A DNA stretch of 64,000 nt, from positions 6,786 through 70,785 of the forward strand of contig JAAXHO010000284.1 of NCBI GenBank assembly GCA_012270795.1, read 5' to 3'. Of the stretch, positions 1 to 64,000 are shown piece after piece (positions within the stretch are counted from its first letter, which is position 1; the number at the start of each line of letters is the position of its first letter). This DNA comes from Candidatus Poribacteria bacterium. GTDB lineage: Bacteria; Poribacteria; WGA-4E; WGA-3G. The notes under the pieces were generated by a model. That model was not told the DNA's origin. It did no database searches and saw nothing but the letters and a program-made list of their open reading frames with translations. The position numbers were made by a program, and so were the translations under genes.

Positions 1-74
1 ATTCCCCGGGTCGCTCCTACAACTCAAAATGTAGAATTAATTATATAATTCACCATAGATGCCAAACTTATGTT

Positions 75-920
75 TTAGATGAGGCGTGCAGGATTAATCA
101 CAAGTTGTGTCTCTGTAGCTCCATTGAATGCGTATGTGCTAAAAACTCCGTTTCCCAACATAATCATGGAAGCAACGCCGCCTGCTGCCTCAATTTGTGC
201 AACTGTTTCTATCACTCGTTTATCGCTCAACAATCTACTATCCACTGAAAATTGCTTTGCAACTGCAAAACATTCAGTAAATAGATCGGGATTTGACTGA
301 GTGCGTGCGAGTTTTTTCAGTATAGTTAATGCCGTATCTGCTGCACAGTTGATATGTTTCGTCTGTTCCTTGTTTCTGAGAACTTCGCTTGTGTGAATTG
401 GACTAAAATACCGAAAATAGATAGGTTGTTCGGGTATCGGCAACTTGTCTGCGACTAACGGTGCGCCTTCCTTCAACTTTACGAGGCATCCACCGTGGTA
501 TTGTGAACATACATCACCTAATCCGGTTCTGTTTTCAACCTCAGCTACATGGGCAATCATTGCAAGTTCTTTATTTTCCTTTTCTGTCCCCATCAACTTG
601 TTCAGTGCGTAGACTGTTGCAAGTGCAGCAGCACCACTCAAACCGAAACCACACCCCAAAGGTAATGGGGACGTTAAATCTACGACTACACCTGAAATGT
701 CTGTGTCCTGTATGAGTTGATGAACCACCGCGCGGACAGTTGGAAAATTGATGTCCTTGCCGTTGAAAAGTACCCTTGTTTGCCGTTGTTCAGAAACGGA
801 AACTTGGACACCTTCTTTGATAGTAAAACCCATGCCGAGAGAATGCATTCGTGCTGGGTCTGGGTGCGGGATGATTTTAAAAACACACGAAATGTTGCCA
901 GGGGCAAACGCACTTGCCAT
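75..920 (-). CDS. Pantoate kinase, archaeal type (GHMP superfamily)
   Basis: Predicted to phosphorylate pantoate in the archaeal-style route to coenzyme A. The protein starts MASAFAPGN, has the GHMP-kinase glycine/serine loop LPLGCGFGLSGAAALA near residue 90, and then AHVAEVENRTGLGDV and a C-terminal GGVASMIMLGNGVF motif; the motif order matches the COG1829 pantoate kinases rather than galactokinase or mevalonate kinase. An upstream in-frame GTG at 941 exists, but AGGAG lies four bases before the ATG at 920, so 920 is chosen (281 residues). It stands alone on the minus strand, upstream of a restriction-modification locus read the same way. Bacteria normally use PanC on free pantoate, so an archaeal-type kinase here suggests transfer or an alternative CoA route; no phosphopantothenate synthetase partner is visible in the window. 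Confidence 0.8.
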   Translation of the reverse strand: MASAFAPGNISCVFKIIPHPDPARMHSLGMGFTIKEGVQVSVSEQRQTRVLFNGKDINFPTVRAVVHQLIQDTDISGVVVDLTSPLPLGCGFGLSGAAALATVYALNKLMGTEKENKELAMIAHVAEVENRTGLGDVCSQYHGGCLVKLKEGAPLVADKLPIPEQPIYFRYFSPIHTSEVLRNKEQTKHINCAADTALTILKKLARTQSNPDLFTECFAVAKQFSVDSRLLSDKRVIETVAQIEAAGGVASMIMLGNGVFSTYAFNGATETQLVINPARLI

Positions 921-1002
921 ATTACTCCTTTCAATTGACACGCCTATAAATATAGTTTAGCGACAATTCACAACGAATTGAATCCAATTTCAAACTGGAA
1001 CG

Positions 1003-1836
1003 TTAGTAATTTTTGATAAATAATTCTTTGCCTATAGCAGCTGAATCTTTGCCGTAATTATTCATGCCGTATTGTAGTGACCATTCATGAATATCTGCAA
1101 AGTCAAACAACTTACGGATCATGGGGGAGTCGTCATAAGTAATAAGCCATTTATGACGACACTTTTTCATGTTTTCGGCAAACGTTTTATGATCAAATGA
1201 TGTGTGTAGTGAGCCTCTTGTACCGTATAACTTAGATTCAGTCGATTTCCAATAGGGTGGGTCAAGGAATATAAAGACATTGTTGTTCTCATCAAAAAGG
1301 TTTCTTGTGTAGTCCTCATTTGTTATTTTTACATCAGTGAGTGCCAACGAAGCAAGTTTGACACGTTCAATGGAGGAAAGTGTAAAACGTTTCTGATATG
1401 CACTTTGAGAATACCCCCCTGAATCTACTACGCCTGAAAAGGTAATGCGGTTCAAGATAAAAAATCGTACAGCGCGGTCAAATTCAGATAACATATCCTT
1501 ATCTTTACACAACAAATCTTTGTCCTTTGTCAGCTCCTTAAATAAGGTGCGACCGTCTTTAGTCTTACTATGTATTTTTGTTATTTCGTCTACGAGTTCA
1601 GTAACGTTATCTCTTACCTGTTTCCAAAAACAGTAAAGGTCATAGTTGAGATCGTTGATCCAATATGATTTTATGTTGTCTTTAAAAATGCTCCGGAGTG
1701 CAAGGTAAACAGAGCCGCCACCGACGAAGGGTTCTCTGAACTCGTCAATCCTTGTTGGAATAAGCGGAAGAATCTGTTTGATTGCCCTGGATTTTCCTCC
1801 TGGATATCGGAGGGGGGTTTTAATTTGTTTTACCAT
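1003..1836 (-). CDS. D12-class DNA adenine-N6 methyltransferase (type II R-M)
   Basis: Modification enzyme that methylates adenine at N6 in a specific site. The N-terminal TPLRYPGGK motif (residues 7-15) and FVGGGSVYLAL (37-47) form the AdoMet pocket, and the catalytic motif IV is DPPY at 192-195; this motif order is the D12 (Dam/DpnM/EcoRV-methylase) class. The ATG at 1836 is preferred to a TTG 12 bases earlier. The start lies inside the last 17 bases of the preceding nuclease gene, so translation is probably coupled. The length of 277 residues is normal for the class. The recognition sequence cannot be read from the protein. Expression from within the nuclease transcript is unusual because the protective methylase usually needs to be made first. 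Confidence 0.88.
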   Translation of the reverse strand: MVKQIKTPLRYPGGKSRAIKQILPLIPTRIDEFREPFVGGGSVYLALRSIFKDNIKSYWINDLNYDLYCFWKQVRDNVTELVDEITKIHSKTKDGRTLFKELTKDKDLLCKDKDMLSEFDRAVRFFILNRITFSGVVDSGGYSQSAYQKRFTLSSIERVKLASLALTDVKITNEDYTRNLFDENNNVFIFLDPPYWKSTESKLYGTRGSLHTSFDHKTFAENMKKCRHKWLITYDDSPMIRKLFDFADIHEWSLQYGMNNYGKDSAAIGKELFIKNY

Positions 1837-2974
1837 TGTTTTTTGCAATCAAAATTTGCAGGTTGTTTTCAGCAGCTTCTTGGTTCAGTAGTCTGATTGT
1901 TTTCTGCTTAGCTTGTTTGAATTCATTTAAATTACAAAAATTAGAAACAAGATCATCAGAGCAAGGGAGTTTTAGCTTTCCGATAAGGTTACCTGTCAGT
2001 TTTAGACGTGTGACGAATGGTACATTTATATTATTTCCGAACCCTACGTTTTCCATATTCTTAAATAGAATAAGTTTGAACAACCCATCCCTGATGTCAA
2101 CGTCAGATGGAAGTTTTCCTGTAGTCGTATTTTTAGACTCTTGAATGACTAATTGTTCATCTTGCCAATAAATTTCATCAGCAGACAAGTGGTATTCTCC
2201 ACCTAAATAATTTGAAATATAGAATACACCTTTAATCCCTTGGCTTAAAGACTCAAGTTCATGTTCGGTCACAACTTCTCTATGAACAGCACCTAATGAT
2301 CTGGGTAAGGTTTCCTTTTTAAATGCATCAATTGAAAAATGATTATCAACCTTAAATTTTTCAAGCATATCCAAGTGATTTTTAGGTTTGTGCATCGTAA
2401 CGTTTTTCTCCCGAGAAATTTTTTGATAACTTGCAACTGCATTGAGATAGACTTTCTCAAAATCCATTTTAAAATGGCGAGTATTCCAGTGCAACGCAGT
2501 TGCTTGGTATTTACTAATCTCAAACAATTTCTCTTGCACATATTCAGCATTTAAACGTTGATTGGTGATTTTGTCCTTCTTCTTTGGATTTCTTTGGTTT
2601 ATATCCGCATCTTCATACCAGCCCAAAATTATATAGACGTTGATGAGGTTCATCCATGACAATGTGATTGCGTTAATTCTATCATTTTCCCCATCTTTGC
2701 CTTCATCTTTGATAATTGGAATAATTGTGACTCTTTTAGCATTAGAGGAAAAGGTATTGTATATGTCCCGATACGGATATGTACGCGTTCGTTTTGGCGT
2801 AACCCATTTTGAATATGCTATATAGTTCCCAGGTATTCCTAAGCCGATCAAACCGGACTTTTGAACAGTATTAACGTTAAAACCATCGAAATCATAAATC
2901 TTTAATTTCTCCTTATGCATAAATGTTGTGTATTTAACATCTGGCACGAAACCTGTTAGAGAATACCTATTCAT
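1820..2974 (-). CDS. Putative type II restriction endonuclease
   Basis: A 384-residue protein with no family I can name. It overlaps the D12 methylase by 17 bases, which is the classic position of a cognate restriction enzyme. Residues 260-282 read as a PD-(D/E)XK core: acidic D266/E267 at the end of a helix, a hydrophobic strand, then IQESKN with E279 and K281 as the E-x-K pair. The ATG at 2974 is used instead of an earlier in-frame start at 3034 because TTGGAG lies six bases upstream. The function is inferred from neighbourhood and the E-x-K motif. An alternative is a Mrr- or HNH-free effector of unknown specificity. Low-complexity lysine and asparagine stretches around 125-140 fit the AT-rich composition of mobile R-M genes. 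Confidence 0.6.
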   Translation of the reverse strand: MNRYSLTGFVPDVKYTTFMHKEKLKIYDFDGFNVNTVQKSGLIGLGIPGNYIAYSKWVTPKRTRTYPYRDIYNTFSSNAKRVTIIPIIKDEGKDGENDRINAITLSWMNLINVYIILGWYEDADINQRNPKKKDKITNQRLNAEYVQEKLFEISKYQATALHWNTRHFKMDFEKVYLNAVASYQKISREKNVTMHKPKNHLDMLEKFKVDNHFSIDAFKKETLPRSLGAVHREVVTEHELESLSQGIKGVFYISNYLGGEYHLSADEIYWQDEQLVIQESKNTTTGKLPSDVDIRDGLFKLILFKNMENVGFGNNINVPFVTRLKLTGNLIGKLKLPCSDDLVSNFCNLNEFKQAKQKTIRLLNQEAAENNLQILIAKNNGKTN

Positions 2975-3047
2975 TATCTGCTCCAATTTGATAATACATC
3001 TAATATGAAAATTAATTAATACGATATTTATCAAAATTCTTTAGATT

Positions 3048-3215
3048 TCAATATTTATCAATGTTTAGCTGGAATTTGTTCATGAAAATGCTCGTTGAGA
3101 TCAAAAAAGTATTACTTTTTTCGGTAGAGAAAAGTTTGGGATAAAGTCGTAATTCTCCATCTTTGATTGGATTTTCTATTACTTCATTTGAAACATCGAA
3201 AAGGTGATTAATCAC
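3048..3215 (-). CDS. Small ORF (55 aa) upstream of the restriction gene
   Basis: An open frame beginning GTG at 3215 and ending TGA at 3048-3050. AGGAG sits seven bases before the GTG, which is a good ribosome binding site in a region with few others. The product begins MINHLFDVSNEVIENP and has no motif I recognise; it is not an obvious helix-turn-helix controller protein. It lies 74 bases upstream of the restriction endonuclease start and could be a leader, a controller or a remnant of a longer gene. The call rests on the ribosome binding site and position alone. Confidence 0.33.
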   Translation of the reverse strand: MINHLFDVSNEVIENPIKDGELRLYPKLFSTEKSNTFLISTSIFMNKFQLNIDKY

Positions 3216-3284
3216 TTGTTATCTCCTAATTTCGGATCTGAAGTTAGACAAATATACGTGATGAATTAGTCATGTCTAAAAGGC

Positions 3285-3881
3285 CTATCGCAGATTGGGC
3301 CGGGATATATCTGTAAAACGGACACGTCTATAGATATGACTCAAAGGTAGTTCGCAGCGAATTGAATTCAGTGGTAGTATATCCGCGAGATTCTGAAATT
3401 CGATAGCCCTCCACAACGTTCCTAACCGCAAATGGCGTTCAACGTTTACTCTATCTTGCGAAATAAGGATGTATTCTTGTAAGGACTCAATCTGCTTATA
3501 TGACTCAAATTTCTTCCCTTTGTCATAAGCTGCAGTTGATGGAGAAAGTATTTCTATAACAACAGTTGGATTGAGGAGCGTATCAAACGCATCATCTTCA
3601 AAACGGGGTTCATCACAAACAACCACAATATCGGGATAAAAGTAAGACGTTATCGGGTTTGCCTTCACACGCATTTCCCGGGTGTAGACCTCACAATCCC
3701 GGTCCACCAACTGGTTATAAAGTCCATTAAATGTATTTCCTGTGATAAGATTATGCGCGCGACTGGCACCGGACATCGCGAGTATCTGTCCGCTGAGATA
3801 TTCATTTTTGAAGGGTGCTTTACGTTCCCAAGCGAGGTATTCCTCGGGTGTCAGGTGGGTTTGCACAGCAATAGTTGTCAT
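3285..3881 (-). CDS. Uma2 family (DUF820) putative nuclease
   Basis: The protein opens LTPEEYLAWERKAPFKNEYLSGQILAMSGA-like, followed by the family core: PDIVVVCDEP, VVIEILSPSTAAYDKGKKFESYKQI and LQEYILISQ. This is the Uma2/DUF820 fold of the PD-(D/E)XK superfamily, very common as multicopy genes in cyanobacteria and other environmental bacteria. The catalytic set would be the aspartate of PDIVV and the E-x-L-S stretch. The cellular role is not established. The ATG at 3881 is chosen over an upstream in-frame start because GGGAG precedes it by seven bases; this gives 198 residues, typical for the family. It is transcribed after the sulfatase pair but has its own ribosome binding site. Confidence 0.85.
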   Translation of the reverse strand: MTTIAVQTHLTPEEYLAWERKAPFKNEYLSGQILAMSGASRAHNLITGNTFNGLYNQLVDRDCEVYTREMRVKANPITSYFYPDIVVVCDEPRFEDDAFDTLLNPTVVIEILSPSTAAYDKGKKFESYKQIESLQEYILISQDRVNVERHLRLGTLWRAIEFQNLADILPLNSIRCELPLSHIYRRVRFTDISRPNLR

Positions 3882-3960
3882 GGTATTCTCCCTAATAGAA
3901 AGTTTATGCGACATTGTTCATCAAAGGCATTTGTCCTAATGAATCAACAAAACCTGTTTT

Positions 3961-5508
3961 CTATCTATTTCGTCTATCTTGTAGACGGTTTTGGTTTCTG
4001 ATTTTGAAGGCATCTTCACCATACACTCCATCTCCGATTTTTGCTGCCTGTCCTCCACCTGTAACAGCAAATCTTGAACCGTCTAAACGTGGGATGACGT
4101 AGCGTTCAAACCATGCTCCCATCTGTTGACGCATATCGCTAATCAGTGCTCTTTGAGATTTTTCGTATATCAGGTTTTTCCGTTCATCAGGGTCTTTCAC
4201 TAAGTCGTATAGTTCATGCGGACCGTAAGGGTAACGATGAACATATTTCCACTCTTGCGTGCGTATCATACGGACAGGACCATATTCATCAAAGACAACG
4301 ACGCGATCTTGTGCATCGTTTGTTTTCCTATTGAGTGCTGGGACGAAACTTCTACCGGGTGACAGATCGTCATTTGGGTCGGGTAACCCGAGATAATCCA
4401 GCAGTGTGGGCATGAAATCGTATTGACTTACCATTGCTTCACTGGTGCGTCCCTCTGGAATTCTACCCGGATGGCTCATGATAAAGGGAACTTTCACCGA
4501 GTTTTCATACATGTTCAGCGGGAACGTGCCGTTGCCTTTATGCCAAAATCCGTGATGTCCACATGAATAACCGTTATCACTACTAAAGACAACAAGGGTA
4601 TTTTCTCGGATACCTAATTCAGCAAGTCGTTCTAAAATGCGTCCGACGTTGAGATCCATTGCTGTGATTGCAGCGAAATACCCCTTTAATGATGCGCGAT
4701 TGCCCATGTGTTGTGCTGTTCCTCTTCCTGCCCACGGGTGTAATGCTTCTTGCGGGCATGTCTTGAATGGGCAATCATCATAAGAATCTACGATGTCTTG
4801 TGGGTGTCCGTTAAACGGCGTATGTGGCGCGTTGTAGTTGACGCTAAGATAGAAAGGGCCCTCTTTATTTGCAGAAATGAAGTTTAGTGCGTTATCGGTG
4901 ATAACATCTGTGAGATAGCCGGGTTGCATCTCCACCTTACCATCTCTAATCATGTTGGCGTTGTTATATTTGCTTCCGCCTAAGGGTAATGCGAACCAGT
5001 GACTAAATCCGTGTTGTGGCGTTAAACTATCACCGAGATGCCACTTGCCACTTAGACCGACGGTGTAATTGTTTTTAGCAAGAACATCGGAATAGCAGGT
5101 CAATCCTTCAAGATAACGTTCAGCGTTGGGGGGCATGCTGCCATCTCGGCAAAAATCATGCACCCCGTGTGCTGATGGGATACGACCTGTCATCAGGCTT
5201 GCACGTGCGGGTGAACACACGGGGGTTGTGCAGAAAAAATTGGGAAGACGTGTCCCTTCTGATGCAAGTTGGTCGATAAAAGGTGTGCGGACCTCATCGT
5301 TGCCACAGCAACCTGCTGCCCAAGGGCCCTGGTCGTCTGTCAAAATAAAAATCACATTTGGTTGGTTTTGCATTTGATTTTCTCCTGTTTTTTCTGCACC
5401 AAGTAATACCGTTGGCGTGAAGGCTGCAGCGGCAGCACCTGTGCCGATGTTTTTCAAAAAACTTCTTCTTGAAATATTTGCGCTCTGGGATTTATTCTGA
5501 TCTGCCAT
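3961..5508 (-). CDS. Sulfatase with Tat signal peptide
   Basis: Hydrolyses sulfate esters, probably on polysaccharides, after export. The N terminus carries a twin-arginine signal (SRRSFLKNIG at 13-22, then an alanine-rich stretch), so the folded enzyme would cross the membrane by Tat. The mature domain has the metal ligands D58/D59 in ILTDDQG and the formylglycine site CSPAR at 98-102 within VCSPARASLMTGR, the C-type sequence that an FGE or anaerobic maturase converts. The ATG at 5508 follows GGAGGAAGG. At 515 residues it matches the family. It is a close paralogue of the next gene upstream; the two are nearly colinear from the first catalytic strand on. No maturase is present in the window. 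Confidence 0.92.
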   Translation of the reverse strand: MADQNKSQSANISRRSFLKNIGTGAAAAAFTPTVLLGAEKTGENQMQNQPNVIFILTDDQGPWAAGCCGNDEVRTPFIDQLASEGTRLPNFFCTTPVCSPARASLMTGRIPSAHGVHDFCRDGSMPPNAERYLEGLTCYSDVLAKNNYTVGLSGKWHLGDSLTPQHGFSHWFALPLGGSKYNNANMIRDGKVEMQPGYLTDVITDNALNFISANKEGPFYLSVNYNAPHTPFNGHPQDIVDSYDDCPFKTCPQEALHPWAGRGTAQHMGNRASLKGYFAAITAMDLNVGRILERLAELGIRENTLVVFSSDNGYSCGHHGFWHKGNGTFPLNMYENSVKVPFIMSHPGRIPEGRTSEAMVSQYDFMPTLLDYLGLPDPNDDLSPGRSFVPALNRKTNDAQDRVVVFDEYGPVRMIRTQEWKYVHRYPYGPHELYDLVKDPDERKNLIYEKSQRALISDMRQQMGAWFERYVIPRLDGSRFAVTGGGQAAKIGDGVYGEDAFKIRNQNRLQDRRNR

Positions 5509-5553
5509 GCCTTCCTCCATTTGATATTACCAAATCAACAATGAATAGGTCAA

Positions 5554-6957
5554 CTACACATTACGTCGGGGTGGAGCGTATCTTGGATGGAACGAATCTT
5601 CGCCATAATTCCCATCACCTAATTTTGCTGCTTGTCCGCCGCCTGTCACCGAACATCTTGCCCCATCCAATTCTGGCACGACATACCGCTCAAACCATGT
5701 GCCCATCTGTTGACGCATTTTGCTTATCAGTGCGTTATGCTCGTTATTATCAATCAGATTATTGCGTTCTTTTCGGTCCTTTTTCAAGTTATAGAGTTCG
5801 TGCGGACCGTAGGGATAGCGATGCACATATTTCCACTCTTGTGTGCGAATCATGCGAACAGGTCCGTATTCATCAAAAACAACGATCTCATCTTGCGCAT
5901 CGTTTGTTTCTCCCGTAAGTGCGGGGACGAAACTTTTACCTGGCGACATATCATCATTTGGATCGGGTAAACCGAGATAGTCCAGTAGTGTCGGCATGAA
6001 ATCGTATTGACTGACCATTGCCTCACTGACACGTCCTTCGGGAATCCTACCGGGCTGGCTGATGACAAAGGGAACTTTGACCGAATTCTCATACATATTG
6101 AGTGGGAACGTGCCGTTGCCTTTGTGCCAAAATCCGTTGTGTCCGCAGGAATAGCCGTTATCACTGCTAAAGACAACAAGGGTGTTTTCTCGGATACCTA
6201 ATTCAGCAAGTCGATCTAAGATGCGTCCGACGTTGAGATCAAGTGCAGTTATCGCAGCGTAATAACCTTTCAACGATTCACGATTCCCCATGTGTGCTGC
6301 TGCGCCTTGCACCGCCCACGGATGTAACGCCTCTTGTGGACATGTCTTGAACGGGCAATCATCATAAGAGTCTACGATGTCTTGTGGGTGTCCATTAAAT
6401 GGGGTATGCGGTGCGTTGTAGTTAACGCTGAGATAGAAAGGTCCATCTTTATTAGCAGAGATAAAGTCTAACGCATCATCTGTAATGATATCGGTGAGAT
6501 AACCGGGCTGCATCTCTACCTTCCCATCACGAATCATGTTTGCATCGTTGTATTTGCTGCCGCCTGTGGGTAAAGCAAACCAGTGGCTGAATCCGTGCTG
6601 GGGTGTCAGGCTATCACCGAGATGCCACTTACCGCTTAATCCAACGGTGTAATTGTTTTCTGCAAGTACATCGCTATAGCAGGTTAATCCTTCAAGGTAT
6701 CGTGAGGGGTCGGGTGGCATGTTTCCATCGCGAATCCAGTCGTGGACACCGTGTGCTGAGGGGATTCGTCCGGTCATAAGGCTTGCGCGTGCGGGTGAAC
6801 ACACAGGACTCGTGCAGAAGAAATTTGGAAAGCGTGTGCCTTCGGCGGCGAGTTGGTCAATATAGGGTGTGCGGAGTTCGTCGTTACCACTACAACCCAT
6901 TGCCCAAGGGCCTTGGTCGTCTGTTAGAACAAATATGATATTTGGTTTGTTTTCCAT
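5554..6957 (-). CDS. Sulfatase, paralogue lacking a signal peptide
   Basis: Second sulfatase of the tandem pair, 467 residues. It begins directly at MENKPNIIFVLTDDQG, which corresponds to about residue 46 of its neighbour, so it has the catalytic domain (metal ligands D13/D14, formylglycine site CSPAR from C53) but no Tat or Sec signal. GGAG nine bases before the ATG at 6957 supports this start, and the upstream sequence does not encode a shifted signal. It is therefore predicted to be cytoplasmic, which would suit imported sulfated oligosaccharides, or to be an exported enzyme that lost its leader. The intergenic gap to the Tat copy is only 45 bases, consistent with a tandem duplication and shared transcript. 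Confidence 0.9.
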   Translation of the reverse strand: MENKPNIIFVLTDDQGPWAMGCSGNDELRTPYIDQLAAEGTRFPNFFCTSPVCSPARASLMTGRIPSAHGVHDWIRDGNMPPDPSRYLEGLTCYSDVLAENNYTVGLSGKWHLGDSLTPQHGFSHWFALPTGGSKYNDANMIRDGKVEMQPGYLTDIITDDALDFISANKDGPFYLSVNYNAPHTPFNGHPQDIVDSYDDCPFKTCPQEALHPWAVQGAAAHMGNRESLKGYYAAITALDLNVGRILDRLAELGIRENTLVVFSSDNGYSCGHNGFWHKGNGTFPLNMYENSVKVPFVISQPGRIPEGRVSEAMVSQYDFMPTLLDYLGLPDPNDDMSPGKSFVPALTGETNDAQDEIVVFDEYGPVRMIRTQEWKYVHRYPYGPHELYNLKKDRKERNNLIDNNEHNALISKMRQQMGTWFERYVVPELDGARCSVTGGGQAAKLGDGNYGEDSFHPRYAPPRRNV

Positions 6958-6997
6958 GTTGAATTCTCCATTTTAGTTGGTAAATTATTGTCGTAGT

Positions 6998-7606
6998 TTA
7001 TATTTGCTTATTCGCTTGCAATTCTTCAAGGAGACGAACGATTTCTCGATAGCATTTGTCAAACGAATCTGCCTGCCGTGCTTGTTCGAAGTCAAAGAGT
7101 ACTGCGAGTGCGGGTTGGTCGCGTGTTTCACTATAAGTTTCGTTATTTTCCGTTCGTCGATCCAACCACTCTTTTGCCCCGCGGATTTCCTCTGGGTTGT
7201 TTGGTGGAGTAATATCGCTTTTTAGTCCTCTTCTTCCACGAAGTGACTCCGCTGATGAAATGAACCATGTTTCAAACTCGTGTTTGGCAAGAACAACAGC
7301 AATCGGTAAATTGTTGCGTACTTGTGATGCTCGATTTAGTAGTGCTGGACCTAATTGTGCTGGACAGTCATCGTCACTGTCAAGGAGAATAAATATTGCT
7401 CCCCTCCCTCTAATTTTCTGGGCAGCTAATTCTACTTTTCGCTCAAGTTCACCTGCTTTAACAACCAAATTTCTTGGTGCTCGGATTGGACGCTCAACAA
7501 TAATTGGCATTTCAGGATAGAGATCCCACGCAATACGTCGAATCAATACAGGGACAGCTTCCATTTCGCCATATCCCTCAACAATACAACTGATTTTCAC
7601 TGTCAT
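6998..7606 (-). CDS. DUF4276 family TOPRIM-like protein
   Basis: The protein starts with MTVKISCIVEGYGEMEAVP, the EG-x-x-E opening of TOPRIM-like folds, and carries the acidic DSDDD motif after a hydrophobic strand (IFILLDSDDD) plus an HEFETWF motif; together these mark DUF4276. TOPRIM acidic residues bind magnesium in nucleases such as OLD. The ATG at 7606 overlaps the stop of the ATPase gene as TGATG, so the two are translationally coupled; an ATG nine bases earlier is an alternative. ATPase plus TOPRIM/RloB-like partners are a recurring anti-phage or abortive-infection arrangement (OLD, PARIS and AbiL are analogous). Nuclease activity is inferred. Confidence 0.75.
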   Translation of the reverse strand: MTVKISCIVEGYGEMEAVPVLIRRIAWDLYPEMPIIVERPIRAPRNLVVKAGELERKVELAAQKIRGRGAIFILLDSDDDCPAQLGPALLNRASQVRNNLPIAVVLAKHEFETWFISSAESLRGRRGLKSDITPPNNPEEIRGAKEWLDRRTENNETYSETRDQPALAVLFDFEQARQADSFDKCYREIVRLLEELQANKQI

Positions 7607-8853
7607 CAGTTCCATTCCATGTTCTTTGGTTTATTAGAATTTTCATTCTTTTTATCAGAAAGAATGAATGGTTTAGTTTTTGCGGCAGCAGCCACAGATG
7701 CTGGGTCAGGTTGTAATTGATCAAGACGTAGAAGTTCACCAGTTGTAAACAATTTATCTTTGATCACAGACCGGCATGCATCATCTACAGGTGCAATTGC
7801 AGTAGTTCCGTCATGTGCTTCAACTGCGAGAATAGACTCTATATCAATGTCCTTATTATCCAGCAGATCCGGACTGTGACTGGTAATAATAACCTGTGTC
7901 CTATGAGCGGCATCCTGAAGTGCATCAAGCAACACGCCAGCAGACGCAGGATGAAGGGCAAGTTCTGGTTCTTCTATTCCTACAAGTTTTATGCGATTTT
8001 CAACGTCAGGATTATCCTGAAAAAGTGCTACGAGAATCCCCAATGCGCGTAGTGTCCCATCAGACATATCGTTTGCATAATATTTCCAGACATAATCACC
8101 ATCTGCGACCTTCTGCAAAAAAACTATTGTCTCTCTATTTCCAAGTATTTTGACCTTAACTTCACGTATTCCGGGTGTAACTATTCCAAGATATTCCTCA
8201 ACGCGTGTTTTAACGGGTTGAGAAAGGTTGGCAAAAACACTTGTAATATTGCTGCCATTTCGATTTAGTATATTACCAGAATCTGGCACTTGAGGATCTC
8301 GAATTTTCTCGGGATTGAGATTATAAAACTCCATCCGTGAAAATGCATCGTAGACTGGTTGAAATTCAGGTAGACCTGATACGTTTACTAAGTATAGTCG
8401 ATCTTTTGTAGCCGCTGGAGTTACTTTAACACTTGAATCTTTAACTATTCCACTTTCAACTCTATAATATGCGTCTGATATACATGATTGTTTGTTTTGA
8501 ACGTGACAAACTTCGTTCTGTACCTCAAAATGCTTGCCAGGGGCAAATTTAAAACGGAAAGCATAATACCCTGAAGAACCGTCAGTTAAAACAAAATTCA
8601 GTCTTATACTTAGATTGTTTGGGCGTCTCCGAACCTGTCGGCGGATACCGTTATACCCACCACGATCACGAATTGCGTGTTCAAGGGAGTAATTCAGCGC
8701 ATCAGAAACAAAACGTAGTGCATCAAGGAAATTGCTTTTCCCTGACCCATTACGACCCACAAGGAACGTCAAAGGCTGCAACTGCACATCACATGCCGCA
8801 ATGCTTTTGTAGTTTTTTAGAATGACTCTTTTAATAAACGTTGAATCTTGCAT
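7606..8853 (-). CDS. AAA family ATPase, RecF/OLD-like
   Basis: An SMC/RecF-type ATPase of 415 residues. It opens with the FIKRVILKNYKSI strand typical of AAA_15/AAA_21 proteins, has the Walker A loop GRNGSGKS at 33-40, a signature-like SDGTLRALG stretch, Walker B as GIEEPELALHP, and a C-terminal ITSHSPDLL sensor. These motifs define the OLD/RecF ABC-ATPase group. A TTG 12 bases upstream is an alternative to the ATG at 8853. It overlaps the DUF4276 gene by one base, so the two proteins likely act together as a sensor ATPase and an effector. The defence role is an inference from architecture; no phage-related gene lies next to it. Confidence 0.82.
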   Translation of the reverse strand: MQDSTFIKRVILKNYKSIAACDVQLQPLTFLVGRNGSGKSNFLDALRFVSDALNYSLEHAIRDRGGYNGIRRQVRRRPNNLSIRLNFVLTDGSSGYYAFRFKFAPGKHFEVQNEVCHVQNKQSCISDAYYRVESGIVKDSSVKVTPAATKDRLYLVNVSGLPEFQPVYDAFSRMEFYNLNPEKIRDPQVPDSGNILNRNGSNITSVFANLSQPVKTRVEEYLGIVTPGIREVKVKILGNRETIVFLQKVADGDYVWKYYANDMSDGTLRALGILVALFQDNPDVENRIKLVGIEEPELALHPASAGVLLDALQDAAHRTQVIITSHSPDLLDNKDIDIESILAVEAHDGTTAIAPVDDACRSVIKDKLFTTGELLRLDQLQPDPASVAAAAKTKPFILSDKKNENSNKPKNMEWN

Positions 8854-8871
8854 CTCAATATCCAAACCTTG

Positions 8872-9723
8872 TTATGCCACCGGGAACACATCTCCGACAA
8901 GAGGTTCGCCATCTGCAACTTCTATTGTCGGAACAAGGACGTGTCCTGGAGATTGTGCGTTGTTATATAGAACGCCTTTTGCCATGAAGATCATGACAAA
9001 TGCGCGCCGTTGACGATCCGTAACATTCGGCGGCGTGCCGTGCCAGTTTAGGCAGTGATGGAACATGCACTCTCCTGCTTTCAACTCCACTGGAATGCCA
9101 TGGCTGATGTCTAAACTCCGTCTTTCTGCCCATGGGTTTGGTGGTGGTTCACGACCTTCTTCGCGTGTTTTTGCTGTCTCTGCATCAAACGCTGCTTTTG
9201 CTTTAACTGAGAAACGTTCGTCTTTGTGGCTTTTCGGTATAACGTGCATGCAACCATTTTCAACCGTTGCATCGTCCAATGCAAGCCAACAACTGACTAT
9301 GTTGGGAGGACTCAGGGGCCAGAAGAAGAAATCGTGATGAAAACCGAAGTGTCCGTTATCTTGTGGGGGTTTGGAAATAACTTGATCATGCCAAAGCCTG
9401 ATTTCGGATGTTTCCAACAGTGCGCGGGCAGCTCCTGCAATTAGCGGATTGTGGATTGCTGCTTCATAACTGGGTTCACGTTTCCACATATTGACGAATT
9501 GATGGATCGCACGTGGGTGTCCTCTGCCTCTATTGAGTTGTTGCCCTTTGCGGTCATGCCCGTACTTGAATTCTGGGGATGAATCATCACCTTCGTTGAG
9601 TTCCAGTTCTATGATGGTATCCAATCCATCCCGCATGGCTTGGACACCATCGCTGTTTAACACTTTGCCGAACTTGAGGTATCCGTTTTCTTGAAAAAAG
9701 TCAATTTGTTCTTGTGTTATCAT
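8872..9723 (-). CDS. Phytanoyl-CoA dioxygenase (PhyH) family protein
   Basis: Non-haem iron, 2-oxoglutarate-dependent oxygenase of 283 residues. The iron triad is visible: H129 and D131 in GFHHDFFFW and the distal H228 in LNWHGTPPN, with R239/R240 positioned to bind 2-oxoglutarate. DATVENGCMHVIPKSH is the usual PhyH core strand. The start at 9723 follows AGGAG by five bases; an earlier in-frame ATG at 9840 lies upstream of a plausible promoter and is not used. The substrate is unknown; the family hydroxylates lipids and many small metabolites. PhyH genes are strongly amplified in Poribacteria, and a second one lies 300 bases away. Confidence 0.88.
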   Translation of the reverse strand: MITQEQIDFFQENGYLKFGKVLNSDGVQAMRDGLDTIIELELNEGDDSSPEFKYGHDRKGQQLNRGRGHPRAIHQFVNMWKREPSYEAAIHNPLIAGAARALLETSEIRLWHDQVISKPPQDNGHFGFHHDFFFWPLSPPNIVSCWLALDDATVENGCMHVIPKSHKDERFSVKAKAAFDAETAKTREEGREPPPNPWAERRSLDISHGIPVELKAGECMFHHCLNWHGTPPNVTDRQRRAFVMIFMAKGVLYNNAQSPGHVLVPTIEVADGEPLVGDVFPVA

Positions 9724-9790
9724 TGTGTCTCCTGCGTTAATGTTCTGTTTCAAGTGTCTACAAGGGTTTATGGGTATGTCCACTGTGATT

Positions 9791-9819
9791 AGTATACCAT
9801 ATTTATTGTTTTTGCGTAA
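9791..9819 (-). promoter_or_regulatory. Possible sigma-70 promoter for the PhyH gene at 9723
   Basis: On the minus strand a good TATACT -10 box (9791-9796) is preceded by a weak TTACGC -35 box (9814-9819) with a 17-base spacer. It lies about 70 bases upstream of the chosen ATG, which fits the start choice. Confidence 0.35.
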
Positions 9820-9870
9820 GGTATTATAACATAGTTTCATTTTTGCCTTTACCAGTCACACAATGTTGTT

Positions 9871-9912
9871 AATAAAAAAAGCATTATGGGATGTTGATAT
9901 GTCCCATAATGC
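9871..9912 (-). terminator. Rho-independent terminator of the second PhyH gene
   Basis: Perfect 11-bp inverted repeat GCATTATGGGA (9881-9891 and 9902-9912) with a 10-base loop. Read on the minus strand it is followed at once by seven T residues, the standard intrinsic terminator layout, about 120 bases past the stop of the PhyH gene at 10031. Confidence 0.8.
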
Positions 9913-10030
9913 CCAAATAACTATGTTGTAAAATGTATGTATTCCGATATTTCTATTTCAGAGCCTACCGTGGTCCGAGAGTGTGTATTTATTTTGAAAA
10001 TCCACCATAAAAATAAAGGTAGTTGATCCT

Positions 10031-10891
10031 TTACGCCTTCTTTCCATACGTTGGGTTCTCAAGGATTGATTGAACTTCATAGATTGAACCCTTCTTCTCC
10101 GAATATGGTTGTGGCATACGAACAGGCGTTGATACAATGCGAGGTTGGTTTGTCGGTTCTCCTTGTATAATAAACTCGTTAAATGTATCCCAATCTGGAA
10201 TACCTTTCAGCGGCCATGCATCCACCGCACAATACTGGAATAAGAGCAAACGGCGCGGTTTAGCTGACGTATTCGGTGCAGACCCATGCAACGTTCTAAC
10301 ATGATGAATCGTAATTCCGCCTGCTTTTATTTCTATCGGAACAGCCCCTTCAGGCGTAAAGTCAGGTTTGGTCACTGCACCAACAAAAGCACCATTCTGA
10401 TGATGATCCAAGGTTGGTCCTGTGTGTGAACCAGGCAATACCATCAATGCCCCGTTCTCTACAGTCATATCATCAATGACAACACCAACAGCAAGTAGAT
10501 CATCATTCGTGTGTGGGTAAAACGCCCAATCCTGATGCCATTCAACAGGACTACCAAATTCAGGATACTTCATATTGAGTTTGTGTCCATTATACCGAAT
10601 ACCAGAACCGATAAGTTGAGCAACGATGCCAAGAATATTCGGATGACGCAAGGTTTGATCATAGACTGTATGATAAAGACAAGGATTCTTGATGCGTCTA
10701 ACACGAGGATTTGTTGGCGAATGTCCTGGTTCCAAATCAAAAATGTCGTTATGATCTGTTACTTCTCTTGATTTTTCTACAAACTCATCTGTTACCCGCC
10801 GCAATGCTGCCACTTCCTCATCGGTCAGCACAGCCTCAACCCCGATATAACCGTTTTTATTATATAAATCAATTTGTTCCTGCGTAAGCAT
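10031..10891 (-). CDS. Phytanoyl-CoA dioxygenase (PhyH) family protein
   Basis: A second iron/2-oxoglutarate oxygenase, 286 residues, only distantly similar to its neighbour at 8872. The iron ligands are H119 and D121 in VEWHQDWAFYP and H202 in RTLHGSAPN, with R213 as the likely 2-oxoglutarate-binding arginine. The ATG at 10891 is preceded by GGGAG at eight bases. The protein begins MLTQEQIDLYNKNGY, the common PhyH opening in which the first helix packs on the jelly roll. The substrate is not predictable. The gene has its own terminator (9871-9912) and so is probably a separate transcription unit from the PhyH gene that follows. Confidence 0.88.
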   Translation of the reverse strand: MLTQEQIDLYNKNGYIGVEAVLTDEEVAALRRVTDEFVEKSREVTDHNDIFDLEPGHSPTNPRVRRIKNPCLYHTVYDQTLRHPNILGIVAQLIGSGIRYNGHKLNMKYPEFGSPVEWHQDWAFYPHTNDDLLAVGVVIDDMTVENGALMVLPGSHTGPTLDHHQNGAFVGAVTKPDFTPEGAVPIEIKAGGITIHHVRTLHGSAPNTSAKPRRLLLFQYCAVDAWPLKGIPDWDTFNEFIIQGEPTNQPRIVSTPVRMPQPYSEKKGSIYEVQSILENPTYGKKA

Positions 10892-10958
10892 GTCTATCTC
10901 TCCCTAAAACCCTAAAGAACTCTAAAACCAATACATCAACTGACTATTCATTTATATT

Positions 10959-11411
10959 CTAATTCTCAAGTACTTGTTTGAATTCCTCATAACTTCGCAC
11001 CTTTGACACTCTACGATGCAACTGTTTCAATCTATCCAATTCATCGATTTCCTCAAGTACCGGTTCCAACTCATGCACTTCATCATCTGGAAATTGTTCG
11101 TTTAACATATCCAATATTAGGTCAATTGCACACTTTTTCTGACCGCGTTCTAAACCGCGTTCTAAACCGCGTTCTAAACCGCGTTCTATACCACTCGCCA
11201 TCGCATCTTCTCTTGCTTCTTTTAGTATTTCCTGGATAAATGGATTTTCTTGCATAATGCCCTCCGGTAAAATATGTCTAATCAATTGTGCATCATATAC
11301 TAAACCACAAAAGATACCTAAAGCTCCTAATAGCAACTGTCTATTCTCTGAGTCTATTCTTGCGGTAAATGTTGCGTCAACACACGTTTCCAACCAACGA
11401 TCAGTCTTCAC
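10959..11411 (-). pseudogene. Rpn family gene, C-terminal part after a frameshift
   Basis: Continuation of the PD-(D/E)XK Rpn/YadD-type gene at 11408 in another frame. It begins at a GTG overlapping the upstream TGA and reads DRWLETCVDATFTARIDSE, then a helical region, a (GLER)n repeat near residues 78-93 and an acidic leucine-rich tail. In intact relatives the stretch before DRWLE follows directly on the PLTPLM motif that ends the upstream frame. Adding one C to the four-base run at 11419-11422 would read MKPPSGVKTDRWLE and restore one protein of about 310 residues. Either a one-base deletion, an assembly error, or coupled translation of two halves is possible. Confidence 0.65.
11142..11189. 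repeat. Four tandem 12-bp repeats encoding GLER
   Basis: ACCGCGTTCTAA is repeated head to tail four times with one change in the last unit. Being 12 bp, it changes the protein by four residues (Gly-Leu-Glu-Arg on the minus strand) without altering the frame. Such arrays vary in number between strains by slippage. Confidence 0.9.
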
Positions 11412-11890
11412 GCCTGATGGGGTTTCATTAATGGTGTTAATGGCAACAAACCCGGAACTTTTGCTTCTAAAATTGACTGTCCTTCTATATCAATTAATCG
11501 TATTACCCGATATTTGAGTCTATATTCACAACCATACCTACTATACTCATAAAATCCTGGGTCATTTTTACCTGCCTGCGGATGTAGGTAAAGAACACTT
11601 GAATAGACATTTAACTGATATTCTCTGATGAGAAATCCATTATAACCCGCAATACGGAAAGGCATAGGCTCCTGACTGTCATAAGCCTGTACCTCATTAT
11701 GAAGTATTGCAACCTGATCTGGAAACTCTACTTTTATGGTACAATCAGTCTCACGCGATTTGAGTGTAACTTGTTCTGTTGACAAATTCTCTAACACTCT
11801 TACATCTTTATACCCGAGAATAAGTCCAGCAAAAGGTTCAGCATACTCAGTAGTCACATATTTGGTAACGTTGTCATAGTGTTGACTCAT
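11408..11890 (-). pseudogene. Rpn family (PD-(D/E)XK) putative transposase/nuclease, N-terminal part
   Basis: Begins MSQHYDNVTKYVTTEY and carries the Rpn/YadD-like nuclease core: an ADI-type strand replaced here by GLILGYKDVRVLE, then IKVEFPDQVAILHNEVQAYD with the E-x-Q catalytic pair, and the late strand LYLHPQAG. Family members promote recombination or are called putative transposases. The frame stops after PLMKPHQA at 11408, while the expected downstream sequence continues in the next frame from 11411 (see that entry). The ATG at 11890 lies exactly seven bases after a consensus -10 box, so the message is probably leaderless. Confidence 0.7.
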
Positions 11891-11897
11891 ATTGACA

Positions 11898-11927
11898 ATT
11901 ATACTCCAAATCTATGATTCCTGTCAA
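11898..11927 (-). promoter_or_regulatory. Consensus sigma-70 promoter of the Rpn gene
   Basis: Perfect TTGACA (11922-11927) and perfect TATAAT (11898-11903) on the minus strand with an 18-base spacer. The ATG at 11890 begins where transcription should start, leaving no room for a leader. Confidence 0.75.
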
Positions 11928-11951
11928 CGTTTTTGTCTTGAATAAATAACT

Positions 11952-13052
11952 TCAGTTCCTATCAAGCAGCTCCATATATATGTCTTGTATCTTTTGCACA
12001 TGCCTATCTATACTAAATGTTGATTCCGCGTGATTTCTGGCAGCATTTCCCATCTGTATACACAACTCAGGATTCTTTGCAAGCTGGACAATCTTTGCTG
12101 AAATATGGTCAATTTTGTCAGTAGGAAAGATGTAACCTGTCACACCCTCTATAATCATCTCATCGGTACTCCCAATGTATGTTCCGATAACAGGTAAACC
12201 AGATGCCATTGCTTCTGCAATGACACTCCCAGCAGATAAGGTCACTAATAGATCAAGTTCCTGCATGACTTGGGGCATATCGTCCCGGTGTCCTGTGAAG
12301 TGTATGCTATCATTCAAATTATACTTTGTTACTAATTCACGTACCTGCTTCGCAAACGTACGATGTTTTGGTGTGTCAAGGGCAGCACCAATAATTTGAA
12401 ACGTTACATTCTGACATTGTTGGATGACAAGATTTGCTAATTCAACAAAAGTATCTTGACGCTTAAATGGTTCAATTCTGCCTACCAAACCAACTACAAA
12501 TTTGTCTGACTGCTTACCATTCTTTTTAGATTCTGGCTGAAACTTAGACAGATCAACACAGTTTAAAACAACATCTATTTTGGGGGTTGATACTTCCGAT
12601 TTTACAAATGGTTTCTTACTTTGATGAGAAATTGATATGATGCGATCCATTAAGTCAAAACCATATTTGGATACTTGCATTGGTGTCAAGAGATTCCTCA
12701 CATGCGATATGATTGGAATACCTATATGCTTTTTTATATGTATTAGATAATGGTTCAACCATGAATCAGAAGTATGAACTAATTGTATATTATGTTTTCT
12801 GGTAAGGTTGGTAAGTTTAGCAGCTGCTCTATAACGAGATAATAAGGAGGTCGTTTTTCGCCAAGATGGGAGATGTAAAATAATAGTTGGGATTTTTGTG
12901 TTGCGTAATTTCTCTGCAAAAACTCCATCATCAGGACAGACAATAATTGGTTGATATTTATCCCTATCAAGGTTTGTTGTCAAATAATAAAGTTGTTTTT
13001 CGCCCCCACCGATACTTGACCCGCAATGACTAAGATAAAGAATTGGAATCAT
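11952..13052 (-). CDS. Glycosyltransferase family 4
   Basis: A GT-B fold glycosyltransferase of 366 residues. The N-terminal domain starts ILYLSHCGSSIGGGEKQL, where the GGGE loop is typical of GT4 acceptor domains. The C-terminal domain opens VVGLVGRIEPFKRQD and contains SAGSVIAEAMASGLPVIGT, in which the second glutamate of the E-x7-E nucleotide-sugar motif is present but the usual first glutamate (EGFG) is replaced by SAGS. The family transfers sugars to lipids, glycans or small molecules; the substrate is unknown. No membrane segment is seen. It follows prs by 29 bases on the minus strand without a clear ribosome binding site, so the two may be co-transcribed. Confidence 0.85.
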   Translation of the reverse strand: MIPILYLSHCGSSIGGGEKQLYYLTTNLDRDKYQPIIVCPDDGVFAEKLRNTKIPTIILHLPSWRKTTSLLSRYRAAAKLTNLTRKHNIQLVHTSDSWLNHYLIHIKKHIGIPIISHVRNLLTPMQVSKYGFDLMDRIISISHQSKKPFVKSEVSTPKIDVVLNCVDLSKFQPESKKNGKQSDKFVVGLVGRIEPFKRQDTFVELANLVIQQCQNVTFQIIGAALDTPKHRTFAKQVRELVTKYNLNDSIHFTGHRDDMPQVMQELDLLVTLSAGSVIAEAMASGLPVIGTYIGSTDEMIIEGVTGYIFPTDKIDHISAKIVQLAKNPELCIQMGNAARNHAESTFSIDRHVQKIQDIYMELLDRN

Positions 13053-13081
13053 CTGTTATTCAGTAGGAGCGAAATGTTGTC

Positions 13082-14083
13082 TTATACTGCAAAATCAAGG
13101 TGTTGTTCTCTGAAAACTTGACTCACAGACCTGTGTTGATGAACTCTTAAAATGGCTTCGGCAAGTAAGGGTGCAATTGAAAGCACTATTATTTTGCCAT
13201 CAAGACGTTTTTGTGCTGGTATTGGTATTGTATCAGTTGTGACTACTTCACGGATTGATGGATGACGGAGTCTTTCCAATGCTGGCCCCACGAGAACCGC
13301 ATGGGCAATACTAACATAAGCGGGTTTTGCCCCCGCTTCAGCTAATGCCTGAGCCTGTTGGAAAATACTACCACCTGTCGCTATTTCGTCATCAATAACA
13401 ATTGGTGTCTTATCCTTAACATCTCCAACAAGTTCAACGAATTCCACATCCTGACCATCTGCTCCGTTACGACGTTTGTGCATAATTGCCAACGGTAGAC
13501 GAAGTATTTTTGCATATTTTTCTGCAAGTTTTGCACGACCCACATCCGGTGCTACGATAACACCGTTTTCTATCTGTTTTTCACGAAAATAATTGGCTAA
13601 TGTTGTGAGGGCTGTGAGATGATCCATAGGTATATCAAAGAAACCTTGTATTTGTGGAACATGTAAGTCTATTGCCATGACACGACTTGCACCTGCGGTC
13701 GTCAAGAGATTCGCTACAAGCTTGGCACTTATCGGTTCACGCCCTGTTGTTTTATGGTCTTGTCGTGCATATCCGAAGTATGGAATAATCGCTGTAATCT
13801 GTCGTGCAGATGCACGCTTCATCGCATCAATTGTGATGAGTAATTCCATCAAATTTTCGTTAGCTGGTTCGCATGTCGGCTGAATTATATAAATATCAGT
13901 ACCACGAATACTTTCATCTATTTCCACCCGAGTTTCACTGTTGGGAAATGGTCCAATTGTAATTCTACCTAATTCAACACCCAGAATTGCTGCGATCTCT
14001 TTTGCTAATGCCGGATTTGCACGTCCAGCAAACAATCTGAAATCGGAGCGAACATGTCGGTCTTGGTCTATCAAAATGGACAT
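13082..14083 (-). CDS. prs: Ribose-phosphate pyrophosphokinase
   Basis: Makes PRPP from ribose 5-phosphate and ATP for nucleotide, histidine and tryptophan synthesis. The protein has the prokaryotic PRPP synthetase opening DFRLFAGRANPALAKEIA, the ATP loop region YFGYARQDHKT, the catalytic flexible loop VAPDVGRAKLAEKYAK, and the PRPP-binding loop VIDDEIATGGSI. The length of 333 residues is slightly longer than the usual 315. The ATG at 14083 follows AAGGAG by eight bases. It sits between gpmI upstream and a glycosyltransferase downstream; a 21-bp palindrome in the gpmI-prs gap may regulate or insulate it. Confidence 0.95.
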   Translation of the reverse strand: MSILIDQDRHVRSDFRLFAGRANPALAKEIAAILGVELGRITIGPFPNSETRVEIDESIRGTDIYIIQPTCEPANENLMELLITIDAMKRASARQITAIIPYFGYARQDHKTTGREPISAKLVANLLTTAGASRVMAIDLHVPQIQGFFDIPMDHLTALTTLANYFREKQIENGVIVAPDVGRAKLAEKYAKILRLPLAIMHKRRNGADGQDVEFVELVGDVKDKTPIVIDDEIATGGSIFQQAQALAEAGAKPAYVSIAHAVLVGPALERLRHPSIREVVTTDTIPIPAQKRLDGKIIVLSIAPLLAEAILRVHQHRSVSQVFREQHLDFAV

Positions 14084-14105
14084 ACCAAAATCTCCTTGTT
14101 ATGTT

Positions 14106-14126
14106 AATACCAACTCAGTTGGTATT
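14106..14126. promoter_or_regulatory. Perfect palindrome in the gpmI-prs gap
   Basis: AATACCAACT and its complement flank a single C, giving two 10-base arms. It lies 23 bases upstream of prs on the minus strand. There is no T run, so an operator is more likely than an intrinsic terminator; no regulator can be named. Confidence 0.45.
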
Positions 14127-14146
14127 GGGACAATTATAGGAACTAA

Positions 14147-15766
14147 CTATACTAAGGATTCACCTGTCATCTCAGTAGGTTGTTGTAAACCGAGAAGATG
14201 CAACATTGTCGGAGCAATATCAGCAAGACGACCACCAGTCCGTAGTTTCTTTCCCTTAAATAGTTCATCAACTACGATAAGATCAACATCATAAGTCGTA
14301 TGTGCAGTATGAATACCACCAGTTTCAGGGTCAATCATCTGTTCACAGTTCCCGTGATCTGCTGTGACGATGAGGGATCCACCTTTTTCTAACACGGCAT
14401 TAACTACTTCTCCAACTCCAACGTCAACTGTTTCTACAGCTTTAATTGCTGCAAATAAAGAACCAGTGTGACCTACCATATCACCATTCGCGTAGTTGAG
14501 CACCATGAGATCGTATTTTTCTGATGCAATTCGTCGCAACATTTCATCTGTAACGCCCGGTGCCGACATTTCCGGTTTCTGGTCATAAGTCGTGACATCA
14601 CGTGGAGATGGAATGATTTGACGGTCTTCACCCACATAAGGTGCATCTCGGTAATCATTGAAAAAGAAGGTAACATGTGGGAATTTTTCTGTTTCTGCAC
14701 AACGGAATTGAGTCAATCCTAATTCACTGACGTAAGCCCCAAGTGTATTCAGCATTTTCGGTGGTTTTGTAACTGCTGCTTCTACAGGTAAATTCTGTTC
14801 ATATTCAGTCATCGTTACAAATTTAACGCTCATTTTAGAATTCCGTTTAAAACCCATTAAACGTGAAATACCGTCTTTACCCTCTGCTTGATATGGAAAT
14901 GTATCCAAGCAGAATGCTTTGGTGAGTTCTCTGGGTCTATCACCCCTAAAGTTGTAGAATATAACAGCATCACCATCACATATTCTTGGGAGTGCATGGC
15001 CTTGACTGTCAACGACAACTGAAGGTCTAATAAATTCATCTCCTTTACGATTATCATCATCTGGGTTTTTGTAATAATCACTATAGGCTTGCTTTGCAGT
15101 GCAAACCAGTGTTCCTACACCTTCGGTTAATAACCGATATGCAGTCTCAACACGTTCCCATCGGTCATCACGATCCATTGCATAAAATCTACCGATAACA
15201 GAGGCAATCTGTCCAATACCGATTTCTCTTGTTTTTTCTTCTATTTTTTCACAAAACTTAATCCCAAGATCAGGCTGACAATCGCGACCATCGCTGAAAT
15301 TATGTATCAATACCTGTTCTTTCTCCAATCCACTGTTTTTCGCCAGAGTGAGTAACCCAAATAGATGTTCAAGTGAACTGTGAACACCCGCATCACTCGC
15401 TAAACCCATCAAGTGTAAGTTTGTTCGGTTGTTTTTGACATGAGTAATAGCATTTAAAAGCACATCGTTCCGATAAAATTCACCGGAACGAATCATTGTG
15501 CTGATACGAAGAAGCTCTTGGTTGACTATTCGACCTGCTCCTATATTTTGATGTCCAACTTCACTATTGCCAATTACACCTGGGGGTAAACCGACATCTT
15601 CACCAGAAGTGTGAATTAAGGTATGTGGATAATTTTCTCGCAACCAGTTATCTACAGGTGTTTTTGCCAAATGAACAGCGTTAGACTTCTGATATTCAGG
15701 ATACGGATTGCTGCCCCATCCATCCCGGATAATGAGAACGACAGGGCGTTTATGTAGGCTTGTCAT
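14147..15766 (-). CDS. gpmI: 2,3-bisphosphoglycerate-independent phosphoglycerate mutase
   Basis: Interconverts 3- and 2-phosphoglycerate in glycolysis using two manganese ions and a phosphoserine intermediate. The N-terminal metal strand VVLIIRDGWG, the nucleophile serine in VIGNSEVGHQNIGAGR, the transferase-domain NFSDGRD and YAMDRDDRWERV motifs, and the C-terminal VLNYANGDMVGHTG and TADHGNCEQM metal ligands are all in place. The length of 539 residues is within range for the family (about 510-550). AAGGA precedes the ATG at 15766. The gene begins ten bases after the end of the LamG gene, so the two are likely co-transcribed although functionally unrelated. Confidence 0.95.
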   Translation of the reverse strand: MTSLHKRPVVLIIRDGWGSNPYPEYQKSNAVHLAKTPVDNWLRENYPHTLIHTSGEDVGLPPGVIGNSEVGHQNIGAGRIVNQELLRISTMIRSGEFYRNDVLLNAITHVKNNRTNLHLMGLASDAGVHSSLEHLFGLLTLAKNSGLEKEQVLIHNFSDGRDCQPDLGIKFCEKIEEKTREIGIGQIASVIGRFYAMDRDDRWERVETAYRLLTEGVGTLVCTAKQAYSDYYKNPDDDNRKGDEFIRPSVVVDSQGHALPRICDGDAVIFYNFRGDRPRELTKAFCLDTFPYQAEGKDGISRLMGFKRNSKMSVKFVTMTEYEQNLPVEAAVTKPPKMLNTLGAYVSELGLTQFRCAETEKFPHVTFFFNDYRDAPYVGEDRQIIPSPRDVTTYDQKPEMSAPGVTDEMLRRIASEKYDLMVLNYANGDMVGHTGSLFAAIKAVETVDVGVGEVVNAVLEKGGSLIVTADHGNCEQMIDPETGGIHTAHTTYDVDLIVVDELFKGKKLRTGGRLADIAPTMLHLLGLQQPTEMTGESLV

Positions 15767-15775
15767 TTATATTCC

Positions 15776-16522
15776 TTATAGACCTTTTAGTTTCCCCCAT
15801 GTAATAGCAAGTTTTCCTTGAGGAACAACATCCTGCGGGGTTTCCATGACTCTCTGGATGTTTGCTTCTGTTAACACCTTATTGTAAAGTCGCACCTCAT
15901 CAATTTTCCCTGGAAAGAAATCTGTTGCACGCCCGTAGTCATCACCACCTATCCACAACTCTAAATTTGATGGTGTAATCGGTGTATTATTCGGAGCTTC
16001 ACCTTCAAATTTGCCATTTACATATACCCTCAATGTACTCCCATCAAATGTTCCAGCGAAGTGATACCAATTCCCTATTTTCCAATCAGTCGTTTTTGAT
16101 TCAGCAAAGTTATTGGTCGGTTTTACGAGAAAATCTATTGCTGTTTCATTGTTGAAATCAAAGATCACGAAAATAGAATCATTTTTTACCATCAATCGTC
16201 GCCGCGTCAGGTCATCATTCGGACTGAACCATGCCATTAGGGTTATATTCTCTTCTATATCTAAGGCATCGTTATCCTCAACGGCAACATAGTCATCTAC
16301 ACCGTCGAACTCAAGCGCAGAACCGAATTTCCCTGCAACCCATTTGGGTGCTCCTTCAAATCTTCCATCATGTCCATTTCCAGTAACATCTCTTGCGGTA
16401 TTACCTGATTCTTCATCAAACGGCCAAAATGCAACTAAACCGTCTTCCGCTACATTGGCATCAACGAAACTTGAAACAACAAGCAGCAAACATAGTGATA
16501 ATAAAAAGGTAACTTTAAACAT
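15776..16522 (-). CDS. Secreted LamG/concanavalin-like domain protein
   Basis: A signal peptide (MFKVTFLLSLCLLLVVSSF followed by VDA-N cleavage region, about 22 residues) precedes a single LamG-like jelly roll. The domain shows the usual landmarks: GLVAFWPFDEESGNTARDVTGNGHDG, ALEFDGVDDYV, TLMAWFSP, NWYHFAGTFDGSTLRVYVNGK and GKIDEVRLYNKVLTEANI. Such domains bind carbohydrate or protein outside the cell and are multiplied in Poribacteria and Planctomycetes. No catalytic domain or anchor follows, so the 248-residue product is probably periplasmic or extracellular. GGAGGAG five bases before the ATG at 16522 is a strong ribosome binding site. A TATAAT-like box lies in the AT-rich 270 bases upstream, but no convincing -35 was found. 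Confidence 0.88.
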   Translation of the reverse strand: MFKVTFLLSLCLLLVVSSFVDANVAEDGLVAFWPFDEESGNTARDVTGNGHDGRFEGAPKWVAGKFGSALEFDGVDDYVAVEDNDALDIEENITLMAWFSPNDDLTRRRLMVKNDSIFVIFDFNNETAIDFLVKPTNNFAESKTTDWKIGNWYHFAGTFDGSTLRVYVNGKFEGEAPNNTPITPSNLELWIGGDDYGRATDFFPGKIDEVRLYNKVLTEANIQRVMETPQDVVPQGKLAITWGKLKGL

Positions 16523-16795
16523 TTCAACTCCTCCATTAGATTATGTAATTATTTAGATTTTATCTTGAGGTCTTGTTAATATTATATCATGAAGTGCTGT
16601 TTAGATGGGAATTAAAAATGCGGAATTTGTTAGGATTTTATGAATAGGTAATTTCAGAGTTTTTAAAGAAAATAAAAAAATAGTAAATCAGGAAATGGTT
16701 ATGAGCTTATTCTGTGTATGGGTTTATGAGAGATCGAGACGAGATATGATATGGTTTTGAACAACTCTGAAAATTGGTAAGTCGTTTATTAATGA

Positions 16796-18517
16796 CTAAC
16801 GTTTAGATTCTTCATAAACGGATCTTAAGAAGTCAACTCCTGCCTTTCCAAATCGATTGCAAATTTCATTAGCAATATTCTTATACCCTTTTTTGTATAG
16901 AATTCGAACGGTTTCTTCAACTTCGTTTTTTTGCGTATGCCCTAAAAGCCACATTTCACGCGTAGGAATTTCCAGATAAATTTTCCCAACTTTTTCAGGG
17001 GTTGTCAACACATGCCTCTGCAAAGCCTCAATAACGCGTGATAAAGTAAAAGCGTACCCCGGAACCTTGTCAAGGTAATTCATTGATACTTTTATCCAAG
17101 CGAGCACCTCATCATCTATTTCATCAATTAGTCCTAACCACATGGATAGAGGACTTAAAACTGCCTGACATTCCTTTTCTTCGGTGCGTTGTGAAAGCAC
17201 TTCAAACAACACACGCCACGCTGGCATAACTTTCGCCTTCACTTTCTCGGATAGGCTATCCTTGCGGCGAAAGAAAAAATAGACTAAACCTGAAAGCAGA
17301 TTTGGGTTATCATTATGTATCAACTGATAAATAAGACTGCTTTTATCATTTAAGCTTTCGCAGTCTTCTATCCAACCCGTACAGATATGCTTAACAAGTT
17401 TATCCAATACCTCAGCGTCAGCAAAATGGGTATTCAACGCTTTCTGATAGTGGCCCTGTGCCTTAAGTAGAGAATAAAATTCCTCGTGAACTCGCGAATG
17501 TATCAAATATCCTGAAAAAGCGGCTTGCCAGTGATCTTCGTCATGCAGCGGGAAGATACGATCTATATTGCCAACGACCCACTCTTTATCAAGATATGAT
17601 AGATATGGTAAGTAAAACCCAAGCGTATAAGAAAATTCAAGTGATGGTTCAACGTTCCTATCTAACCTTTTAGTGAAATCTGCTTTGATGGATTGTGGCC
17701 ATCTGCTTTCTTCATGTTTATCTTCGTTTGTACGAGCGAACCTTAAAGCATAATTTATCATTGCGGAAAACACTTTTCCTCTATCGGAATTCAACACATC
17801 GGAAGGAAGATTATTGAGGGTTGACACACTTTGTTGCGCGTGCTCCACAAGAATCAATAGAATTTTCTCAGCATGAGGCAAAAATTGTGTATCAAATGCA
17901 TGTTTATCACTTTTTGTTCCCTCTGAAATTAAATCTGCTGCACAGGAAAAAAACCAATTCCTATAGTTAAAGCCCGTTTCGTATTGTTCAGTCCAAAATT
18001 GTTCGGATGAGAAGGTCTGATATATGAATTGCAGCAGTGCTGCCCAATCAAATTCTTTTCCGTCTCGCCAAGCACTGTAGAAACCTTGTAGTAGTGAAGA
18101 TAGGTATAAGTTACTAACATCTTGGAAGGGCAGGAGATTATCCGAAAACCGTTGAGGGGACGCTTCCACACATTTTGCTAACGTATCTGCAAGTCCTTGA
18201 CCTTCCAGGTCAGGCAAACCGATAACTTTTGTTTCTTTATAGGCATTTAGATAAGCAGCGATCTGAGTATTTGACATCTTAGAAAGTTCATTAACTGTCA
18301 GTGGTCTAATAGGACCGATTGCCCCTGACTTTGGCATAATTTCAGAATTTTCAGTATTTTCTGTGCAAAGACGATCATATTTTTCGTAAGCATCAATAAT
18401 TTTTTCATTGCCGGTTTTCAAGAGCGTAGAGAGCCATTTTCGCCTGCTGTACGCGACAGCTTTTGCGTGCCCTTCATCATTCTCAGTTGGCGTTAGTATT
18501 GGGTTGATTCTATCCAT
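16796..18517 (-). CDS. Unknown helical protein, possibly the C-terminal half of a split gene
   Basis: A 573-residue protein that I do not recognise. It is predicted almost wholly alpha-helical with no signal peptide, membrane segment or obvious catalytic motif; VLNSDRGKVFSAMINYALRFAR near residue 245 and RRKWLSTLL near 27 are the most distinctive stretches. It overlaps the preceding 546-residue gene by 25 bases with no good ribosome binding site. Adding one A near 18500 would read WIESNPILTPTEND and fuse the two into one protein of about 1115 residues. A long helical-repeat scaffold, as found at the C terminus of STAND-like ATPases, is one possibility, but no NTPase domain is present. Confidence 0.55.
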   Translation of the reverse strand: MDRINPILTPTENDEGHAKAVAYSRRKWLSTLLKTGNEKIIDAYEKYDRLCTENTENSEIMPKSGAIGPIRPLTVNELSKMSNTQIAAYLNAYKETKVIGLPDLEGQGLADTLAKCVEASPQRFSDNLLPFQDVSNLYLSSLLQGFYSAWRDGKEFDWAALLQFIYQTFSSEQFWTEQYETGFNYRNWFFSCAADLISEGTKSDKHAFDTQFLPHAEKILLILVEHAQQSVSTLNNLPSDVLNSDRGKVFSAMINYALRFARTNEDKHEESRWPQSIKADFTKRLDRNVEPSLEFSYTLGFYLPYLSYLDKEWVVGNIDRIFPLHDEDHWQAAFSGYLIHSRVHEEFYSLLKAQGHYQKALNTHFADAEVLDKLVKHICTGWIEDCESLNDKSSLIYQLIHNDNPNLLSGLVYFFFRRKDSLSEKVKAKVMPAWRVLFEVLSQRTEEKECQAVLSPLSMWLGLIDEIDDEVLAWIKVSMNYLDKVPGYAFTLSRVIEALQRHVLTTPEKVGKIYLEIPTREMWLLGHTQKNEVEETVRILYKKGYKNIANEICNRFGKAGVDFLRSVYEESKR

Positions 18518-20133
18518 TGTAATATTTGTTCCATTTCATCTTCATTAAATGTATGGCTGTTGACTTGAATTAATTGGGATATTTCGGGTTCTAACTCAAC
18601 CTCATCAAGCGGATTACCTTCCCACTTCCAAAATAGGCGTTTCAATTCGCTGTAATGGTCCGTAATCGTCTTGACTGCAATCCGTTTGATGATCGTATGT
18701 GGTTCTTTCAATAAACTTTGAATTGTTTCTGTAATACTTACAGGTTCAGCGGATTGAAGGATACTACTAATAAAACTTACAATGAGTTCACTATAATCTG
18801 CACGTGAGAGACGGGAAAGATCGCTCTCAGCAGGATGTATAAAGTGAAACACAGAGGAATCTTTTGCAGCAAGTGCTCGGACCTGTGTGAGAGCAATCTG
18901 TAATGCCTCAACACCACATAAATTCGCGATGGTTTGTCCATATATCTTGAGGGCATCCTCAAGCCAATGATCATCCATTATAGGACGGATTCGCCCGTCA
19001 ACGAATCTAACTTCAAGCATTATTGCAAGTAGTTCAAGAGTTAACTCTTGTTTGCCTCCATCAAGAAGCTTAGGTAAAATTGTCTGACCTATTTCCTGAT
19101 CCATCAGACCGTATTTCTGGTTGGATTTCAATGCAGCTCCAATAAAAGTGATATGCTGAGGTTCTATCCTATCTATAGGAAGTGTGCCGATAATTTTGAC
19201 AGTTTCAAGATCAGTTCGGCCGTTATCAATCCGTTCCCTACTTTCGTCTGTAATAGCATTGACAATGTCCAAAAGGATATCAACGGGGCACTCTGGATGA
19301 ATAGAAATCTTCACTACATATTCCAGGGCATGCCAACGGGGACTATAGTAATATCCAGATTGATCTGGCGATTCTTGAGGCATGGGATTCTGATCGGGAT
19401 CGAACCATCCATCTTCTTTTAAGGGTTCTAACCATGTTGGAAATTCAAGTTTTCTAAAAAAATAGGCGCGTCTTTCTTCAGATCCCAATAGATTGGGGAG
19501 GGTACTTCTTATTTCTCGTGTCGGTTCCTTATAAGTACGAATCCGATCCAGTCGGCTGAGGAGGTCAAGAAAACTACCTACTAAATTCAACAATATACCC
19601 TCAAATTCATACCAAAGAACTTCAAATTCTTCTCTAGCTCGAGTAACCCTCCAAGCCCCGTGGCGATGAGCAAACCGATGAAATTGGGTAGAAACATTTA
19701 TCCATCTGATAGCAATATTTACACGAACATCATCAGTAGAAAGTGAGACGAGGACATCATCAATGCCGAGTGCTGCTAAAATTGAAGCAATATGACCTTT
19801 ACGGTCTTTTAACTCATCATAGTCCCCTAACTCATTTAATACCTCTTTAGTGAGTTGCTTCTGTATCCGTTCTTTGGCTTCACCACTGGATAAAATATCT
19901 CGTAACCCCCCATCAATCTCTCGGGCAACATGAGTCAAAAGACTCGCCGCAGTTTCTAAGTCTTCGTTATCCAAAATCCTGATTCCATCCAGATAATAAG
20001 CAGCTACCTCAGGTCCAATAGAGTTCAGACTCTGATAAATCTCACGTTGTTGAGAAGTTAATTCTGGTAAACGATTGGGGGTATCAATCTGCACTTGCGA
20101 TGAGTCCTGTTTATCCTCAAACTCATCGTTCAA
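18493..20133 (-). CDS. Unknown helical protein, possibly the N-terminal half of a split gene
   Basis: A 546-residue acidic, helix-rich protein without recognised domain, signal or membrane segment. It starts at a TTG at 20133, supported by AAAGAGGTG seven bases before it; there is no better ATG nearby. It ends EDEMEQILQWIESTQY inside the start of the next gene (16796-18517), and a one-base insertion there would join the frames. A tryptophan/proline-rich segment near residues 235-270 (FPTWLEPLKEDGWFDPDQ) separates two helical blocks. It is divergent from the aldo/keto reductase gene, with 175 bases between them that hold an AT-rich promoter region. No function is proposed. Confidence 0.55.
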   Translation of the reverse strand: MNDEFEDKQDSSQVQIDTPNRLPELTSQQREIYQSLNSIGPEVAAYYLDGIRILDNEDLETAASLLTHVAREIDGGLRDILSSGEAKERIQKQLTKEVLNELGDYDELKDRKGHIASILAALGIDDVLVSLSTDDVRVNIAIRWINVSTQFHRFAHRHGAWRVTRAREEFEVLWYEFEGILLNLVGSFLDLLSRLDRIRTYKEPTREIRSTLPNLLGSEERRAYFFRKLEFPTWLEPLKEDGWFDPDQNPMPQESPDQSGYYYSPRWHALEYVVKISIHPECPVDILLDIVNAITDESRERIDNGRTDLETVKIIGTLPIDRIEPQHITFIGAALKSNQKYGLMDQEIGQTILPKLLDGGKQELTLELLAIMLEVRFVDGRIRPIMDDHWLEDALKIYGQTIANLCGVEALQIALTQVRALAAKDSSVFHFIHPAESDLSRLSRADYSELIVSFISSILQSAEPVSITETIQSLLKEPHTIIKRIAVKTITDHYSELKRLFWKWEGNPLDEVELEPEISQLIQVNSHTFNEDEMEQILQWIESTQY

Positions 20134-20308
20134 TATATTTCACCTCTTTGTTCCTAAACTTTATAATGACATATTAACATATTCCAAAGCAAAATGTCAA
20201 ATCACATTTACATCCTGCATCATTTCTCTTGCACAATTTTTACGTATTGACTATCATGCAATGAGAAAGGAGGGTGTGGGTATATTTATTAGATTCACAT
20301 CAAAATGT

Positions 20309-21073
20309 ATGGAAAACATTAAACTTGCATCTGGACACGAAATGCCGATTTTTGGTTTGGGTACTTGGAAACTCAACGGTAAACAGTGTGAAGATATTAT
20401 CAAAATAGCAATAGAGTTGGGGTATACACACATTGATACCGCATGGATGTACGAAAACCAACGTGAGATCGGCAAAACTTTACGGGAACTCCGCGTTGAT
20501 CGCGAAAAATTGTTTATCACATCAAAAATATGGCACACACATTTGAAATATGACGACGTACTCGCGCAATTTGATGTGTGTATAACAGATTTGCAGATGG
20601 ACTACGTTGATCTCCTACTGATTCATTGGCCAAGTGAGACTGTGCCTTTTGAGGAAACCTTTACTGCGTTTCATGAAATCTATGAAACCGGTAAGGTGAG
20701 AAGCATTGGTATCAGTAATTTTAGTATTGAACAGGTCGAGAAAGCTTGTGAGATTTCTGAACTTCCGATTTGCACAAATCAGGTTGAATACAATATTCGT
20801 CACAATAAAGAAGAACTACGTAAATATTGTGAAACTCTTGACATTCCCATTACTGCACATAGACCACTTGGTGCTGGCAATATCGTAGGCGACACGAAAT
20901 TAGCAGAAATTGGTAATAGATACGGAAAGACAGGTGCACAGGTTGCCTTGCGGTGGTTGGTACAGAAAAGAATTGTTACAATCCCAAAATCTGGTTCAGA
21001 AGAACACTTAAGAGAGAATTTAGACATTTTTGATTGGAAGTTAACGGAAGCAGAAATGCAAGCACTTGGATAG
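20309..21073 (+). CDS. Aldo/keto reductase
   Basis: NADPH-dependent oxidoreductase of the AKR superfamily, 254 residues from the chosen ATG. The TIM-barrel signatures are MPIFGLGTWKLNG at the start, GYTHIDTAWMYENQREIG (catalytic Asp and Tyr), FITSKIW (Lys) and DLLLIHWPSE (His), making the complete D-Y-K-H tetrad. IPKSGSEEHLRENLDIFDW holds the cofactor-phosphate loop. The frame is open upstream to 20075, and AAAGGAGG lies at 20266, 35 bases ahead of the chosen start; a longer N terminus beginning at the ATG at 20262 is possible, but the family normally begins where chosen. It heads a plus-strand run of six genes. The substrate is unknown. Confidence 0.88.
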   Translation: MENIKLASGHEMPIFGLGTWKLNGKQCEDIIKIAIELGYTHIDTAWMYENQREIGKTLRELRVDREKLFITSKIWHTHLKYDDVLAQFDVCITDLQMDYVDLLLIHWPSETVPFEETFTAFHEIYETGKVRSIGISNFSIEQVEKACEISELPICTNQVEYNIRHNKEELRKYCETLDIPITAHRPLGAGNIVGDTKLAEIGNRYGKTGAQVALRWLVQKRIVTIPKSGSEEHLRENLDIFDWKLTEAEMQALG

Positions 21074-21132
21074 TTGTTATACATTCAGGATGTTGCATGC
21101 AAAAGTAGAAAGAAAGGAAACAACAGTATCAC

Positions 21133-22419
21133 ATGAAATTTGGGTTGTTTTATGAACACCAAATCCCACGACCATGGCACGAGGGTGCAGAACATAAACT
21201 ATTTCAAGATGCCTTAGACCAAGTGGAATTGGCGGACAAACTTGGATTTGACTATATATGGGAGGTAGAGCACCATTTCCTTGAGGAGTATTCACACTCT
21301 TCCGCACCAGAGGTATTCCTTGCTGCATGCAGCCAACACACAAAGCAGATACGACTTGGACACGGAATCGTTCTGATGCCACCCGCATACAACCATCCTG
21401 CGCGTGTAGCAGAACGTATCGCAACCCTTGACCTTGTGTCAAACGGACGTGTTGAATGGGGAACAGGTGAATCTGCATCACACATGGAACTTGGTGGTTT
21501 CAACGTTGACCCAAAGTGTAAACGTGAGATGTGGGAAGAATGTACGCGCGAAACCGCAAAAATGATGGTGCAGTCACCCTATGCAGGCTATGATGGCAAA
21601 CACTTCTCCATGCTAGTACGTAATGTTGTCCCGAAACCGCTGCAAACACCACATCCACTACCTTGGGTGGCATGTTCAAGTCGTGACAGCATTCGATTTG
21701 CTGCAAGATTCGGGTTGGAGGCACTCACCTTTGCCTTTATTGATGCAAACGAAGCAAAATTCTGGGTAGAAGAATACTACGAGATTTTTGAGAAGGAATG
21801 CACGCCTTTGACACAGACGGTCAACCCTAACATCGCAATGGTGTCAGGTTTCTCTTGCCATGAAAACGAGGAAACTGCACTTGCACGCGGATTAGACGGA
21901 TTACGATTCTTCCGATTTGCGCTCGCTCATTACTACTACAACGGTTCACAAATTCCTAGTGAAACTGATATATGGAACTTATATAAACAATCCAAACAGG
22001 AACCAGCTGAAGCACGTGCGGGAATCGGCACACCCGACCAAGTCCGAGAGCATTTAGGAATAATGGAAAATGCTGGTGTAGATCAGGTCGTTTTTATTCA
22101 ACAAGCTGGCATGAATCGTCATGAAGATATTTGCGAATCCCTACAGTTGTTTGCAGACAAGGTGTTGCCAGACTTCAAAGCGCGAGACACTGAACGCACA
22201 AAACAGAAATATGAACGGTTTGAAGACGCAATTACGGCAGCAGAAGCCCGTAAACCTGAATTGACATCCCTCAATCAGATACCGACAGTCGATTCTTATC
22301 CTATCCTCAAGAAAAAACTTGAAGAAGAAGCAGCGGAAGTAAGTGAACCTGAAATGAGTGATGATGGTAAGAAATTTCTACTCTCAATAGAAGGTGGTCC
22401 TCGAAGTAAAACAGAATAA
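21133..22419 (+). CDS. LLM class flavin-dependent oxidoreductase
   Basis: A luciferase-like monooxygenase fold of 428 residues using FMN or F420. The N-terminal MKFGLFYEHQIPRPW, then LADKLGFDYIWEVEHHFLEEYS, IRLGHGIVLMPPAYNHPARVAE and LDLVSNGRVEWGTGES are standard LLM landmarks; GIGTPDQVREHLG near residue 300 is the late flavin-binding loop. The C-terminal 90 residues are charged and helical beyond the usual barrel. The reaction cannot be assigned; relatives oxidise alkanesulfonates, aldehydes or aromatic compounds. AAAGGAAA lies about 15 bases upstream of the ATG, a weakly spaced ribosome binding site. It is in a run with the aldo/keto reductase and a response regulator. Confidence 0.85.
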   Translation: MKFGLFYEHQIPRPWHEGAEHKLFQDALDQVELADKLGFDYIWEVEHHFLEEYSHSSAPEVFLAACSQHTKQIRLGHGIVLMPPAYNHPARVAERIATLDLVSNGRVEWGTGESASHMELGGFNVDPKCKREMWEECTRETAKMMVQSPYAGYDGKHFSMLVRNVVPKPLQTPHPLPWVACSSRDSIRFAARFGLEALTFAFIDANEAKFWVEEYYEIFEKECTPLTQTVNPNIAMVSGFSCHENEETALARGLDGLRFFRFALAHYYYNGSQIPSETDIWNLYKQSKQEPAEARAGIGTPDQVREHLGIMENAGVDQVVFIQQAGMNRHEDICESLQLFADKVLPDFKARDTERTKQKYERFEDAITAAEARKPELTSLNQIPTVDSYPILKKKLEEEAAEVSEPEMSDDGKKFLLSIEGGPRSKTE

Positions 22420-22437
22420 TGCTGATTGGTGATTTCC

Positions 22438-23874
22438 ATGAAAAACGTGTTAGTGATAGATGATGATGAAAAAATCTGTTGGGCGTTTCAACAGTTTCTT
22501 GAGGATGCGGGGCATGCTGCCAGCGTAGCGAGTAATGCTGAAGAAGGATTGCGACGCATCGCTTCAGATAACCCTGATATCGTCTTCCTTGATGTCAACC
22601 TACCCGGAATGAGCGGCTTAGACGCTTTAGCTGCAATCAGAACACATCACCCATCAGTCATTGTTGTCATCATTACTGCCTACGATGATGTTGATACGAC
22701 TATTGAAGCGATGCGTTTGCATGCATTTGATTTTGTTCCAAAGCCGATTGATTTGAATGTTGTGAAAAGTGTTCTTGAACGTGCATTTAAAACGCAGTCT
22801 GTCCGAAGCACTTTACCCATAGAAACAGTACTTGATTCTACCACAGTTAATCGTGGACATCGACTCGTTGGAAAAAGCGAACAGATGCGCGAAATATATA
22901 AACTCATCGGTGTGTTAGCAAGTAATACTACAACAGTCCTTATTGAAGGGGAAACCGGCACCGGAAAAGACCTTGTAGCACGCGCAATTCACGCTGGAAG
23001 TGAACGGAAGGATATGCCGTTTGGCCCTGTCGATTGCGGTGCTTTACCCGATGAACTCTTAGAAAGCGAACTGTTCGGCTATGAACCTGGAGCGTTTACA
23101 GATGCAAAAAAGGAAGGTAAACCCGGACGGTTTGAACTCGCTGACGGCGGCACGCTTTTTCTTGATGAAATTGCAAATATGAGTCCAGCATTGCAGGTAA
23201 AATTGCTACGCGCATTACAAACACATGAGATAGAAAGGTTAGGAGCAACACGCAACCAAAAAATAGATGTACGAGTCATCGCAGCTACCAATCAGGAATT
23301 AAGTGAAATGGTTAAAATCGGTCAGTTCCGACCTGATTTATACTACCGTTTCAAACGCATTGCAATCCATCTTCCGCCACTAAGAGAGCGAAAAGAAGAT
23401 ATACCATTACTAATAACCCATTTCCTTCAAATAATTCAAGATGATATCGGTAAACCTATACGTGGTATTTCTGAAGAAGGAATGGAACTCTTACAAAATT
23501 ACACTTGGCCGGGAAATGTTCGGGAGTTGGAGAACTGCTTAAGGAGTGCAGCTGCATTCTCACGTTCTGATGTAATTCTTCCAGAAGATTTACCCACAGA
23601 AATTCATACAAATCCTGCAGATGTCCTACCTGATTCGCTACATTTGGAAACCGCACTGAAATCAATCTTGCAGGACATTTCAAAAACCGCTATTGCAGAT
23701 CGTACAGAAAAACCCTATGATGAAATTGTATCTCTTTTAGACAAGACCATCATTAGACTCGCATTAGATGAATGCGCAAATAACCACAGCAAGTCTGCAG
23801 AATTAATCGGTATGAGTCGAACTACTCTTATAAAGAAAATAAAACAACACGGTATTACAACTAAAAAGGATTAA
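22438..23874 (+). CDS. Sigma-54-dependent response regulator, NtrC type
   Basis: Activates sigma-54 promoters when phosphorylated. The receiver domain covers residues 1-115 with acidic D8-D10, phospho-acceptor D52 (VFLDVNLPG) and the switch lysine in FVPKPID. The AAA+ domain has Walker A GETGTGKD (171-178), Walker B TLFLDEI (239-245) and TWPGNVRELEN. The sigma-54-contact loop, normally GAFTGA, reads GAFTDA at 218-223. A Fis-type helix-turn-helix (CANNHSKSAELIGMSRTTLIKKI) closes the protein. The ATG at 22438 is chosen; GTG and TTG codons lie within 12 bases upstream. No histidine kinase adjoins it, so it is an orphan; the downstream gdpD-like gene starts six bases after its stop. Confidence 0.92.
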   Translation: MKNVLVIDDDEKICWAFQQFLEDAGHAASVASNAEEGLRRIASDNPDIVFLDVNLPGMSGLDALAAIRTHHPSVIVVIITAYDDVDTTIEAMRLHAFDFVPKPIDLNVVKSVLERAFKTQSVRSTLPIETVLDSTTVNRGHRLVGKSEQMREIYKLIGVLASNTTTVLIEGETGTGKDLVARAIHAGSERKDMPFGPVDCGALPDELLESELFGYEPGAFTDAKKEGKPGRFELADGGTLFLDEIANMSPALQVKLLRALQTHEIERLGATRNQKIDVRVIAATNQELSEMVKIGQFRPDLYYRFKRIAIHLPPLRERKEDIPLLITHFLQIIQDDIGKPIRGISEEGMELLQNYTWPGNVRELENCLRSAAAFSRSDVILPEDLPTEIHTNPADVLPDSLHLETALKSILQDISKTAIADRTEKPYDEIVSLLDKTIIRLALDECANNHSKSAELIGMSRTTLIKKIKQHGITTKKD

Positions 23875-23880
23875 GAGATT

Positions 23881-24597
23881 ATGGACTCGTGGATTCGGAT
23901 AGCACATCGCGGTGCATCTGGAATTGCACCAGAAAATACTTGTGCTGCATTCAAAAAAGCAATTGAAATTGGTGTTGATGCAATTGAACTTGACCTGCAC
24001 GGAACATTAGACGGTGAGATAGTAGCAATTCATGACACATCATTAGATCGAACTACAAACATTAAAGGACACATAAATCAAAATACTCTAAACACTATCA
24101 AACAAGCAGATGCGGGAACTTGGTTCAGTCCTCAATACGCAGATCAAACAGTACCTACACTTGAAGAAGCCTTAGATTGTATTGCAGGCACAACAATTGC
24201 TGTTTTGGAAATAAAGGATGATTCAATTGCAGAGCCAGTCGTTCAAAAGATCACTGAAATGAACCTAATTGAGATGGTTGTTATCATTTCCTTTCAGACC
24301 GATGTCCTAAAAACCGTTCGCACAATGGAACCACGTATACCAACAGGATGGCTGATTGGAAGTCGTAATGGAAATGCCAATCCGGTCCATCTTTGTCAGC
24401 AACTCGTTTCAATGGGGTGTAATCTACTGAATGTTAATCACATATTGATTGCTTCAGAATTCGCTTTTGAAGTTCGTAGACGTGGAATAGCTCTTTGGAG
24501 TTGGACAGTAGACAATATTGAAAGCATGCGCGAATTGTTGAAATATGGTGTTCAAGGTATCACATCAAATCATCCAGAGTATTTTTCCAAAGTTTGA
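23881..24597 (+). CDS. Glycerophosphodiester phosphodiesterase
   Basis: Hydrolyses glycerophosphodiesters to glycerol 3-phosphate and an alcohol, releasing phosphate and head groups from lipids. The catalytic motifs are IAHRGASGIAPENT (His-Arg), AIELDLHGTLDGEIVAIHD (metal-binding Glu, Asp and catalytic His) and TTNIKG, followed by the late VLEIKDD strand and WSWTVDN, the typical GDPD ending. The length of 238 residues is normal. There is no signal peptide, so it resembles the cytoplasmic UgpQ-type enzymes. It starts six bases after the sigma-54 regulator and overlaps the region of the next gene's start, which points to one transcript. A link between the regulator and lipid or phosphate turnover is possible but not shown. 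Confidence 0.9.
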   Translation: MDSWIRIAHRGASGIAPENTCAAFKKAIEIGVDAIELDLHGTLDGEIVAIHDTSLDRTTNIKGHINQNTLNTIKQADAGTWFSPQYADQTVPTLEEALDCIAGTTIAVLEIKDDSIAEPVVQKITEMNLIEMVVIISFQTDVLKTVRTMEPRIPTGWLIGSRNGNANPVHLCQQLVSMGCNLLNVNHILIASEFAFEVRRRGIALWSWTVDNIESMRELLKYGVQGITSNHPEYFSKV

Positions 24598-24617
24598 CTC
24601 TGCAATTGTCACATACA

Positions 24618-25340
24618 ATGAAAATAAAAGTTGATACATGCCTGATCGTTTTTGCTAAAAACCCGATTCCGAATCAGGTCAAAACAAGGTTGATACCAAC
24701 ATTAGCATCAGAACAAGCAGCATCATTGTATCGGGCATTCCTCATAGATTGGTGCGAAATAATAAAGCAACTCTCAAATACTGATTTGATTATTGCTTAT
24801 GCACCGCCAGAAGGTTTATTAGATTTGCAGAATTTACTTGGTGAAGATTTTACTTATGTTGCACAAAAAGGCAAAGACCTTGGTGAACGTCTCACAAACG
24901 CAACGCAGTGGGCAGCTGATAATGGTTATAACAAAATTCTATTTGTAGGTTCTGACAGTCCTACGCTTCCACTATCTTATGTATCTCAAGGGGTTGACAG
25001 TCTCAACGCTTCTGATGTCATTCTGGGACCAAGCATGGATGGGGGTTATTACCTCATCGGATTTTCTAAAAACAAACTAAATACAATGGTACCATACATT
25101 TTTGAGGACATTGCTTGGAGTACTGAGCATGTATTCCTGCAGACAGTTGAACGTATTCACTCAATAGCAGTAAAGTTAACGCTGCTACCCCCTTGGTACG
25201 ATGTTGATACACCCGATGATTTGTCCTTTCTTCATGCACATATCAAAGCAATGCGGCTTGCAAATGAAAAGGTACAAGCAAATAGAACGGAAGGTTACTT
25301 GTTAGAATTGGTAAAGGAGAATTCTATATGGGTCAATTAG
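24618..25340 (+). CDS. DUF2064 / TIGR04282 glycosyltransferase-like protein
   Basis: A GT-A fold protein related to nucleotidyl/glycosyl transferases annotated in arsenosugar biosynthesis (TIGR04282). It has the family opening LIVFAKNPIPNQVKTRL, the QKGKDLGERLTNA stretch, FVGSDSPTLP as the metal-binding D-x-D-like motif, and LGPSMDGGYYLIGF, then AWSTEHVFLQT and PPWYDVDTPDDL near the end. The length of about 240 residues matches. The ATG at 24618 is chosen; a TTG at 24594 overlapping the previous stop is an alternative because neither start has a clear ribosome binding site. The partners of the arsenosugar pathway (ArsM, radical-SAM ArsS) are absent here, so the precise substrate is open. Confidence 0.85.
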   Translation: MKIKVDTCLIVFAKNPIPNQVKTRLIPTLASEQAASLYRAFLIDWCEIIKQLSNTDLIIAYAPPEGLLDLQNLLGEDFTYVAQKGKDLGERLTNATQWAADNGYNKILFVGSDSPTLPLSYVSQGVDSLNASDVILGPSMDGGYYLIGFSKNKLNTMVPYIFEDIAWSTEHVFLQTVERIHSIAVKLTLLPPWYDVDTPDDLSFLHAHIKAMRLANEKVQANRTEGYLLELVKENSIWVN

Positions 25341-26059
25341 ATGGAAAAGTTGCGATTATAACAGGTGGCAACAGAGGAATTGGGAAAGCGATTGCAAAAG
25401 GTTTTGCTACGGAAGGTGCAAATCTAACTATCGCTGCAAGGAATACTGAATTACTGACGAAAACAGCAGGTGAACTTCGCGAAATAGGCACACAAGTACT
25501 TGCTGTACCTACTGATGTCACCAAGGAAGAGCAAATAATCGTACTCTTTGAAAAAGCAATGTCAAAATATGGACGTTTGGATATTCTTGTCAACAATGCA
25601 GGTGCGTTTGACGGTGGCCCGATAGAGGAACTTTCAACAGAAGCATGGGACAAAGTGATAGGAGTCAATCTACGTGCACCTTTTCTCTGTTCAAGAGAAG
25701 CGATGCGAATTATGAAGGAACAAGGTGAAGGGGGACGTATCATCAACGTTGGTAGTATCTCTGCACACCGTGTCCGTCCGAGAAGTGCCCCATATAGTGC
25801 AAGCAAATTTGGTATTTGGGGATTGACGCAGGTTATAGCATTAGAAGGTAGACTACACGGCATAACTGCAAGCTGCCTGCAACCGGGCAATACACTTGTT
25901 GAACGCGTTCAGGATAAACCATATCCGCCATCTGAACCGATGATGGATGTTGACGAACTCGCAAAAGCCGCTGTCCTTATGGCAACATTACCCCCTAATA
26001 TCAATATGTTGGAAGCCACAGTGTTACCTGTCGGACAACTCTATATTGGTCGAGGTTAA
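25328..26059 (+). CDS. Short-chain dehydrogenase/reductase
   Basis: An NAD(P)-dependent classical SDR of 243 residues. The Rossmann glycine motif TGGNRGIGKAIA (13-24), the NNAGAFDG structural motif, the catalytic Ser in VGSISAHRV, and Tyr/Lys in YSASKFG are all present; the PG motif after the active site reads LQPGNTLVERV. AAGGAG eight bases before the ATG lies inside the preceding gene, and the two overlap by 13 bases, so translation is coupled. The arginine after the second beta strand (AARNTE) suggests NADPH. The substrate is unknown; 3-oxoacyl-ACP reductase-like genes are the closest general class. It closes the plus-strand operon that begins at 20309. Confidence 0.9.
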   Translation: MGQLDGKVAIITGGNRGIGKAIAKGFATEGANLTIAARNTELLTKTAGELREIGTQVLAVPTDVTKEEQIIVLFEKAMSKYGRLDILVNNAGAFDGGPIEELSTEAWDKVIGVNLRAPFLCSREAMRIMKEQGEGGRIINVGSISAHRVRPRSAPYSASKFGIWGLTQVIALEGRLHGITASCLQPGNTLVERVQDKPYPPSEPMMDVDELAKAAVLMATLPPNINMLEATVLPVGQLYIGRG

Positions 26060-26091
26060 TTGAATTGAGAAAGACTGTAATTCTATTTTAA

Positions 26092-26497
26092 CTACTGTAT
26101 TAACCTTATATATTCATCATGCTTACCAATCCAAAACCAGAAGTAAATCCCATCTTTTTCATAAGCAAGTGTACGATAACTTATACCAATTCAAATTAAT
26201 ATTGTTCCATTAAGGAATTTCACTTTTATCGTTAGTTGGAGGTCTCTCTTCGGTAGGAGCGACCTCCCGGTCGCGACCGGGAGGTCGCTCCTACCAGAAC
26301 ATTTTGACAAATGGCATCTTATTTTTTAGAAATGGTATTATCCCAACTCTTACGGACCAATATGTATTAACTTTCTTAAAGTTTAGAGATGGATGTCTTG
26401 GATTTTGTTTGAAGGAGTTGAAAATTCTTATCTGCAAGTTGCTGGATATAACGTGGAAGATTGTGATAAAGTTCCCTAAAACGTTAGGTTTTTACAT
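26092..26497 (-). pseudogene. RelE/ParE-like toxin gene broken by a MITE
   Basis: Reading the minus strand downstream of the antitoxin-like gene, three decayed pieces of one toxin can be followed: RFRELYHNLPRYIQQLADKNFQLL, then in the next frame QNPRHPSLNFKKVNTYWSVR-VG, then, beyond a 160-bp inserted element, YRTLAYEKDGIYFWFWIG-KHDEYIRLIQ and a TAG at 26092-26094. Removing the element joins SVRVG to I-S-YRTLA in frame, exactly as in intact relatives of this toxin family. There is also a nonsense codon just before the first piece and a one-base frameshift after QLL. The gene is therefore certainly inactive. Coordinates of the start are approximate. Confidence 0.8.
26181..26340. mobile_element. 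MITE copy A (160 bp) with a 44-bp perfect palindrome
   Basis: The ends read TTATACCAATTC and, inverted, TAATACCATTTC, forming terminal inverted repeats. The centre (26252-26295) is a perfect 44-bp palindrome built on GGTAGGAGCGACC. The same element occurs in reverse orientation at 33343-33489, with matching left and right arms. It encodes nothing and interrupts the toxin pseudogene. The duplicated target is TA, or TAA in this copy. The TA target points to an IS630/Tc1-like or similar transposase supplied in trans. Confidence 0.85.
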
Positions 26498-26500
26498 GTC

Positions 26501-26812
26501 TTATATCTCTTTGCATCTGCCCGTTTTAAAATCAGCAAGTGCTTCCTCAGCGAAGCGGTCAAGTTTTCCAGTTTTTACGTCGTCTTCAAATTGCTTGTCC
26601 CACATTTCTGCTTGCTTCTCGTATGCTTTTAGGACTTTTCCAAACTCAATTGCCAATGTTCTTAGCAATTCTTCTCTCGTTCCTTTCTCTGCATTAACTT
26701 CTGGATGTTTTTGTATCCATCCTACCCAACCTTGACCGTTCTTTTGAATGCAGAAGGTATAAGTTTCTCCAATTCCTTTTTCTTGAGTCCCATAAGCAAT
26801 CTGTTTATCCAT
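26501..26812 (-). CDS. Antitoxin-like protein of a type II toxin-antitoxin pair
   Basis: A 103-residue protein. The first half (YTFCIQKNGQGWVGWIQKHPEVNAEKGTREELL) has the short beta-hairpin seen in HicB/UPF0150-like antitoxins, and the tail WDKQFEDDV-KTGKLDRFAEEALADFKTGRC is the W-D-x-GKLD-x-EAL ending commonly found in antitoxins paired with ParE-like toxins. GAGGT nine bases before the ATG supports the start. The cognate toxin frame follows within ten bases but is destroyed (26092-26497), leaving an orphan antitoxin that could still repress its own promoter or neutralise toxins elsewhere. The assignment rests on the tail motif and the partner, not on a full family match. Confidence 0.7.
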   Translation of the reverse strand: MDKQIAYGTQEKGIGETYTFCIQKNGQGWVGWIQKHPEVNAEKGTREELLRTLAIEFGKVLKAYEKQAEMWDKQFEDDVKTGKLDRFAEEALADFKTGRCKEI

Positions 26813-26901
26813 TTACCAGTACCTCATAATTAGAACTTATAGTGAACACTATTATATCCTGCAACAATCTAATTGTCAAACAGTTCATTTGCCAAATTTC
26901 C

Positions 26902-26929
26902 TTGAAATATCGCTGAAATGTGTTATTAT
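26902..26929 (+). promoter_or_regulatory. Sigma-70-type promoter for yjbQ
   Basis: TTGAAA (26902-26907), a 16-base spacer and TATTAT (26924-26929), 68 bases upstream of the yjbQ start in the divergent gap with the antitoxin gene. Confidence 0.5.
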
Positions 26930-26997
26930 TGCATGAATATTTAGTAACGATCCAAACCATAAATTAAAATTAGTTTTATCGCCTCGGAGTCACACAA

Positions 26998-27408
26998 ATG
27001 ATCCAACAAATTGAGATAAGCCTACCTGAATATACACGTGGTTTTCATCTAATCACAGACGAAATTATGAAATCCCTTGAAAATCTACCAGAAACGGGAA
27101 TTCTCCATCTCTTTATTCAGCACACATCAGCTGGACTAACAATCAATGAAAATGCAGATCCAACGGTGCGTGAGGATTTTGCTAACAGCTTCGATCATCT
27201 CGTAAAGGAACGCGAACCCTACTATAAACATACCATAGAAGGTGATGACGATATGCCTGCACATATCAAAGCGTCGCTCGTTGGATTTTCTGTCTCCATC
27301 CCGATTACCGACCATCGCCTAAATTTAGGTGTGTGGCAAGGCATCTATCTGTGCGAATTCCGCAATCGGGGTGGTAGACGAAACCTAACTGCGACGCTTT
27401 ATTCATAG
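26998..27408 (+). CDS. yjbQ: YjbQ/UPF0047 family protein (secondary thiamine-phosphate synthase)
   Basis: A small trimeric-type protein of 136 residues. The family signatures are complete: GILHLFIQHTSAGLTINENADP (the HTSA motif), DDDMPAHIKASLVG with the conserved histidine, and LNLGVWQGIYLCEFRNRGGRR. Members have low thiamine-phosphate synthase activity in vitro, but the true physiological role is uncertain. GGAG precedes the ATG by eight bases and a sigma-70-type promoter lies at 26902-26929, so it is its own transcription unit. It runs convergently into the GH32 gene with 25 bases between the stops. Confidence 0.93.
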   Translation: MIQQIEISLPEYTRGFHLITDEIMKSLENLPETGILHLFIQHTSAGLTINENADPTVREDFANSFDHLVKEREPYYKHTIEGDDDMPAHIKASLVGFSVSIPITDHRLNLGVWQGIYLCEFRNRGGRRNLTATLYS

Positions 27409-27433
27409 GCTATTTGTCAAAACTGATGACTAA

Positions 27434-28780
27434 TTACACCCACGACGATTTTAGTTCATGAACCTTCAACGAAGTCAATGTAACAGAATCGCCTTCAGCG
27501 TAAATCCCTATGTCTGCGTTATCTAAATCTGGTAGGAAATAGGAGGTCATTGAAAGAGCCCCCGCATTACCAAACGCCTCAATAGAGATACGATCAACTA
27601 AAATCTGCAACTGGATTTTGCCATCTTCCGGTGTAAGCGGACCACTTCTATCAAGAAACGTCAACTGCTCTTCAGCAACATTGTATTTGACATCTTGACC
27701 GCGTATATTGAACCCTACAGCAGTTGCATCATTGAGTTCTATCTCAGCACGAATGTCAAACAACTCACCCGTTAATCCTGCAAGGAGGTTTTCATCAGGC
27801 TTAAGCGGTACATTGTTCCAAACGTGCGCGTAACTATGTATGTTTTCAATTTCTGCAACCGGTTCACGATACATTCGTATACCCTCTGAAGTTGTCCGAA
27901 GCGTCAAAACACACGGGAAACTCATCTGTTGATTAAACGGCATGTCAGGTGGATTGCTACCGTTCATCCAAGCAATTTGAATACGACGACCATCAGACTC
28001 AGGTATGTCACTCCAGGTTTGTGCTGCGTAAAAATTTCTGCCAAAGTCAGCTCGCAGTACTTCCCCATCAGGTGTGAAGGTTATCCCATCAAATTCACCG
28101 ACATAGTATTTTCCACCTGCACCCCAGAATACCCATTTCGTATTCTCTAGGTCACCATCAACAGGAAGTTCAAAGATGTCTGGACATTCGCCATCTGGAA
28201 TCTTTATGTCTGAAAGTCGTTCCCATTCTTTCAAGTTTGTAGAACCAAAAAAGGCAAAATCGTTACCATCAAGGAAAAGTGTCATCACCCATTTTTGCGT
28301 AGGTTCGTGCCAGATTACCTTCGGGTCACGGTTGCTTGCAACAATATGCTCTATCACAGGATTACCTTCATATTTCGTCCAACTGCGACCACGGTCGTTG
28401 CTATATGCAATACTCTGCGTAAACGGTACTTTCTCTGGCGCATGGCTTCCCGCAGACGTATAAAAAACAACCAACACCGCTTCGTCACCTGTCTGAAAAC
28501 CTGCTGTATTGTTCCAGTCCACAACGCCGGAACCAGAGAAAATCGTACCGAGTTCATCGGGGTGGATAGCGTGTGGCAGTTGTTTCCAATGAACAAGGTC
28601 AGGGCTAACGGCATGTCCCCACGTCATATTACCCCAATTGATGCCGAATGGATTGTGTTGAAAAAAGAGATGATACTCCCCTTTGTAGAAAATCAAACCG
28701 TTTGGATCGTTTGTCCAGTTTGTTTTCGGTGTGAAGTGGTACTGTGGACGATACCTTTCTTTGTATGCTGTCTGTATCAT
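27434..28780 (-). CDS. Glycoside hydrolase family 32 (beta-fructosidase type)
   Basis: Predicted to hydrolyse sucrose or fructans. The five-bladed propeller begins with PQYHFTPKTNWTNDPNG, where D25 of NDPNG is the nucleophile; NRDPKVIWHEP supplies the transition-state stabiliser and DGECPDIFEL the acid/base glutamate of the E-C-P motif. A C-terminal beta-sandwich follows (from about residue 330). No signal peptide is seen, so the enzyme is likely cytoplasmic and would act on imported sugar. The length of 448 residues is on the short side of the family. No transporter or fructokinase adjoins it; the galactokinase and ROK kinase 24 kb away are the only other sugar kinases in the window. Confidence 0.93.
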   Translation of the reverse strand: MIQTAYKERYRPQYHFTPKTNWTNDPNGLIFYKGEYHLFFQHNPFGINWGNMTWGHAVSPDLVHWKQLPHAIHPDELGTIFSGSGVVDWNNTAGFQTGDEAVLVVFYTSAGSHAPEKVPFTQSIAYSNDRGRSWTKYEGNPVIEHIVASNRDPKVIWHEPTQKWVMTLFLDGNDFAFFGSTNLKEWERLSDIKIPDGECPDIFELPVDGDLENTKWVFWGAGGKYYVGEFDGITFTPDGEVLRADFGRNFYAAQTWSDIPESDGRRIQIAWMNGSNPPDMPFNQQMSFPCVLTLRTTSEGIRMYREPVAEIENIHSYAHVWNNVPLKPDENLLAGLTGELFDIRAEIELNDATAVGFNIRGQDVKYNVAEEQLTFLDRSGPLTPEDGKIQLQILVDRISIEAFGNAGALSMTSYFLPDLDNADIGIYAEGDSVTLTSLKVHELKSSWV

Positions 28781-29083
28781 AATCTGTTCCTCTCTCTAAT
28801 ATGTTAAGTTAATCTCGTATCCCTAAAATAAACAAAAGTAATGAACATCAAGTATAATTCACGATTTAATTGAGATTCTATACATGTTTTTCCATTTTGT
28901 CAAGAATCCTTCATATCTCCGGGTGTGTAAAGTTTTGTCACTCTTTTTGTCTGAATCACCAAATCAACGGTATGAATCATGGCGAATGCCATGCGCGCAT
29001 TCGCCCAATGGCATTCCCCGGATTTTTCGGATGGCGCAGCGTGTTTGCGGAATCACGGAATGCGCGGATTTCACGGTGTGCTT

Positions 29084-29235
29084 CAGAATCACGGAATGCG
29101 CGGAGTACACAGAAAACACGGAAAAGACCGCTGCCACGTATCGTTTTACTTAGTTATGGATTATTCTTTGCGATAAATGTTCATGGGGGTGTCTTTTCCG
29201 CGTCTTCCATGTACTCCGCGCATTCCGTGATTCTG
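29084..29235. repeat. Long inverted repeat, two 45-bp arms
   Basis: Arms 29084-29128 and 29191-29235 match at 41 of 45 positions when one is inverted, with a 62-base loop. The word AATCACGGAATGCGCGGA also occurs directly at 29051-29068. The layout is that of a palindromic repetitive element. Confidence 0.85.
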
Positions 29236-29336
29236 CACCCAAATCCGCACTATCAGCCAATAGCCGACTGCTGAAAACCTATTGGATATATATTGGAAAT
29301 CCCAATAAACAGACACCTAAAAAACTACAAAATATA
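29235..29336. repeat. 100-bp intergenic direct repeat, copy 1
   Basis: Nearly identical to 30174-30269, sharing ATTGGATATATATTGGAAAT and the AAACAGACA-CTAAAAAACTACAAAATA tail. A further matching segment (GTGTAAAGTTTT...TTTGTCTGAAT) precedes both copies, at 28914-28957 and 30097-30141. The unit was therefore longer before the inverted repeat entered this copy. Confidence 0.8.
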
Positions 29337-29516
29337 GAAAAAATAAGCACACAACAAGAACGCTATGCAAAACAAAAACTAACACAAAAAACACAAATAA
29401 AAAACCGTACCAAAATCCGACAAAATTTTTACCAAAAAAACACAACAAAAACTCCCATGAAGCTTTATGAAAACTGGACGCATAACGAATTAACAAAACC
29501 GTACCAAAAACCGAAA

Positions 29517-29540
29517 AAACCGTACCATTTGGTACGGTTT
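29517..29540. terminator. Hairpin AAACCGTACC-ATTT-GGTACGGTTT
   Basis: Perfect 10-bp stem with a four-base loop, flanked by A-rich sequence upstream and a short T run in the right arm. It could act as a terminator, but no gene ends next to it. The half-site ACCGTACCAAAA recurs at 29402 and 29497. Confidence 0.4.
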
Positions 29541-29738
29541 CTAAAGTAGAAAATTCTTATGAAATCTCAAAAAATACACAAACAAATTGCAATCATTCTT
29601 TACTTAAAAGAGATCAAAATTGAATACAACGAAATCAGAAAATAAACAGAAAAACAATAACCTTAGAAAAAATTTTCTGTTTTCGAAAAAAACGCCTTTC
29701 AGACCATACTACGACTGGGCTAATGGCAAATTTACAAA

Positions 29739-29775
29739 ACATACCACGGTATGTTATTTCATACCACGTGGTATG
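29739..29775. promoter_or_regulatory. Two adjacent operator-like palindromes
   Basis: ACATACC-AC-GGTATGT (29739-29754) is followed five bases later by the perfect 16-bp palindrome CATACCACGTGGTATG (29760-29775). Both are built on the same ATACCAC half-site. No gene starts nearby, so the binding partner is unknown. Confidence 0.4.
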
Positions 29776-29829
29776 TTTTGCAAAATCAAAGCTAACAAAA
29801 AATTAAACTAGAATTGATTTAATTTTACT

Positions 29830-29946
29830 GACTTACGGAGGAACGGTAGGAGCATTTTGTAAGCACTCTGGAAAACCATAAAAAATGCCGATATCTGCAT
29901 CATTTTCATCATAATTCTTGATTAAATCAAGAAAACTGCGTAAGTC
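29830..29946. mobile_element. Candidate MITE with GACTTACG ends
   Basis: About 117 bp bounded by GACTTACG and its inverse CGTAAGTC; the flanking bases extend the match imperfectly. It contains no gene. Terminal GACTTACG is common in small insertion elements, but only one copy is seen here. Confidence 0.4.
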
Positions 29947-29965
29947 CTATTATAGTAGATTTTAG

Positions 29966-30070
29966 AATTACTTGAACACTTACGCCAGCGAGAATAGGAA
30001 ACCCCGCCTACCCCTTGTGCATATAAGGGCGCAAACTAGAAGTGGACGTTACAGTAGTGTTCAAGTAATT
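29966..30070. repeat. Inverted repeat AATTACTTGAACAC ... GTGTTCAAGTAATT
   Basis: Perfect 14-bp arms at 29966-29979 and 30057-30070 enclose 77 bases. This is consistent with another short non-autonomous element. Confidence 0.5.
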
Positions 30071-30173
30071 GTAGATTTCACCATAAATAACCCTGATATC
30101 TTCGGATGTGTAAAGTTTTTGCCACTCATTTTGTCTGAATTGCGGATTTTTCGGATGACGCGGCGTGTGTTCT

Positions 30174-30269
30174 GTACCCAAATCCGCGCTATCAACCGAC
30201 TGCTGAAACTCATTGGATATATATTGGAAATCCCAATAAACAGACATCTAAAAAACTACAAAATACATA
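30174..30269. repeat. 100-bp intergenic direct repeat, copy 2
   Basis: Second copy of the unit at 29235-29336, lacking a few bases in the middle. It ends 40 bases upstream of the sigma-gene promoter. Confidence 0.8.
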
Positions 30270-30309
30270 AAAAATCACTTATAATGTCTAATAAAAAATC
30301 GCAGAATTA

Positions 30310-30337
30310 TGCACCCGTTTTGTCGTCTCACGCGTCA
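30310..30337 (+). promoter_or_regulatory. ECF-type promoter of sigma fusion gene 1
   Basis: TGCACCC (30310-30316), a 16-base spacer, and CGTCA (30333-30337). An almost identical block, including the flanking GAATTATGCA and GCGTCAC, precedes fusion genes 2 and 4, with a partial match at gene 3. It lies 50 bases before the ATG. Confidence 0.65.
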
Positions 30338-30387
30338 CTATATGTTGAAATGAATTGTTATGATAATTTTTGTGGAGATAACCACCG

Positions 30388-33165
30388 ATGAAAAACGATG
30401 ACGCTGAACTGATTCAAGATACGCTTGCAGGCGATAATACCGCCTTCTCTGAATTAGTAAAGAAATATCAAAAGCAGGTTCACGCCCTCGCTTGGCGAAA
30501 AATAGGTGATTTTCACACCGCTGAAGATATTACGCAGGACACTTTCCTCAAAGCATATCAAAGACTACACACACTCAAAGAACCACAAAAGTTCGCCGGA
30601 TGGCTCTATGTCATTGCAACGCGCCGATGTCTTGCATGGTTTCGTAAAAAACGTCTGTGGCACCAAACACTGGAGAACATTGATACACCGAGAACAGACA
30701 AAGATGCCTTTTCAAAACATGTGGCAGAGGAACAGGCAAAAACCACCGACAAGGCACAGCAGGAAGTCGTCAAAAAGTTGCTTGAGACTTTGAAGGAGAG
30801 TGACCGAACCGTCATCACACTTCACTATTTCGGTGAAATGACGTGTGAAGAGATAAGCGAATTTTTAGGTGTGTCCGCAAATACAATCAAAAGTAGACTC
30901 CGCCGCGCACGCAACCGAATGAAAAAGGAGGAACCAATGATACGAGAAGCAATTAGCAACTTCCAAATCTCACCATACCTAACCGATAACATCATGCAAG
31001 AGATTTCGCGTCTTAAACCTGCCACACCTTCTGTCAGCAAACCTTTGATGCCGTGGGTAGCTGCTGCTTCAAGTGTCGTTTTGATTGTGCTAATGCTTGG
31101 AATAGGGAGTCAATACTTAGCAAGTATTCAAAAACCTTTTAATTTGGACGCACAGACTGAATGGATGGTGGAGATTGTTGACGCTCAAATTGTTCAAGAT
31201 ATTGATGCAAAACCGAATGTACGAAACAAACAAGGAAAACTGGCGGATACAGACGGTAAAAATACTGGTGATGGAGAAAAAGCGAATCAGGTCTCAGGTG
31301 ATGAAGGGGACCATACCCAGTGGAATCTACCGGAAAAGGCGACAGCACGTCTCGCCAAAGGACGCATAAAAGGCATAGCTTTTTCACCAGATGGCACTCA
31401 AATTGCAGTAGGAAGTGCTACTGGTGTTTGGATCTATGATGCTCGTACGGGTGCTGAACTTGCATTGCTTACTGACCATATATCACCTACAGGGGAAGTG
31501 GTATTCTCTCCGGATGGCAAAACATTGGCAACTGGGTTGACCAGTAAAATCTTACTGTGGCATATACCAACCGGAAAACTTTTAAAGACCTTTAAAAAAG
31601 AGGAAGGGTCAATAAAGGCACTAAGAATTATTGACAATGGCAAAACCCTTCGCTGTAACTATAAAGACGGTTCAGTTCGTCTATGGGATATTACAACTGG
31701 CGTAAAAAAGGATTTCCATCCTACACCTTCACTTGGATTAAGAGGATTATCAAAATACATTCAGGAACAGGAAGTTAAATCCGCAGCTTTATACCTTAAC
31801 AACTTTGACAACAAAGGCATTTTTGCAGTAGGCGAAATTGATGGTAAAATTCGATTGGATGATGCTATAACCGGACGACAACTGAAAACACTTCAAGGCC
31901 ACAAAGATACTATTTCAAAGTTGGCATTTTCACCAGATGGCACTCTTCTTGTTTCTAAAGCATATAATAGCTACCCACTCCGTTTATGGGATGTAACCAC
32001 TGGAAAATTGTTAAAAACCATAACGCGAGATTCGGGGCATTTTGGGGGACACCTGAATTTCTCTAAAGATGGTAAAACCTTGGCTTTGAAGTTTTGGGAT
32101 GGGAAAATTGAGTTATGGGATGTTGCGACTAAAACACTTCGCACGACAATTGAGGGAAATAAAGATGGCGCAATTGCAATTCGAGAATTTGCTTTTTCAC
32201 CAGATTCTAAGACGGTTGCGGGGACGAACCCGAACGGTGATGTCCAGGTCTGGAATGTTAACATCGGTGAAGAATTATCTTCTTTTAAAACAAAGCATAC
32301 ACAGTGGGTTACAGCGTTAACTTTTTCGCAGGATAGCAGCACCTTGGCAAGCGCACAGGGAAGTAAATTAAGGGTATGGGATACGTTCAACGTCACACAA
32401 CTTTCTGATCCTATAGACAATGTTACCTTTCTTGATGCATTGGTATTATCACCTGACGGTAGAACTGTGAAAGGTATAGAAGGCTTCAGGTATGAGGTGA
32501 AAAGTAGTGATGAGACTGTGATTGAAAGTGTCCTCAGCAGATTGCATGTGTGGGAAACCCGCTCTGGAGATAAACTTTCTGATTTGTCAGTTGAATCTCA
32601 CAAAGGAGACGTGCCAGAACTTACAGAACATAAATTTAGTGGAAGGTTTTCAAGTACAACTGGAGGCACAGCTGCATTCTCCAAAAACGGTGTCATGCTT
32701 GCCAGTGTTCTAAATAATAGTTATGTATCTTCAAGTTATCCATCCGATAACCGATTTACTATCCACCTATGGGCTGTTCCTTATGCGGAGTCTCATACCA
32801 CTCTCAAAGGTCATACAAAAAAAATTAACGTATTGGCATTCACCCCAAATGGTAAAATGATCGCAAGCGGAAGTGACGACGGAACAATTCGACTGTGGGA
32901 TACAGGTACTGGAACCCAAACGTTAAGTATCCCTTCAAGTAAAACCAATGCCTTAGCATTTTCTGAGGATGGTAAAATTCTTGCGAGCAGCAATCCTGAA
33001 AATATTCAATTGTGGGATGTTGATACCGGCACACAACTAACATCCCTTAAAGAACACAGCGATTCAGCAACCGTTTGGCATTTTCCACTGATAGCAAAAT
33101 TCTTGCAAGTGGGAGTAGGGATGGAACAATTCGGTTGTGGGATATTTCTACCAGCACCGAATTAA
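30388..33165 (+). CDS. Membrane-anchored ECF sigma factor fused to WD40 propeller, copy 1 (3' frameshift)
   Basis: A 925-residue fusion. Residues 10-90 are sigma region 2 (DITQDTFLKAYQRL, FAGWLYVIATRRCLAWFRKKR) and 128-180 region 4 with its helix-turn-helix (CEEISEFLGVSANTIKSRLRRAR). A conserved helical linker follows (MIREAISNFQISP..DNIMQEISRLKP). A single membrane helix at about 221-240 (WVAAASSVVLIVLMLGIG) should place the sigma domain inside and the rest outside. From about residue 310 come WD40 repeats (AFSPDGTQIAVGS, IRLWD). GGAG precedes the ATG. The last 20 residues are out of frame: adding one T at 33074-33076 continues WD repeats to 33281. This is the first of four tandem paralogues. 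It probably activates its own promoter. Confidence 0.88.
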   Translation: MKNDDAELIQDTLAGDNTAFSELVKKYQKQVHALAWRKIGDFHTAEDITQDTFLKAYQRLHTLKEPQKFAGWLYVIATRRCLAWFRKKRLWHQTLENIDTPRTDKDAFSKHVAEEQAKTTDKAQQEVVKKLLETLKESDRTVITLHYFGEMTCEEISEFLGVSANTIKSRLRRARNRMKKEEPMIREAISNFQISPYLTDNIMQEISRLKPATPSVSKPLMPWVAAASSVVLIVLMLGIGSQYLASIQKPFNLDAQTEWMVEIVDAQIVQDIDAKPNVRNKQGKLADTDGKNTGDGEKANQVSGDEGDHTQWNLPEKATARLAKGRIKGIAFSPDGTQIAVGSATGVWIYDARTGAELALLTDHISPTGEVVFSPDGKTLATGLTSKILLWHIPTGKLLKTFKKEEGSIKALRIIDNGKTLRCNYKDGSVRLWDITTGVKKDFHPTPSLGLRGLSKYIQEQEVKSAALYLNNFDNKGIFAVGEIDGKIRLDDAITGRQLKTLQGHKDTISKLAFSPDGTLLVSKAYNSYPLRLWDVTTGKLLKTITRDSGHFGGHLNFSKDGKTLALKFWDGKIELWDVATKTLRTTIEGNKDGAIAIREFAFSPDSKTVAGTNPNGDVQVWNVNIGEELSSFKTKHTQWVTALTFSQDSSTLASAQGSKLRVWDTFNVTQLSDPIDNVTFLDALVLSPDGRTVKGIEGFRYEVKSSDETVIESVLSRLHVWETRSGDKLSDLSVESHKGDVPELTEHKFSGRFSSTTGGTAAFSKNGVMLASVLNNSYVSSSYPSDNRFTIHLWAVPYAESHTTLKGHTKKINVLAFTPNGKMIASGSDDGTIRLWDTGTGTQTLSIPSSKTNALAFSEDGKILASSNPENIQLWDVDTGTQLTSLKEHSDSATVWHFPLIAKFLQVGVGMEQFGCGIFLPAPN

Positions 33166-33281
33166 CGACCTTCAAAGGACATGTTGCTCGAGTAAATATC
33201 CCATCCTTTTCACCAGATGGCAAAATGCTCGCAAGTGGTAGCACAGATGGTGCCATATTCCTATGGGGTATCCCAGATTAA
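33077..33281 (+). pseudogene. Frameshifted 3' end of sigma-WD40 copy 1
   Basis: In the frame one base off from the main gene, sequence reading LAFSTDSKILASGSRDGTIRL and then SFSPDGKMLASGSTDG supplies about one and a half further WD40 repeats and a natural ending (FLWGIPD). The break point is the TTT run at 33074-33076; TTTT would restore a protein of about 964 residues. Confidence 0.8.
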
Positions 33282-33342
33282 GAAATCTATTATCCCCGCA
33301 ACATTTTTCATCACTGATCGCGTGTTTGTTATTCTTTTAAGG

Positions 33343-33489
33343 TTATACCATTTCTAATTGATAATGTCTCATTAGTTGTGGAGATCTGGTAGGAGCGACC
33401 GGGAGGTCGCTCCTACCGAACGGAGTACCTCCAATCAGCAATAACAGTAGAATTCCTTAATGCGACAATATTTATTAGAATTGGTATAA
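33343..33489. mobile_element. MITE copy B (147 bp)
   Basis: Same element as 26181-26340 but inverted. The ends are TTATACCATTTC and AATTGGTATAA, and the centre (33388-33417) has 13-bp arms GGTAGGAGCGACC around GGGA, a shortened form of the 44-bp palindrome of copy A. It ends 13 bases before the -35 box of sigma fusion gene 2. Confidence 0.85.
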
Positions 33490-33501
33490 CATGTAGAATT
33501 A

Positions 33502-33530
33502 TGCAACCGTTTTCCTCCTAAGTCGCGTCA
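33502..33530 (+). promoter_or_regulatory. ECF-type promoter of sigma fusion gene 2
   Basis: TGCAACC (33502-33508), a 17-base spacer and CGTCA (33526-33530), 48 bases before the ATG. It shares GAATTATGCA and CCTCCTAAG-type spacer sequence with the promoters of copies 1 and 4. Confidence 0.65.
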
Positions 33531-33578
33531 CAAGGTTTCAGTATGACAAATTGAACCAATTCTTTCAGGAGGCACTCA

Positions 33579-36500
33579 ATGAATAACCACAATGTTGAAC
33601 TGATCCAACAAGTTCTTGCTGGCGATGAGTCCGCTTTCGCTCAACTTGTGAATAAGTATAAAAAGCCAGTTCACGCGCTGGCGTGGCGAAAAATTGGGGA
33701 TTTCCACATCGCCGAAGAGATTACACAGGACACCTTCCTGAAAGTGTACCAGAGACTTCACACCCTGAAAGATGCAAACCAGTTTTCTGGATGGCTCTAT
33801 GTGATTGCGACGCGCCGATGCTACGCGTGGCTCCGCAAAAAACGTATAAAAACGCAACCTTTGGAGGACACAGAAACTACGATGGGACAAAGAGATGTTT
33901 ATTCCCAACATGTCATAGATGAACGTAAAAATACTGCAGCCGAAGCTCAACGTGAAGTCGTCAAAAGACTACTCGCGAAGTTGAAAGAGAGCGAACGCAC
34001 GGTAATGACACTCCACTATCTCGGAGAAATGACAGTCGGTGAGATTAGCAAGTTCTTAGGTGTTTCTGCAGGAACGATAAAAAGCCGCCTCCAACGTGCC
34101 CGACAACGTTTACAAAAGGAGGAAACAATGATTAGAGAAGCCCTCGACCATTTCCAAATTTCACCGAACCTAACCGATAATATTATGCGGGAAATCGCAC
34201 GACTTAAACCCACTGCACCCTCTGTTAGTAAACCTTTGATCCCGTGGGTGATAGGTGCTGCAAGTACAGTTTTGATTGTATTGATGCTTGGGTTAGGAAG
34301 TCAGCACTTATTACATTTTCAACAACCCTATAGTTTGGATGCACAGACTGAGATGGCAGTTGAATTCGTTGATGCCCCTATTGTACAGCATCTTAATGTA
34401 AAATCGGATGTACGAACGCACCTTGGAAGTCCCGATGCATCGGGTAAAAACAATGGAGCTGGCAAACAAACCGATGACGCCGCTTCGCTTGACTTAGACA
34501 CGATCATCACAAAGATAAAGCACTACGATAATGCTGTCAACTCCGTAACTGGTGATTTCATTATTGAACGTCATAGAAATTATGAGATTAGCGGAAATCC
34601 AATTCCACCCGGTAATTTGAACATCAAACGCAATTTAGAACCAAGAGTTGAGAAAAATGAATATAAATTGACGTTTGAAGGTGACAAAGTTCGAGTGGAT
34701 GGGGGATCAGGAGGTTTCGGTCTTATTCAGTATTGGGATGGAAAACAGCACTGGGAGGTATATTCATCAAGTAATCTTCTCTTCAAGACTGAGATTAAAC
34801 TGAACAAGGAAATTACAGTCCTAAAGAAGATCCAACAAGCGTTCAAACAAGGAGGCATTGAAATTGCGGACGATGTGCGCATTGTCAAAGGCGAGTTACA
34901 GAACAGTTACAGAGCCATTGAGAAAGATAAATCCTACTTTGTCCTTTTTGTAGGAGAAACAATGGTGGAGGCTTATAAACACAATGTTGGATATGCTGTT
35001 CGACCGCATTGGGCGATCATGCCTTCTGACCAAGATCCGAGGTTATGGCTCACTTTTCCAAACGACGCATCAGACAATACTTATTTATCTCAACCGCTTT
35101 GGCAATTGCTTGAAAAACATGAAAGTGAAATTATCGGAAGCGAGGTATTGGATGGCGAAAAGACAACCGTTATTCGTCTAACAAAACCTGCTCGGACCAT
35201 TGGAGATCACGAAATATCTCCTCAGCACTATAAACTCTGGATTTCACATGACAAGGGTTTTCGTTTGGTTAAATCAGAAAGAGAGTACATTGAAGATGAT
35301 CCGGAAGAATGGAGTCCCTTCAAAACGGGTGTAACCTATATCAATACCCGAAAAATTGAGTATCACGAATACCTACCAGATGTCTGGTTTCCTAAGAGAA
35401 TTGAGAAGTCTATTGTTCCAAAAGAATCTTCGGAAAAACAGAATGGAGAGAATGTTCTATTTAAAAACGTATTTATCACGAAACAGTGTCAGTTAAATAC
35501 CAATGTGAGTGATTTGCTTCGTTTGGATTTATCTGTTGATACATTAGTTCTCGATTACAGTGTCGGTCACTCGCGCACAGTAGGTGACCTCAAAACCAAA
35601 CCGAATTTCCAGATGCAACTCGATAGTTCCGGTGTGACGGAGAAGAATGCGGTTGTGCAACAAGCCTTGGAATCCACCGCTCCAGATTCGCTGCAATGGC
35701 ACCTGCCCGAAGGTGCTAAAGCCCGTCTTGGTAAAGGAGGGATAAATAAAATTGCGTATTCCCCGGATGGTAAGCGGTTGGCTGTTGCAAGTTCAATTGG
35801 TGTATGGATCTATGATGCAGACAGGGGAAAAGAACTTGATCTGCTGACAGAACATACCAATTGGGTCCAAAGCATAGCATTCAATCCTAATGGAAACATA
35901 CTGGCAAGTGGAAGCGATGATGGTAGCATACGTTTGTGGGATACCCGCACAAGCACACACCTTCGGACGATGACAGACAATATGTCACTGATCACAAACG
36001 TGGTGTTTAGTGGGGATGGCAAAATGTTGGCAAGTTCAGATAAGGATAACACTATCCGACTGCGGAATACACAAACAGGAAAACTCCAAAAAACCCTAAA
36101 GGAGCATGAAGACAGAATCTTTAGTATGTGGCTCAGTACAGATGGAAAAGCACTGGCAAGTGCAAGTAGGGATAACACCATCCGACTGTGGGATACGCAA
36201 ACAGGCGAAATCCGAAAAACCTTTGACCTTGAGCATACGGAGGAGATTACGGAAATGGCGTTTAGTCCGGATGGAAAAACACTGGCTGTTTGGGGTTGGG
36301 ATACCCCTATCCATCTGTGGGACGTACAGACAGGTAAACTCCACAAAACGCTCAAAGGGCAAGAAAGGGACGTTATCTATGAAATGGCGTTCAGTCCCGA
36401 TGGAAAAACACTGGCAAGTGGGAGTTATGATACTACCATCCGATTGTGGGATACACAGACTGGAAAACTCCAAAAAACGCTCACAGGACATTTGAGCGAC

Positions 36501-37244
36501 ATCTTGAGTGTGGCATTCAGTCCAGATGGGAAAATACTGGCAAATGTGGTTGAGGATAATACCATCTGTTTATGGGATGCAAAGACAGGCGCAATTCACC
36601 AAACGCTTAGAGATCAGCGTGAGTCAGGGATCACCTGCTTAGCGTTCAGTTTCGACAGCAAAACATTGGCAAGCAGCGGTTATGCCCGTGCTATCCGTCT
36701 GTGGGATGCCCAGACTGGTAAACCCCGAAAAACGCTTGCAGGACATAAGGAAACCGTCACGAGCGTGGCATTCAGTCCAGATGGTAACACCCTGGCAAGT
36801 ACAAGTTGGGATAAGATTATCCACCTGTATGATGTGCAGACTGGAGAACTTCGCAAAACTTTTACAGGGCATACGGACTGGGTTATGAGTGTGGCGTTCA
36901 GTCCAGATAGGAAAACACTGGCAAGTGGGAGTAAGGATGGTATTATCCATCTGTGGGATGTGCAAACAGGCAAACTCCTCAAGACAAAAAAACATCTGAA
37001 CGGTATCTTGAGTGTAGCGTTCAGTCCAGATGGGAAACTACTTGCAAGTGGCAGTGAGGATAATACCATCCATCTGTATAATACGCAGAATGGTCAACTC
37101 AAACAAATCCTTGTCCTTGTGGGACATACAGATTGGGTTTCAAGTGTGATGTTCAGTCCGGATGGTAAAACTTTGGTGAGTGGAAGCAGAGACGGTACAT
37201 TGCTGTTATGGGAAATTACGTCTGACACAGATCAACAAAATTAA
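33579..37244 (+). CDS. Membrane-anchored ECF sigma factor with LolA-like domain and 12 WD40 repeats, copy 2
   Basis: The longest of the four fusions, 1221 residues and intact. Sigma regions 2 and 4 occupy residues 10-180, and the membrane helix is near 222-242 (WVIGAASTVLIVLMLGLG). Residues about 300-690 form an extra domain absent from the other copies: DTIITKIKHYDNAVNSVTGDF then beta strands such as YWDGKQHWEVYS, with a late DVWFPKRIEKS. This resembles LolA/outer-membrane lipoprotein sorting folds that bind lipid. From about 705 to the end there are 12 WD40 repeats (for example AFSPDGKTLASGSYDTTIRLWD), enough for two propellers. AGGAGG precedes the ATG. The domain order puts the lipid-binding-like domain between the membrane and the propellers. 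Confidence 0.9.
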   Translation: MNNHNVELIQQVLAGDESAFAQLVNKYKKPVHALAWRKIGDFHIAEEITQDTFLKVYQRLHTLKDANQFSGWLYVIATRRCYAWLRKKRIKTQPLEDTETTMGQRDVYSQHVIDERKNTAAEAQREVVKRLLAKLKESERTVMTLHYLGEMTVGEISKFLGVSAGTIKSRLQRARQRLQKEETMIREALDHFQISPNLTDNIMREIARLKPTAPSVSKPLIPWVIGAASTVLIVLMLGLGSQHLLHFQQPYSLDAQTEMAVEFVDAPIVQHLNVKSDVRTHLGSPDASGKNNGAGKQTDDAASLDLDTIITKIKHYDNAVNSVTGDFIIERHRNYEISGNPIPPGNLNIKRNLEPRVEKNEYKLTFEGDKVRVDGGSGGFGLIQYWDGKQHWEVYSSSNLLFKTEIKLNKEITVLKKIQQAFKQGGIEIADDVRIVKGELQNSYRAIEKDKSYFVLFVGETMVEAYKHNVGYAVRPHWAIMPSDQDPRLWLTFPNDASDNTYLSQPLWQLLEKHESEIIGSEVLDGEKTTVIRLTKPARTIGDHEISPQHYKLWISHDKGFRLVKSEREYIEDDPEEWSPFKTGVTYINTRKIEYHEYLPDVWFPKRIEKSIVPKESSEKQNGENVLFKNVFITKQCQLNTNVSDLLRLDLSVDTLVLDYSVGHSRTVGDLKTKPNFQMQLDSSGVTEKNAVVQQALESTAPDSLQWHLPEGAKARLGKGGINKIAYSPDGKRLAVASSIGVWIYDADRGKELDLLTEHTNWVQSIAFNPNGNILASGSDDGSIRLWDTRTSTHLRTMTDNMSLITNVVFSGDGKMLASSDKDNTIRLRNTQTGKLQKTLKEHEDRIFSMWLSTDGKALASASRDNTIRLWDTQTGEIRKTFDLEHTEEITEMAFSPDGKTLAVWGWDTPIHLWDVQTGKLHKTLKGQERDVIYEMAFSPDGKTLASGSYDTTIRLWDTQTGKLQKTLTGHLSDILSVAFSPDGKILANVVEDNTICLWDAKTGAIHQTLRDQRESGITCLAFSFDSKTLASSGYARAIRLWDAQTGKPRKTLAGHKETVTSVAFSPDGNTLASTSWDKIIHLYDVQTGELRKTFTGHTDWVMSVAFSPDRKTLASGSKDGIIHLWDVQTGKLLKTKKHLNGILSVAFSPDGKLLASGSEDNTIHLYNTQNGQLKQILVLVGHTDWVSSVMFSPDGKTLVSGSRDGTLLLWEITSDTDQQN

Positions 37245-37322
37245 GTCCATAATTATTGAGAAACGATAATTTAACTTTAGCATCCTCAACTAATCCTGAA
37301 AATCTTAAAAAATATCTTTCCT

Positions 37323-37343
37323 GGGCGGTCCTGAGTGCCGCCC
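37323..37343 (+). terminator. GC-rich hairpin after sigma fusion gene 2
   Basis: GGGCGG and CCGCCC pair around a nine-base loop, 80 bases past the stop. No T run follows. A related hairpin, GGGCGGT...ACCACCC, lies at 40609-40629 after gene 3. Confidence 0.4.
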
Positions 37344-37445
37344 ATTCCTTCCTCTATCCACCCTTTCAAGACGAAACTTAATCCCAACTAAAACATCTTC
37401 TCAAATGTTGTACCCTCTAAAAAGTTAGATTTGCATAAATATGAA

Positions 37446-37489
37446 AAAGAGAGGATAATGGTATAATAATTCAACATTATCCTCTCTTT
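37446..37489. terminator. Strong 15-bp hairpin between sigma genes 2 and 3
   Basis: AAAGAGAGGATAATG is perfectly inverted at 37475-37489 with a 14-base loop. The right arm ends in CTCTTT and the minus-strand side continues into TTTTT, so it could terminate in either direction or be a small palindromic element. Confidence 0.5.
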
Positions 37490-37509
37490 CCTCTATTATT
37501 AAAAAAATA

Positions 37510-37537
37510 TGAGACTTTTTCCATGCACATCGCGTCA
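37510..37537 (+). promoter_or_regulatory. Probable ECF-type promoter of sigma fusion gene 3
   Basis: CGCGTCACTATATGTTG at the -10 is identical to that of gene 1 (CGTCA at 37533-37537). The -35 region has drifted to TGAGAC (37510-37515) at a 17-base spacing. It lies 63 bases before the ATG. Confidence 0.5.
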
Positions 37538-37600
37538 CTATATGTTGATATGAAAATATGTTGATATGAAATGATAAAATCCCCTTTATAGAGGTATCTG

Positions 37601-39532
37601 ATGAAAAATGCTGATGTTGAACTCATCCAACGCACCCTTGATGGTGATAATACTGCGTTCTCCGAGTTAGTGAGAAAATATCAAAAGTCAGTACATGCAC
37701 TTGCATGGCAGAAAATAGGAGATTTCCACATTGCCGAGGATATTACGCAGGAAACTTTCTTGAATGCCTATCAGAACCTGTCAAAACTGAAAGAACCGCA
37801 GTCTTTTGCCAGTTGGTTGTATGTGATAGCAACAAATCGCTGCACTGCATGGCTTCGTAAAAAACGATTTCGGACACAGTCATTGGAAGATACGAATAAC
37901 ATAGAATTGGAAAAAGACATCTATTCCAGCTATGTAAGTGCGGAAAAAGAACGGACATCAGTAGACGCACAACGTGAAGTCGTCAAAAAGTTACTTGCGA
38001 CGCTGCAAGAAAGTGATAGAACAGTCATCACTTTACATTACCTCGGGGGAATGACGTATGAAGAGATAAGCAAGTTTTTAGGTGTATCGGTTAGTGCGAT
38101 AAAGAACCGACTCTACCGAGCACGCCAGTTTCTTAAAAAGGAGGAAGCAATGATTAAAGAAGCTTTAGAGAATTACCAAATTACACCCCACCTCACAGAG
38201 AACATTATGCAAGAAATCACACGACTAAAACCTACATCTGCTGGCAGTAAACCGCTTGTGCCGTGGGCAATTGCTGCTTCAAGTACTATCTTAATTATGT
38301 TGATGCTTGGGTTAGGAAGTCAGCACTTATTACATTTTCAGCAACCCTACAGTTTGGATGCACAAACTGAGATGACAGTTGAACTTGTTGATACGCCTGT
38401 TGTGCTAAATGTTGACTTGGATCCAGTTATACAACGTGAGGTTGGCAGTTCAAACGCACTTGATGAAAGTAGTAACCATGGACAGAAACCCGATGAGAAA
38501 TTATTAGCAGCCGCGCCATCGGATGGTATTGAAGATCCTGATCCAAATCAGCAGTGGATCCAGTCTGAACCTATCAGAGGAACCGAGGTGATCAGTTTGC
38601 TTGCAACACCAGAGGGCGAAGTTTACGCTCTTGCTGATAGGAATATCTATAAATTGGAAACCGATGGACAAGGATGGCGACATATCTTTGATACTACTTT
38701 ATTGGATACTTACTATGAAGAAGGTGAGGCAGTTATGAAAAAATGGGGCGATGCACTCTATCTGATACTGTCAACAGACCTATTCGTTTCAAAGGATGAT
38801 GGTAAAACGTGGGATTTAGTTTATTCATGGCCAGAAGATCTTTGGTATCCTCTGGAATTGATACTAACAAAACAGGCTTTTTATATCATTTTTTACATAG
38901 GTAGTGATGTTTTTCGTTCTGAAGATTCTGGCAAGACATGGGAGATCGTAAATGATCCGATAGATAGATTCATTCCTTCAATTGTCAATATACAGAACAC
39001 GTTGTTTGCAAGGACAAGATATGCCCTCTACCGCTTTACCGATGACAACTGGAAACGTTTGGAATTTCCAGTGTCTGTTGGAAAAATTCGTTCAGTTGCA
39101 GCGGCTGAAGAGAAACTATATATTGTGACAGAGGCGAGTGATGATGTGTTTGATTCCGGTAAAGTATTTCAAGGGCAGGAACGTGGTTGGTGGATATTTC
39201 GATCAACTGACCTCGGGGATTCATGGGATGATATAACGCCAACAAACGCTTGGCCCGTAAAAGGGTTGCCGCCCCGTCTCCAGCTTATTGCAGTTGGTGA
39301 TACACTTCTTGCAATGGAACATGGTATGGTTAGCTCTCCCGATAGTGGAAACACATGGTTTACATCACAATCATCAGGGCCTACCCCTATAATCCATCCT
39401 GATATAAACTTTAAGGCAGCAGCGGTAAACGAAGGTGTTTTTTATGTTAGGGGAGAAACGGACTGCATCGTTCCACTGATAGTGGTAAATCATGGAATCA
39501 GGTCAATATCACTACGAATAAGAGTAAAATAG
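37601..39532 (+). CDS. Membrane-anchored ECF sigma factor fused to BNR propeller, copy 3 (frameshifted)
   Basis: Sigma regions 2 and 4 (residues 10-180), a linker and a membrane helix (WAIAASSTILIMLMLGLG near 220-240) as in the other copies. They are followed by a sortilin/BNR-type propeller rather than WD40: VSKDDGKTWDLV, RSEDSGKTWEIV, RSTDLGDSWDDI and SSPDSGNTWF are Asp-box repeats. The reading frame fails after YVRGE; adding one A to the AAA run at 39456-39458 gives NGLHRSTDSGKSW and continues to 40596, matching copy 4 throughout. The restored protein would have about 998 residues. The juxtamembrane linker is about 95 percent identical in DNA to that of copy 4. GAGGT precedes the ATG. Confidence 0.85.
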   Translation: MKNADVELIQRTLDGDNTAFSELVRKYQKSVHALAWQKIGDFHIAEDITQETFLNAYQNLSKLKEPQSFASWLYVIATNRCTAWLRKKRFRTQSLEDTNNIELEKDIYSSYVSAEKERTSVDAQREVVKKLLATLQESDRTVITLHYLGGMTYEEISKFLGVSVSAIKNRLYRARQFLKKEEAMIKEALENYQITPHLTENIMQEITRLKPTSAGSKPLVPWAIAASSTILIMLMLGLGSQHLLHFQQPYSLDAQTEMTVELVDTPVVLNVDLDPVIQREVGSSNALDESSNHGQKPDEKLLAAAPSDGIEDPDPNQQWIQSEPIRGTEVISLLATPEGEVYALADRNIYKLETDGQGWRHIFDTTLLDTYYEEGEAVMKKWGDALYLILSTDLFVSKDDGKTWDLVYSWPEDLWYPLELILTKQAFYIIFYIGSDVFRSEDSGKTWEIVNDPIDRFIPSIVNIQNTLFARTRYALYRFTDDNWKRLEFPVSVGKIRSVAAAEEKLYIVTEASDDVFDSGKVFQGQERGWWIFRSTDLGDSWDDITPTNAWPVKGLPPRLQLIAVGDTLLAMEHGMVSSPDSGNTWFTSQSSGPTPIIHPDINFKAAAVNEGVFYVRGETDCIVPLIVVNHGIRSISLRIRVK

Positions 39533-40596
39533 AGGCTTTAATCGCGTATAAAAGGAACGATAAAAGACATGACATACCTCCAACGCTCTATGCAAGATAT
39601 GAAGGAAGAATCGCAAAAACTTCCGATAAAGGCAAGTCTTGGAATGCTGTTCAAATAGAAATTCCGATGACGGACCCCAATAGAGAAAAACCACCAGATA
39701 TTACGCATTTTATTAAATCTGATGGTGTTCTCTACGCAAAGGGGGGCGGATCTTTTCACAGAAGCAAAACACAGATTTATCGCGTATCTACAGACGGTAA
39801 TATGCTTGTGCCGATTCAAGGCAGGCCCATCTTCGACTCACTGGAATCATATAGTAAGTCGGACGAAATATTGGATAACCGATTTAACGTGTCAGATAAA
39901 TCGGTCCTTGAACAGATGCAAGAGGAGATTCCTGGCGCAACCCAGCTCCTCAAACAGCTGACACAAACAGACGGTGAAAATCGGTTTAAACTTTTTAGAC
40001 TCGCCCAGCGTGGTCCGTTTGCTGTCAGTGGTGACACATTCTATATGGAATACAATTATAAACTTTTCAGATGGAAAATGGGCAATACAGAATGGCATGA
40101 CACGGGACAAGAAGAAACTTGCGAATTAACTTTGGAAATAGCAGGAAAAGATCCTAAACTTGCTGTATCAGGGGACACTGTCTGCGTTGGGAAACGTGAT
40201 GGCCACCTCGTCGTATCGTATGATAGGGGAGATAATTGGATTGATCTTACACCTGCTCTGCCATTTACTGTCAAGACCTTCAAAGAAATTCTGGTTGCTG
40301 GTGCCACCGTATATGTAGCAACAGATGCAGGTATCATTACATCCGATGGTGGAAGAACTTGGCATACTATCACCGATACAGAAGGAACAAATCTCATCAT
40401 GGAACACCTTGCTGTTGATGGTGAGATGGTATATGATGTTACCAAAAATACAGGTATCTATCGTTTGGAAAGTGGTACTTGGGAACAGGTCGTCTCAGAG
40501 ATACCTGATAGCGTAACTTCTCTTGCTGTTGATGGAAACACGTTATACGTAGGCACACAAAATAGTGGCATGCTTCATTTCACGCTTGAAGAATAA
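39457..40596 (+). pseudogene. Frameshifted 3' part of sigma-BNR copy 3
   Basis: Reads on from the break at 39456-39458 as NGLHRSTDSGKSWNQV and then KTSDKGKSWNAVQIEIPM, DTFYMEYNYKLFRWKMG, DGHLVVSYDRGDNWIDLTPA and IITSDGGRTWHTI, ending GMLHFTLEE. It aligns with the C-terminal half of copy 4 along its whole length, which shows the two fragments were one gene. An internal ATG at 39667 could in theory start a separate product, but no ribosome binding site supports this. Confidence 0.8.
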
Positions 40597-40744
40597 TGCC
40601 CATTATCTGGGCGGTGTAAATTACCACCCTTCCTACCTCTTTCCTACCTCCCATTCAATTCCTAACATCTTGACAAACACTCCCGATTTGGTAAAATAGT
40701 ATTTCATTGCTTCCAATCATCCAATTTGTAAATATGCAGAATTA

Positions 40745-40772
40745 TGCACCAGTTTCCTCCTGACGTGCGTCA
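40745..40772 (+). promoter_or_regulatory. ECF-type promoter of sigma fusion gene 4
   Basis: TGCACCA (40745-40751), a 16-base spacer and CGTCA (40768-40772), only 25 bases before the chosen ATG. The shared GAATTATGCACC word is preserved. It argues against the in-frame ATG at 40744, which would lie inside the promoter. Confidence 0.65.
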
Positions 40773-40797
40773 CTATAAAACGATGGGAGGTAATTCC

Positions 40798-43700
40798 ATG
40801 AAAACCACTGATGTTGAGCTCATTAATCGCATTCTAAATGGCGATGATACTGCCTTCACTGAACTTGTGAAAAAGTATCAAAAACCGGTTCACGCGCTTA
40901 TATGGTGTAAAATTGGAGATTTCCATATTGCTGAGGAAATTACACAGGATACATTCCTAAAGGCATATCAAGGATTAGCAACACTGAAGAAACCCCAACG
41001 TTTTGCAAGTTGGCTTTACGTGATTGCCGCTAACAATAGTAATACATGGCTTCGTAAAAAGCGTTTGTGGACGCAGTCGCTGGAAGATATAAGAAACTCA
41101 CAGCTTGGAAAATTGACATATTCACAATACGTTGTTGAAGAGAAGGAACGGACAGCAGTAGAAACGCAACGCGAAGTCGTCAAGAAACTGCTCGCAAAAT
41201 TACCAGAGAGTGAACGCACGATTATCACCCTACATTATTTTAGCGATATGTCCAGTGCAGAGATCGGCGCGTTTTTAGGCGTATCGGCAAATACGATTCG
41301 GAGTCGTCTCCGTCGTGCACAACAACGTTTACAAAAACAGGAAACAATGATTAGAGAAGCACTTGAACATTTTCAAATTTCACCGAACTTGACTGATAAT
41401 ATTATGCAAGAAATCGCACGGCTTAAACCTGCAACACCTTCTGGTGGTAAACCGCTTATGCCGTGGATAGCTGCTGCATCAAGTGTTGTTTTGATTATGC
41501 TGATCCTTGGGTTAGGAAGTCAGCACTTAGCACGTTTTCAGCAACCCTACAACTTGGATGCACAAACTGAGATGACAGTTGAACTTGTTGATACGCCTAT
41601 TGTGCTAAATGTTGACTTGGATCCAGTTATACAACGTGAGGTTGGCAGTTCAAATGCACTTGATGAAAGTAATAACCGTGGACAGAAACCTGATGACATT
41701 TTGTTAGCAGCTGCACAAGGGGAAGGAGAAGATGTTTCAACTCCTAAACAGCAGTGGATCCTGTCTGAACCTATCTATGGAAGCTTAGTACAAGGTATAT
41801 GTGCGACCAAAGAAGAAGAACTTTACGCTGTTAATTTTGCACGCATATACAAATGGCAAGACGATAGAACCGGTTGGCAACAAATTAGTGCTGACATCAG
41901 AGAAGTCCCTGATAAACAGATTGAGATCAATAGCGCAAGTAAAGTTCCTATAGCAAAGTGGCACAACACCTTATATATTGTCTTACAAAACTTATTCTTA
42001 GCTTCAGAAGATGATGGGAAGAACTGGAAGATTGTTTATTCATGGACAGATGATTACCGTCTGCCTTACAAATTAGTACTTACAGATCAAGCATTTTGGG
42101 TCAAATTTAACAATGCTGTATTCCGTTCAGTGGATAAAGGTCAAACATGGAAGGACGTGGACGTTGAATTATTCCAAGGTTTCAACTCTTTTATAGCAAT
42201 ACAGAACAAAGTATATGTTGGATCAAACACCGGATTGTATCGTTGGCACACAGGTAGATGGGTACGTATAAAATTACCCGTACCTGAAGCAATATTGGTT
42301 ACCAATGCCGCAGCCACCAAAGATCGACTGTACGTAATGGCATCATTAGGTAGTGACTTTCTTAATGATAGAGCAGCACGGGAGGGACAACAGCGGACCT
42401 GGTGGATATTCAGATCAACAGATCTCGGAAATTCATGGGAAGATATTACACCGACAAATGCCTGGCCAGTAAAGGGGTTGCCACCCGATATCAATCTGGT
42501 TGCTGCTGGTGAAACTCTTCTGTTAATGGGACAAGGGCTGGTGCGTTCTACCGATGCAGGCGATACTTGGATGCCTCCACAAGTCTCTACCACTTTCCCT
42601 ATGAAAGTTTCCTCTGATATAGCTCCTGTAGCAGTAAATGAAAGCGCATTTTTTGCTATAAGAGGTGGTTTACACCGCTCAACTGATGCTGGTCAATCCT
42701 GGGAAAAAGTAAGAATCGCTCAGGATAAGATGAGATTAGTCATAGAAAAATTAATCAAATTCAATAAGAACAGAAAAATGCAAAATAGGCTGCCTACCCT
42801 CTACGGGATTGATGTGTCAAGGATTGTAAAAACAACTGACCAAGGTAAGTCTTGGAACACTGTTCAGGTTGAAATGCCTATGACGACACCTGTAAGAGAA
42901 GGCCAACCAAGGATTAATCAGCTGCTTACAACTGGTGGTGTAATCTATGCAAAAGGTCAAAATGATTACCCCATCGGAGAATTACGATACTATCGTGTAT
43001 CCGAAGGTGGTAACACATTAGTCCCTATTCAAGGAATTCCTACCTTCGACTCAAGAAGATTAAGAGACCATTTGCGTAAATCACAAAATCTCTCTATAGG
43101 GAAGCTACAGGGAGAGTTTTCTGGAACAACTCAATTCTTCAATGAGTTGCTTATATCAAGTCCTCAAAAACAGGATATACTCATTCAAGCAGGACTTAAC
43201 GGAACTTTTGCAGTAAGTGATGATACGTTCTATATGGAGTACAACTATAAACTCTTTCGGTGGGAACCAGGAGATTCTGCATGGCAAGACATAAGGCAAG
43301 AAGAAACTTCAATCATAGCTTGGCAAGATCTCCAACTTGCCGTCTCAGGAGACACAGTCTACGTCGGAAAAAGGAATGGTCACCTTGTTGTATCTTTTGA
43401 TAAGGGAGAAAATTGGATTGATCTCACGCCAGCACTGCCATTTGCTGTTACAACTTTCAAAGAGATTTTGGTTGCTGAATCCACCGTGTATGTTGCAACA
43501 GACAGAGGTATCATTACTTCTGATGATGGCAAAAATTGGCGTACCCTTACTGATGCAAAGGGAACAAATCTCATCATGGAACAATTGGCAGTTGATGGCA
43601 CAACACTATATGGTATCACCAAAAAACCAGATCTATATATTTTGGAAAATGATACTGGTACTTGGAAACAGATCATCACAAAGATACCGGAAGGGGCAAT

Positions 43701-43803
43701 TATGGATGTAATGGCTAACGGAACATCTCTTATTGTTGCTGGCAGTAATTTATACTTAGGTACAGTATTCGATGGTATACTGCATCTAACACTTGAAGAA
43801 TGA
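40798..43803 (+). CDS. Membrane-anchored ECF sigma factor fused to BNR propeller, copy 4
   Basis: The intact BNR-type paralogue, 1001 residues. It begins MKTTDVELINRILNGDDTAF, with GGGAGG seven bases upstream. Sigma region 2 includes HIAEEITQDTFLKAYQGL and region 4 the helix-turn-helix AEIGAFLGVSANTIRSRLRRAQ. The membrane helix is near 220-240 (WIAAASSVVLIMLILGLG). The outer part has many Asp-box repeats (SEDDGKNWKIV, RSVDKGQTWKDV, RSTDLGNSWEDI, STDAGQSWEKV, SFDKGENWIDL, SDDGKNWRTL), predicting two or more sortilin-like propellers that could bind peptide, glycan or sulfated ligands. It ends 40 bases before a convergent outer-membrane gene. Relay of a signal from propeller to sigma domain, perhaps by proteolysis, is inference. 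Confidence 0.9.
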   Translation: MKTTDVELINRILNGDDTAFTELVKKYQKPVHALIWCKIGDFHIAEEITQDTFLKAYQGLATLKKPQRFASWLYVIAANNSNTWLRKKRLWTQSLEDIRNSQLGKLTYSQYVVEEKERTAVETQREVVKKLLAKLPESERTIITLHYFSDMSSAEIGAFLGVSANTIRSRLRRAQQRLQKQETMIREALEHFQISPNLTDNIMQEIARLKPATPSGGKPLMPWIAAASSVVLIMLILGLGSQHLARFQQPYNLDAQTEMTVELVDTPIVLNVDLDPVIQREVGSSNALDESNNRGQKPDDILLAAAQGEGEDVSTPKQQWILSEPIYGSLVQGICATKEEELYAVNFARIYKWQDDRTGWQQISADIREVPDKQIEINSASKVPIAKWHNTLYIVLQNLFLASEDDGKNWKIVYSWTDDYRLPYKLVLTDQAFWVKFNNAVFRSVDKGQTWKDVDVELFQGFNSFIAIQNKVYVGSNTGLYRWHTGRWVRIKLPVPEAILVTNAAATKDRLYVMASLGSDFLNDRAAREGQQRTWWIFRSTDLGNSWEDITPTNAWPVKGLPPDINLVAAGETLLLMGQGLVRSTDAGDTWMPPQVSTTFPMKVSSDIAPVAVNESAFFAIRGGLHRSTDAGQSWEKVRIAQDKMRLVIEKLIKFNKNRKMQNRLPTLYGIDVSRIVKTTDQGKSWNTVQVEMPMTTPVREGQPRINQLLTTGGVIYAKGQNDYPIGELRYYRVSEGGNTLVPIQGIPTFDSRRLRDHLRKSQNLSIGKLQGEFSGTTQFFNELLISSPQKQDILIQAGLNGTFAVSDDTFYMEYNYKLFRWEPGDSAWQDIRQEETSIIAWQDLQLAVSGDTVYVGKRNGHLVVSFDKGENWIDLTPALPFAVTTFKEILVAESTVYVATDRGIITSDDGKNWRTLTDAKGTNLIMEQLAVDGTTLYGITKKPDLYILENDTGTWKQIITKIPEGAIMDVMANGTSLIVAGSNLYLGTVFDGILHLTLEE

Positions 43804-43843
43804 CATCTCTTAACTGAAAAGTGTTGAATTATCACCATCTGCT

Positions 43844-46800
43844 TTACAGTTCTGCACTTACCGTCATATCTAAACGGTGTTCAGGTTTTCGCTGTTTCGT
43901 AGATAACAAGCGATAGTTGAGCCGAAATAGCAAATCGGTAAATTTGCGTAAGCGATAATCCGCTGTGGCACGCACTTCATGACTAACACCTTCATAAAAA
44001 TAGTATTGTGTATATGGGATACCACTATCACGCTTACCATAGCCGAGTGTGTGGAGGACATATATTCTGCCTTTACCCAATATACTATAGGTGATACTGT
44101 TTTCATAAGAGAAGGTGCGTGTCTTAGCATCCGCCTCATCATCAAGACTTTCAATATCGGTTGTGCGTTTGTACCCCAAAGTGCTGCCCCATCTTAAAGC
44201 ACGATTCAGTTCATATTGCAGCCTTAATTCTGTCATCTGTTCAAATTGGCGAAGGTCTGAAATTGGAGTAGGAGAAAGGTCGTTGGACGCTGTAGTTGTG
44301 TTTGCATTCAAATCAATGGAGTTGAGTTCTGATAAGTTCAGTTGACTATACCTTTCGGTCTCTCGGCGATGTTCCCAGTTTGTACCGATGGATAATTTCT
44401 GTGTGGGATTTACAGAGAATGCAACCTCCCAAGTCCGATTATTTCTGTGTCGTTCTTGTGTATTTATTCTTCTATTGAGCGTGCGACCTGTACGGAGATT
44501 GACTTCAAAACTAAACAGAGGGGAGGGTGAAAACTCAATTCGGTGATGTTGATTAACCCTATCAAAGAGCGTTTCTGAACCTTGAAGACTTTGAAGTAAA
44601 TAGAGGGATAGTGCATCTTCTGCTTCCTGTTCTTCTGTCAACCACAACCGCGTCTGGGTTCTAATTCCGTTGAGAAACCATGTGGAGAGTTGTCTCCTTT
44701 CGGAAGGTGTGTTAATTGCGCCGATGTTTCCTCTTCTCAACCCAGTTATAGATGAACTGCTTTGACTTCGTGCGCGTCGGGCGAGGAATAGACGGGGTTG
44801 AATACGAAGTCTAAATGAAGCGTCAACAGCAGTTGTCGGTTTGTCACCCACATTCTGATATATCTTTATGTATGTGCCCTCCTCAGGGTCTTCAACATAA
44901 CGTAGGTCATCCAATCGGACATAATATCCTTCACCGGGCTGAATTCTATGTCCTGTTAGCGGATGAATGTCGGTATATATCTCACGGCGTTGCGTTGTCA
45001 GTTTTTTGTCCAATTCATAAGTGATTTCAGCATCAATCGCACGACCAAACGGTGTCAATTGAAGTGTTGTATCTGCCAATTGCGTTGTATTATCTATACC
45101 GAGTTCAGAATGTGCTTTTACCATACGGCGGGCAAGGTTTGTCCTGATATTGACCCAGTTTCCACGTTGTGAAAAAAGACCGATTTTCCATGTTCGTGCA
45201 GTGGTTGAACGCATCCAATCTGAGATACCTAATGTTTCTCCATCAAGTGTCAATAAAGGTTCTTTTGCATAAGTTTGTTCCAATTCGTAGCTTGTGTTGA
45301 CAGATACCCATTTGAAGTCAACAAGGTTGATGCGTCCAGAAGTCCTACTACGTCTTCTGTTGCGGGTTGCATAGAAGTCATCCGTTGAGACGAATCTGTC
45401 GTAAGTACCAATGAACTCAAATGGTGATAGGAGGTAAGAAAAACTTCCTTCCTGTCTTGATTTTTTGTAGTTTTCTTCTATATTTGAAGTTTCTTCGTCA
45501 GGTAATATATTGGATGTACTGCGATAGTCATTCCATCGTAGATTTGGGAGTTTTCTAAGGAAACCTGTTTTCTTTGACGGTTTCAATGTGGTATCGCTTT
45601 CTGTCCGAATCGGTCTACGTATATTGTCAATTTGATATTGTGTTGAAGGACGAAAAAGGTTTTCGGTCTGAGACAATTGCTGAGGACGAGCAGTGAAAGT
45701 GTTGGAACGGGGTTTGAAATTTATACCCCAGTTTAGATTATTTCTTCGTGTCGTTGATCCTTGTAATGGGGCTTCAACCGTTCTGCCACCACCCAAATCA
45801 AATTGCAACCACTGATAAGGTAGCAGTTTGAAATCAAGGTTTAATGTCTGTTCATCAGATGCTTGTGAAAATATGTTCGTATCTAACAGCAAAACGTCCT
45901 CAAAACCCTCTGTTGTATATTGCGAACTATAACGATCTCGGTTGCGATTGCTACGTGACGCACCAACAGGTAAGAACTCAGCATCCATTGTTCGTATATC
46001 AAGGTTTCCAATGAGTTTAGGTCGCAGCTTGTTTGTCCATGTCGGTATGTCCCACCCTGTGTAGCCGATGAGTTTCCATGCTTGACTCGTTACTTTTCTG
46101 TCTACCGTAGAATAGGTATTTTGGTCTATGGCACTAAAAGCAAGTTCTCCATTCACCCATGTCTTGTCTGAGAAGTTCAGTTGGCTTTCCAATCCCCACA
46201 CAGTATGTTTCTGTGGTGGTGCAAGGAGAACACCATCCTCATCCGGATCCAGCATGTTTTGTCGGAGTGCGTCTAAATCATTATCATTTAGAAGGATTAA
46301 CGCCTGTTCAGGATCGTCCAAATCCGCTTCCACTGCGTAGGAAGCCCCTAAAGACAACCATTGTCCAGGCAATGTAAAAACACTGTTAATTCCATATAGG
46401 TTCTGTTGATACGCTCTGTCTTCAGGTATATATTCAAAGTCAACACGGATGACATCGTTGCTTGTTATCAGATGCTTGCTATTAAACTCAATAATTGGGT
46501 CTCCGTATTCTCTTATGATGTAGTCATTGTTTTCACCACGTTTCATCTTTTCGCCATTCAACCAAACAATCTCACTGCCTGCTTTGACGATAACGAACTG
46601 GCTGCCAACATCAAGTCGATATTCGCTGCGCCCCTCTTGTCCACGAATAACCTTGCTGGTGGATTGTCCTTTTGGCAACGCACTTGGTATGAAATGAAAT
46701 CGTCCCCATTCAAAATCGCCTTCAACCTTGACACCCTCAAGTGCGCGTGGAAAAAAGACGAATTCGGATGGACCTAAGGAAGCATCAAAATCACCTAACG

Positions 46801-47509
46801 TTCCAGTTACATTAGGATGCATGATGCGAATAAGTTTTTGGTTAATATCCTGAATATCTTCTGTCATCCCCTCAGGTTGAATTGGCAGGTCTTGGTCAGA
46901 GAGCATCGCTAATACCTGAATGTTATCTGAAACATTACCTTGGACATTGATACGGAATTCCTGATTTTGTGAGAGTGAACGTCCGCTGCCAACCGTAATC
47001 CCATACGTGCGGCTGCCTGAATATTCTAACTGTGACGTTGGAGTCGGTGTTTGTTGACTATCCCGCTCAGAGGGGATATCAATTTTGGGAGTGGTTTCTG
47101 CTGGCGTATCAAGAATTGTTCCAAACAGATCTCGTTTATATATCTTTTTGATAGAGAACGGAATTGATCGGTAAGAAATTGTCCAAATAATGTCTTTTGG
47201 TAATGCAACAGACGGTTCAAAAGTTATTATTCCTGTGTCGTAATCTATCTGGTAGTCAATTCCACGGACAAGTTGTTTCTCTTTATTGTCAAGTATCTTT
47301 TCGCTATTCAGAAAGACGGGTGGGGATTTGACATGATATGTCGTCACACCTGCATCTAAATGAAAATACTCTGTCTTATCTATTACTGAAAAGATTGGTA
47401 GATTGATGGGAGGGGACTGTTTCTGTTGTTCAGTTTGTGCATCTGCATGAGGCAATAAACACATGAAAAATAGAAGTCTGGTAAGTAGTATATCAACATG
47501 TCTTGCCAT
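43844..47509 (-). CDS. Large outer-membrane beta-barrel candidate
   Basis: 1221 residues with an N-terminal signal (RLLFFMCLLPHADAQ). The first 150 residues hold an Ig-like domain (YFHLDAGVTTYHVKSPPVFLN and YDTGIITFEPSVALP). Then comes TYGITVGSGRSLSQNQEFRI and VLAMLSDQDLPIQPEG-MTEDIQDINQ, a signature I associate with very large surface/barrel proteins of FCB-type bacteria. The remaining 800 residues alternate short hydrophobic and polar strands with many aromatic residues and end on a strand (RLDMTVSAEL), as barrels do. Function is unknown; transport of protein or polysaccharide across the outer membrane is possible. No TonB box or plug domain was recognised. AGAAGG abuts the ATG, closer than usual for a ribosome binding site. 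Confidence 0.7.
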   Translation of the reverse strand: MARHVDILLTRLLFFMCLLPHADAQTEQQKQSPPINLPIFSVIDKTEYFHLDAGVTTYHVKSPPVFLNSEKILDNKEKQLVRGIDYQIDYDTGIITFEPSVALPKDIIWTISYRSIPFSIKKIYKRDLFGTILDTPAETTPKIDIPSERDSQQTPTPTSQLEYSGSRTYGITVGSGRSLSQNQEFRINVQGNVSDNIQVLAMLSDQDLPIQPEGMTEDIQDINQKLIRIMHPNVTGTLGDFDASLGPSEFVFFPRALEGVKVEGDFEWGRFHFIPSALPKGQSTSKVIRGQEGRSEYRLDVGSQFVIVKAGSEIVWLNGEKMKRGENNDYIIREYGDPIIEFNSKHLITSNDVIRVDFEYIPEDRAYQQNLYGINSVFTLPGQWLSLGASYAVEADLDDPEQALILLNDNDLDALRQNMLDPDEDGVLLAPPQKHTVWGLESQLNFSDKTWVNGELAFSAIDQNTYSTVDRKVTSQAWKLIGYTGWDIPTWTNKLRPKLIGNLDIRTMDAEFLPVGASRSNRNRDRYSSQYTTEGFEDVLLLDTNIFSQASDEQTLNLDFKLLPYQWLQFDLGGGRTVEAPLQGSTTRRNNLNWGINFKPRSNTFTARPQQLSQTENLFRPSTQYQIDNIRRPIRTESDTTLKPSKKTGFLRKLPNLRWNDYRSTSNILPDEETSNIEENYKKSRQEGSFSYLLSPFEFIGTYDRFVSTDDFYATRNRRRSRTSGRINLVDFKWVSVNTSYELEQTYAKEPLLTLDGETLGISDWMRSTTARTWKIGLFSQRGNWVNIRTNLARRMVKAHSELGIDNTTQLADTTLQLTPFGRAIDAEITYELDKKLTTQRREIYTDIHPLTGHRIQPGEGYYVRLDDLRYVEDPEEGTYIKIYQNVGDKPTTAVDASFRLRIQPRLFLARRARSQSSSSITGLRRGNIGAINTPSERRQLSTWFLNGIRTQTRLWLTEEQEAEDALSLYLLQSLQGSETLFDRVNQHHRIEFSPSPLFSFEVNLRTGRTLNRRINTQERHRNNRTWEVAFSVNPTQKLSIGTNWEHRRETERYSQLNLSELNSIDLNANTTTASNDLSPTPISDLRQFEQMTELRLQYELNRALRWGSTLGYKRTTDIESLDDEADAKTRTFSYENSITYSILGKGRIYVLHTLGYGKRDSGIPYTQYYFYEGVSHEVRATADYRLRKFTDLLFRLNYRLLSTKQRKPEHRLDMTVSAEL

Positions 47510-47575
47510 CCTTCTGCCTTCCGTTCTATATATGGTAAATATTGAAAATCATTTGAAACTATTGGTTTATAGGGG

Positions 47576-47611
47576 GAACTCCGATACTCAACCGGTTAGA
47601 AATCGGAGTTC
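47576..47611 (-). terminator. Hairpin downstream of the TolB-like gene
   Basis: GAACTCCGAT (47576-47585) pairs with ATCGGAGTTC (47602-47611) around a 16-base loop, 45 bases past the stop at 47656 on the minus strand. No clear T run follows. Confidence 0.45.
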
Positions 47612-47655
47612 TTGCATACAGCAGAATGACTGTTGTTTTAGTTATTAGTGGTGAT

Positions 47656-48660
47656 TTATGGCACGGTGATAGGGGTTAGCAGATTTTCTTGTTTATTTTT
47701 GAGAGTGCCCCAGGGGATAATCATACGGCCTGCAGGTTCTACAGGATACGCTTCAGTGTGAACCCAATCAAACGTAATCCAAATTAAACGATCGGACCGT
47801 TCAAAGAGTATTGTTTGGGAGCTGTCTACAAGGTTTGTAGCGACAGGTCCCAAACCAAAAGTTCCGTAAATGATATATTTTCCATCGGGGGACCATTTGA
47901 GGTCCCCTCCTGCCCTGATGTCTAATGGTATGATATGTTGAGATGCCCACTCACGCGGTTCGGTAAGAATAATTTTATCTCTTAAATGAAATGCAAGTTT
48001 TTTGCTGTCCGGGGAGAAGGTCGGAGAGTATCCAGTATCGCTGATTTTTGTAACCCGTGATGAATTAACATCAAAGATATAAACACCCACATCCGGTAGA
48101 TTAAAACCTGGCATAGGAACGATTCCATAGGCGATGTGATTAGCATCAGGAGACCACGTTGCAGAGTGGGGGTTAGATTTTGGTGAGACCAATAGTTTTA
48201 TTTTCGGTGTATTTTTGTGTAGTTCACTATGCCGGATGAGATTTATCCCCACATCCGGCAAATTGTGCGGGTCTTCGTCTTCACCTGTAACAGAGTTTAT
48301 GAAGACAATATCTCCATCTTTTGAGATGTCCACATGCGTTGCGGACTCATGCTTTTGTTGTGTGAGGTTGCGTGCCGGTTCACTCGGTTTGGTTCTATCA
48401 TAAAGAAAAACGTCTACGTCAAATATATATTTGGCAATAAAAACAATATAGGGACCGTCTGGTTGGACAGCGAAGTGCCATATATCCTCAGAGTGTGTAA
48501 AAACCAGTTGGGTGTTGCGGGTATCCTGTATGCTTGTCTCCAACAATTCTTTTTCGTTATCTGGGTTAATAAATATGATTTTGTCGGTTGGTTTTGCGTG
48601 GATAGAAAAAGGCAACAGATATAACAGGGATAAACAGAAAAAAATGATATGCCTATTCAC
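47656..48660 (-). CDS. TolB-like (PD40) propeller protein, exported
   Basis: 334 residues with a signal peptide (IIFFCLSLLYLLPFSIHA). PD40/TolB-type strands follow, including FAVQPDGPYIVFIAK, ATHVDISKDGDIVFINS, ATWSPDANHIAYGI, PTFSPDSKKLAFHL and LKWSPDGKYIIYGT, five to six blades of a periplasmic propeller. It lacks the N-terminal TolB domain, so it is a TolB-like repeat protein rather than TolB itself. It overlaps the end of the upstream gene by four bases, so translation is coupled. It probably serves as a binding scaffold at the cell envelope; no partner is known. Confidence 0.8.
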   Translation of the reverse strand: MNRHIIFFCLSLLYLLPFSIHAKPTDKIIFINPDNEKELLETSIQDTRNTQLVFTHSEDIWHFAVQPDGPYIVFIAKYIFDVDVFLYDRTKPSEPARNLTQQKHESATHVDISKDGDIVFINSVTGEDEDPHNLPDVGINLIRHSELHKNTPKIKLLVSPKSNPHSATWSPDANHIAYGIVPMPGFNLPDVGVYIFDVNSSRVTKISDTGYSPTFSPDSKKLAFHLRDKIILTEPREWASQHIIPLDIRAGGDLKWSPDGKYIIYGTFGLGPVATNLVDSSQTILFERSDRLIWITFDWVHTEAYPVEPAGRMIIPWGTLKNKQENLLTPITVP

Positions 48661-48953
48661 GGTTTTTCCTCCAGTGTTTTAACGGGAATGTAAGGTTCAA
48701 TTTCTATAGGGAATTCACCTAAATTAATAACGCTATCTAAATCGGACTGTGAATTCGTTGCTTTTGTTCGGAGATATGGTGGCTTTCCGAAGTTATAACG
48801 CACTGTTATCTGTTTTCTTTCAATACGTTCAAGATATGCGCGTTCTTTGTTAAGCGCATCAAGCTGGGTTTCCAGTTTGTCTATCAATTCGGGAAGTGCA
48901 TCAAGACGTTTCTTTTCAGTGTTTGTGAGTGGTCGTGGGTAGTGATTGTCCAA
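48657..48953 (-). pseudogene. C-terminal part of a split exported protein
   Basis: Opens at a TTG as DNHYPRPLTNTEKKRLDALPELIDK, a coiled-coil helix (residues about 15-45), then a short strand-rich tail. It overlaps the upstream gene by 70 bases in another frame. Adding one G at 48950-48951 would read GLNDDWDNHYPRPLTN and join it to the exported N-terminal half. The short overlap with the following gene is a normal four-base coupling. Confidence 0.55.
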
Positions 48954-49246
48954 TCGTCATTAAGACCTGCAGACAAACTTACATCTACAGAGCCAAAAAT
49001 CGGATCTCCATCTGCATCTTCAAATTCGTAGCTTGCGTATACGATGCATGTCCCAGAATTCTCTCCTATGCTTATATATTCCTCATACTCATCTTTGGGA
49101 TCAATTTTTAAATTAATTCTTATGCCTTGGATTTCAAAAACCTCAATGTCATCATCACCGTTAGCATTGGTTTTCACAACAAAAAAACCGATTACACCAA
49201 TAAATACACACACGGCAATCAGTAATGCTATAAGTCGGAATTTCAT
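48884..49246 (-). CDS. Small exported/membrane protein, N-terminal part of a split gene
   Basis: Starts MKFRLIALLIAVCVFIGVIGFF, an uncleaved anchor or signal segment, then an acidic beta-rich domain (IQGIRINLKIDPKDEYEEYI, CIVYASYEFEDADGDPIFGS-VDV). No family is recognised. The ATG at 49246 follows AAGGAG by seven bases. The reading frame leaves the expected path after NDDW and ends in an unlikely tail (THDHSQTLKRNVLMHFPN). A one-base correction at 48950-48951 joins it to the downstream coiled-coil frame, giving about 196 residues and one gene directly before the TolB-like protein. Confidence 0.6.
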   Translation of the reverse strand: MKFRLIALLIAVCVFIGVIGFFVVKTNANGDDDIEVFEIQGIRINLKIDPKDEYEEYISIGENSGTCIVYASYEFEDADGDPIFGSVDVSLSAGLNDDWTITTHDHSQTLKRNVLMHFPN

Positions 49247-49598
49247 TTTATTTCTCCTTTGTAATTTATCATAATGAATATTGATTACTAATATCACTTG
49301 CAACTTACTACACACCTTGTTATAGGTGAGGATAGGACTCTATCAGTAAAAAAGTAGTGATAACAAGACTATCCAACAAGTTAAATATATAATAACACGA
49401 TTTTTAGAGGAAGTCAACCCATTTTTTGATAAAAATATTGGTTTTCATCTACATACCGTAAGTTAAAGCATAGATCTTGCGTGAAGATAGTAAATTGTAT
49501 AATCTACGCTAATTCCAAAATCTACAATAGTATCCATTTCTATTTGATAACCTATACCTTTATCCCCCGCAAGCGAGGGAGATTAAGTCCTGTTATAC

Positions 49599-50765
49599 TT
49601 ATTTTGCTTCATCAGGGTTTGTTTTTGAAATAGGTTTGTATAACATCTGGAAGACTTTAATATCATCTGCGTCTGAATCGCTGACGAAAATGCGACCATC
49701 CTGTGAAACTGCAATTCCGCAAGGTTTCACAAACGTCTTAGCGGTAAATTCCATAACGGCTTTTCCATCTGGTGTGAATACCTGTATTCTGCGATTTCCA
49801 CTGTCAGTAACAAACAGATAATTGTATTCATCAATAGCCATCCTCATTGGTTCTTTAAATTGTCCGAGTTCGCTGCCTTCCTCACCCCATGAACGGATAG
49901 GATTCCCACTGAAATCATAACTTATGATGCGATGATTTCCTGTATCCGTTACGAAAACGGTGCCGTGCGGGTTCACTACAAGGTCGGTTGGATGCCATAA
50001 TTGGTCTTGACTGCGACCAAAACTGCCCATTGTAAGTACATGAAAAAGATTCCTGTTGAACTGAAGCCAACGATGATTTAAGGTATCAACCAAATAGACT
50101 TCACCGTCACGACCAATGCTTATGCCTTCAGGTGCATCAAATTGCAAATCTTCTAAAGTTGAAGGAAAGGCAAAAAAGGTTTGGTTAACAAGATTACAGA
50201 ACTGAATCCGATTGTTACCTGTATCCGCAACATAGAGATTCCCCATACTGAGTGCCACATCGTTTGGATAATCAAATTCGCCTTCACGCCATCCAAAACT
50301 ACCGAATTCAGCGATGAAGTGCCCGGTTGGATCAATAACTTGTATACGGTTGTTACCTGCGTCCGCTACATACAACTGCCCGAAAGTATCTATTACTAAA
50401 CCCATTGGTGTTAGAAACTGACCAGCAGCTTGTCCGGAACTTCCAATTGTTTGGACAAAACTAACACCTAATATTGCCGGAGCGATACGTGGACGTATTG
50501 AAGGTACCGCTTTTACATTAGGTGTTATAGGGGAACGCAGAACACCTGTGTTATCTGTTTTAGGAACGGTGCAGCTTAAAATACATAAATGAAAAATTAG
50601 AAGGAGAAAATAACCAAATTGAATTGACCTAAATTCTATAGTTTTTTGACAAAATAAAGGGATATAGATTCTTGGAGAGGAATCACCAAAATAATGCTTT
50701 GTATCGGTTTTAACGCTGCACTCTGAATTTGAAGACAAATGTGGACTGTTGATTATTGAATTCAC
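49599..50765 (-). CDS. NHL-repeat lipoprotein
   Basis: NHL repeats fill residues 100-380: TPMGLVIDTFGQLYVADAGNNRIQVID, NDVALSMGNLYVADTGNNRIQF, EGISIGRDGEVYLVDTLNHR, TDLVVNPHGTVFVTDTGNHRI and MRMAIDEYNYLFVTDSGNRRI, a six-bladed propeller. Before them FLLLIFHLCILSC is a lipoprotein signal with the acylated cysteine near residue 65. The only start found, a GTG at 50765, puts 50 residues before the signal and overlaps the previous gene by 56 bases, so the true start may be a rare codon nearer 50640 or the gene may carry an error. The product would sit on a membrane facing the periplasm and serve as a binding scaffold. Confidence 0.8.
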   Translation of the reverse strand: MNSIINSPHLSSNSECSVKTDTKHYFGDSSPRIYIPLFCQKTIEFRSIQFGYFLLLIFHLCILSCTVPKTDNTGVLRSPITPNVKAVPSIRPRIAPAILGVSFVQTIGSSGQAAGQFLTPMGLVIDTFGQLYVADAGNNRIQVIDPTGHFIAEFGSFGWREGEFDYPNDVALSMGNLYVADTGNNRIQFCNLVNQTFFAFPSTLEDLQFDAPEGISIGRDGEVYLVDTLNHRWLQFNRNLFHVLTMGSFGRSQDQLWHPTDLVVNPHGTVFVTDTGNHRIISYDFSGNPIRSWGEEGSELGQFKEPMRMAIDEYNYLFVTDSGNRRIQVFTPDGKAVMEFTAKTFVKPCGIAVSQDGRIFVSDSDADDIKVFQMLYKPISKTNPDEAK

Positions 50766-51378
50766 TTGTTACACCGGGGACAATAATACGTAGATTATTA
50801 GATTTTGAGCTGCGTTTTGGAAAATAGACTCTAAAAATAGATCTGTGCTTTGGCATAATGTTGGTTTTTTTTAAGTCTTCGGTTGGCAAAACTGCATGAT
50901 CTCCCTGCACTCGGATAGTCTTATCATATCGGAAAACTTCAGCAGCGAATTCGGGAGGTAACTTCGGTTTTTTCTTCACATAAAATGATTCTTGGGATTT
51001 ATCTATCTGTTTTGTAATGTTCCCAGATTGGTCAAGCATCTGACAATCTTCCTTTTTGTAACTAATCCAATGATTAGTTTTGTTGTATAAGAGAATTGCA
51101 AAGGCATCAATATTTTTTACATCATTTAAAGGTACTGCTATTGCGACGATTCCATTTTTTTCATAAATTACTGCACCGGATTGTGGTGTAATTGTTGCAT
51201 CTGGATCAAAAACCGGGACTTTAATCTCTGGTCGGAAAAGATCGTTCATGAAACCGCCAAATTTACCACATCCGGACAAAGATAGAGAGATCATAAACAG
51301 GGCTGAAAATAGTAAGGTATTTCTCCAAATAATAGTTGTAATGTTAAGGAAAGTATTCAATCTACCGAAAACCACCAT
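50710..51378 (-). CDS. Putative lipoprotein, unknown function
   Basis: A 222-residue protein with a hydrophobic stretch ending in a lipobox, LLFSALFMISLSLSGC, so C37 should be lipidated. The mature part is a single beta-rich domain (ATITPQSGAVIYEKNGIVAIAVP, FAILLYNKTNHWISYK, NLRIIVPGV) without a named family. It resembles small outer-membrane lipoproteins with an Ig-like fold. GGAGG lies 12 bases before the ATG at 51378. The gene overlaps the NHL lipoprotein and follows the sugar-kinase locus on the same strand. Confidence 0.6.
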   Translation of the reverse strand: MVVFGRLNTFLNITTIIWRNTLLFSALFMISLSLSGCGKFGGFMNDLFRPEIKVPVFDPDATITPQSGAVIYEKNGIVAIAVPLNDVKNIDAFAILLYNKTNHWISYKKEDCQMLDQSGNITKQIDKSQESFYVKKKPKLPPEFAAEVFRYDKTIRVQGDHAVLPTEDLKKTNIMPKHRSIFRVYFPKRSSKSNNLRIIVPGVTSEFNNQQSTFVFKFRVQR

Positions 51379-51402
51379 TTATTTTTTTGTCCTCCATTTT
51401 AC

Positions 51403-52251
51403 TTAATGTATGTTATATGCGAGCATAGCAGCACCGATGAGTCCTGCATCATTACCCAATTTTGCGGGAACTATTTTCATTTGGCTGGGTATGCTCATTG
51501 CGCGTTTTCTAAATTCTTCTCTGATATGCTGAAAGAGGAGTTTTTCTCCTGCTCCTGCAATTCCCCCTCCGATAATTGCTATTTCGGAGTTTAGGATGTG
51601 TGCGATTGATGTTAATGCAACCCCAATGTGTTTTCCTGTTTCAGCAAATATTTCTTTTGCCAGTTTGTCTCCTGCTTCCGCAGCTTCTGCGATCTGTTTG
51701 GGTGTCAATACGTCTGGATTTAGACACGAGTTTTGTCCTGATGCTAACTTTTGGCGTGTGCGTTGTACAATATGTCTTGCCCCTGCATAAGCTTCAAGAC
51801 ATCCTCTATTACCACACCCGCATTTGCGTCCGTTTGGTTGTACGATGGTATGTCGTAATTCCCCTGCAGTATTCCAGCTGCCATAGTATACTTTTCGGTT
51901 GATGACAATACCTCCACCGACACCTGTCCCAAGTGTCAAACCAATAACATTTTCATAACCGACTCCTGCGCCATGATGTAGTTCACCTAACACCATAACA
52001 TTTACGTCGTTGTCTAAATAGAGCGGAATCTTTAGATTTCCAAGTTCAGCAGCGACATAATCCAGTAAGGGAATATCGGACCAGCCGGGAAAGTTCGGTG
52101 AAAAATGGATAATACCTGATTCTGCAAGGATAAGTCCTGGAGAACCTACACCGATACCGATTATATCCTTTAAGGATTGTTGATTTTGGTTAATTTTGGC
52201 TTGTGCCTGTGAATGTACCTGAAGAATCGTCTGTAGCAATACGTTTCGCAA
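51403..52251 (-). CDS. ROK family sugar kinase, C-terminal main part (frameshifted gene)
   Basis: Glucokinase-type ROK protein. GIGVGSPGLI, LYLDNDVNVMVLGE (catalytic Asp), LTLGTGVGGGIVINRKV, the zinc-binding cluster CGCGNRGCLEAYAG and AIIGGGIAGAGEKLL define the family. The ATP-binding start of the protein (DLGGTDIKAG) is missing here and lies in another frame at 52190-52375. The joint falls at the TTT run at 52244-52246 on the plus strand: one base fewer gives AIANVLLQTILQ and a single protein of about 320 residues. The present frame alone would lack the first phosphate loop and be inactive. Substrates in this family are glucose, N-acetylmannosamine or other hexoses. Confidence 0.75.
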   Translation of the reverse strand: MRNVLLQTILQVHSQAQAKINQNQQSLKDIIGIGVGSPGLILAESGIIHFSPNFPGWSDIPLLDYVAAELGNLKIPLYLDNDVNVMVLGELHHGAGVGYENVIGLTLGTGVGGGIVINRKVYYGSWNTAGELRHTIVQPNGRKCGCGNRGCLEAYAGARHIVQRTRQKLASGQNSCLNPDVLTPKQIAEAAEAGDKLAKEIFAETGKHIGVALTSIAHILNSEIAIIGGGIAGAGEKLLFQHIREEFRKRAMSIPSQMKIVPAKLGNDAGLIGAAMLAYNIH

Positions 52252-52375
52252 TTGCTTTTGCCCCTTCGTTCACATGTGTGGAAACGACTACGCGGTACAT
52301 TAGTTTACCATCAGACGACAACAATCCTGCTTTTATATCAGTTCCCCCAAGATCAATTCCAATACTGTATTTCAT
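52190..52375 (-). pseudogene. ROK family sugar kinase, N-terminal part
   Basis: The 61-residue frame MKYSIGIDLGGTDIKAGLLSS carries the ROK phosphate-binding loop DLGGTDIK and continues to KAIAKRI, after which it diverges into unlikely sequence (SSGTFTGTSQN) and stops. It overlaps the main frame at 51403-52251, which supplies the rest of the kinase. Confidence 0.75.
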
Positions 52376-52450
52376 GTTTTATGTTTATTGCTGTTTAATG
52401 TCTACTGTTAGAACCTCTACTGTAATTAATGGATGCTTGCTATTAAACTC

Positions 52451-53701
52451 TTAACTTTGAGAAATCCAATTTATTCTTGCCCCGTCTCCTACATTGCATA
52501 CATAGATATCAGGTTTGATTCCGGTTTGTTTTGTATATTCTCTCATAACATTTGTCCGCAATTCGTCAACAACTTCAGTTCTGACTAAGTTCACTGTACA
52601 TCCACCGAACCCTGCTCCTGTCATTCTTGAACCAAGGACGCCATTGATATTTTGTGCAATTTCAGTTAGCATGTTTAATTCGTCACAACTGACTTCATAT
52701 AGATCACGTAGACCTGCGTGTGAAGCATTCATGAGCATGCCAAATGTTTCTATATCACTTTTTGAAAGGGCATCAACTGCGTTGAGTACTCTTGTGTTCT
52801 CCTCAACGACATACCTACACCTCTTTTGTGTTATTTCTGGTAATTCTACTTCATATTTTTTGAATTCATCCAGTGTGACATCTCGCAGTGAGGTGATATT
52901 AGGTAGCCATTTTTTCAAGATTTGTACTCCATTTTCGCATTCAGCGCGTCGTTTATTATATTCGGATGCAGCAAGTTCGCGCTTCACATTCGTATTACAT
53001 ATTACAATCTGCAAGTTAGTTAGATTCAGTGGAACTTGTTTGTAATCTAAAGCTCGGCAATCTAAGAATAATGCATGATCTGCTTTTCCCAATAACGATA
53101 TAGATTGGTCCATTATACCACAGTTGACACCAGCAAATTCATTCTCTGCCCGTTGACACAGTGCAGCTAATTTCATCAGTGGAATTTCAATCAATTCTAT
53201 CTTTCCAAAATTTCTGTTGATTGTGTTCGAAATTGCCAATCCACTTGCAGCTAAGAATGCATAAGATGATGCGACCTCAAGTGCGGCAGATGAACTCAGT
53301 CCTGCACTTATTGGGACATCTCCTGTAATTACAGCGGACAAACCGTTCATTACATGTCTAGTGTCATGCAAAACTAGTTCTTGTAAATAGTGTGCAACGC
53401 CTTTTATATACTTTGCCCATTGCGGTGTGTCATCCTTATCAATATGGTCCAAACTAAAGGTACATTCCTCCCTCATATCCACTGCGTGTAGCTGCACTTT
53501 CCGGTCAGATCGTCTTTGTACAGCAATATGGATATATTTGTCAATTGCGACTGGAAACACAAAACCGTCATTGTAATCTGTATGTTCACCGATTAAGTTG
53601 ACTCTCCCCGGTGCGGAAGCAATAAATTCAGGTTCATTACCATAACGTTTTGTAAATTCTGAATTTAATCTCTCAATAGAATTTGAAATTTTTTGGTTCA
53701 T
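52451..53701 (-). CDS. galK: Galactokinase
   Basis: Phosphorylates galactose to galactose 1-phosphate in the Leloir pathway. The GHMP motifs are complete: PGRVNLIGEHTDYNDGFVFP (galactokinase signature), GLSSSAALEVASS (ATP loop), CGIMDQSISLLG (catalytic Asp) and SRMTGAGFGGCTVNLV (motif 3). The length of 416 residues is close to the usual 380-400. It is followed on the same strand by the ROK kinase, making a sugar-kinase pair; galT and galE are not in the window. No strong ribosome binding site precedes the ATG at 53701. Confidence 0.95.
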   Translation of the reverse strand: MNQKISNSIERLNSEFTKRYGNEPEFIASAPGRVNLIGEHTDYNDGFVFPVAIDKYIHIAVQRRSDRKVQLHAVDMREECTFSLDHIDKDDTPQWAKYIKGVAHYLQELVLHDTRHVMNGLSAVITGDVPISAGLSSSAALEVASSYAFLAASGLAISNTINRNFGKIELIEIPLMKLAALCQRAENEFAGVNCGIMDQSISLLGKADHALFLDCRALDYKQVPLNLTNLQIVICNTNVKRELAASEYNKRRAECENGVQILKKWLPNITSLRDVTLDEFKKYEVELPEITQKRCRYVVEENTRVLNAVDALSKSDIETFGMLMNASHAGLRDLYEVSCDELNMLTEIAQNINGVLGSRMTGAGFGGCTVNLVRTEVVDELRTNVMREYTKQTGIKPDIYVCNVGDGARINWISQS

Positions 53702-53770
53702 AAGTTTACTTCAGTAGATGGAAACATAAGGTGAGATCAATGTCATAATCACCTTTATATCACCGTTTTT

Positions 53771-54523
53771 TTAAGATGCAGCAAAAAAACTTAGCAATCG
53801 TGCTAAAATTGTGTGTAATTCGGGACGTGGAACATAGCAATCCACACTAATATCAGGGGTTAAATTTCTGTTTTCCTCTGGCAGGAGTTGTTCTTCTGGA
53901 GCATGTAGCGCGGGTTGCGGTTTGATCCGAGATATGTTGTCTGGAAGTGATGCACATTCTGCAATTACAATTTCACCCACTGGTAGATATGAAGTCAGTT
54001 TTTCTACATCTGTTTCTGTTAAGACAGTTAGGTGTGGAATGGCTGCCTGTGATAAACGGTCTAAACGTAATAACAATGGAATAATATCCGAAAATGTGCA
54101 TTCAGTTTCAATATCATTGACTGGAAAAACGGTGAGTAATGGAATAGTTTTCTCAATAGCACATTCAATTGACGCAGAAAACACTTTCAAATGCTGCTGT
54201 TTCAAGGTGGCATAAGAGGATAGAATAAACAGGCTGACAGAATATTCCGCAATATTTTCCTCAACAGCAAACGCATCATATTCACTCACATCATGACGAA
54301 TAATCTGATTTGATTCAGTTTCTGAATTATCTGTGATAGTATTGACATCAATAAGGAGTTTTAGTCTATTTTCAATTGTCAAAGGAAATAGTTCTTTGCA
54401 TTTTGGACAGATAAAATCGTTCCGTTCTAATTCACGGTGAAAAGATACCTCACCACATTTTGGACACTTATGCCATAAACTACCACTTTCTTCAATGTTA
54501 TTTGTGTTTCGTACGGTTTCCAT
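53771..54523 (-). CDS. Degenerate AccD-like protein (zinc ribbon plus decayed carboxyltransferase fold)
   Basis: 250 residues. The N terminus LWHKCPKCGEVSFHRELERNDFICPKCK is the four-cysteine zinc ribbon of the acetyl-CoA carboxylase beta subunit, and the following ENRLKLLIDVNT matches the linker in AccD. The rest keeps the length and a recognisable ending (CYVPRPELHTILARLLSFF versus the AccD RRELRETLARLL), but the glycine-rich acyl-CoA and oxyanion motifs of the crotonase fold are gone; the equivalent region reads SLFILSSYATLKQQH. It is therefore unlikely to be catalytic. It could be a regulatory or RNA-binding relic of AccD. It lies between galK and the partner-switching cluster. Confidence 0.65.
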   Translation of the reverse strand: METVRNTNNIEESGSLWHKCPKCGEVSFHRELERNDFICPKCKELFPLTIENRLKLLIDVNTITDNSETESNQIIRHDVSEYDAFAVEENIAEYSVSLFILSSYATLKQQHLKVFSASIECAIEKTIPLLTVFPVNDIETECTFSDIIPLLLRLDRLSQAAIPHLTVLTETDVEKLTSYLPVGEIVIAECASLPDNISRIKPQPALHAPEEQLLPEENRNLTPDISVDCYVPRPELHTILARLLSFFAAS

Positions 54524-54586
54524 ATTCCATCACTAATTTTGTTAACATATTTTTAATAGGAATTTGCATTATTGCGGAGATATGTG

Positions 54587-54937
54587 TTACGTAGTTTGAA
54601 AACTTGCTAACGCCTCTGCTTCTGTATCGTATCGGTCAAAAATAGTCACAAGTTTTGCCATAATAATAAGACTTCTGATATTCCCACCTATATTGAGTAG
54701 TACTATTCTTCCCATGTTACGTCTGATGGAAGCGTAGGCAGCGACAATCACGCCTAAGCCGGAACTATCCATCATTTGTACACGTTCCAAATTTAATATC
54801 AAAAAGACTTGTTCTCCATCCGCTTCTCGAATTAGGTTATCAATGATATTTTTTAATCCAATTGTATTTGGACCGACGAGGTTGCCTTCAATATCTAAAA
54901 TAATTATATTGTCGTTATGTCGAAGGTTTACTTGCAT
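54587..54937 (-). CDS. STAS anti-sigma factor antagonist
   Basis: A 116-residue SpoIIAA/RsbV-type protein. The STAS fold is clear: IIILDIEGNLVGPNTIGLKNII, LILNLERVQMMDSSGLGVIVAAY with the phosphorylatable serine S58 or S59, then GRIVLLNIGGNI and LVTIFDRYDTEAEAL. Unphosphorylated, it would bind the RsbW-type kinase encoded next to it (55192) and free the partner regulator. AAAGGAG five bases before the ATG supports the start. A palindrome at 55065-55090 and an 86-bp inverted-repeat element lie in the gap before it. Confidence 0.9.
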   Translation of the reverse strand: MQVNLRHNDNIIILDIEGNLVGPNTIGLKNIIDNLIREADGEQVFLILNLERVQMMDSSGLGVIVAAYASIRRNMGRIVLLNIGGNIRSLIIMAKLVTIFDRYDTEAEALASFQTT

Positions 54938-54955
54938 AAAAACTCCTTTCAGCGT

Positions 54956-55041
54956 ATCTCATAAATGCAATTTTGTCCAAATTTACCGGATCACGTGTCC
55001 TGTAAATTGGGGTTAGAAACCCCTCCTACGATTTATGAGAT
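54956..55041. repeat. 86-bp palindromic element with ATCTCATAAAT ends
   Basis: Perfect 11-bp terminal inverted repeats at 54956-54966 and 55031-55041. Internally AATTTACCGGA/TCCTGTAAATT form a second imperfect inverted repeat and GGGGTTAGAAACCCC a third. It ends 19 bases before the STAS start codon, so it would lie in the leader. It shares the CCTCCTAC word with the other palindromic elements. Confidence 0.65.
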
Positions 55042-55064
55042 AGGTTGTTCTTAACAAACACATT

Positions 55065-55090
55065 TTTTGTGAACAGTACTGTTCACAAAA
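55065..55090. promoter_or_regulatory. Perfect 26-bp palindrome (GAACAGT/ACTGTTC core)
   Basis: TTTTGTGAACAGT joined directly to its complement, between the RsbW-type gene and the STAS gene. There is no T run on either strand, so it is more like an operator than a terminator. The core resembles GAAC-N-GTTC sites bound by LexA-like repressors, but the spacing differs. Confidence 0.6.
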
Positions 55091-55191
55091 GATATGCGTT
55101 GATTATTCTACAAATCTATCGTGTGCAACATCTTCTCACATTCTTACCAGTTAATTCACAGTTGTTAGCGATAAGGATAAAATAATTGGAT

Positions 55192-55605
55192 TTACCTATA
55201 TTTTACCATCTTTATGATGGTTCCTTTGGCTTCGTATTCAACTTCATCCATACAGGCTTCCATCAGGAATAGTCCCCGTCCACTACTTTTCAGTAGATTT
55301 TCAGGGTCGAGTGGATTAGCAACTTCTTGTCGTTCAAATCCTGGTCCTTCATCAGTAATAACTATGGTAAGTTTTTCATCGTCAATAAGAAATTCAAAAG
55401 TAGCGTTTTTATCGGTATCTTCTTTATTACCGTGTTTGATTGCGTTAGTGCCTGCTTCAATGACTGCGAGGTTAACATGTTCCTGCACTTCTTCATCGAA
55501 TTTCATTTCTTTAAGAATATCACTAATGACAGTATCAAGCAGATAAATCAACTGCATTGTGCTTGGGAGAGAAAGGAAGATTTTCAGTTGTTTTTTCTCA
55601 CCCAC
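55192..55605 (-). CDS. Anti-sigma regulatory factor / serine kinase (RsbW type)
   Basis: A GHKL (HATPase_c_2) protein of 137 residues. The N box is NLAVIEAGTNAIKHGN (catalytic Glu and Asn), the G1 box ITDEGPGFE and the G2 box SSGRGLFLM. It would phosphorylate the STAS serine and hold a partner regulator inactive. The GTG start at 55605 has AAAGGAG eight bases upstream. It sits between the receiver-PP2C phosphatase and the STAS gene in one minus-strand cluster, the standard partner-switching order. The classic partner, a SigB-type sigma factor, is not encoded here; the ECF fusions upstream are a different family. Confidence 0.9.
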   Translation of the reverse strand: MGEKKQLKIFLSLPSTMQLIYLLDTVISDILKEMKFDEEVQEHVNLAVIEAGTNAIKHGNKEDTDKNATFEFLIDDEKLTIVITDEGPGFERQEVANPLDPENLLKSSGRGLFLMEACMDEVEYEAKGTIIKMVKYR

Positions 55606-55746
55606 GTGTTAGGCTCCTTTCTTGTATACGCAAAATATCGCGCAGAATATATTAGCAAAGTTCTAAATTTACCAGAATGACATTAAAAACAATTTTTGTT
55701 TACATCATTTGTGTTATGGTGCTTTTTGTTTTTAACTTAGCGTTGA

Positions 55747-56988
55747 CTAAACCTCATTGCGTTTAATAACAACAACTGCGCGGTCATCCTTGAGTTGAGT
55801 TGTTCCGCTGTGTTCAAAAAGTGTTTTTTGTAGGTCATTACAAATTGAATCCGCAGACAACTTTAGTTTGTTTGAGAGATAATCAATTAATCGTTCTTCT
55901 CCAAAGAAATCGTTTGGTTTTTGCCCCTCGGTTTCGGTTACACCGTCAGTATAAAGTATGAGCACATCTCCAGGGGAAATAGTACAAGTTTCATAAGAAA
56001 AAGTTGCAATATCGAACACGCCAATTAACATTCCGCCAGTTTCAAGCAAATGAACTTCGCTGTTAGTCTGTAAAGTTTTATCGGAATTATCTGTTTTTTG
56101 TATGAAATGGATTGGGGGACAGTGACCACCGTTTGAATAGGTGAATTTTCCAGTTTCTAATTCTAAAATTCCGTAAACCATAGTTGTGAATTGTTCAATA
56201 TCTGTATTGTGGAATAGTAATGTATTAATACGTTTTAGGACAGTTGCGGGGGAATCTTCCTCGTTACTCAGCAACCGCGATGCAGTCTGAATCATAACCA
56301 TCAATAGTGCGGCAGGAATACCGTGTCCTTTTACATCACCTAATACAATACCGAGTCGTTTATCATTGAGAGGGATGAAGTCGTAGAAGTCTCCTGAAAC
56401 TGATGTTGAGCTGCGGAAATAGGTTGCAAAGTCGTATCCTTCATAAGTAGGCGGTTTTTCGGGTAGTAACTTAAGTTGTATTTCGGCAGCGGCTTGCAGA
56501 TGTGAACCGAGTTCAGCCACTCCTTCTTCACTAAAACTGTCTCCCATTGCGTTGATGAGTGGATTGATGTATTTTACAGGCCGAGTTCGTCCCAAGACTG
56601 CATTGATTCGGGCAGTTACCTCTCTTAGGTCAAAAGGTTTTGTGATATAATCATCTCCGCCAAATTCCAAACCTTTCAGTTTATCTTCAGTCTGCGACTT
56701 TGCTGTCAACCACAGAACGGGAATTGCACGTGTATCAGTATCCTCCTTTAATCGCTTTATAACTTCTAACCCATCCATCTGTGGCATCATGACATCAAGC
56801 AAAATCAGGTCAGGTTGTTCTGCCTTCGCATTTTGAAGTCCAAGGGGCCCCTCATTTGCGGTGATGACATTGAATCCGTCTGAAGTTAAGCTCATTTCGA
56901 GCAAAGCGAGTATATCAGGATCATCATCAATGACTAATATGGTTTCAGTTGATGTAGTAGAATCGGATACGTAAATTGTTTCGGACAT
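55747..56988 (-). CDS. Response regulator with PP2C/SpoIIE phosphatase output
   Basis: Receiver domain at residues 15-135 (acidic D21-D23, phospho-acceptor D65 in LILLDVMMPQMDG, Lys in YITKPFD), a short helical linker (about 150-185), and a PP2C-type phosphatase from about 190 to the end. The phosphatase motifs are SVSGDFYDF, GDVKGHGIPAALLM and LILYTDGVTE (metal ligands). It dephosphorylates the STAS anti-anti-sigma protein when the receiver is phosphorylated. The histidine kinase gene at 57773 is transcribed toward it and is a likely source of the phosphoryl group. This is the RsbU/RsbP role with a two-component input. Confidence 0.92.
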   Translation of the reverse strand: MSETIYVSDSTTSTETILVIDDDPDILALLEMSLTSDGFNVITANEGPLGLQNAKAEQPDLILLDVMMPQMDGLEVIKRLKEDTDTRAIPVLWLTAKSQTEDKLKGLEFGGDDYITKPFDLREVTARINAVLGRTRPVKYINPLINAMGDSFSEEGVAELGSHLQAAAEIQLKLLPEKPPTYEGYDFATYFRSSTSVSGDFYDFIPLNDKRLGIVLGDVKGHGIPAALLMVMIQTASRLLSNEEDSPATVLKRINTLLFHNTDIEQFTTMVYGILELETGKFTYSNGGHCPPIHFIQKTDNSDKTLQTNSEVHLLETGGMLIGVFDIATFSYETCTISPGDVLILYTDGVTETEGQKPNDFFGEERLIDYLSNKLKLSADSICNDLQKTLFEHSGTTQLKDDRAVVVIKRNEV

Positions 56989-57065
56989 ATTTTTGCCTTA
57001 AGTTTTCAAGCCAGAAATTTGGTTGAAGTTATAGTTCGTTATTGCGGTTTCCTTTCGTTAGAGCT

Positions 57066-57659
57066 CTATTGTTGCAGGGCAGCCTTTTCCCGCACGTGCC
57101 AAATAGGATCCTGAAGTAATAGCTGCCTTATACGCTCAATGAATATTGTGTCTTTTGAGGTAATAGCCATCTCAAATGCAGCTTGTCTTATGTAAGGGTC
57201 CTGATGTTGGCAGAAACGGTTAGTGATTTCTTTTGCGTCATTTGGAGAAAGGCGTACCAAGCTGAGGAGGGCTCGCCGCTTGCAGTAGTCATCTGGATCT
57301 TGCATCCCTTTTTTTAGGAGGTTTTCCGCCTTCTGACCGGCGCAGCTAAGCACATCGTACACTTGCCATCGCGTGCTTGAGTATTCCGATTTTGTCAGTA
57401 AACACAACACGTCCCAACATAGATCTATGTGGGTTCTTGCGTAATCCGCAAGATGTTCTCCTTCATCTGAAATGGCCCAGCATTTGTCAATATACTGGAT
57501 AGCCTTCCGGTTTAGAGATTGCTGGGTCATTTCGTAAATAGCGGCATCCATTAAAAGCTTCCACTCAGGAAAATCCTCTTGCCAACCATCATCGTTCTGG
57601 TCTGCCGTAATCGCTCACTCTTCCCAATCTTTGTATCTTTTTTCAAGATTGCTTGCCAT
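57066..57659 (-). pseudogene. HEAT-repeat protein with an in-frame TGA at codon 15
   Basis: GGAGG lies six bases before an ATG at 57659, which opens MASNLEKRYKDWEE and then hits TGA (57615-57617). The same frame continues without further stops as AITADQNDDGWQEDFPEWKLLMDAAIYEMTQQ into 161 residues of HEAT-like helices (KAIQYIDKCWAI, LLSLVRLSPNDAKEI, YIRQAAFEMAITSK). The good ribosome binding site and uninterrupted frame suggest one gene of 197 residues with a nonsense mutation, or translation from the internal ATG at 57551. HEAT proteins are protein-binding scaffolds; between a histidine kinase and its phosphatase it may have been a scaffold. TGA is an ordinary stop elsewhere in the window. 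Confidence 0.6.
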
Positions 57660-57772
57660 TACATTCCTCCTATTGGCTGGGGCATACATACTTCCATTTT
57701 GTAGCAATCCAGTTTGTGTTCTATGTATGCACACACAAACTAGGAGTTTATGTTACTATGTTGCAACTTGAG

Positions 57773-60298
57773 TTAAGATAATAACGGAATCCAGAATTGA
57801 AAGTTGCAACCTTTGTCATTATCACCAACATCGACCCAGATTTTTCCTTTATGTGCTTCAACAAATCCCTGTGCGATTGACAGTCCTAATCCAGTTCCGC
57901 CCTGTTCTCTTGTTTGAATATTGCTAAGTTGTCTGAATTTGTCAAAGACATTTTCTCGTTCTTCAGCTGGGATTCCCGGTCCTGAGTCAATTACTTCAAC
58001 GTGAATTCCATCATTTTCGTTTATATCATCAGTTTTTTCTTCGTCCCTCGGATATTTTTTACTTGTGATTCTAACCTTGACATAACCATTTTCTGGCGTG
58101 AATTTAATTGCGTTTCCTATAAGATTAGTGAATATCTGGCCAATATATTCTGCGTCTCCATTAGGTTGGGTTAAATCTGGTTCTGTATTATACTCTAAAT
58201 CTATAGATTTTTCGTCTGCCTGTGGTTTGAGTTCCTCAATTCTTTGTTGTCCTATCTCTATGATGTCCACGGGTTCAAGATTCATTACAATGCGACCTGC
58301 TTCTATGCGCGAAATATCAAGCAAATCGTTTATCATTTTTGCGAGTCGTTCTGATTGTCGATGGGCTCTAATTAGGCTCTGTTTTTGAACATCATTGAGT
58401 GGGCCTACCTTTCCATTAAGTATAAGAGAAATGAATCCAATGATTGAGGTTAATGGCGTTCTTAATTCATGTGAGACAAGTGCGACAAAATCGGATTTCA
58501 TTTGGTCGATTTCGTGTTGTTTCGTAATATCATCGAAAACATAGACAGTTCCTGCCATATTCTTATCATCATCGGCTAATGATTCGTCTTGTGTTGTAGT
58601 ACTAATTGAAGTAAACTGACTTGTCACAACACGTAGCACACGGTTTTCACCTTCTTCATCTAAAACGGTTGCTCGTGCATCCGTTTCTTGCGTATTTGCT
58701 GATATTTTAAGGTTGGTTTCCCGCAATAGGTCTGTGAAGCGGTCTGGGAAATCTGAGGCATCACTAATATTTAGCAATTGTTTTGCAGCTGGGTTAAAGT
58801 AAAGGATTCGGTCTTGCCTATCAACAACGATTAGTCCTTCCCCGAGGCAATCGACTATTGTAGTCATCTGCTGTTCAGCATTGATGAGTTTCTCAACGGC
58901 GATTTTTAGGTTGCGGTGCATGTCGTTGAATTCTTGAGCCAACATACCGACTTCGTTCTTGCTGTCGATAGATATAAGATTTTCCTCATCGTTTTGGAAC
59001 CATGGCATATTTGCGATTTGTCTTCGGACTTGATCGGAATCTTGTTGAACAACTTCATTTGCCTCTTGCCCGATACGTTTTGCGGTTTGTGCAAGTTGCA
59101 TAACAGGTTGTGAAATCCGCTTTGCGGCTACATAGGCGACTGGAATTACGATGACCGAAGATAGGATGGTAACCAATAAGACGTACTGATTCAGTTTTGC
59201 GACTCCTGCGTAAGCTTCAGAATTTGGATATGAAACAAACATTATCCAGTTACTGAAATTTGGGTTAGTTTTCCATTCTAATCTACTTTCAGGTAGATTG
59301 TTTTCGATCGGTCTATTTTCTTGCCTATTTCCTCGTCTTCCACGTCTTGTCCTTGTTCTTGCCCATCCATATACTCGTGATTCACTGAATCGATCGGTTT
59401 CTCCCTCTGCTTCATATCCATGGTATTTTCCTTTTGTTCCTTTTTTTGCTTCAATAATTGCTCTTGCTGCAGCGTTTTCAGTTGCTATTGAATCACCAAT
59501 TTTATAGTTACTAATTGTTGAGACAGAAATGATTTCTCCCGCTTCATTCGTTAAAATAGTGTGTGCTTTTTCCATATCCGGTAGTAATTCAACGACATTA
59601 GAAAGTTCTGGCAGATAGAGGACGACCTTAATCACACCGACAACATTTTTTTCATTTCTTGAAGAAGGTCTTTGTCTTCCTGATCGGATGGGTAATGCAA
59701 CTAATAAACGATGTATACCACGTTCCGCATCATAGGTTATGTCTTCAGCATAATCCAAACCTAGTTCATTATTGATACTTTTGTTGCACCAAGTTTGGTC
59801 TTTTACATAATGAGGGGATATACTTGCTTGATCATATTTTAGTTCCTCTTGGTCCGAATAAAGGACATATCCGTCAACATTTGTAATGGTTAATTCACTT
59901 CTATTTCTATTTTGTCTTCCTCTAAACCTACTACTGATATTTGCTCTTATATCTCTAATACTGTGACTGGTTTCTAAACTTCTCCATACATCAGCATATA
60001 CTTGCATATTTTTGTCAGCGATGTTGGCTTTAATAACATACTTTTGAATTTCTGGGAGTTCCAATCGTATATTACGAATTTTGTCTGAAATTGCGCGATC
60101 AACTCTATAGAGTTTTTCTTGTGCAAGTATTACCAATCCTTCTCCAACACTACTTTTCAAAGCATTCCCACCCAATACTTTGATAGCGAGTGAAACGACA
60201 AATAAAGGCGTGAGTGAAACGAGCAGAAACAAAACGACTTGTTGCCCGCGTAATCCCATCTTAAACAAGGTTTTTTTTGCAGGTTTTATGTCTTGCAT
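57773..60298 (-). CDS. Sensor histidine kinase with large periplasmic sensor, HAMP and PAS
   Basis: 841 residues. Transmembrane helices at 21-42 and 371-392 bracket a periplasmic domain of about 325 residues with a dCache-like pattern (ELTITNVDGYVLYSDQ, ILTNEAGEIISVST). An insert at 311-330 is rich in arginine. HAMP follows (ISQPVMQLAQTAKRIG), then a PAS domain (about 472-595, DCLGEGLIVVDRQDRILYFN). HisKA has H610 in VSHELRTPLTS, and the ATPase domain has NLIGNAIKFTPENG, DSGPGIP and GGTGLGLSIAQ. The cluster order (STAS 60380, this kinase, HEAT, receiver-phosphatase, RsbW, STAS) indicates that it feeds the partner switch. The ligand is unknown. Confidence 0.93.
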   Translation of the reverse strand: MQDIKPAKKTLFKMGLRGQQVVLFLLVSLTPLFVVSLAIKVLGGNALKSSVGEGLVILAQEKLYRVDRAISDKIRNIRLELPEIQKYVIKANIADKNMQVYADVWRSLETSHSIRDIRANISSRFRGRQNRNRSELTITNVDGYVLYSDQEELKYDQASISPHYVKDQTWCNKSINNELGLDYAEDITYDAERGIHRLLVALPIRSGRQRPSSRNEKNVVGVIKVVLYLPELSNVVELLPDMEKAHTILTNEAGEIISVSTISNYKIGDSIATENAAARAIIEAKKGTKGKYHGYEAEGETDRFSESRVYGWARTRTRRGRRGNRQENRPIENNLPESRLEWKTNPNFSNWIMFVSYPNSEAYAGVAKLNQYVLLVTILSSVIVIPVAYVAAKRISQPVMQLAQTAKRIGQEANEVVQQDSDQVRRQIANMPWFQNDEENLISIDSKNEVGMLAQEFNDMHRNLKIAVEKLINAEQQMTTIVDCLGEGLIVVDRQDRILYFNPAAKQLLNISDASDFPDRFTDLLRETNLKISANTQETDARATVLDEEGENRVLRVVTSQFTSISTTTQDESLADDDKNMAGTVYVFDDITKQHEIDQMKSDFVALVSHELRTPLTSIIGFISLILNGKVGPLNDVQKQSLIRAHRQSERLAKMINDLLDISRIEAGRIVMNLEPVDIIEIGQQRIEELKPQADEKSIDLEYNTEPDLTQPNGDAEYIGQIFTNLIGNAIKFTPENGYVKVRITSKKYPRDEEKTDDINENDGIHVEVIDSGPGIPAEERENVFDKFRQLSNIQTREQGGTGLGLSIAQGFVEAHKGKIWVDVGDNDKGCNFQFWIPLLS

Positions 60299-60379
60299 TC
60301 CTGCACTCCTAAATCAGATAACGGGTCCAATGTGATTGAACCTCAGACTATTTTTGATGTATTATTTTGCATGCCCAGA

Positions 60380-60715
60380 TCATATAAAAGCATTGCGTGC
60401 TTCTTCTTCAGATTCATACACCTCTAAAATAGACGTTAGTCGAGTAACTTCCAGTATATTACTGACTGCTTTCTGTGGGTTCAGCAGTACTAATTTTCCT
60501 CCGGATCTTTGAACAACTTGAAATGCTACAATAATCACGCCAAGTGCAGTGCTGTCAAGGAGTGGGACATTCTTTAGATCAATAATCAGTTTATTATTCC
60601 CATTTTGCAGCTGCTGTTCTATTTCTTTATGGAACTGTGCAACTGTACTTCCAATTATTTTGCCTTGAACGTGGACAAATGCGGTATTTTCCGCGTCCAA
60701 TGTAATATCAAACAT
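60380..60715 (-). CDS. STAS anti-sigma factor antagonist, second copy
   Basis: 111 residues. KLIIDLKNVPLLDSTALGVIIVAFQVV carries the STAS phosphoserine S55, and GGKLVLLNPQKAVSNILEVTRLTSIL is the C-terminal helix-strand pair. It is only moderately similar to the STAS protein at 54587, so the two may pair with different kinases or respond to different phosphatases. AAGGAG nine bases before the ATG supports the start. It opens the partner-switching cluster upstream of the histidine kinase. Confidence 0.88.
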   Translation of the reverse strand: MFDITLDAENTAFVHVQGKIIGSTVAQFHKEIEQQLQNGNNKLIIDLKNVPLLDSTALGVIIVAFQVVQRSGGKLVLLNPQKAVSNILEVTRLTSILEVYESEEEARNAFI

Positions 60716-60814
60716 TTCATATTACTCCTTCCACTAATGATCTGCCATTGACTAACTGTATACCATTTAATTTGTATATTTAGAATGATCGGCGTTTTTT
60801 TATGTTTTTAGACA

Positions 60815-61474
60815 TTATTTAATTATTTTTCGAATAACTACAAAAGTACGGTTAAGTTCATCAATCGTACTTGCATATATATCTTCAATTTCTGCTCCGT
60901 ACAAATTTAAGGTGTTCTTACTATGCTTAATCTCGGTATCTATCTCACAGGATTTGTAGGCAATCCACCTGCCTGATGATTTTAGTAACGGCAAACAGTA
61001 TGCAACTGAATCTGCTAAAGAAGCGACATACCGCGTAAAAACCCAATCGTAAGTATTTAAAAATTCTTCAGTTTCCACATAATTTTCAGCCCGTAGTGCC
61101 AAGACCGATGGTGAAGCATCAAATTCCAATTGTGAAATAAGATATTTTAGGAATGCCACCTTTTTTTGAGATGCCTCCACAAGTGTCAAGCAAATATTGG
61201 GGACACATATTTTCAGTATGACACCCGGAAAACCTGCTCCGGTTCCAATGTCAATAACTTTTTGTCCTTCCCCAATGGTAATGTGCTTCAGGACACTGAT
61301 AGAATCAAGGAAATGTTTATATATGATTTCATTATCGTCTTGAAGCGTTGTTAGGTTCATGTGAGAATTCCACCGTTGCAATTCAGTTCGAAATAGCGTA
61401 AGTTGTTCTAATTGATTTGTTGTAAGTGGAAACCCATGACGGTTGAATACCTCTTTTATTTTTTTGTGGAACAT
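60815..61474 (-). CDS. rsmG: 16S rRNA (guanine-527-N7)-methyltransferase
   Basis: Methylates G527 of 16S rRNA. The GidB signatures are present: LQRWNSHMNLT near the N terminus, HFLDSISVL, the AdoMet loop VIDIGTGAGFPGVILKI, LVEASQKKVAFL and the catalytic VFTRYVASL. The length of 219 residues is standard. It follows mnmG by seven bases, the conserved gidA-gidB arrangement. Loss of this gene gives low-level streptomycin resistance in many bacteria. Confidence 0.95.
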   Translation of the reverse strand: MFHKKIKEVFNRHGFPLTTNQLEQLTLFRTELQRWNSHMNLTTLQDDNEIIYKHFLDSISVLKHITIGEGQKVIDIGTGAGFPGVILKICVPNICLTLVEASQKKVAFLKYLISQLEFDASPSVLALRAENYVETEEFLNTYDWVFTRYVASLADSVAYCLPLLKSSGRWIAYKSCEIDTEIKHSKNTLNLYGAEIEDIYASTIDELNRTFVVIRKIIK

Positions 61475-61481
61475 TTTTTAA

Positions 61482-63356
61482 CTAACGTTTATGTTGATGC
61501 AACATGACCATCAGAATTGATATGTCAGCTGGCGAAACACCTGGCAGCCGAGATGCTTGTCCAATAGATGTAGGTCGGATTTTTTCAAGTTTCTCACATG
61601 CTTCAGTTTTGAGTCCGTGTACATCTACATAGTTAAATGTATCGGGAATTCTTAGGTTTTCTAATTTTTTGAACTGATGAATTTGCCGTTGTTGTCTTTG
61701 AATGTACCCATCGTACTTTATTTGTATCTCAACCTGTTCTTTTACAGAATCTGGCAGTTCCTCATCTGATGGAGAAAGCCGTTCAATGTGATTATAACAA
61801 AGTTCGGGGCGTTTTAGCAGGTCTGCCAATACAGTTGGTTGTTTGAGTTTTCCTGTTTCAGCAATTTGGGATAGTTTATCAACTGTAGCTGCATTTGGTG
61901 TCAGTCGTGTTTCATCCAATCTCTTGAGTTCTTTCTGAATAGATGCAGACTTCTTCTGGAATCTTCCATAAGCTTCATCATCAACAAGTCCAATCTGTCT
62001 TCCAATTTCAGTAAGACGTAGATCAGCGTTGTCTTCTCTTAGAGTTAAACGATATTCAGCTCGCGAAGTAAACATACGGTAAGGTTCACGGATGTCTAAT
62101 GTAACCAGATCATCAATGAGCACAGCAATGTATGCTTGTGACCTGTCGAGTATAAGAGATTCTTCACCCTTGACTTTTAATGCAGCGTTAATTCCTGCCA
62201 TAAGTCCTTGTGCGGCAGCTTCTTCGTATCCTGTTGTTCCGTTGAGTTGTCCAGCAAAATAGAGTCTAGGAACTGCTTTCGTTTCAAGCGTGGGTTGAAG
62301 TTGGGTGGCAGGTGCAAAGTCATATTCAACAGCGTATCCAAACCGCATTATTTCGGCATTTTCTAATCCACGGATGCTATGGACCATTTCTACCTGTACA
62401 TCTTCGGGTAAACTTGCGGAGATGCCGTTAAGGTAAATTTCTTCGGTATCCATTCCTTCTGGTTCTACAAAGACTTGATGCTTTTTCTTATCCGCAAAAC
62501 GGACGACTTTATCCTCAATAGATGGACAATAACGAGGTCCAATACCGACGATGCGACCACTGTACATTGCGGAACGGTGGAGATTATCTCTGATGATTTG
62601 ATGCGTCTTTTCGTTTGTGTAGGTAAGATAACACGGAACTTGCGGTTGTGTAATTTTTTCGGTGGAAAAAGAGAAGGGAAGTGGATTTTCATCACCCGGT
62701 TGGACTTCCATTTGTGTTATGTCAATAGTGTGTGCATTGACACGCGGTGGTGTACCCGTTTTTAGTCTACCAATTTCAAATCCGAGGTTTAGGAAACTAT
62801 CGGAAAGTTTCTCGGCGGCAGACTCACCTGCTCTACCAGCACTATAGGATACATCTCCGATATGAACTGTGCCTCTCAAAAAAGTGCCGGTGGTAAGGAT
62901 AACAGTATCACCGTAATATGCGGTTTGTGTTTGGCTTTTTATTCCAACGCAACGTCCATTGTCGGTAAGTAATTCTTCCACCAACACTTGTTTGATGTCA
63001 AGCTGTTCCTGTCTTTCCAGCACACGTTTCATTTCATCTTGGTATGCTTTTTTATCTGCTTGTGCGCGGCTTGAACGGACTGCTGGTCCCTTTTTTGTAT
63101 TTAAACGACGGAATTGGATACCAGTTTTATCAATGTTCTTTGCCATCTCACCACCAAGTGCATCTATCTCCTTAACAAGATGTCCCTTTGCAAGACCACC
63201 GATAGCAGGATTACAAGACATTTTGGCAATAGTATCCAGATTGATGGTAACGATGAGTGTTTCGCATCCCATGCGGGAAGCAGCAAGAGCTGCTTCACAT
63301 CCTGCATGACCTGCGCCGACTACTATGACATCGTAATGCTTGTGATACTTATTCAT
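61482..63356 (-). CDS. mnmG: tRNA U34 5-carboxymethylaminomethyl modification enzyme
   Basis: FAD-dependent GidA, which with MnmE modifies the wobble uridine of several tRNAs. The FAD loop is VVGAGHAGCEAALAASRMG. CNPAIGGLAKGHLVKEIDALGGEM is the MnmG signature, and GYEEAAAQGLMAGINAA and the helical C-terminal domain (RTPSIGQASRLPGVSPADI-like, here RPTSIGQASRLPGVSPAD) complete the protein. At 624 residues the length is typical. The ATG at 63356 is preferred to a GTG nine bases earlier because AAAGGT is then nine bases away. It is the first gene of the mnmG-rsmG pair. MnmE is not in the window. Confidence 0.96.
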   Translation of the reverse strand: MNKYHKHYDVIVVGAGHAGCEAALAASRMGCETLIVTINLDTIAKMSCNPAIGGLAKGHLVKEIDALGGEMAKNIDKTGIQFRRLNTKKGPAVRSSRAQADKKAYQDEMKRVLERQEQLDIKQVLVEELLTDNGRCVGIKSQTQTAYYGDTVILTTGTFLRGTVHIGDVSYSAGRAGESAAEKLSDSFLNLGFEIGRLKTGTPPRVNAHTIDITQMEVQPGDENPLPFSFSTEKITQPQVPCYLTYTNEKTHQIIRDNLHRSAMYSGRIVGIGPRYCPSIEDKVVRFADKKKHQVFVEPEGMDTEEIYLNGISASLPEDVQVEMVHSIRGLENAEIMRFGYAVEYDFAPATQLQPTLETKAVPRLYFAGQLNGTTGYEEAAAQGLMAGINAALKVKGEESLILDRSQAYIAVLIDDLVTLDIREPYRMFTSRAEYRLTLREDNADLRLTEIGRQIGLVDDEAYGRFQKKSASIQKELKRLDETRLTPNAATVDKLSQIAETGKLKQPTVLADLLKRPELCYNHIERLSPSDEELPDSVKEQVEIQIKYDGYIQRQQRQIHQFKKLENLRIPDTFNYVDVHGLKTEACEKLEKIRPTSIGQASRLPGVSPADISILMVMLHQHKR

Positions 63357-63397
63357 GACGTTCACACCTTTTTCTCAGTTGTAATTTTTAATAACGT

Positions 63398-64000
63398 CTA
63401 TAATCCTTCGTAAATGATGTTGAGTACGAGTTTACCTACAACTTCTAAACTCTTGGGACTACACTTATCTACCGTATCCTCAAGCGTATGCCAGTAAGGA
63501 TAATCAAAGTCGATAATGTTCACCATAGGTATTCCTACTTTGATCAGAGGAATATGGTCATCCAAAATTGCCAGACCTAATTTATGTTGGAAAGGGACTA
63601 AACCGAGTTCTTCTGCCCGTTTCCAGATAGCAGACGCATAATCTGGATTTGCATTCCAAGAGTATCTTTCAATCGGTATTTGTAAATCTTTGTCACCTAT
63701 CATATCCAAGAGTATGCCGTAGTTAGGTTTCCATTTTCCCATATTTTTGGCAAAATACTTTGAGCCGAGAAACATCTGATCAACGCTTTTTCCATAATCC
63801 TCACCATCAAACAGTATTATAACAATACGACGGGGTGGCGGAGTCTCCTTTAAGATACGCGCGATTTCAAGCAATACTGCTACACCTGATGCACCGTCAT
63901 TTGCCCCCATAATTGGTTGCCGCTGGTTATCCGCATCTGCGTCTTTATCTGCACACGGACGTGTGTCCCAATGTGCAGCGAGCAGTAGCGTCTCCTTATG
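63398..64000 (-). CDS. M28 family zinc peptidase / glutaminyl cyclase-like, 5' end beyond window
   Basis: The frame is open to the window edge, so the start is missing. Visible motifs are LLLAAHWDTRP (first zinc His/Asp), MGANDGASGVAVLLEIAR (bridging Asp), VIILFDGEDYG (catalytic Glu region), GILLDMIGD and VNIIDFDYPYWHTLEDTVDKC (last zinc His). Together these define the M28 aminopeptidase fold. The DGED and WHT motifs resemble glutaminyl-peptide cyclotransferase-type members as much as true aminopeptidases, so the reaction (peptide cleavage or pyroglutamate formation) is undecided. Export cannot be judged without the N terminus. An internal ATG at 63910 is not the start. Confidence 0.88.
   Translation of the reverse strand, partial: HKETLLLAAHWDTRPCADKDADADNQRQPIMGANDGASGVAVLLEIARILKETPPPRRIVIILFDGEDYGKSVDQMFLGSKYFAKNMGKWKPNYGILLDMIGDKDLQIPIERYSWNANPDYASAIWKRAEELGLVPFQHKLGLAILDDHIPLIKVGIPMVNIIDFDYPYWHTLEDTVDKCSPKSLEVVGKLVLNIIYEGL

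Follow-up and report, generated by a model that had tools for sequence, protein, structure and literature searches.

Could a TGA codon lying 14 codons into an otherwise open HEAT-repeat gene be translated, or does it mark a gene that has just been switched off? The question arises in a 64,000-nucleotide stretch of contig JAAXHO010000284.1 (hereafter, the window) from the genome of a sponge-symbiont bacterium, Candidatus Poribacteria (GCA_012270795.1). Direct reading of the minus strand reveals a Shine–Dalgarno-like AGGAGG (57666..57671, running from 57671 to 57666) placed six bases 5' of an ATG at 57659–57657. The frame translated from this ATG passes through 14 codons, a TGA at 57617–57615 and 182 further sense codons to a TAG ending at 57066. 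The full ancestral frame (57066..57659, minus strand), delimited by translation, profile and Pfam matches, comprises 197 codons plus the final TAG and is broken at codon 15; the longest ORF that remains (57066..57551, minus strand; 161 aa) begins at an internal ATG, which encodes Met37 when the full frame is numbered. The sequence agrees exactly with the first-pass annotation, which had described the ribosome binding site, the ATG at 57659, the 14 codons, the TGA and the 182 open codons, and which had also placed the internal ATG correctly at 57551. The open frame is longer than expected by chance, a stop-free run of 183 codons occurring in 1 of 20,000 sequences generated by a first-order Markov model with matched composition. 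Translation of the frame revealed no second lesion besides the TGA.

The open part of the gene matches the Pfam family PF13646 (HEAT_2) at 35.6 bits against a cut-off of 27.7, in keeping with the earlier description of a HEAT gene, and it retains both Pfam HEAT matches (HEAT_2 and HEAT, PF02985). The predicted model of an intact homologue (seven sequences) is all helix, with a mean pLDDT of 90.2 and a pTM of 0.84. The gene thus resembles the HEAT-repeat proteins in its predicted all-helical solenoid and its above-cut-off matches to both families, but it differs from them in its first ~110 residues, including a Trp-rich N-terminus, which match no Pfam or NCBIfam model. In the predicted model, W15 falls in the first helix (residues 4–16) and Met37 falls within a later one (residues 33–44); a start at Met37 would cost the product its first helix as well as the Trp-rich N-terminus retained by every homologue. 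In the PDB, designed alphaRep and armadillo proteins come out best, each as a weak match, and the fold search returned nothing at E ≤ 0.001; at the level of predicted structure, these matches indicate a HEAT-like solenoid and nothing further. A PADLOC search gave a lone weak match to OloA (E 0.0046), which we set aside.

To what codon does the TGA correspond in related genes? Homologues were searched for in 59 related genomes, and a profile of seven intact homologues was then run against 84 genomes of the phylum. The seven full-length homologues, five from within the genus and two more distant, all come from Candidatus Poribacteria MAGs, were recovered again from a collection of named genomes and are 56–84% identical to the reference homologue; a short 33-residue profile match (genome G047) and a weak hit of 27% identity (G041) were not counted among them. 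The residue that homologues carry at codon 15 had been singled out by the first-pass annotation as the point to check, and the codon alignment gave Trp, encoded by TGG, in all seven. The W15 column is invariant and is flanked on either side by conserved residues, the invariant N-terminal positions being Y9, W12, W15, A16, A19, D20, G25, W26, Q27, D29, Y30, P31, W33 and L36. Compared with G013, the closest relative as judged by the surrounding genes, the window differs by one base across the 24 nt surrounding codon 15. Since TGG stands in every homologue and this single base separates the window from G013, the ancestral codon was TGG and the window genome shows one G-to-A change.

The same comparison settles where the gene begins. 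All seven homologues start at the window's upstream ATG or one or two codons beside it, and the stop, one base away from the homologues' sense codon, lies inside the ancestral frame and not 5' of the true start. The first-pass annotation had allowed that homologues might begin at the internal Met with nothing conserved upstream; they do not, since all of them extend upstream and carry conserved residues there, and the internal Met is ruled out as the true start. Furthermore, the profile of the seven homologues spans positions 1–197 of the window frame straight through the TGA (E = 4.1e-114, with "1 TGA" inside), and among its nine matches in the 84 phylum genomes the window's own genome is alone in having an internal stop. 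Of the options that the annotation had listed, the nonsense change is therefore supported by the homologues, an ancestral start at the internal ATG is removed, and readthrough has found no positive support. At the other end of the gene, the copies in G013 and G001 (loci L003 and L004) both run on past "WHV" into a C-terminus that is longer and of different sequence, and they seem to owe it to one shared frameshift.

Is UGA a stop codon in this organism? A genome profile search found prfB, encoding RF2, at 505 bits against a cut-off of 370. The 5' part of prfB holds CTTTGAC, reading GGGGGTATCTTTGAC, which we take to be the usual RF2 autoregulatory frameshift site with its own TGA. In the loci covering all 46 tRNA hits, there is a single tRNA-Trp gene, with anticodon CCA, a 5-bp anticodon stem, A9 and G24, and no tRNA-Trp with UCA; the sole TCA anticodon belongs to a tRNA-Sec. 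No internal stop was found in 62 ABC-domain matches or in 39 HEAT_2 matches in the genome, and 4 of the 39 window ORFs of at least 200 aa terminate in TGA.

Codon use was also compared with G013 over 5382 minus-strand codons (window positions 57–20,000 and 50,973–57,698). Of 58 Trp codons, 56 are kept as TGG; the other two are a GTG and the TGA studied here, and the whole comparison contains no further clean in-frame nonsense difference. The count was restricted to the minus strand, as counting both strands gave four TGA codons opposite TGG, three of them on the plus strand inside minus-strand genes. The other candidate stops were rejected: those seen against G016 (55611 and 60724) and G001 (55749 and 60724) fall either immediately 5' of a gene start in the window or on the stop codon of a window gene, and one seen against G013 at 11356 lies beyond a one-base frameshift. 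In that region (10959–11890), the window lacks one base that G013 has, and a gene of 302 aa is divided into two ORFs of 160 and 150 aa; at about 52,250, the window has one base more than G013, which disrupts the 5' part of a sugar-kinase-like gene.

These results show that UGA works as a stop in the genome. Genome-wide recoding of UGA as Trp is unlikely and is rejected on the strength of RF2, the canonical tRNA-Trp and the codon counts. The locus does resemble UGA-to-Trp reassignment (codes 4/25) and the UGA-reading tRNA-Trp variants described in PMC13092985, in that a TGA stands where relatives have TGG. The genome differs from these systems, however, in having RF2, a canonical tRNA-Trp, no tRNA-Trp with UCA and one TGA among 58 codons. 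UGA probably has a second meaning in the organism, as the genome probably makes selenoproteins: a tRNA-Sec scores 78.5 bits against a cut-off of 47 and lies directly beside a selB gene scoring 353 bits against 242 (locus L107, G000:C275, 2928–5057, minus strand).

How old is the change? Among the six genus sequences, the changes unique to the window comprise 9 synonymous, 11 non-synonymous and 1 stop, and those of the five genus homologues together comprise 31 synonymous and 35 non-synonymous (Fisher P = 1.0 against the window). In this weak test, no excess of amino-acid change was seen on the window branch; against the neutral expectation, P ranged from 0.014 to 0.07 with the transition bias, which is again a weak test. 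Relaxed constraint, which might have served as proof of a dead gene, was thus not seen at this modest power. The absence of an amino-acid excess speaks against the nonsense reading to the extent that a dead gene would accumulate such changes over time, and a gene that is still translated would give the same substitution pattern. From the substitutions, there looks to be no sign of long decay and the change looks recent; a recent nonsense change, an assembly error and a still-translated gene all fit the pattern.

The setting of the gene bears on how much its loss would matter. In the window, the HEAT gene lies between a histidine kinase upstream (57773..60298, minus strand; HAMP, PAS, HisKA and HATPase_c) and a response regulator with a SpoIIE-type phosphatase domain downstream (55747..56988, minus strand), both identified from the ORF list and domain matches. 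Past the regulator come a HATPase_c_2 protein and then a STAS protein, and on the far side of the kinase there is a further STAS protein. The regulator, as part of the widespread core, is present in 16 of 18 genus genomes, and the HEAT gene is carried by 6 of the 18. At 12 of the 16 regulator loci, the regulator follows the kinase directly, after 62–333 nt and with no HEAT gene in between; the HEAT gene is at the locus in the other 4, including G013, whose contig ends before the kinase. The earlier placement of the gene in a signalling cluster is therefore true of the window, but in the genus it extends to just 4 of the 16 genomes with the regulator. Elsewhere, the HEAT gene sits beside trypsin-like peptidase and TPR genes in G012 (L109, 6382–13297) and in G015 (L110, 8147–16064) is flanked by a TPR gene and by a sigma-factor/WD40 gene. 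The G015 stretch (L110) also has DNA similarity to the 30–42 kb region of the window.

The divergence of the gene is likewise out of step with that of its neighbours. At synonymous sites, the HEAT gene diverges by 0.48 from G013, 0.41 from G016 and 0.48 from G001, whereas the neighbouring genes diverge by 0.07–0.31, 0.82–1.75 and 0.77–2.89, respectively (a STAS2 match in G013, a paralogue at 27.5% identity, was left out). For its place, the HEAT gene is over-diverged against G013 and over-similar against G016 and G001, which indicates that it has its own history, and this history would be best explained by exchange between genomes. Judged by its patchy occurrence in the genus, the HEAT gene is accessory and dispensable.

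Could the TGA be absent from the organism altogether, being an error of base calling or of the consensus, or the allele of a minority strain, in a 298-contig metagenome assembly? The genome is a draft and its relatives are MAGs, and the two one-base frameshift differences from G013 (~11,411 and ~52,250) indicate that other errors are possible. However, the change is a clean substitution, unlike a homopolymer indel, and since it is the sole clean nonsense difference in 5382 codons, errors of this kind must be infrequent; we regard an artefact as unlikely, with a chance that still deserves to be taken seriously. It is improbable, to a greater degree, that re-initiation or internal initiation at ATG 57551 yields a shortened, 161-residue HEAT protein with some function retained. 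This ATG is in frame, 63 nt beyond the TGA; a weak GGAAG stands six bases 5' of it, and the open part of the gene retains both Pfam HEAT matches. Yet the N-terminal 36 residues are kept in all seven homologues, including the 14 invariant residues from Y9 to L36, and a start at Met37 would fall inside one predicted helix and forgo another. Moreover, the purine stretch 5' of Met37 encodes a conserved W-x-L-L and need not be a ribosome site.

Two further readings also keep some protein, and we consider both quite improbable. The TGA could be a standing low-expression state, in which leakage or re-initiation would yield a little HEAT protein beside the two-component/SpoIIE switch from a gene swapped between genomes; such a state is compatible with the locus, as the downstream frame is intact and without visible relaxation. 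The same intact frame would be expected if tRNA-Trp inserted Trp at the UGA at low efficiency, in a leaky or regulated manner, and restored the full protein. UGA is described as leaky, and in-frame stops are argued to be widespread and often short-lived in bacterial genes (PMC7918605). The tRNA-Trp of this genome, however, is without the three features named as UGA-favouring in PMC13092985 (a 4-bp anticodon stem, C9 or A24), and the TGA occurs in no relative and bears no mark of conserved recoding. Decoding of the codon as selenocysteine has next to no chance, despite the adjoining tRNA-Sec and selB: as the column is Trp in all seven homologues, with no Cys and no stop, there is no reason to expect selenocysteine there. 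Downstream, the sequence hardly differs from the one found in the TGG homologues, so the comparison gives no sign that an insertion element has been gained, and the UGA itself is paired in the energy fold.

We therefore favor, with a probability of roughly 0.6, the reading that an accessory HEAT gene in a single Poribacteria genome has recently acquired a nonsense substitution, TGG to TGA. We infer that the change is genuine in the organism, is recent and removes most of the product. In the proposed course of events, one G-to-A transition would have turned the invariant Trp codon 15 into a stop, translation from the intact ribosome binding site and ATG would end after 14 residues, and the gene would probably be off, or else reduced to the traces of product that leakage or re-initiation at Met37 might supply. 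With an ordinary RF2 and an ordinary tRNA-Trp, the simplest outcome to expect is that most of the product is lost. Altogether, the locus looks like a commonplace case of a dispensable gene that has been broken or misread, with no new decoding trick.

A search of the literature found nothing on premature stop codons in Poribacteria. Belinky et al. (PMC7918605) describe in-frame stops in bacterial genes as common, mostly short-lived and partly artefactual, and kept those common to at least two species to reduce artefacts. We place the window stop in this class, as it is a single-base sense-to-stop change in one lineage, in a conserved frame that is otherwise intact and shows no amino-acid excess after the stop; it differs in being seen in one genome, and the two-species filter would drop it. 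The case shows that homologues can settle what an in-frame TGA represents when the genome is a draft, and it carries little weight in itself. If the TGA were translated through, on the other hand, the locus would offer a testable case of a tolerated UGA in an uncultured symbiont with both RF2 and selenocysteine machinery.
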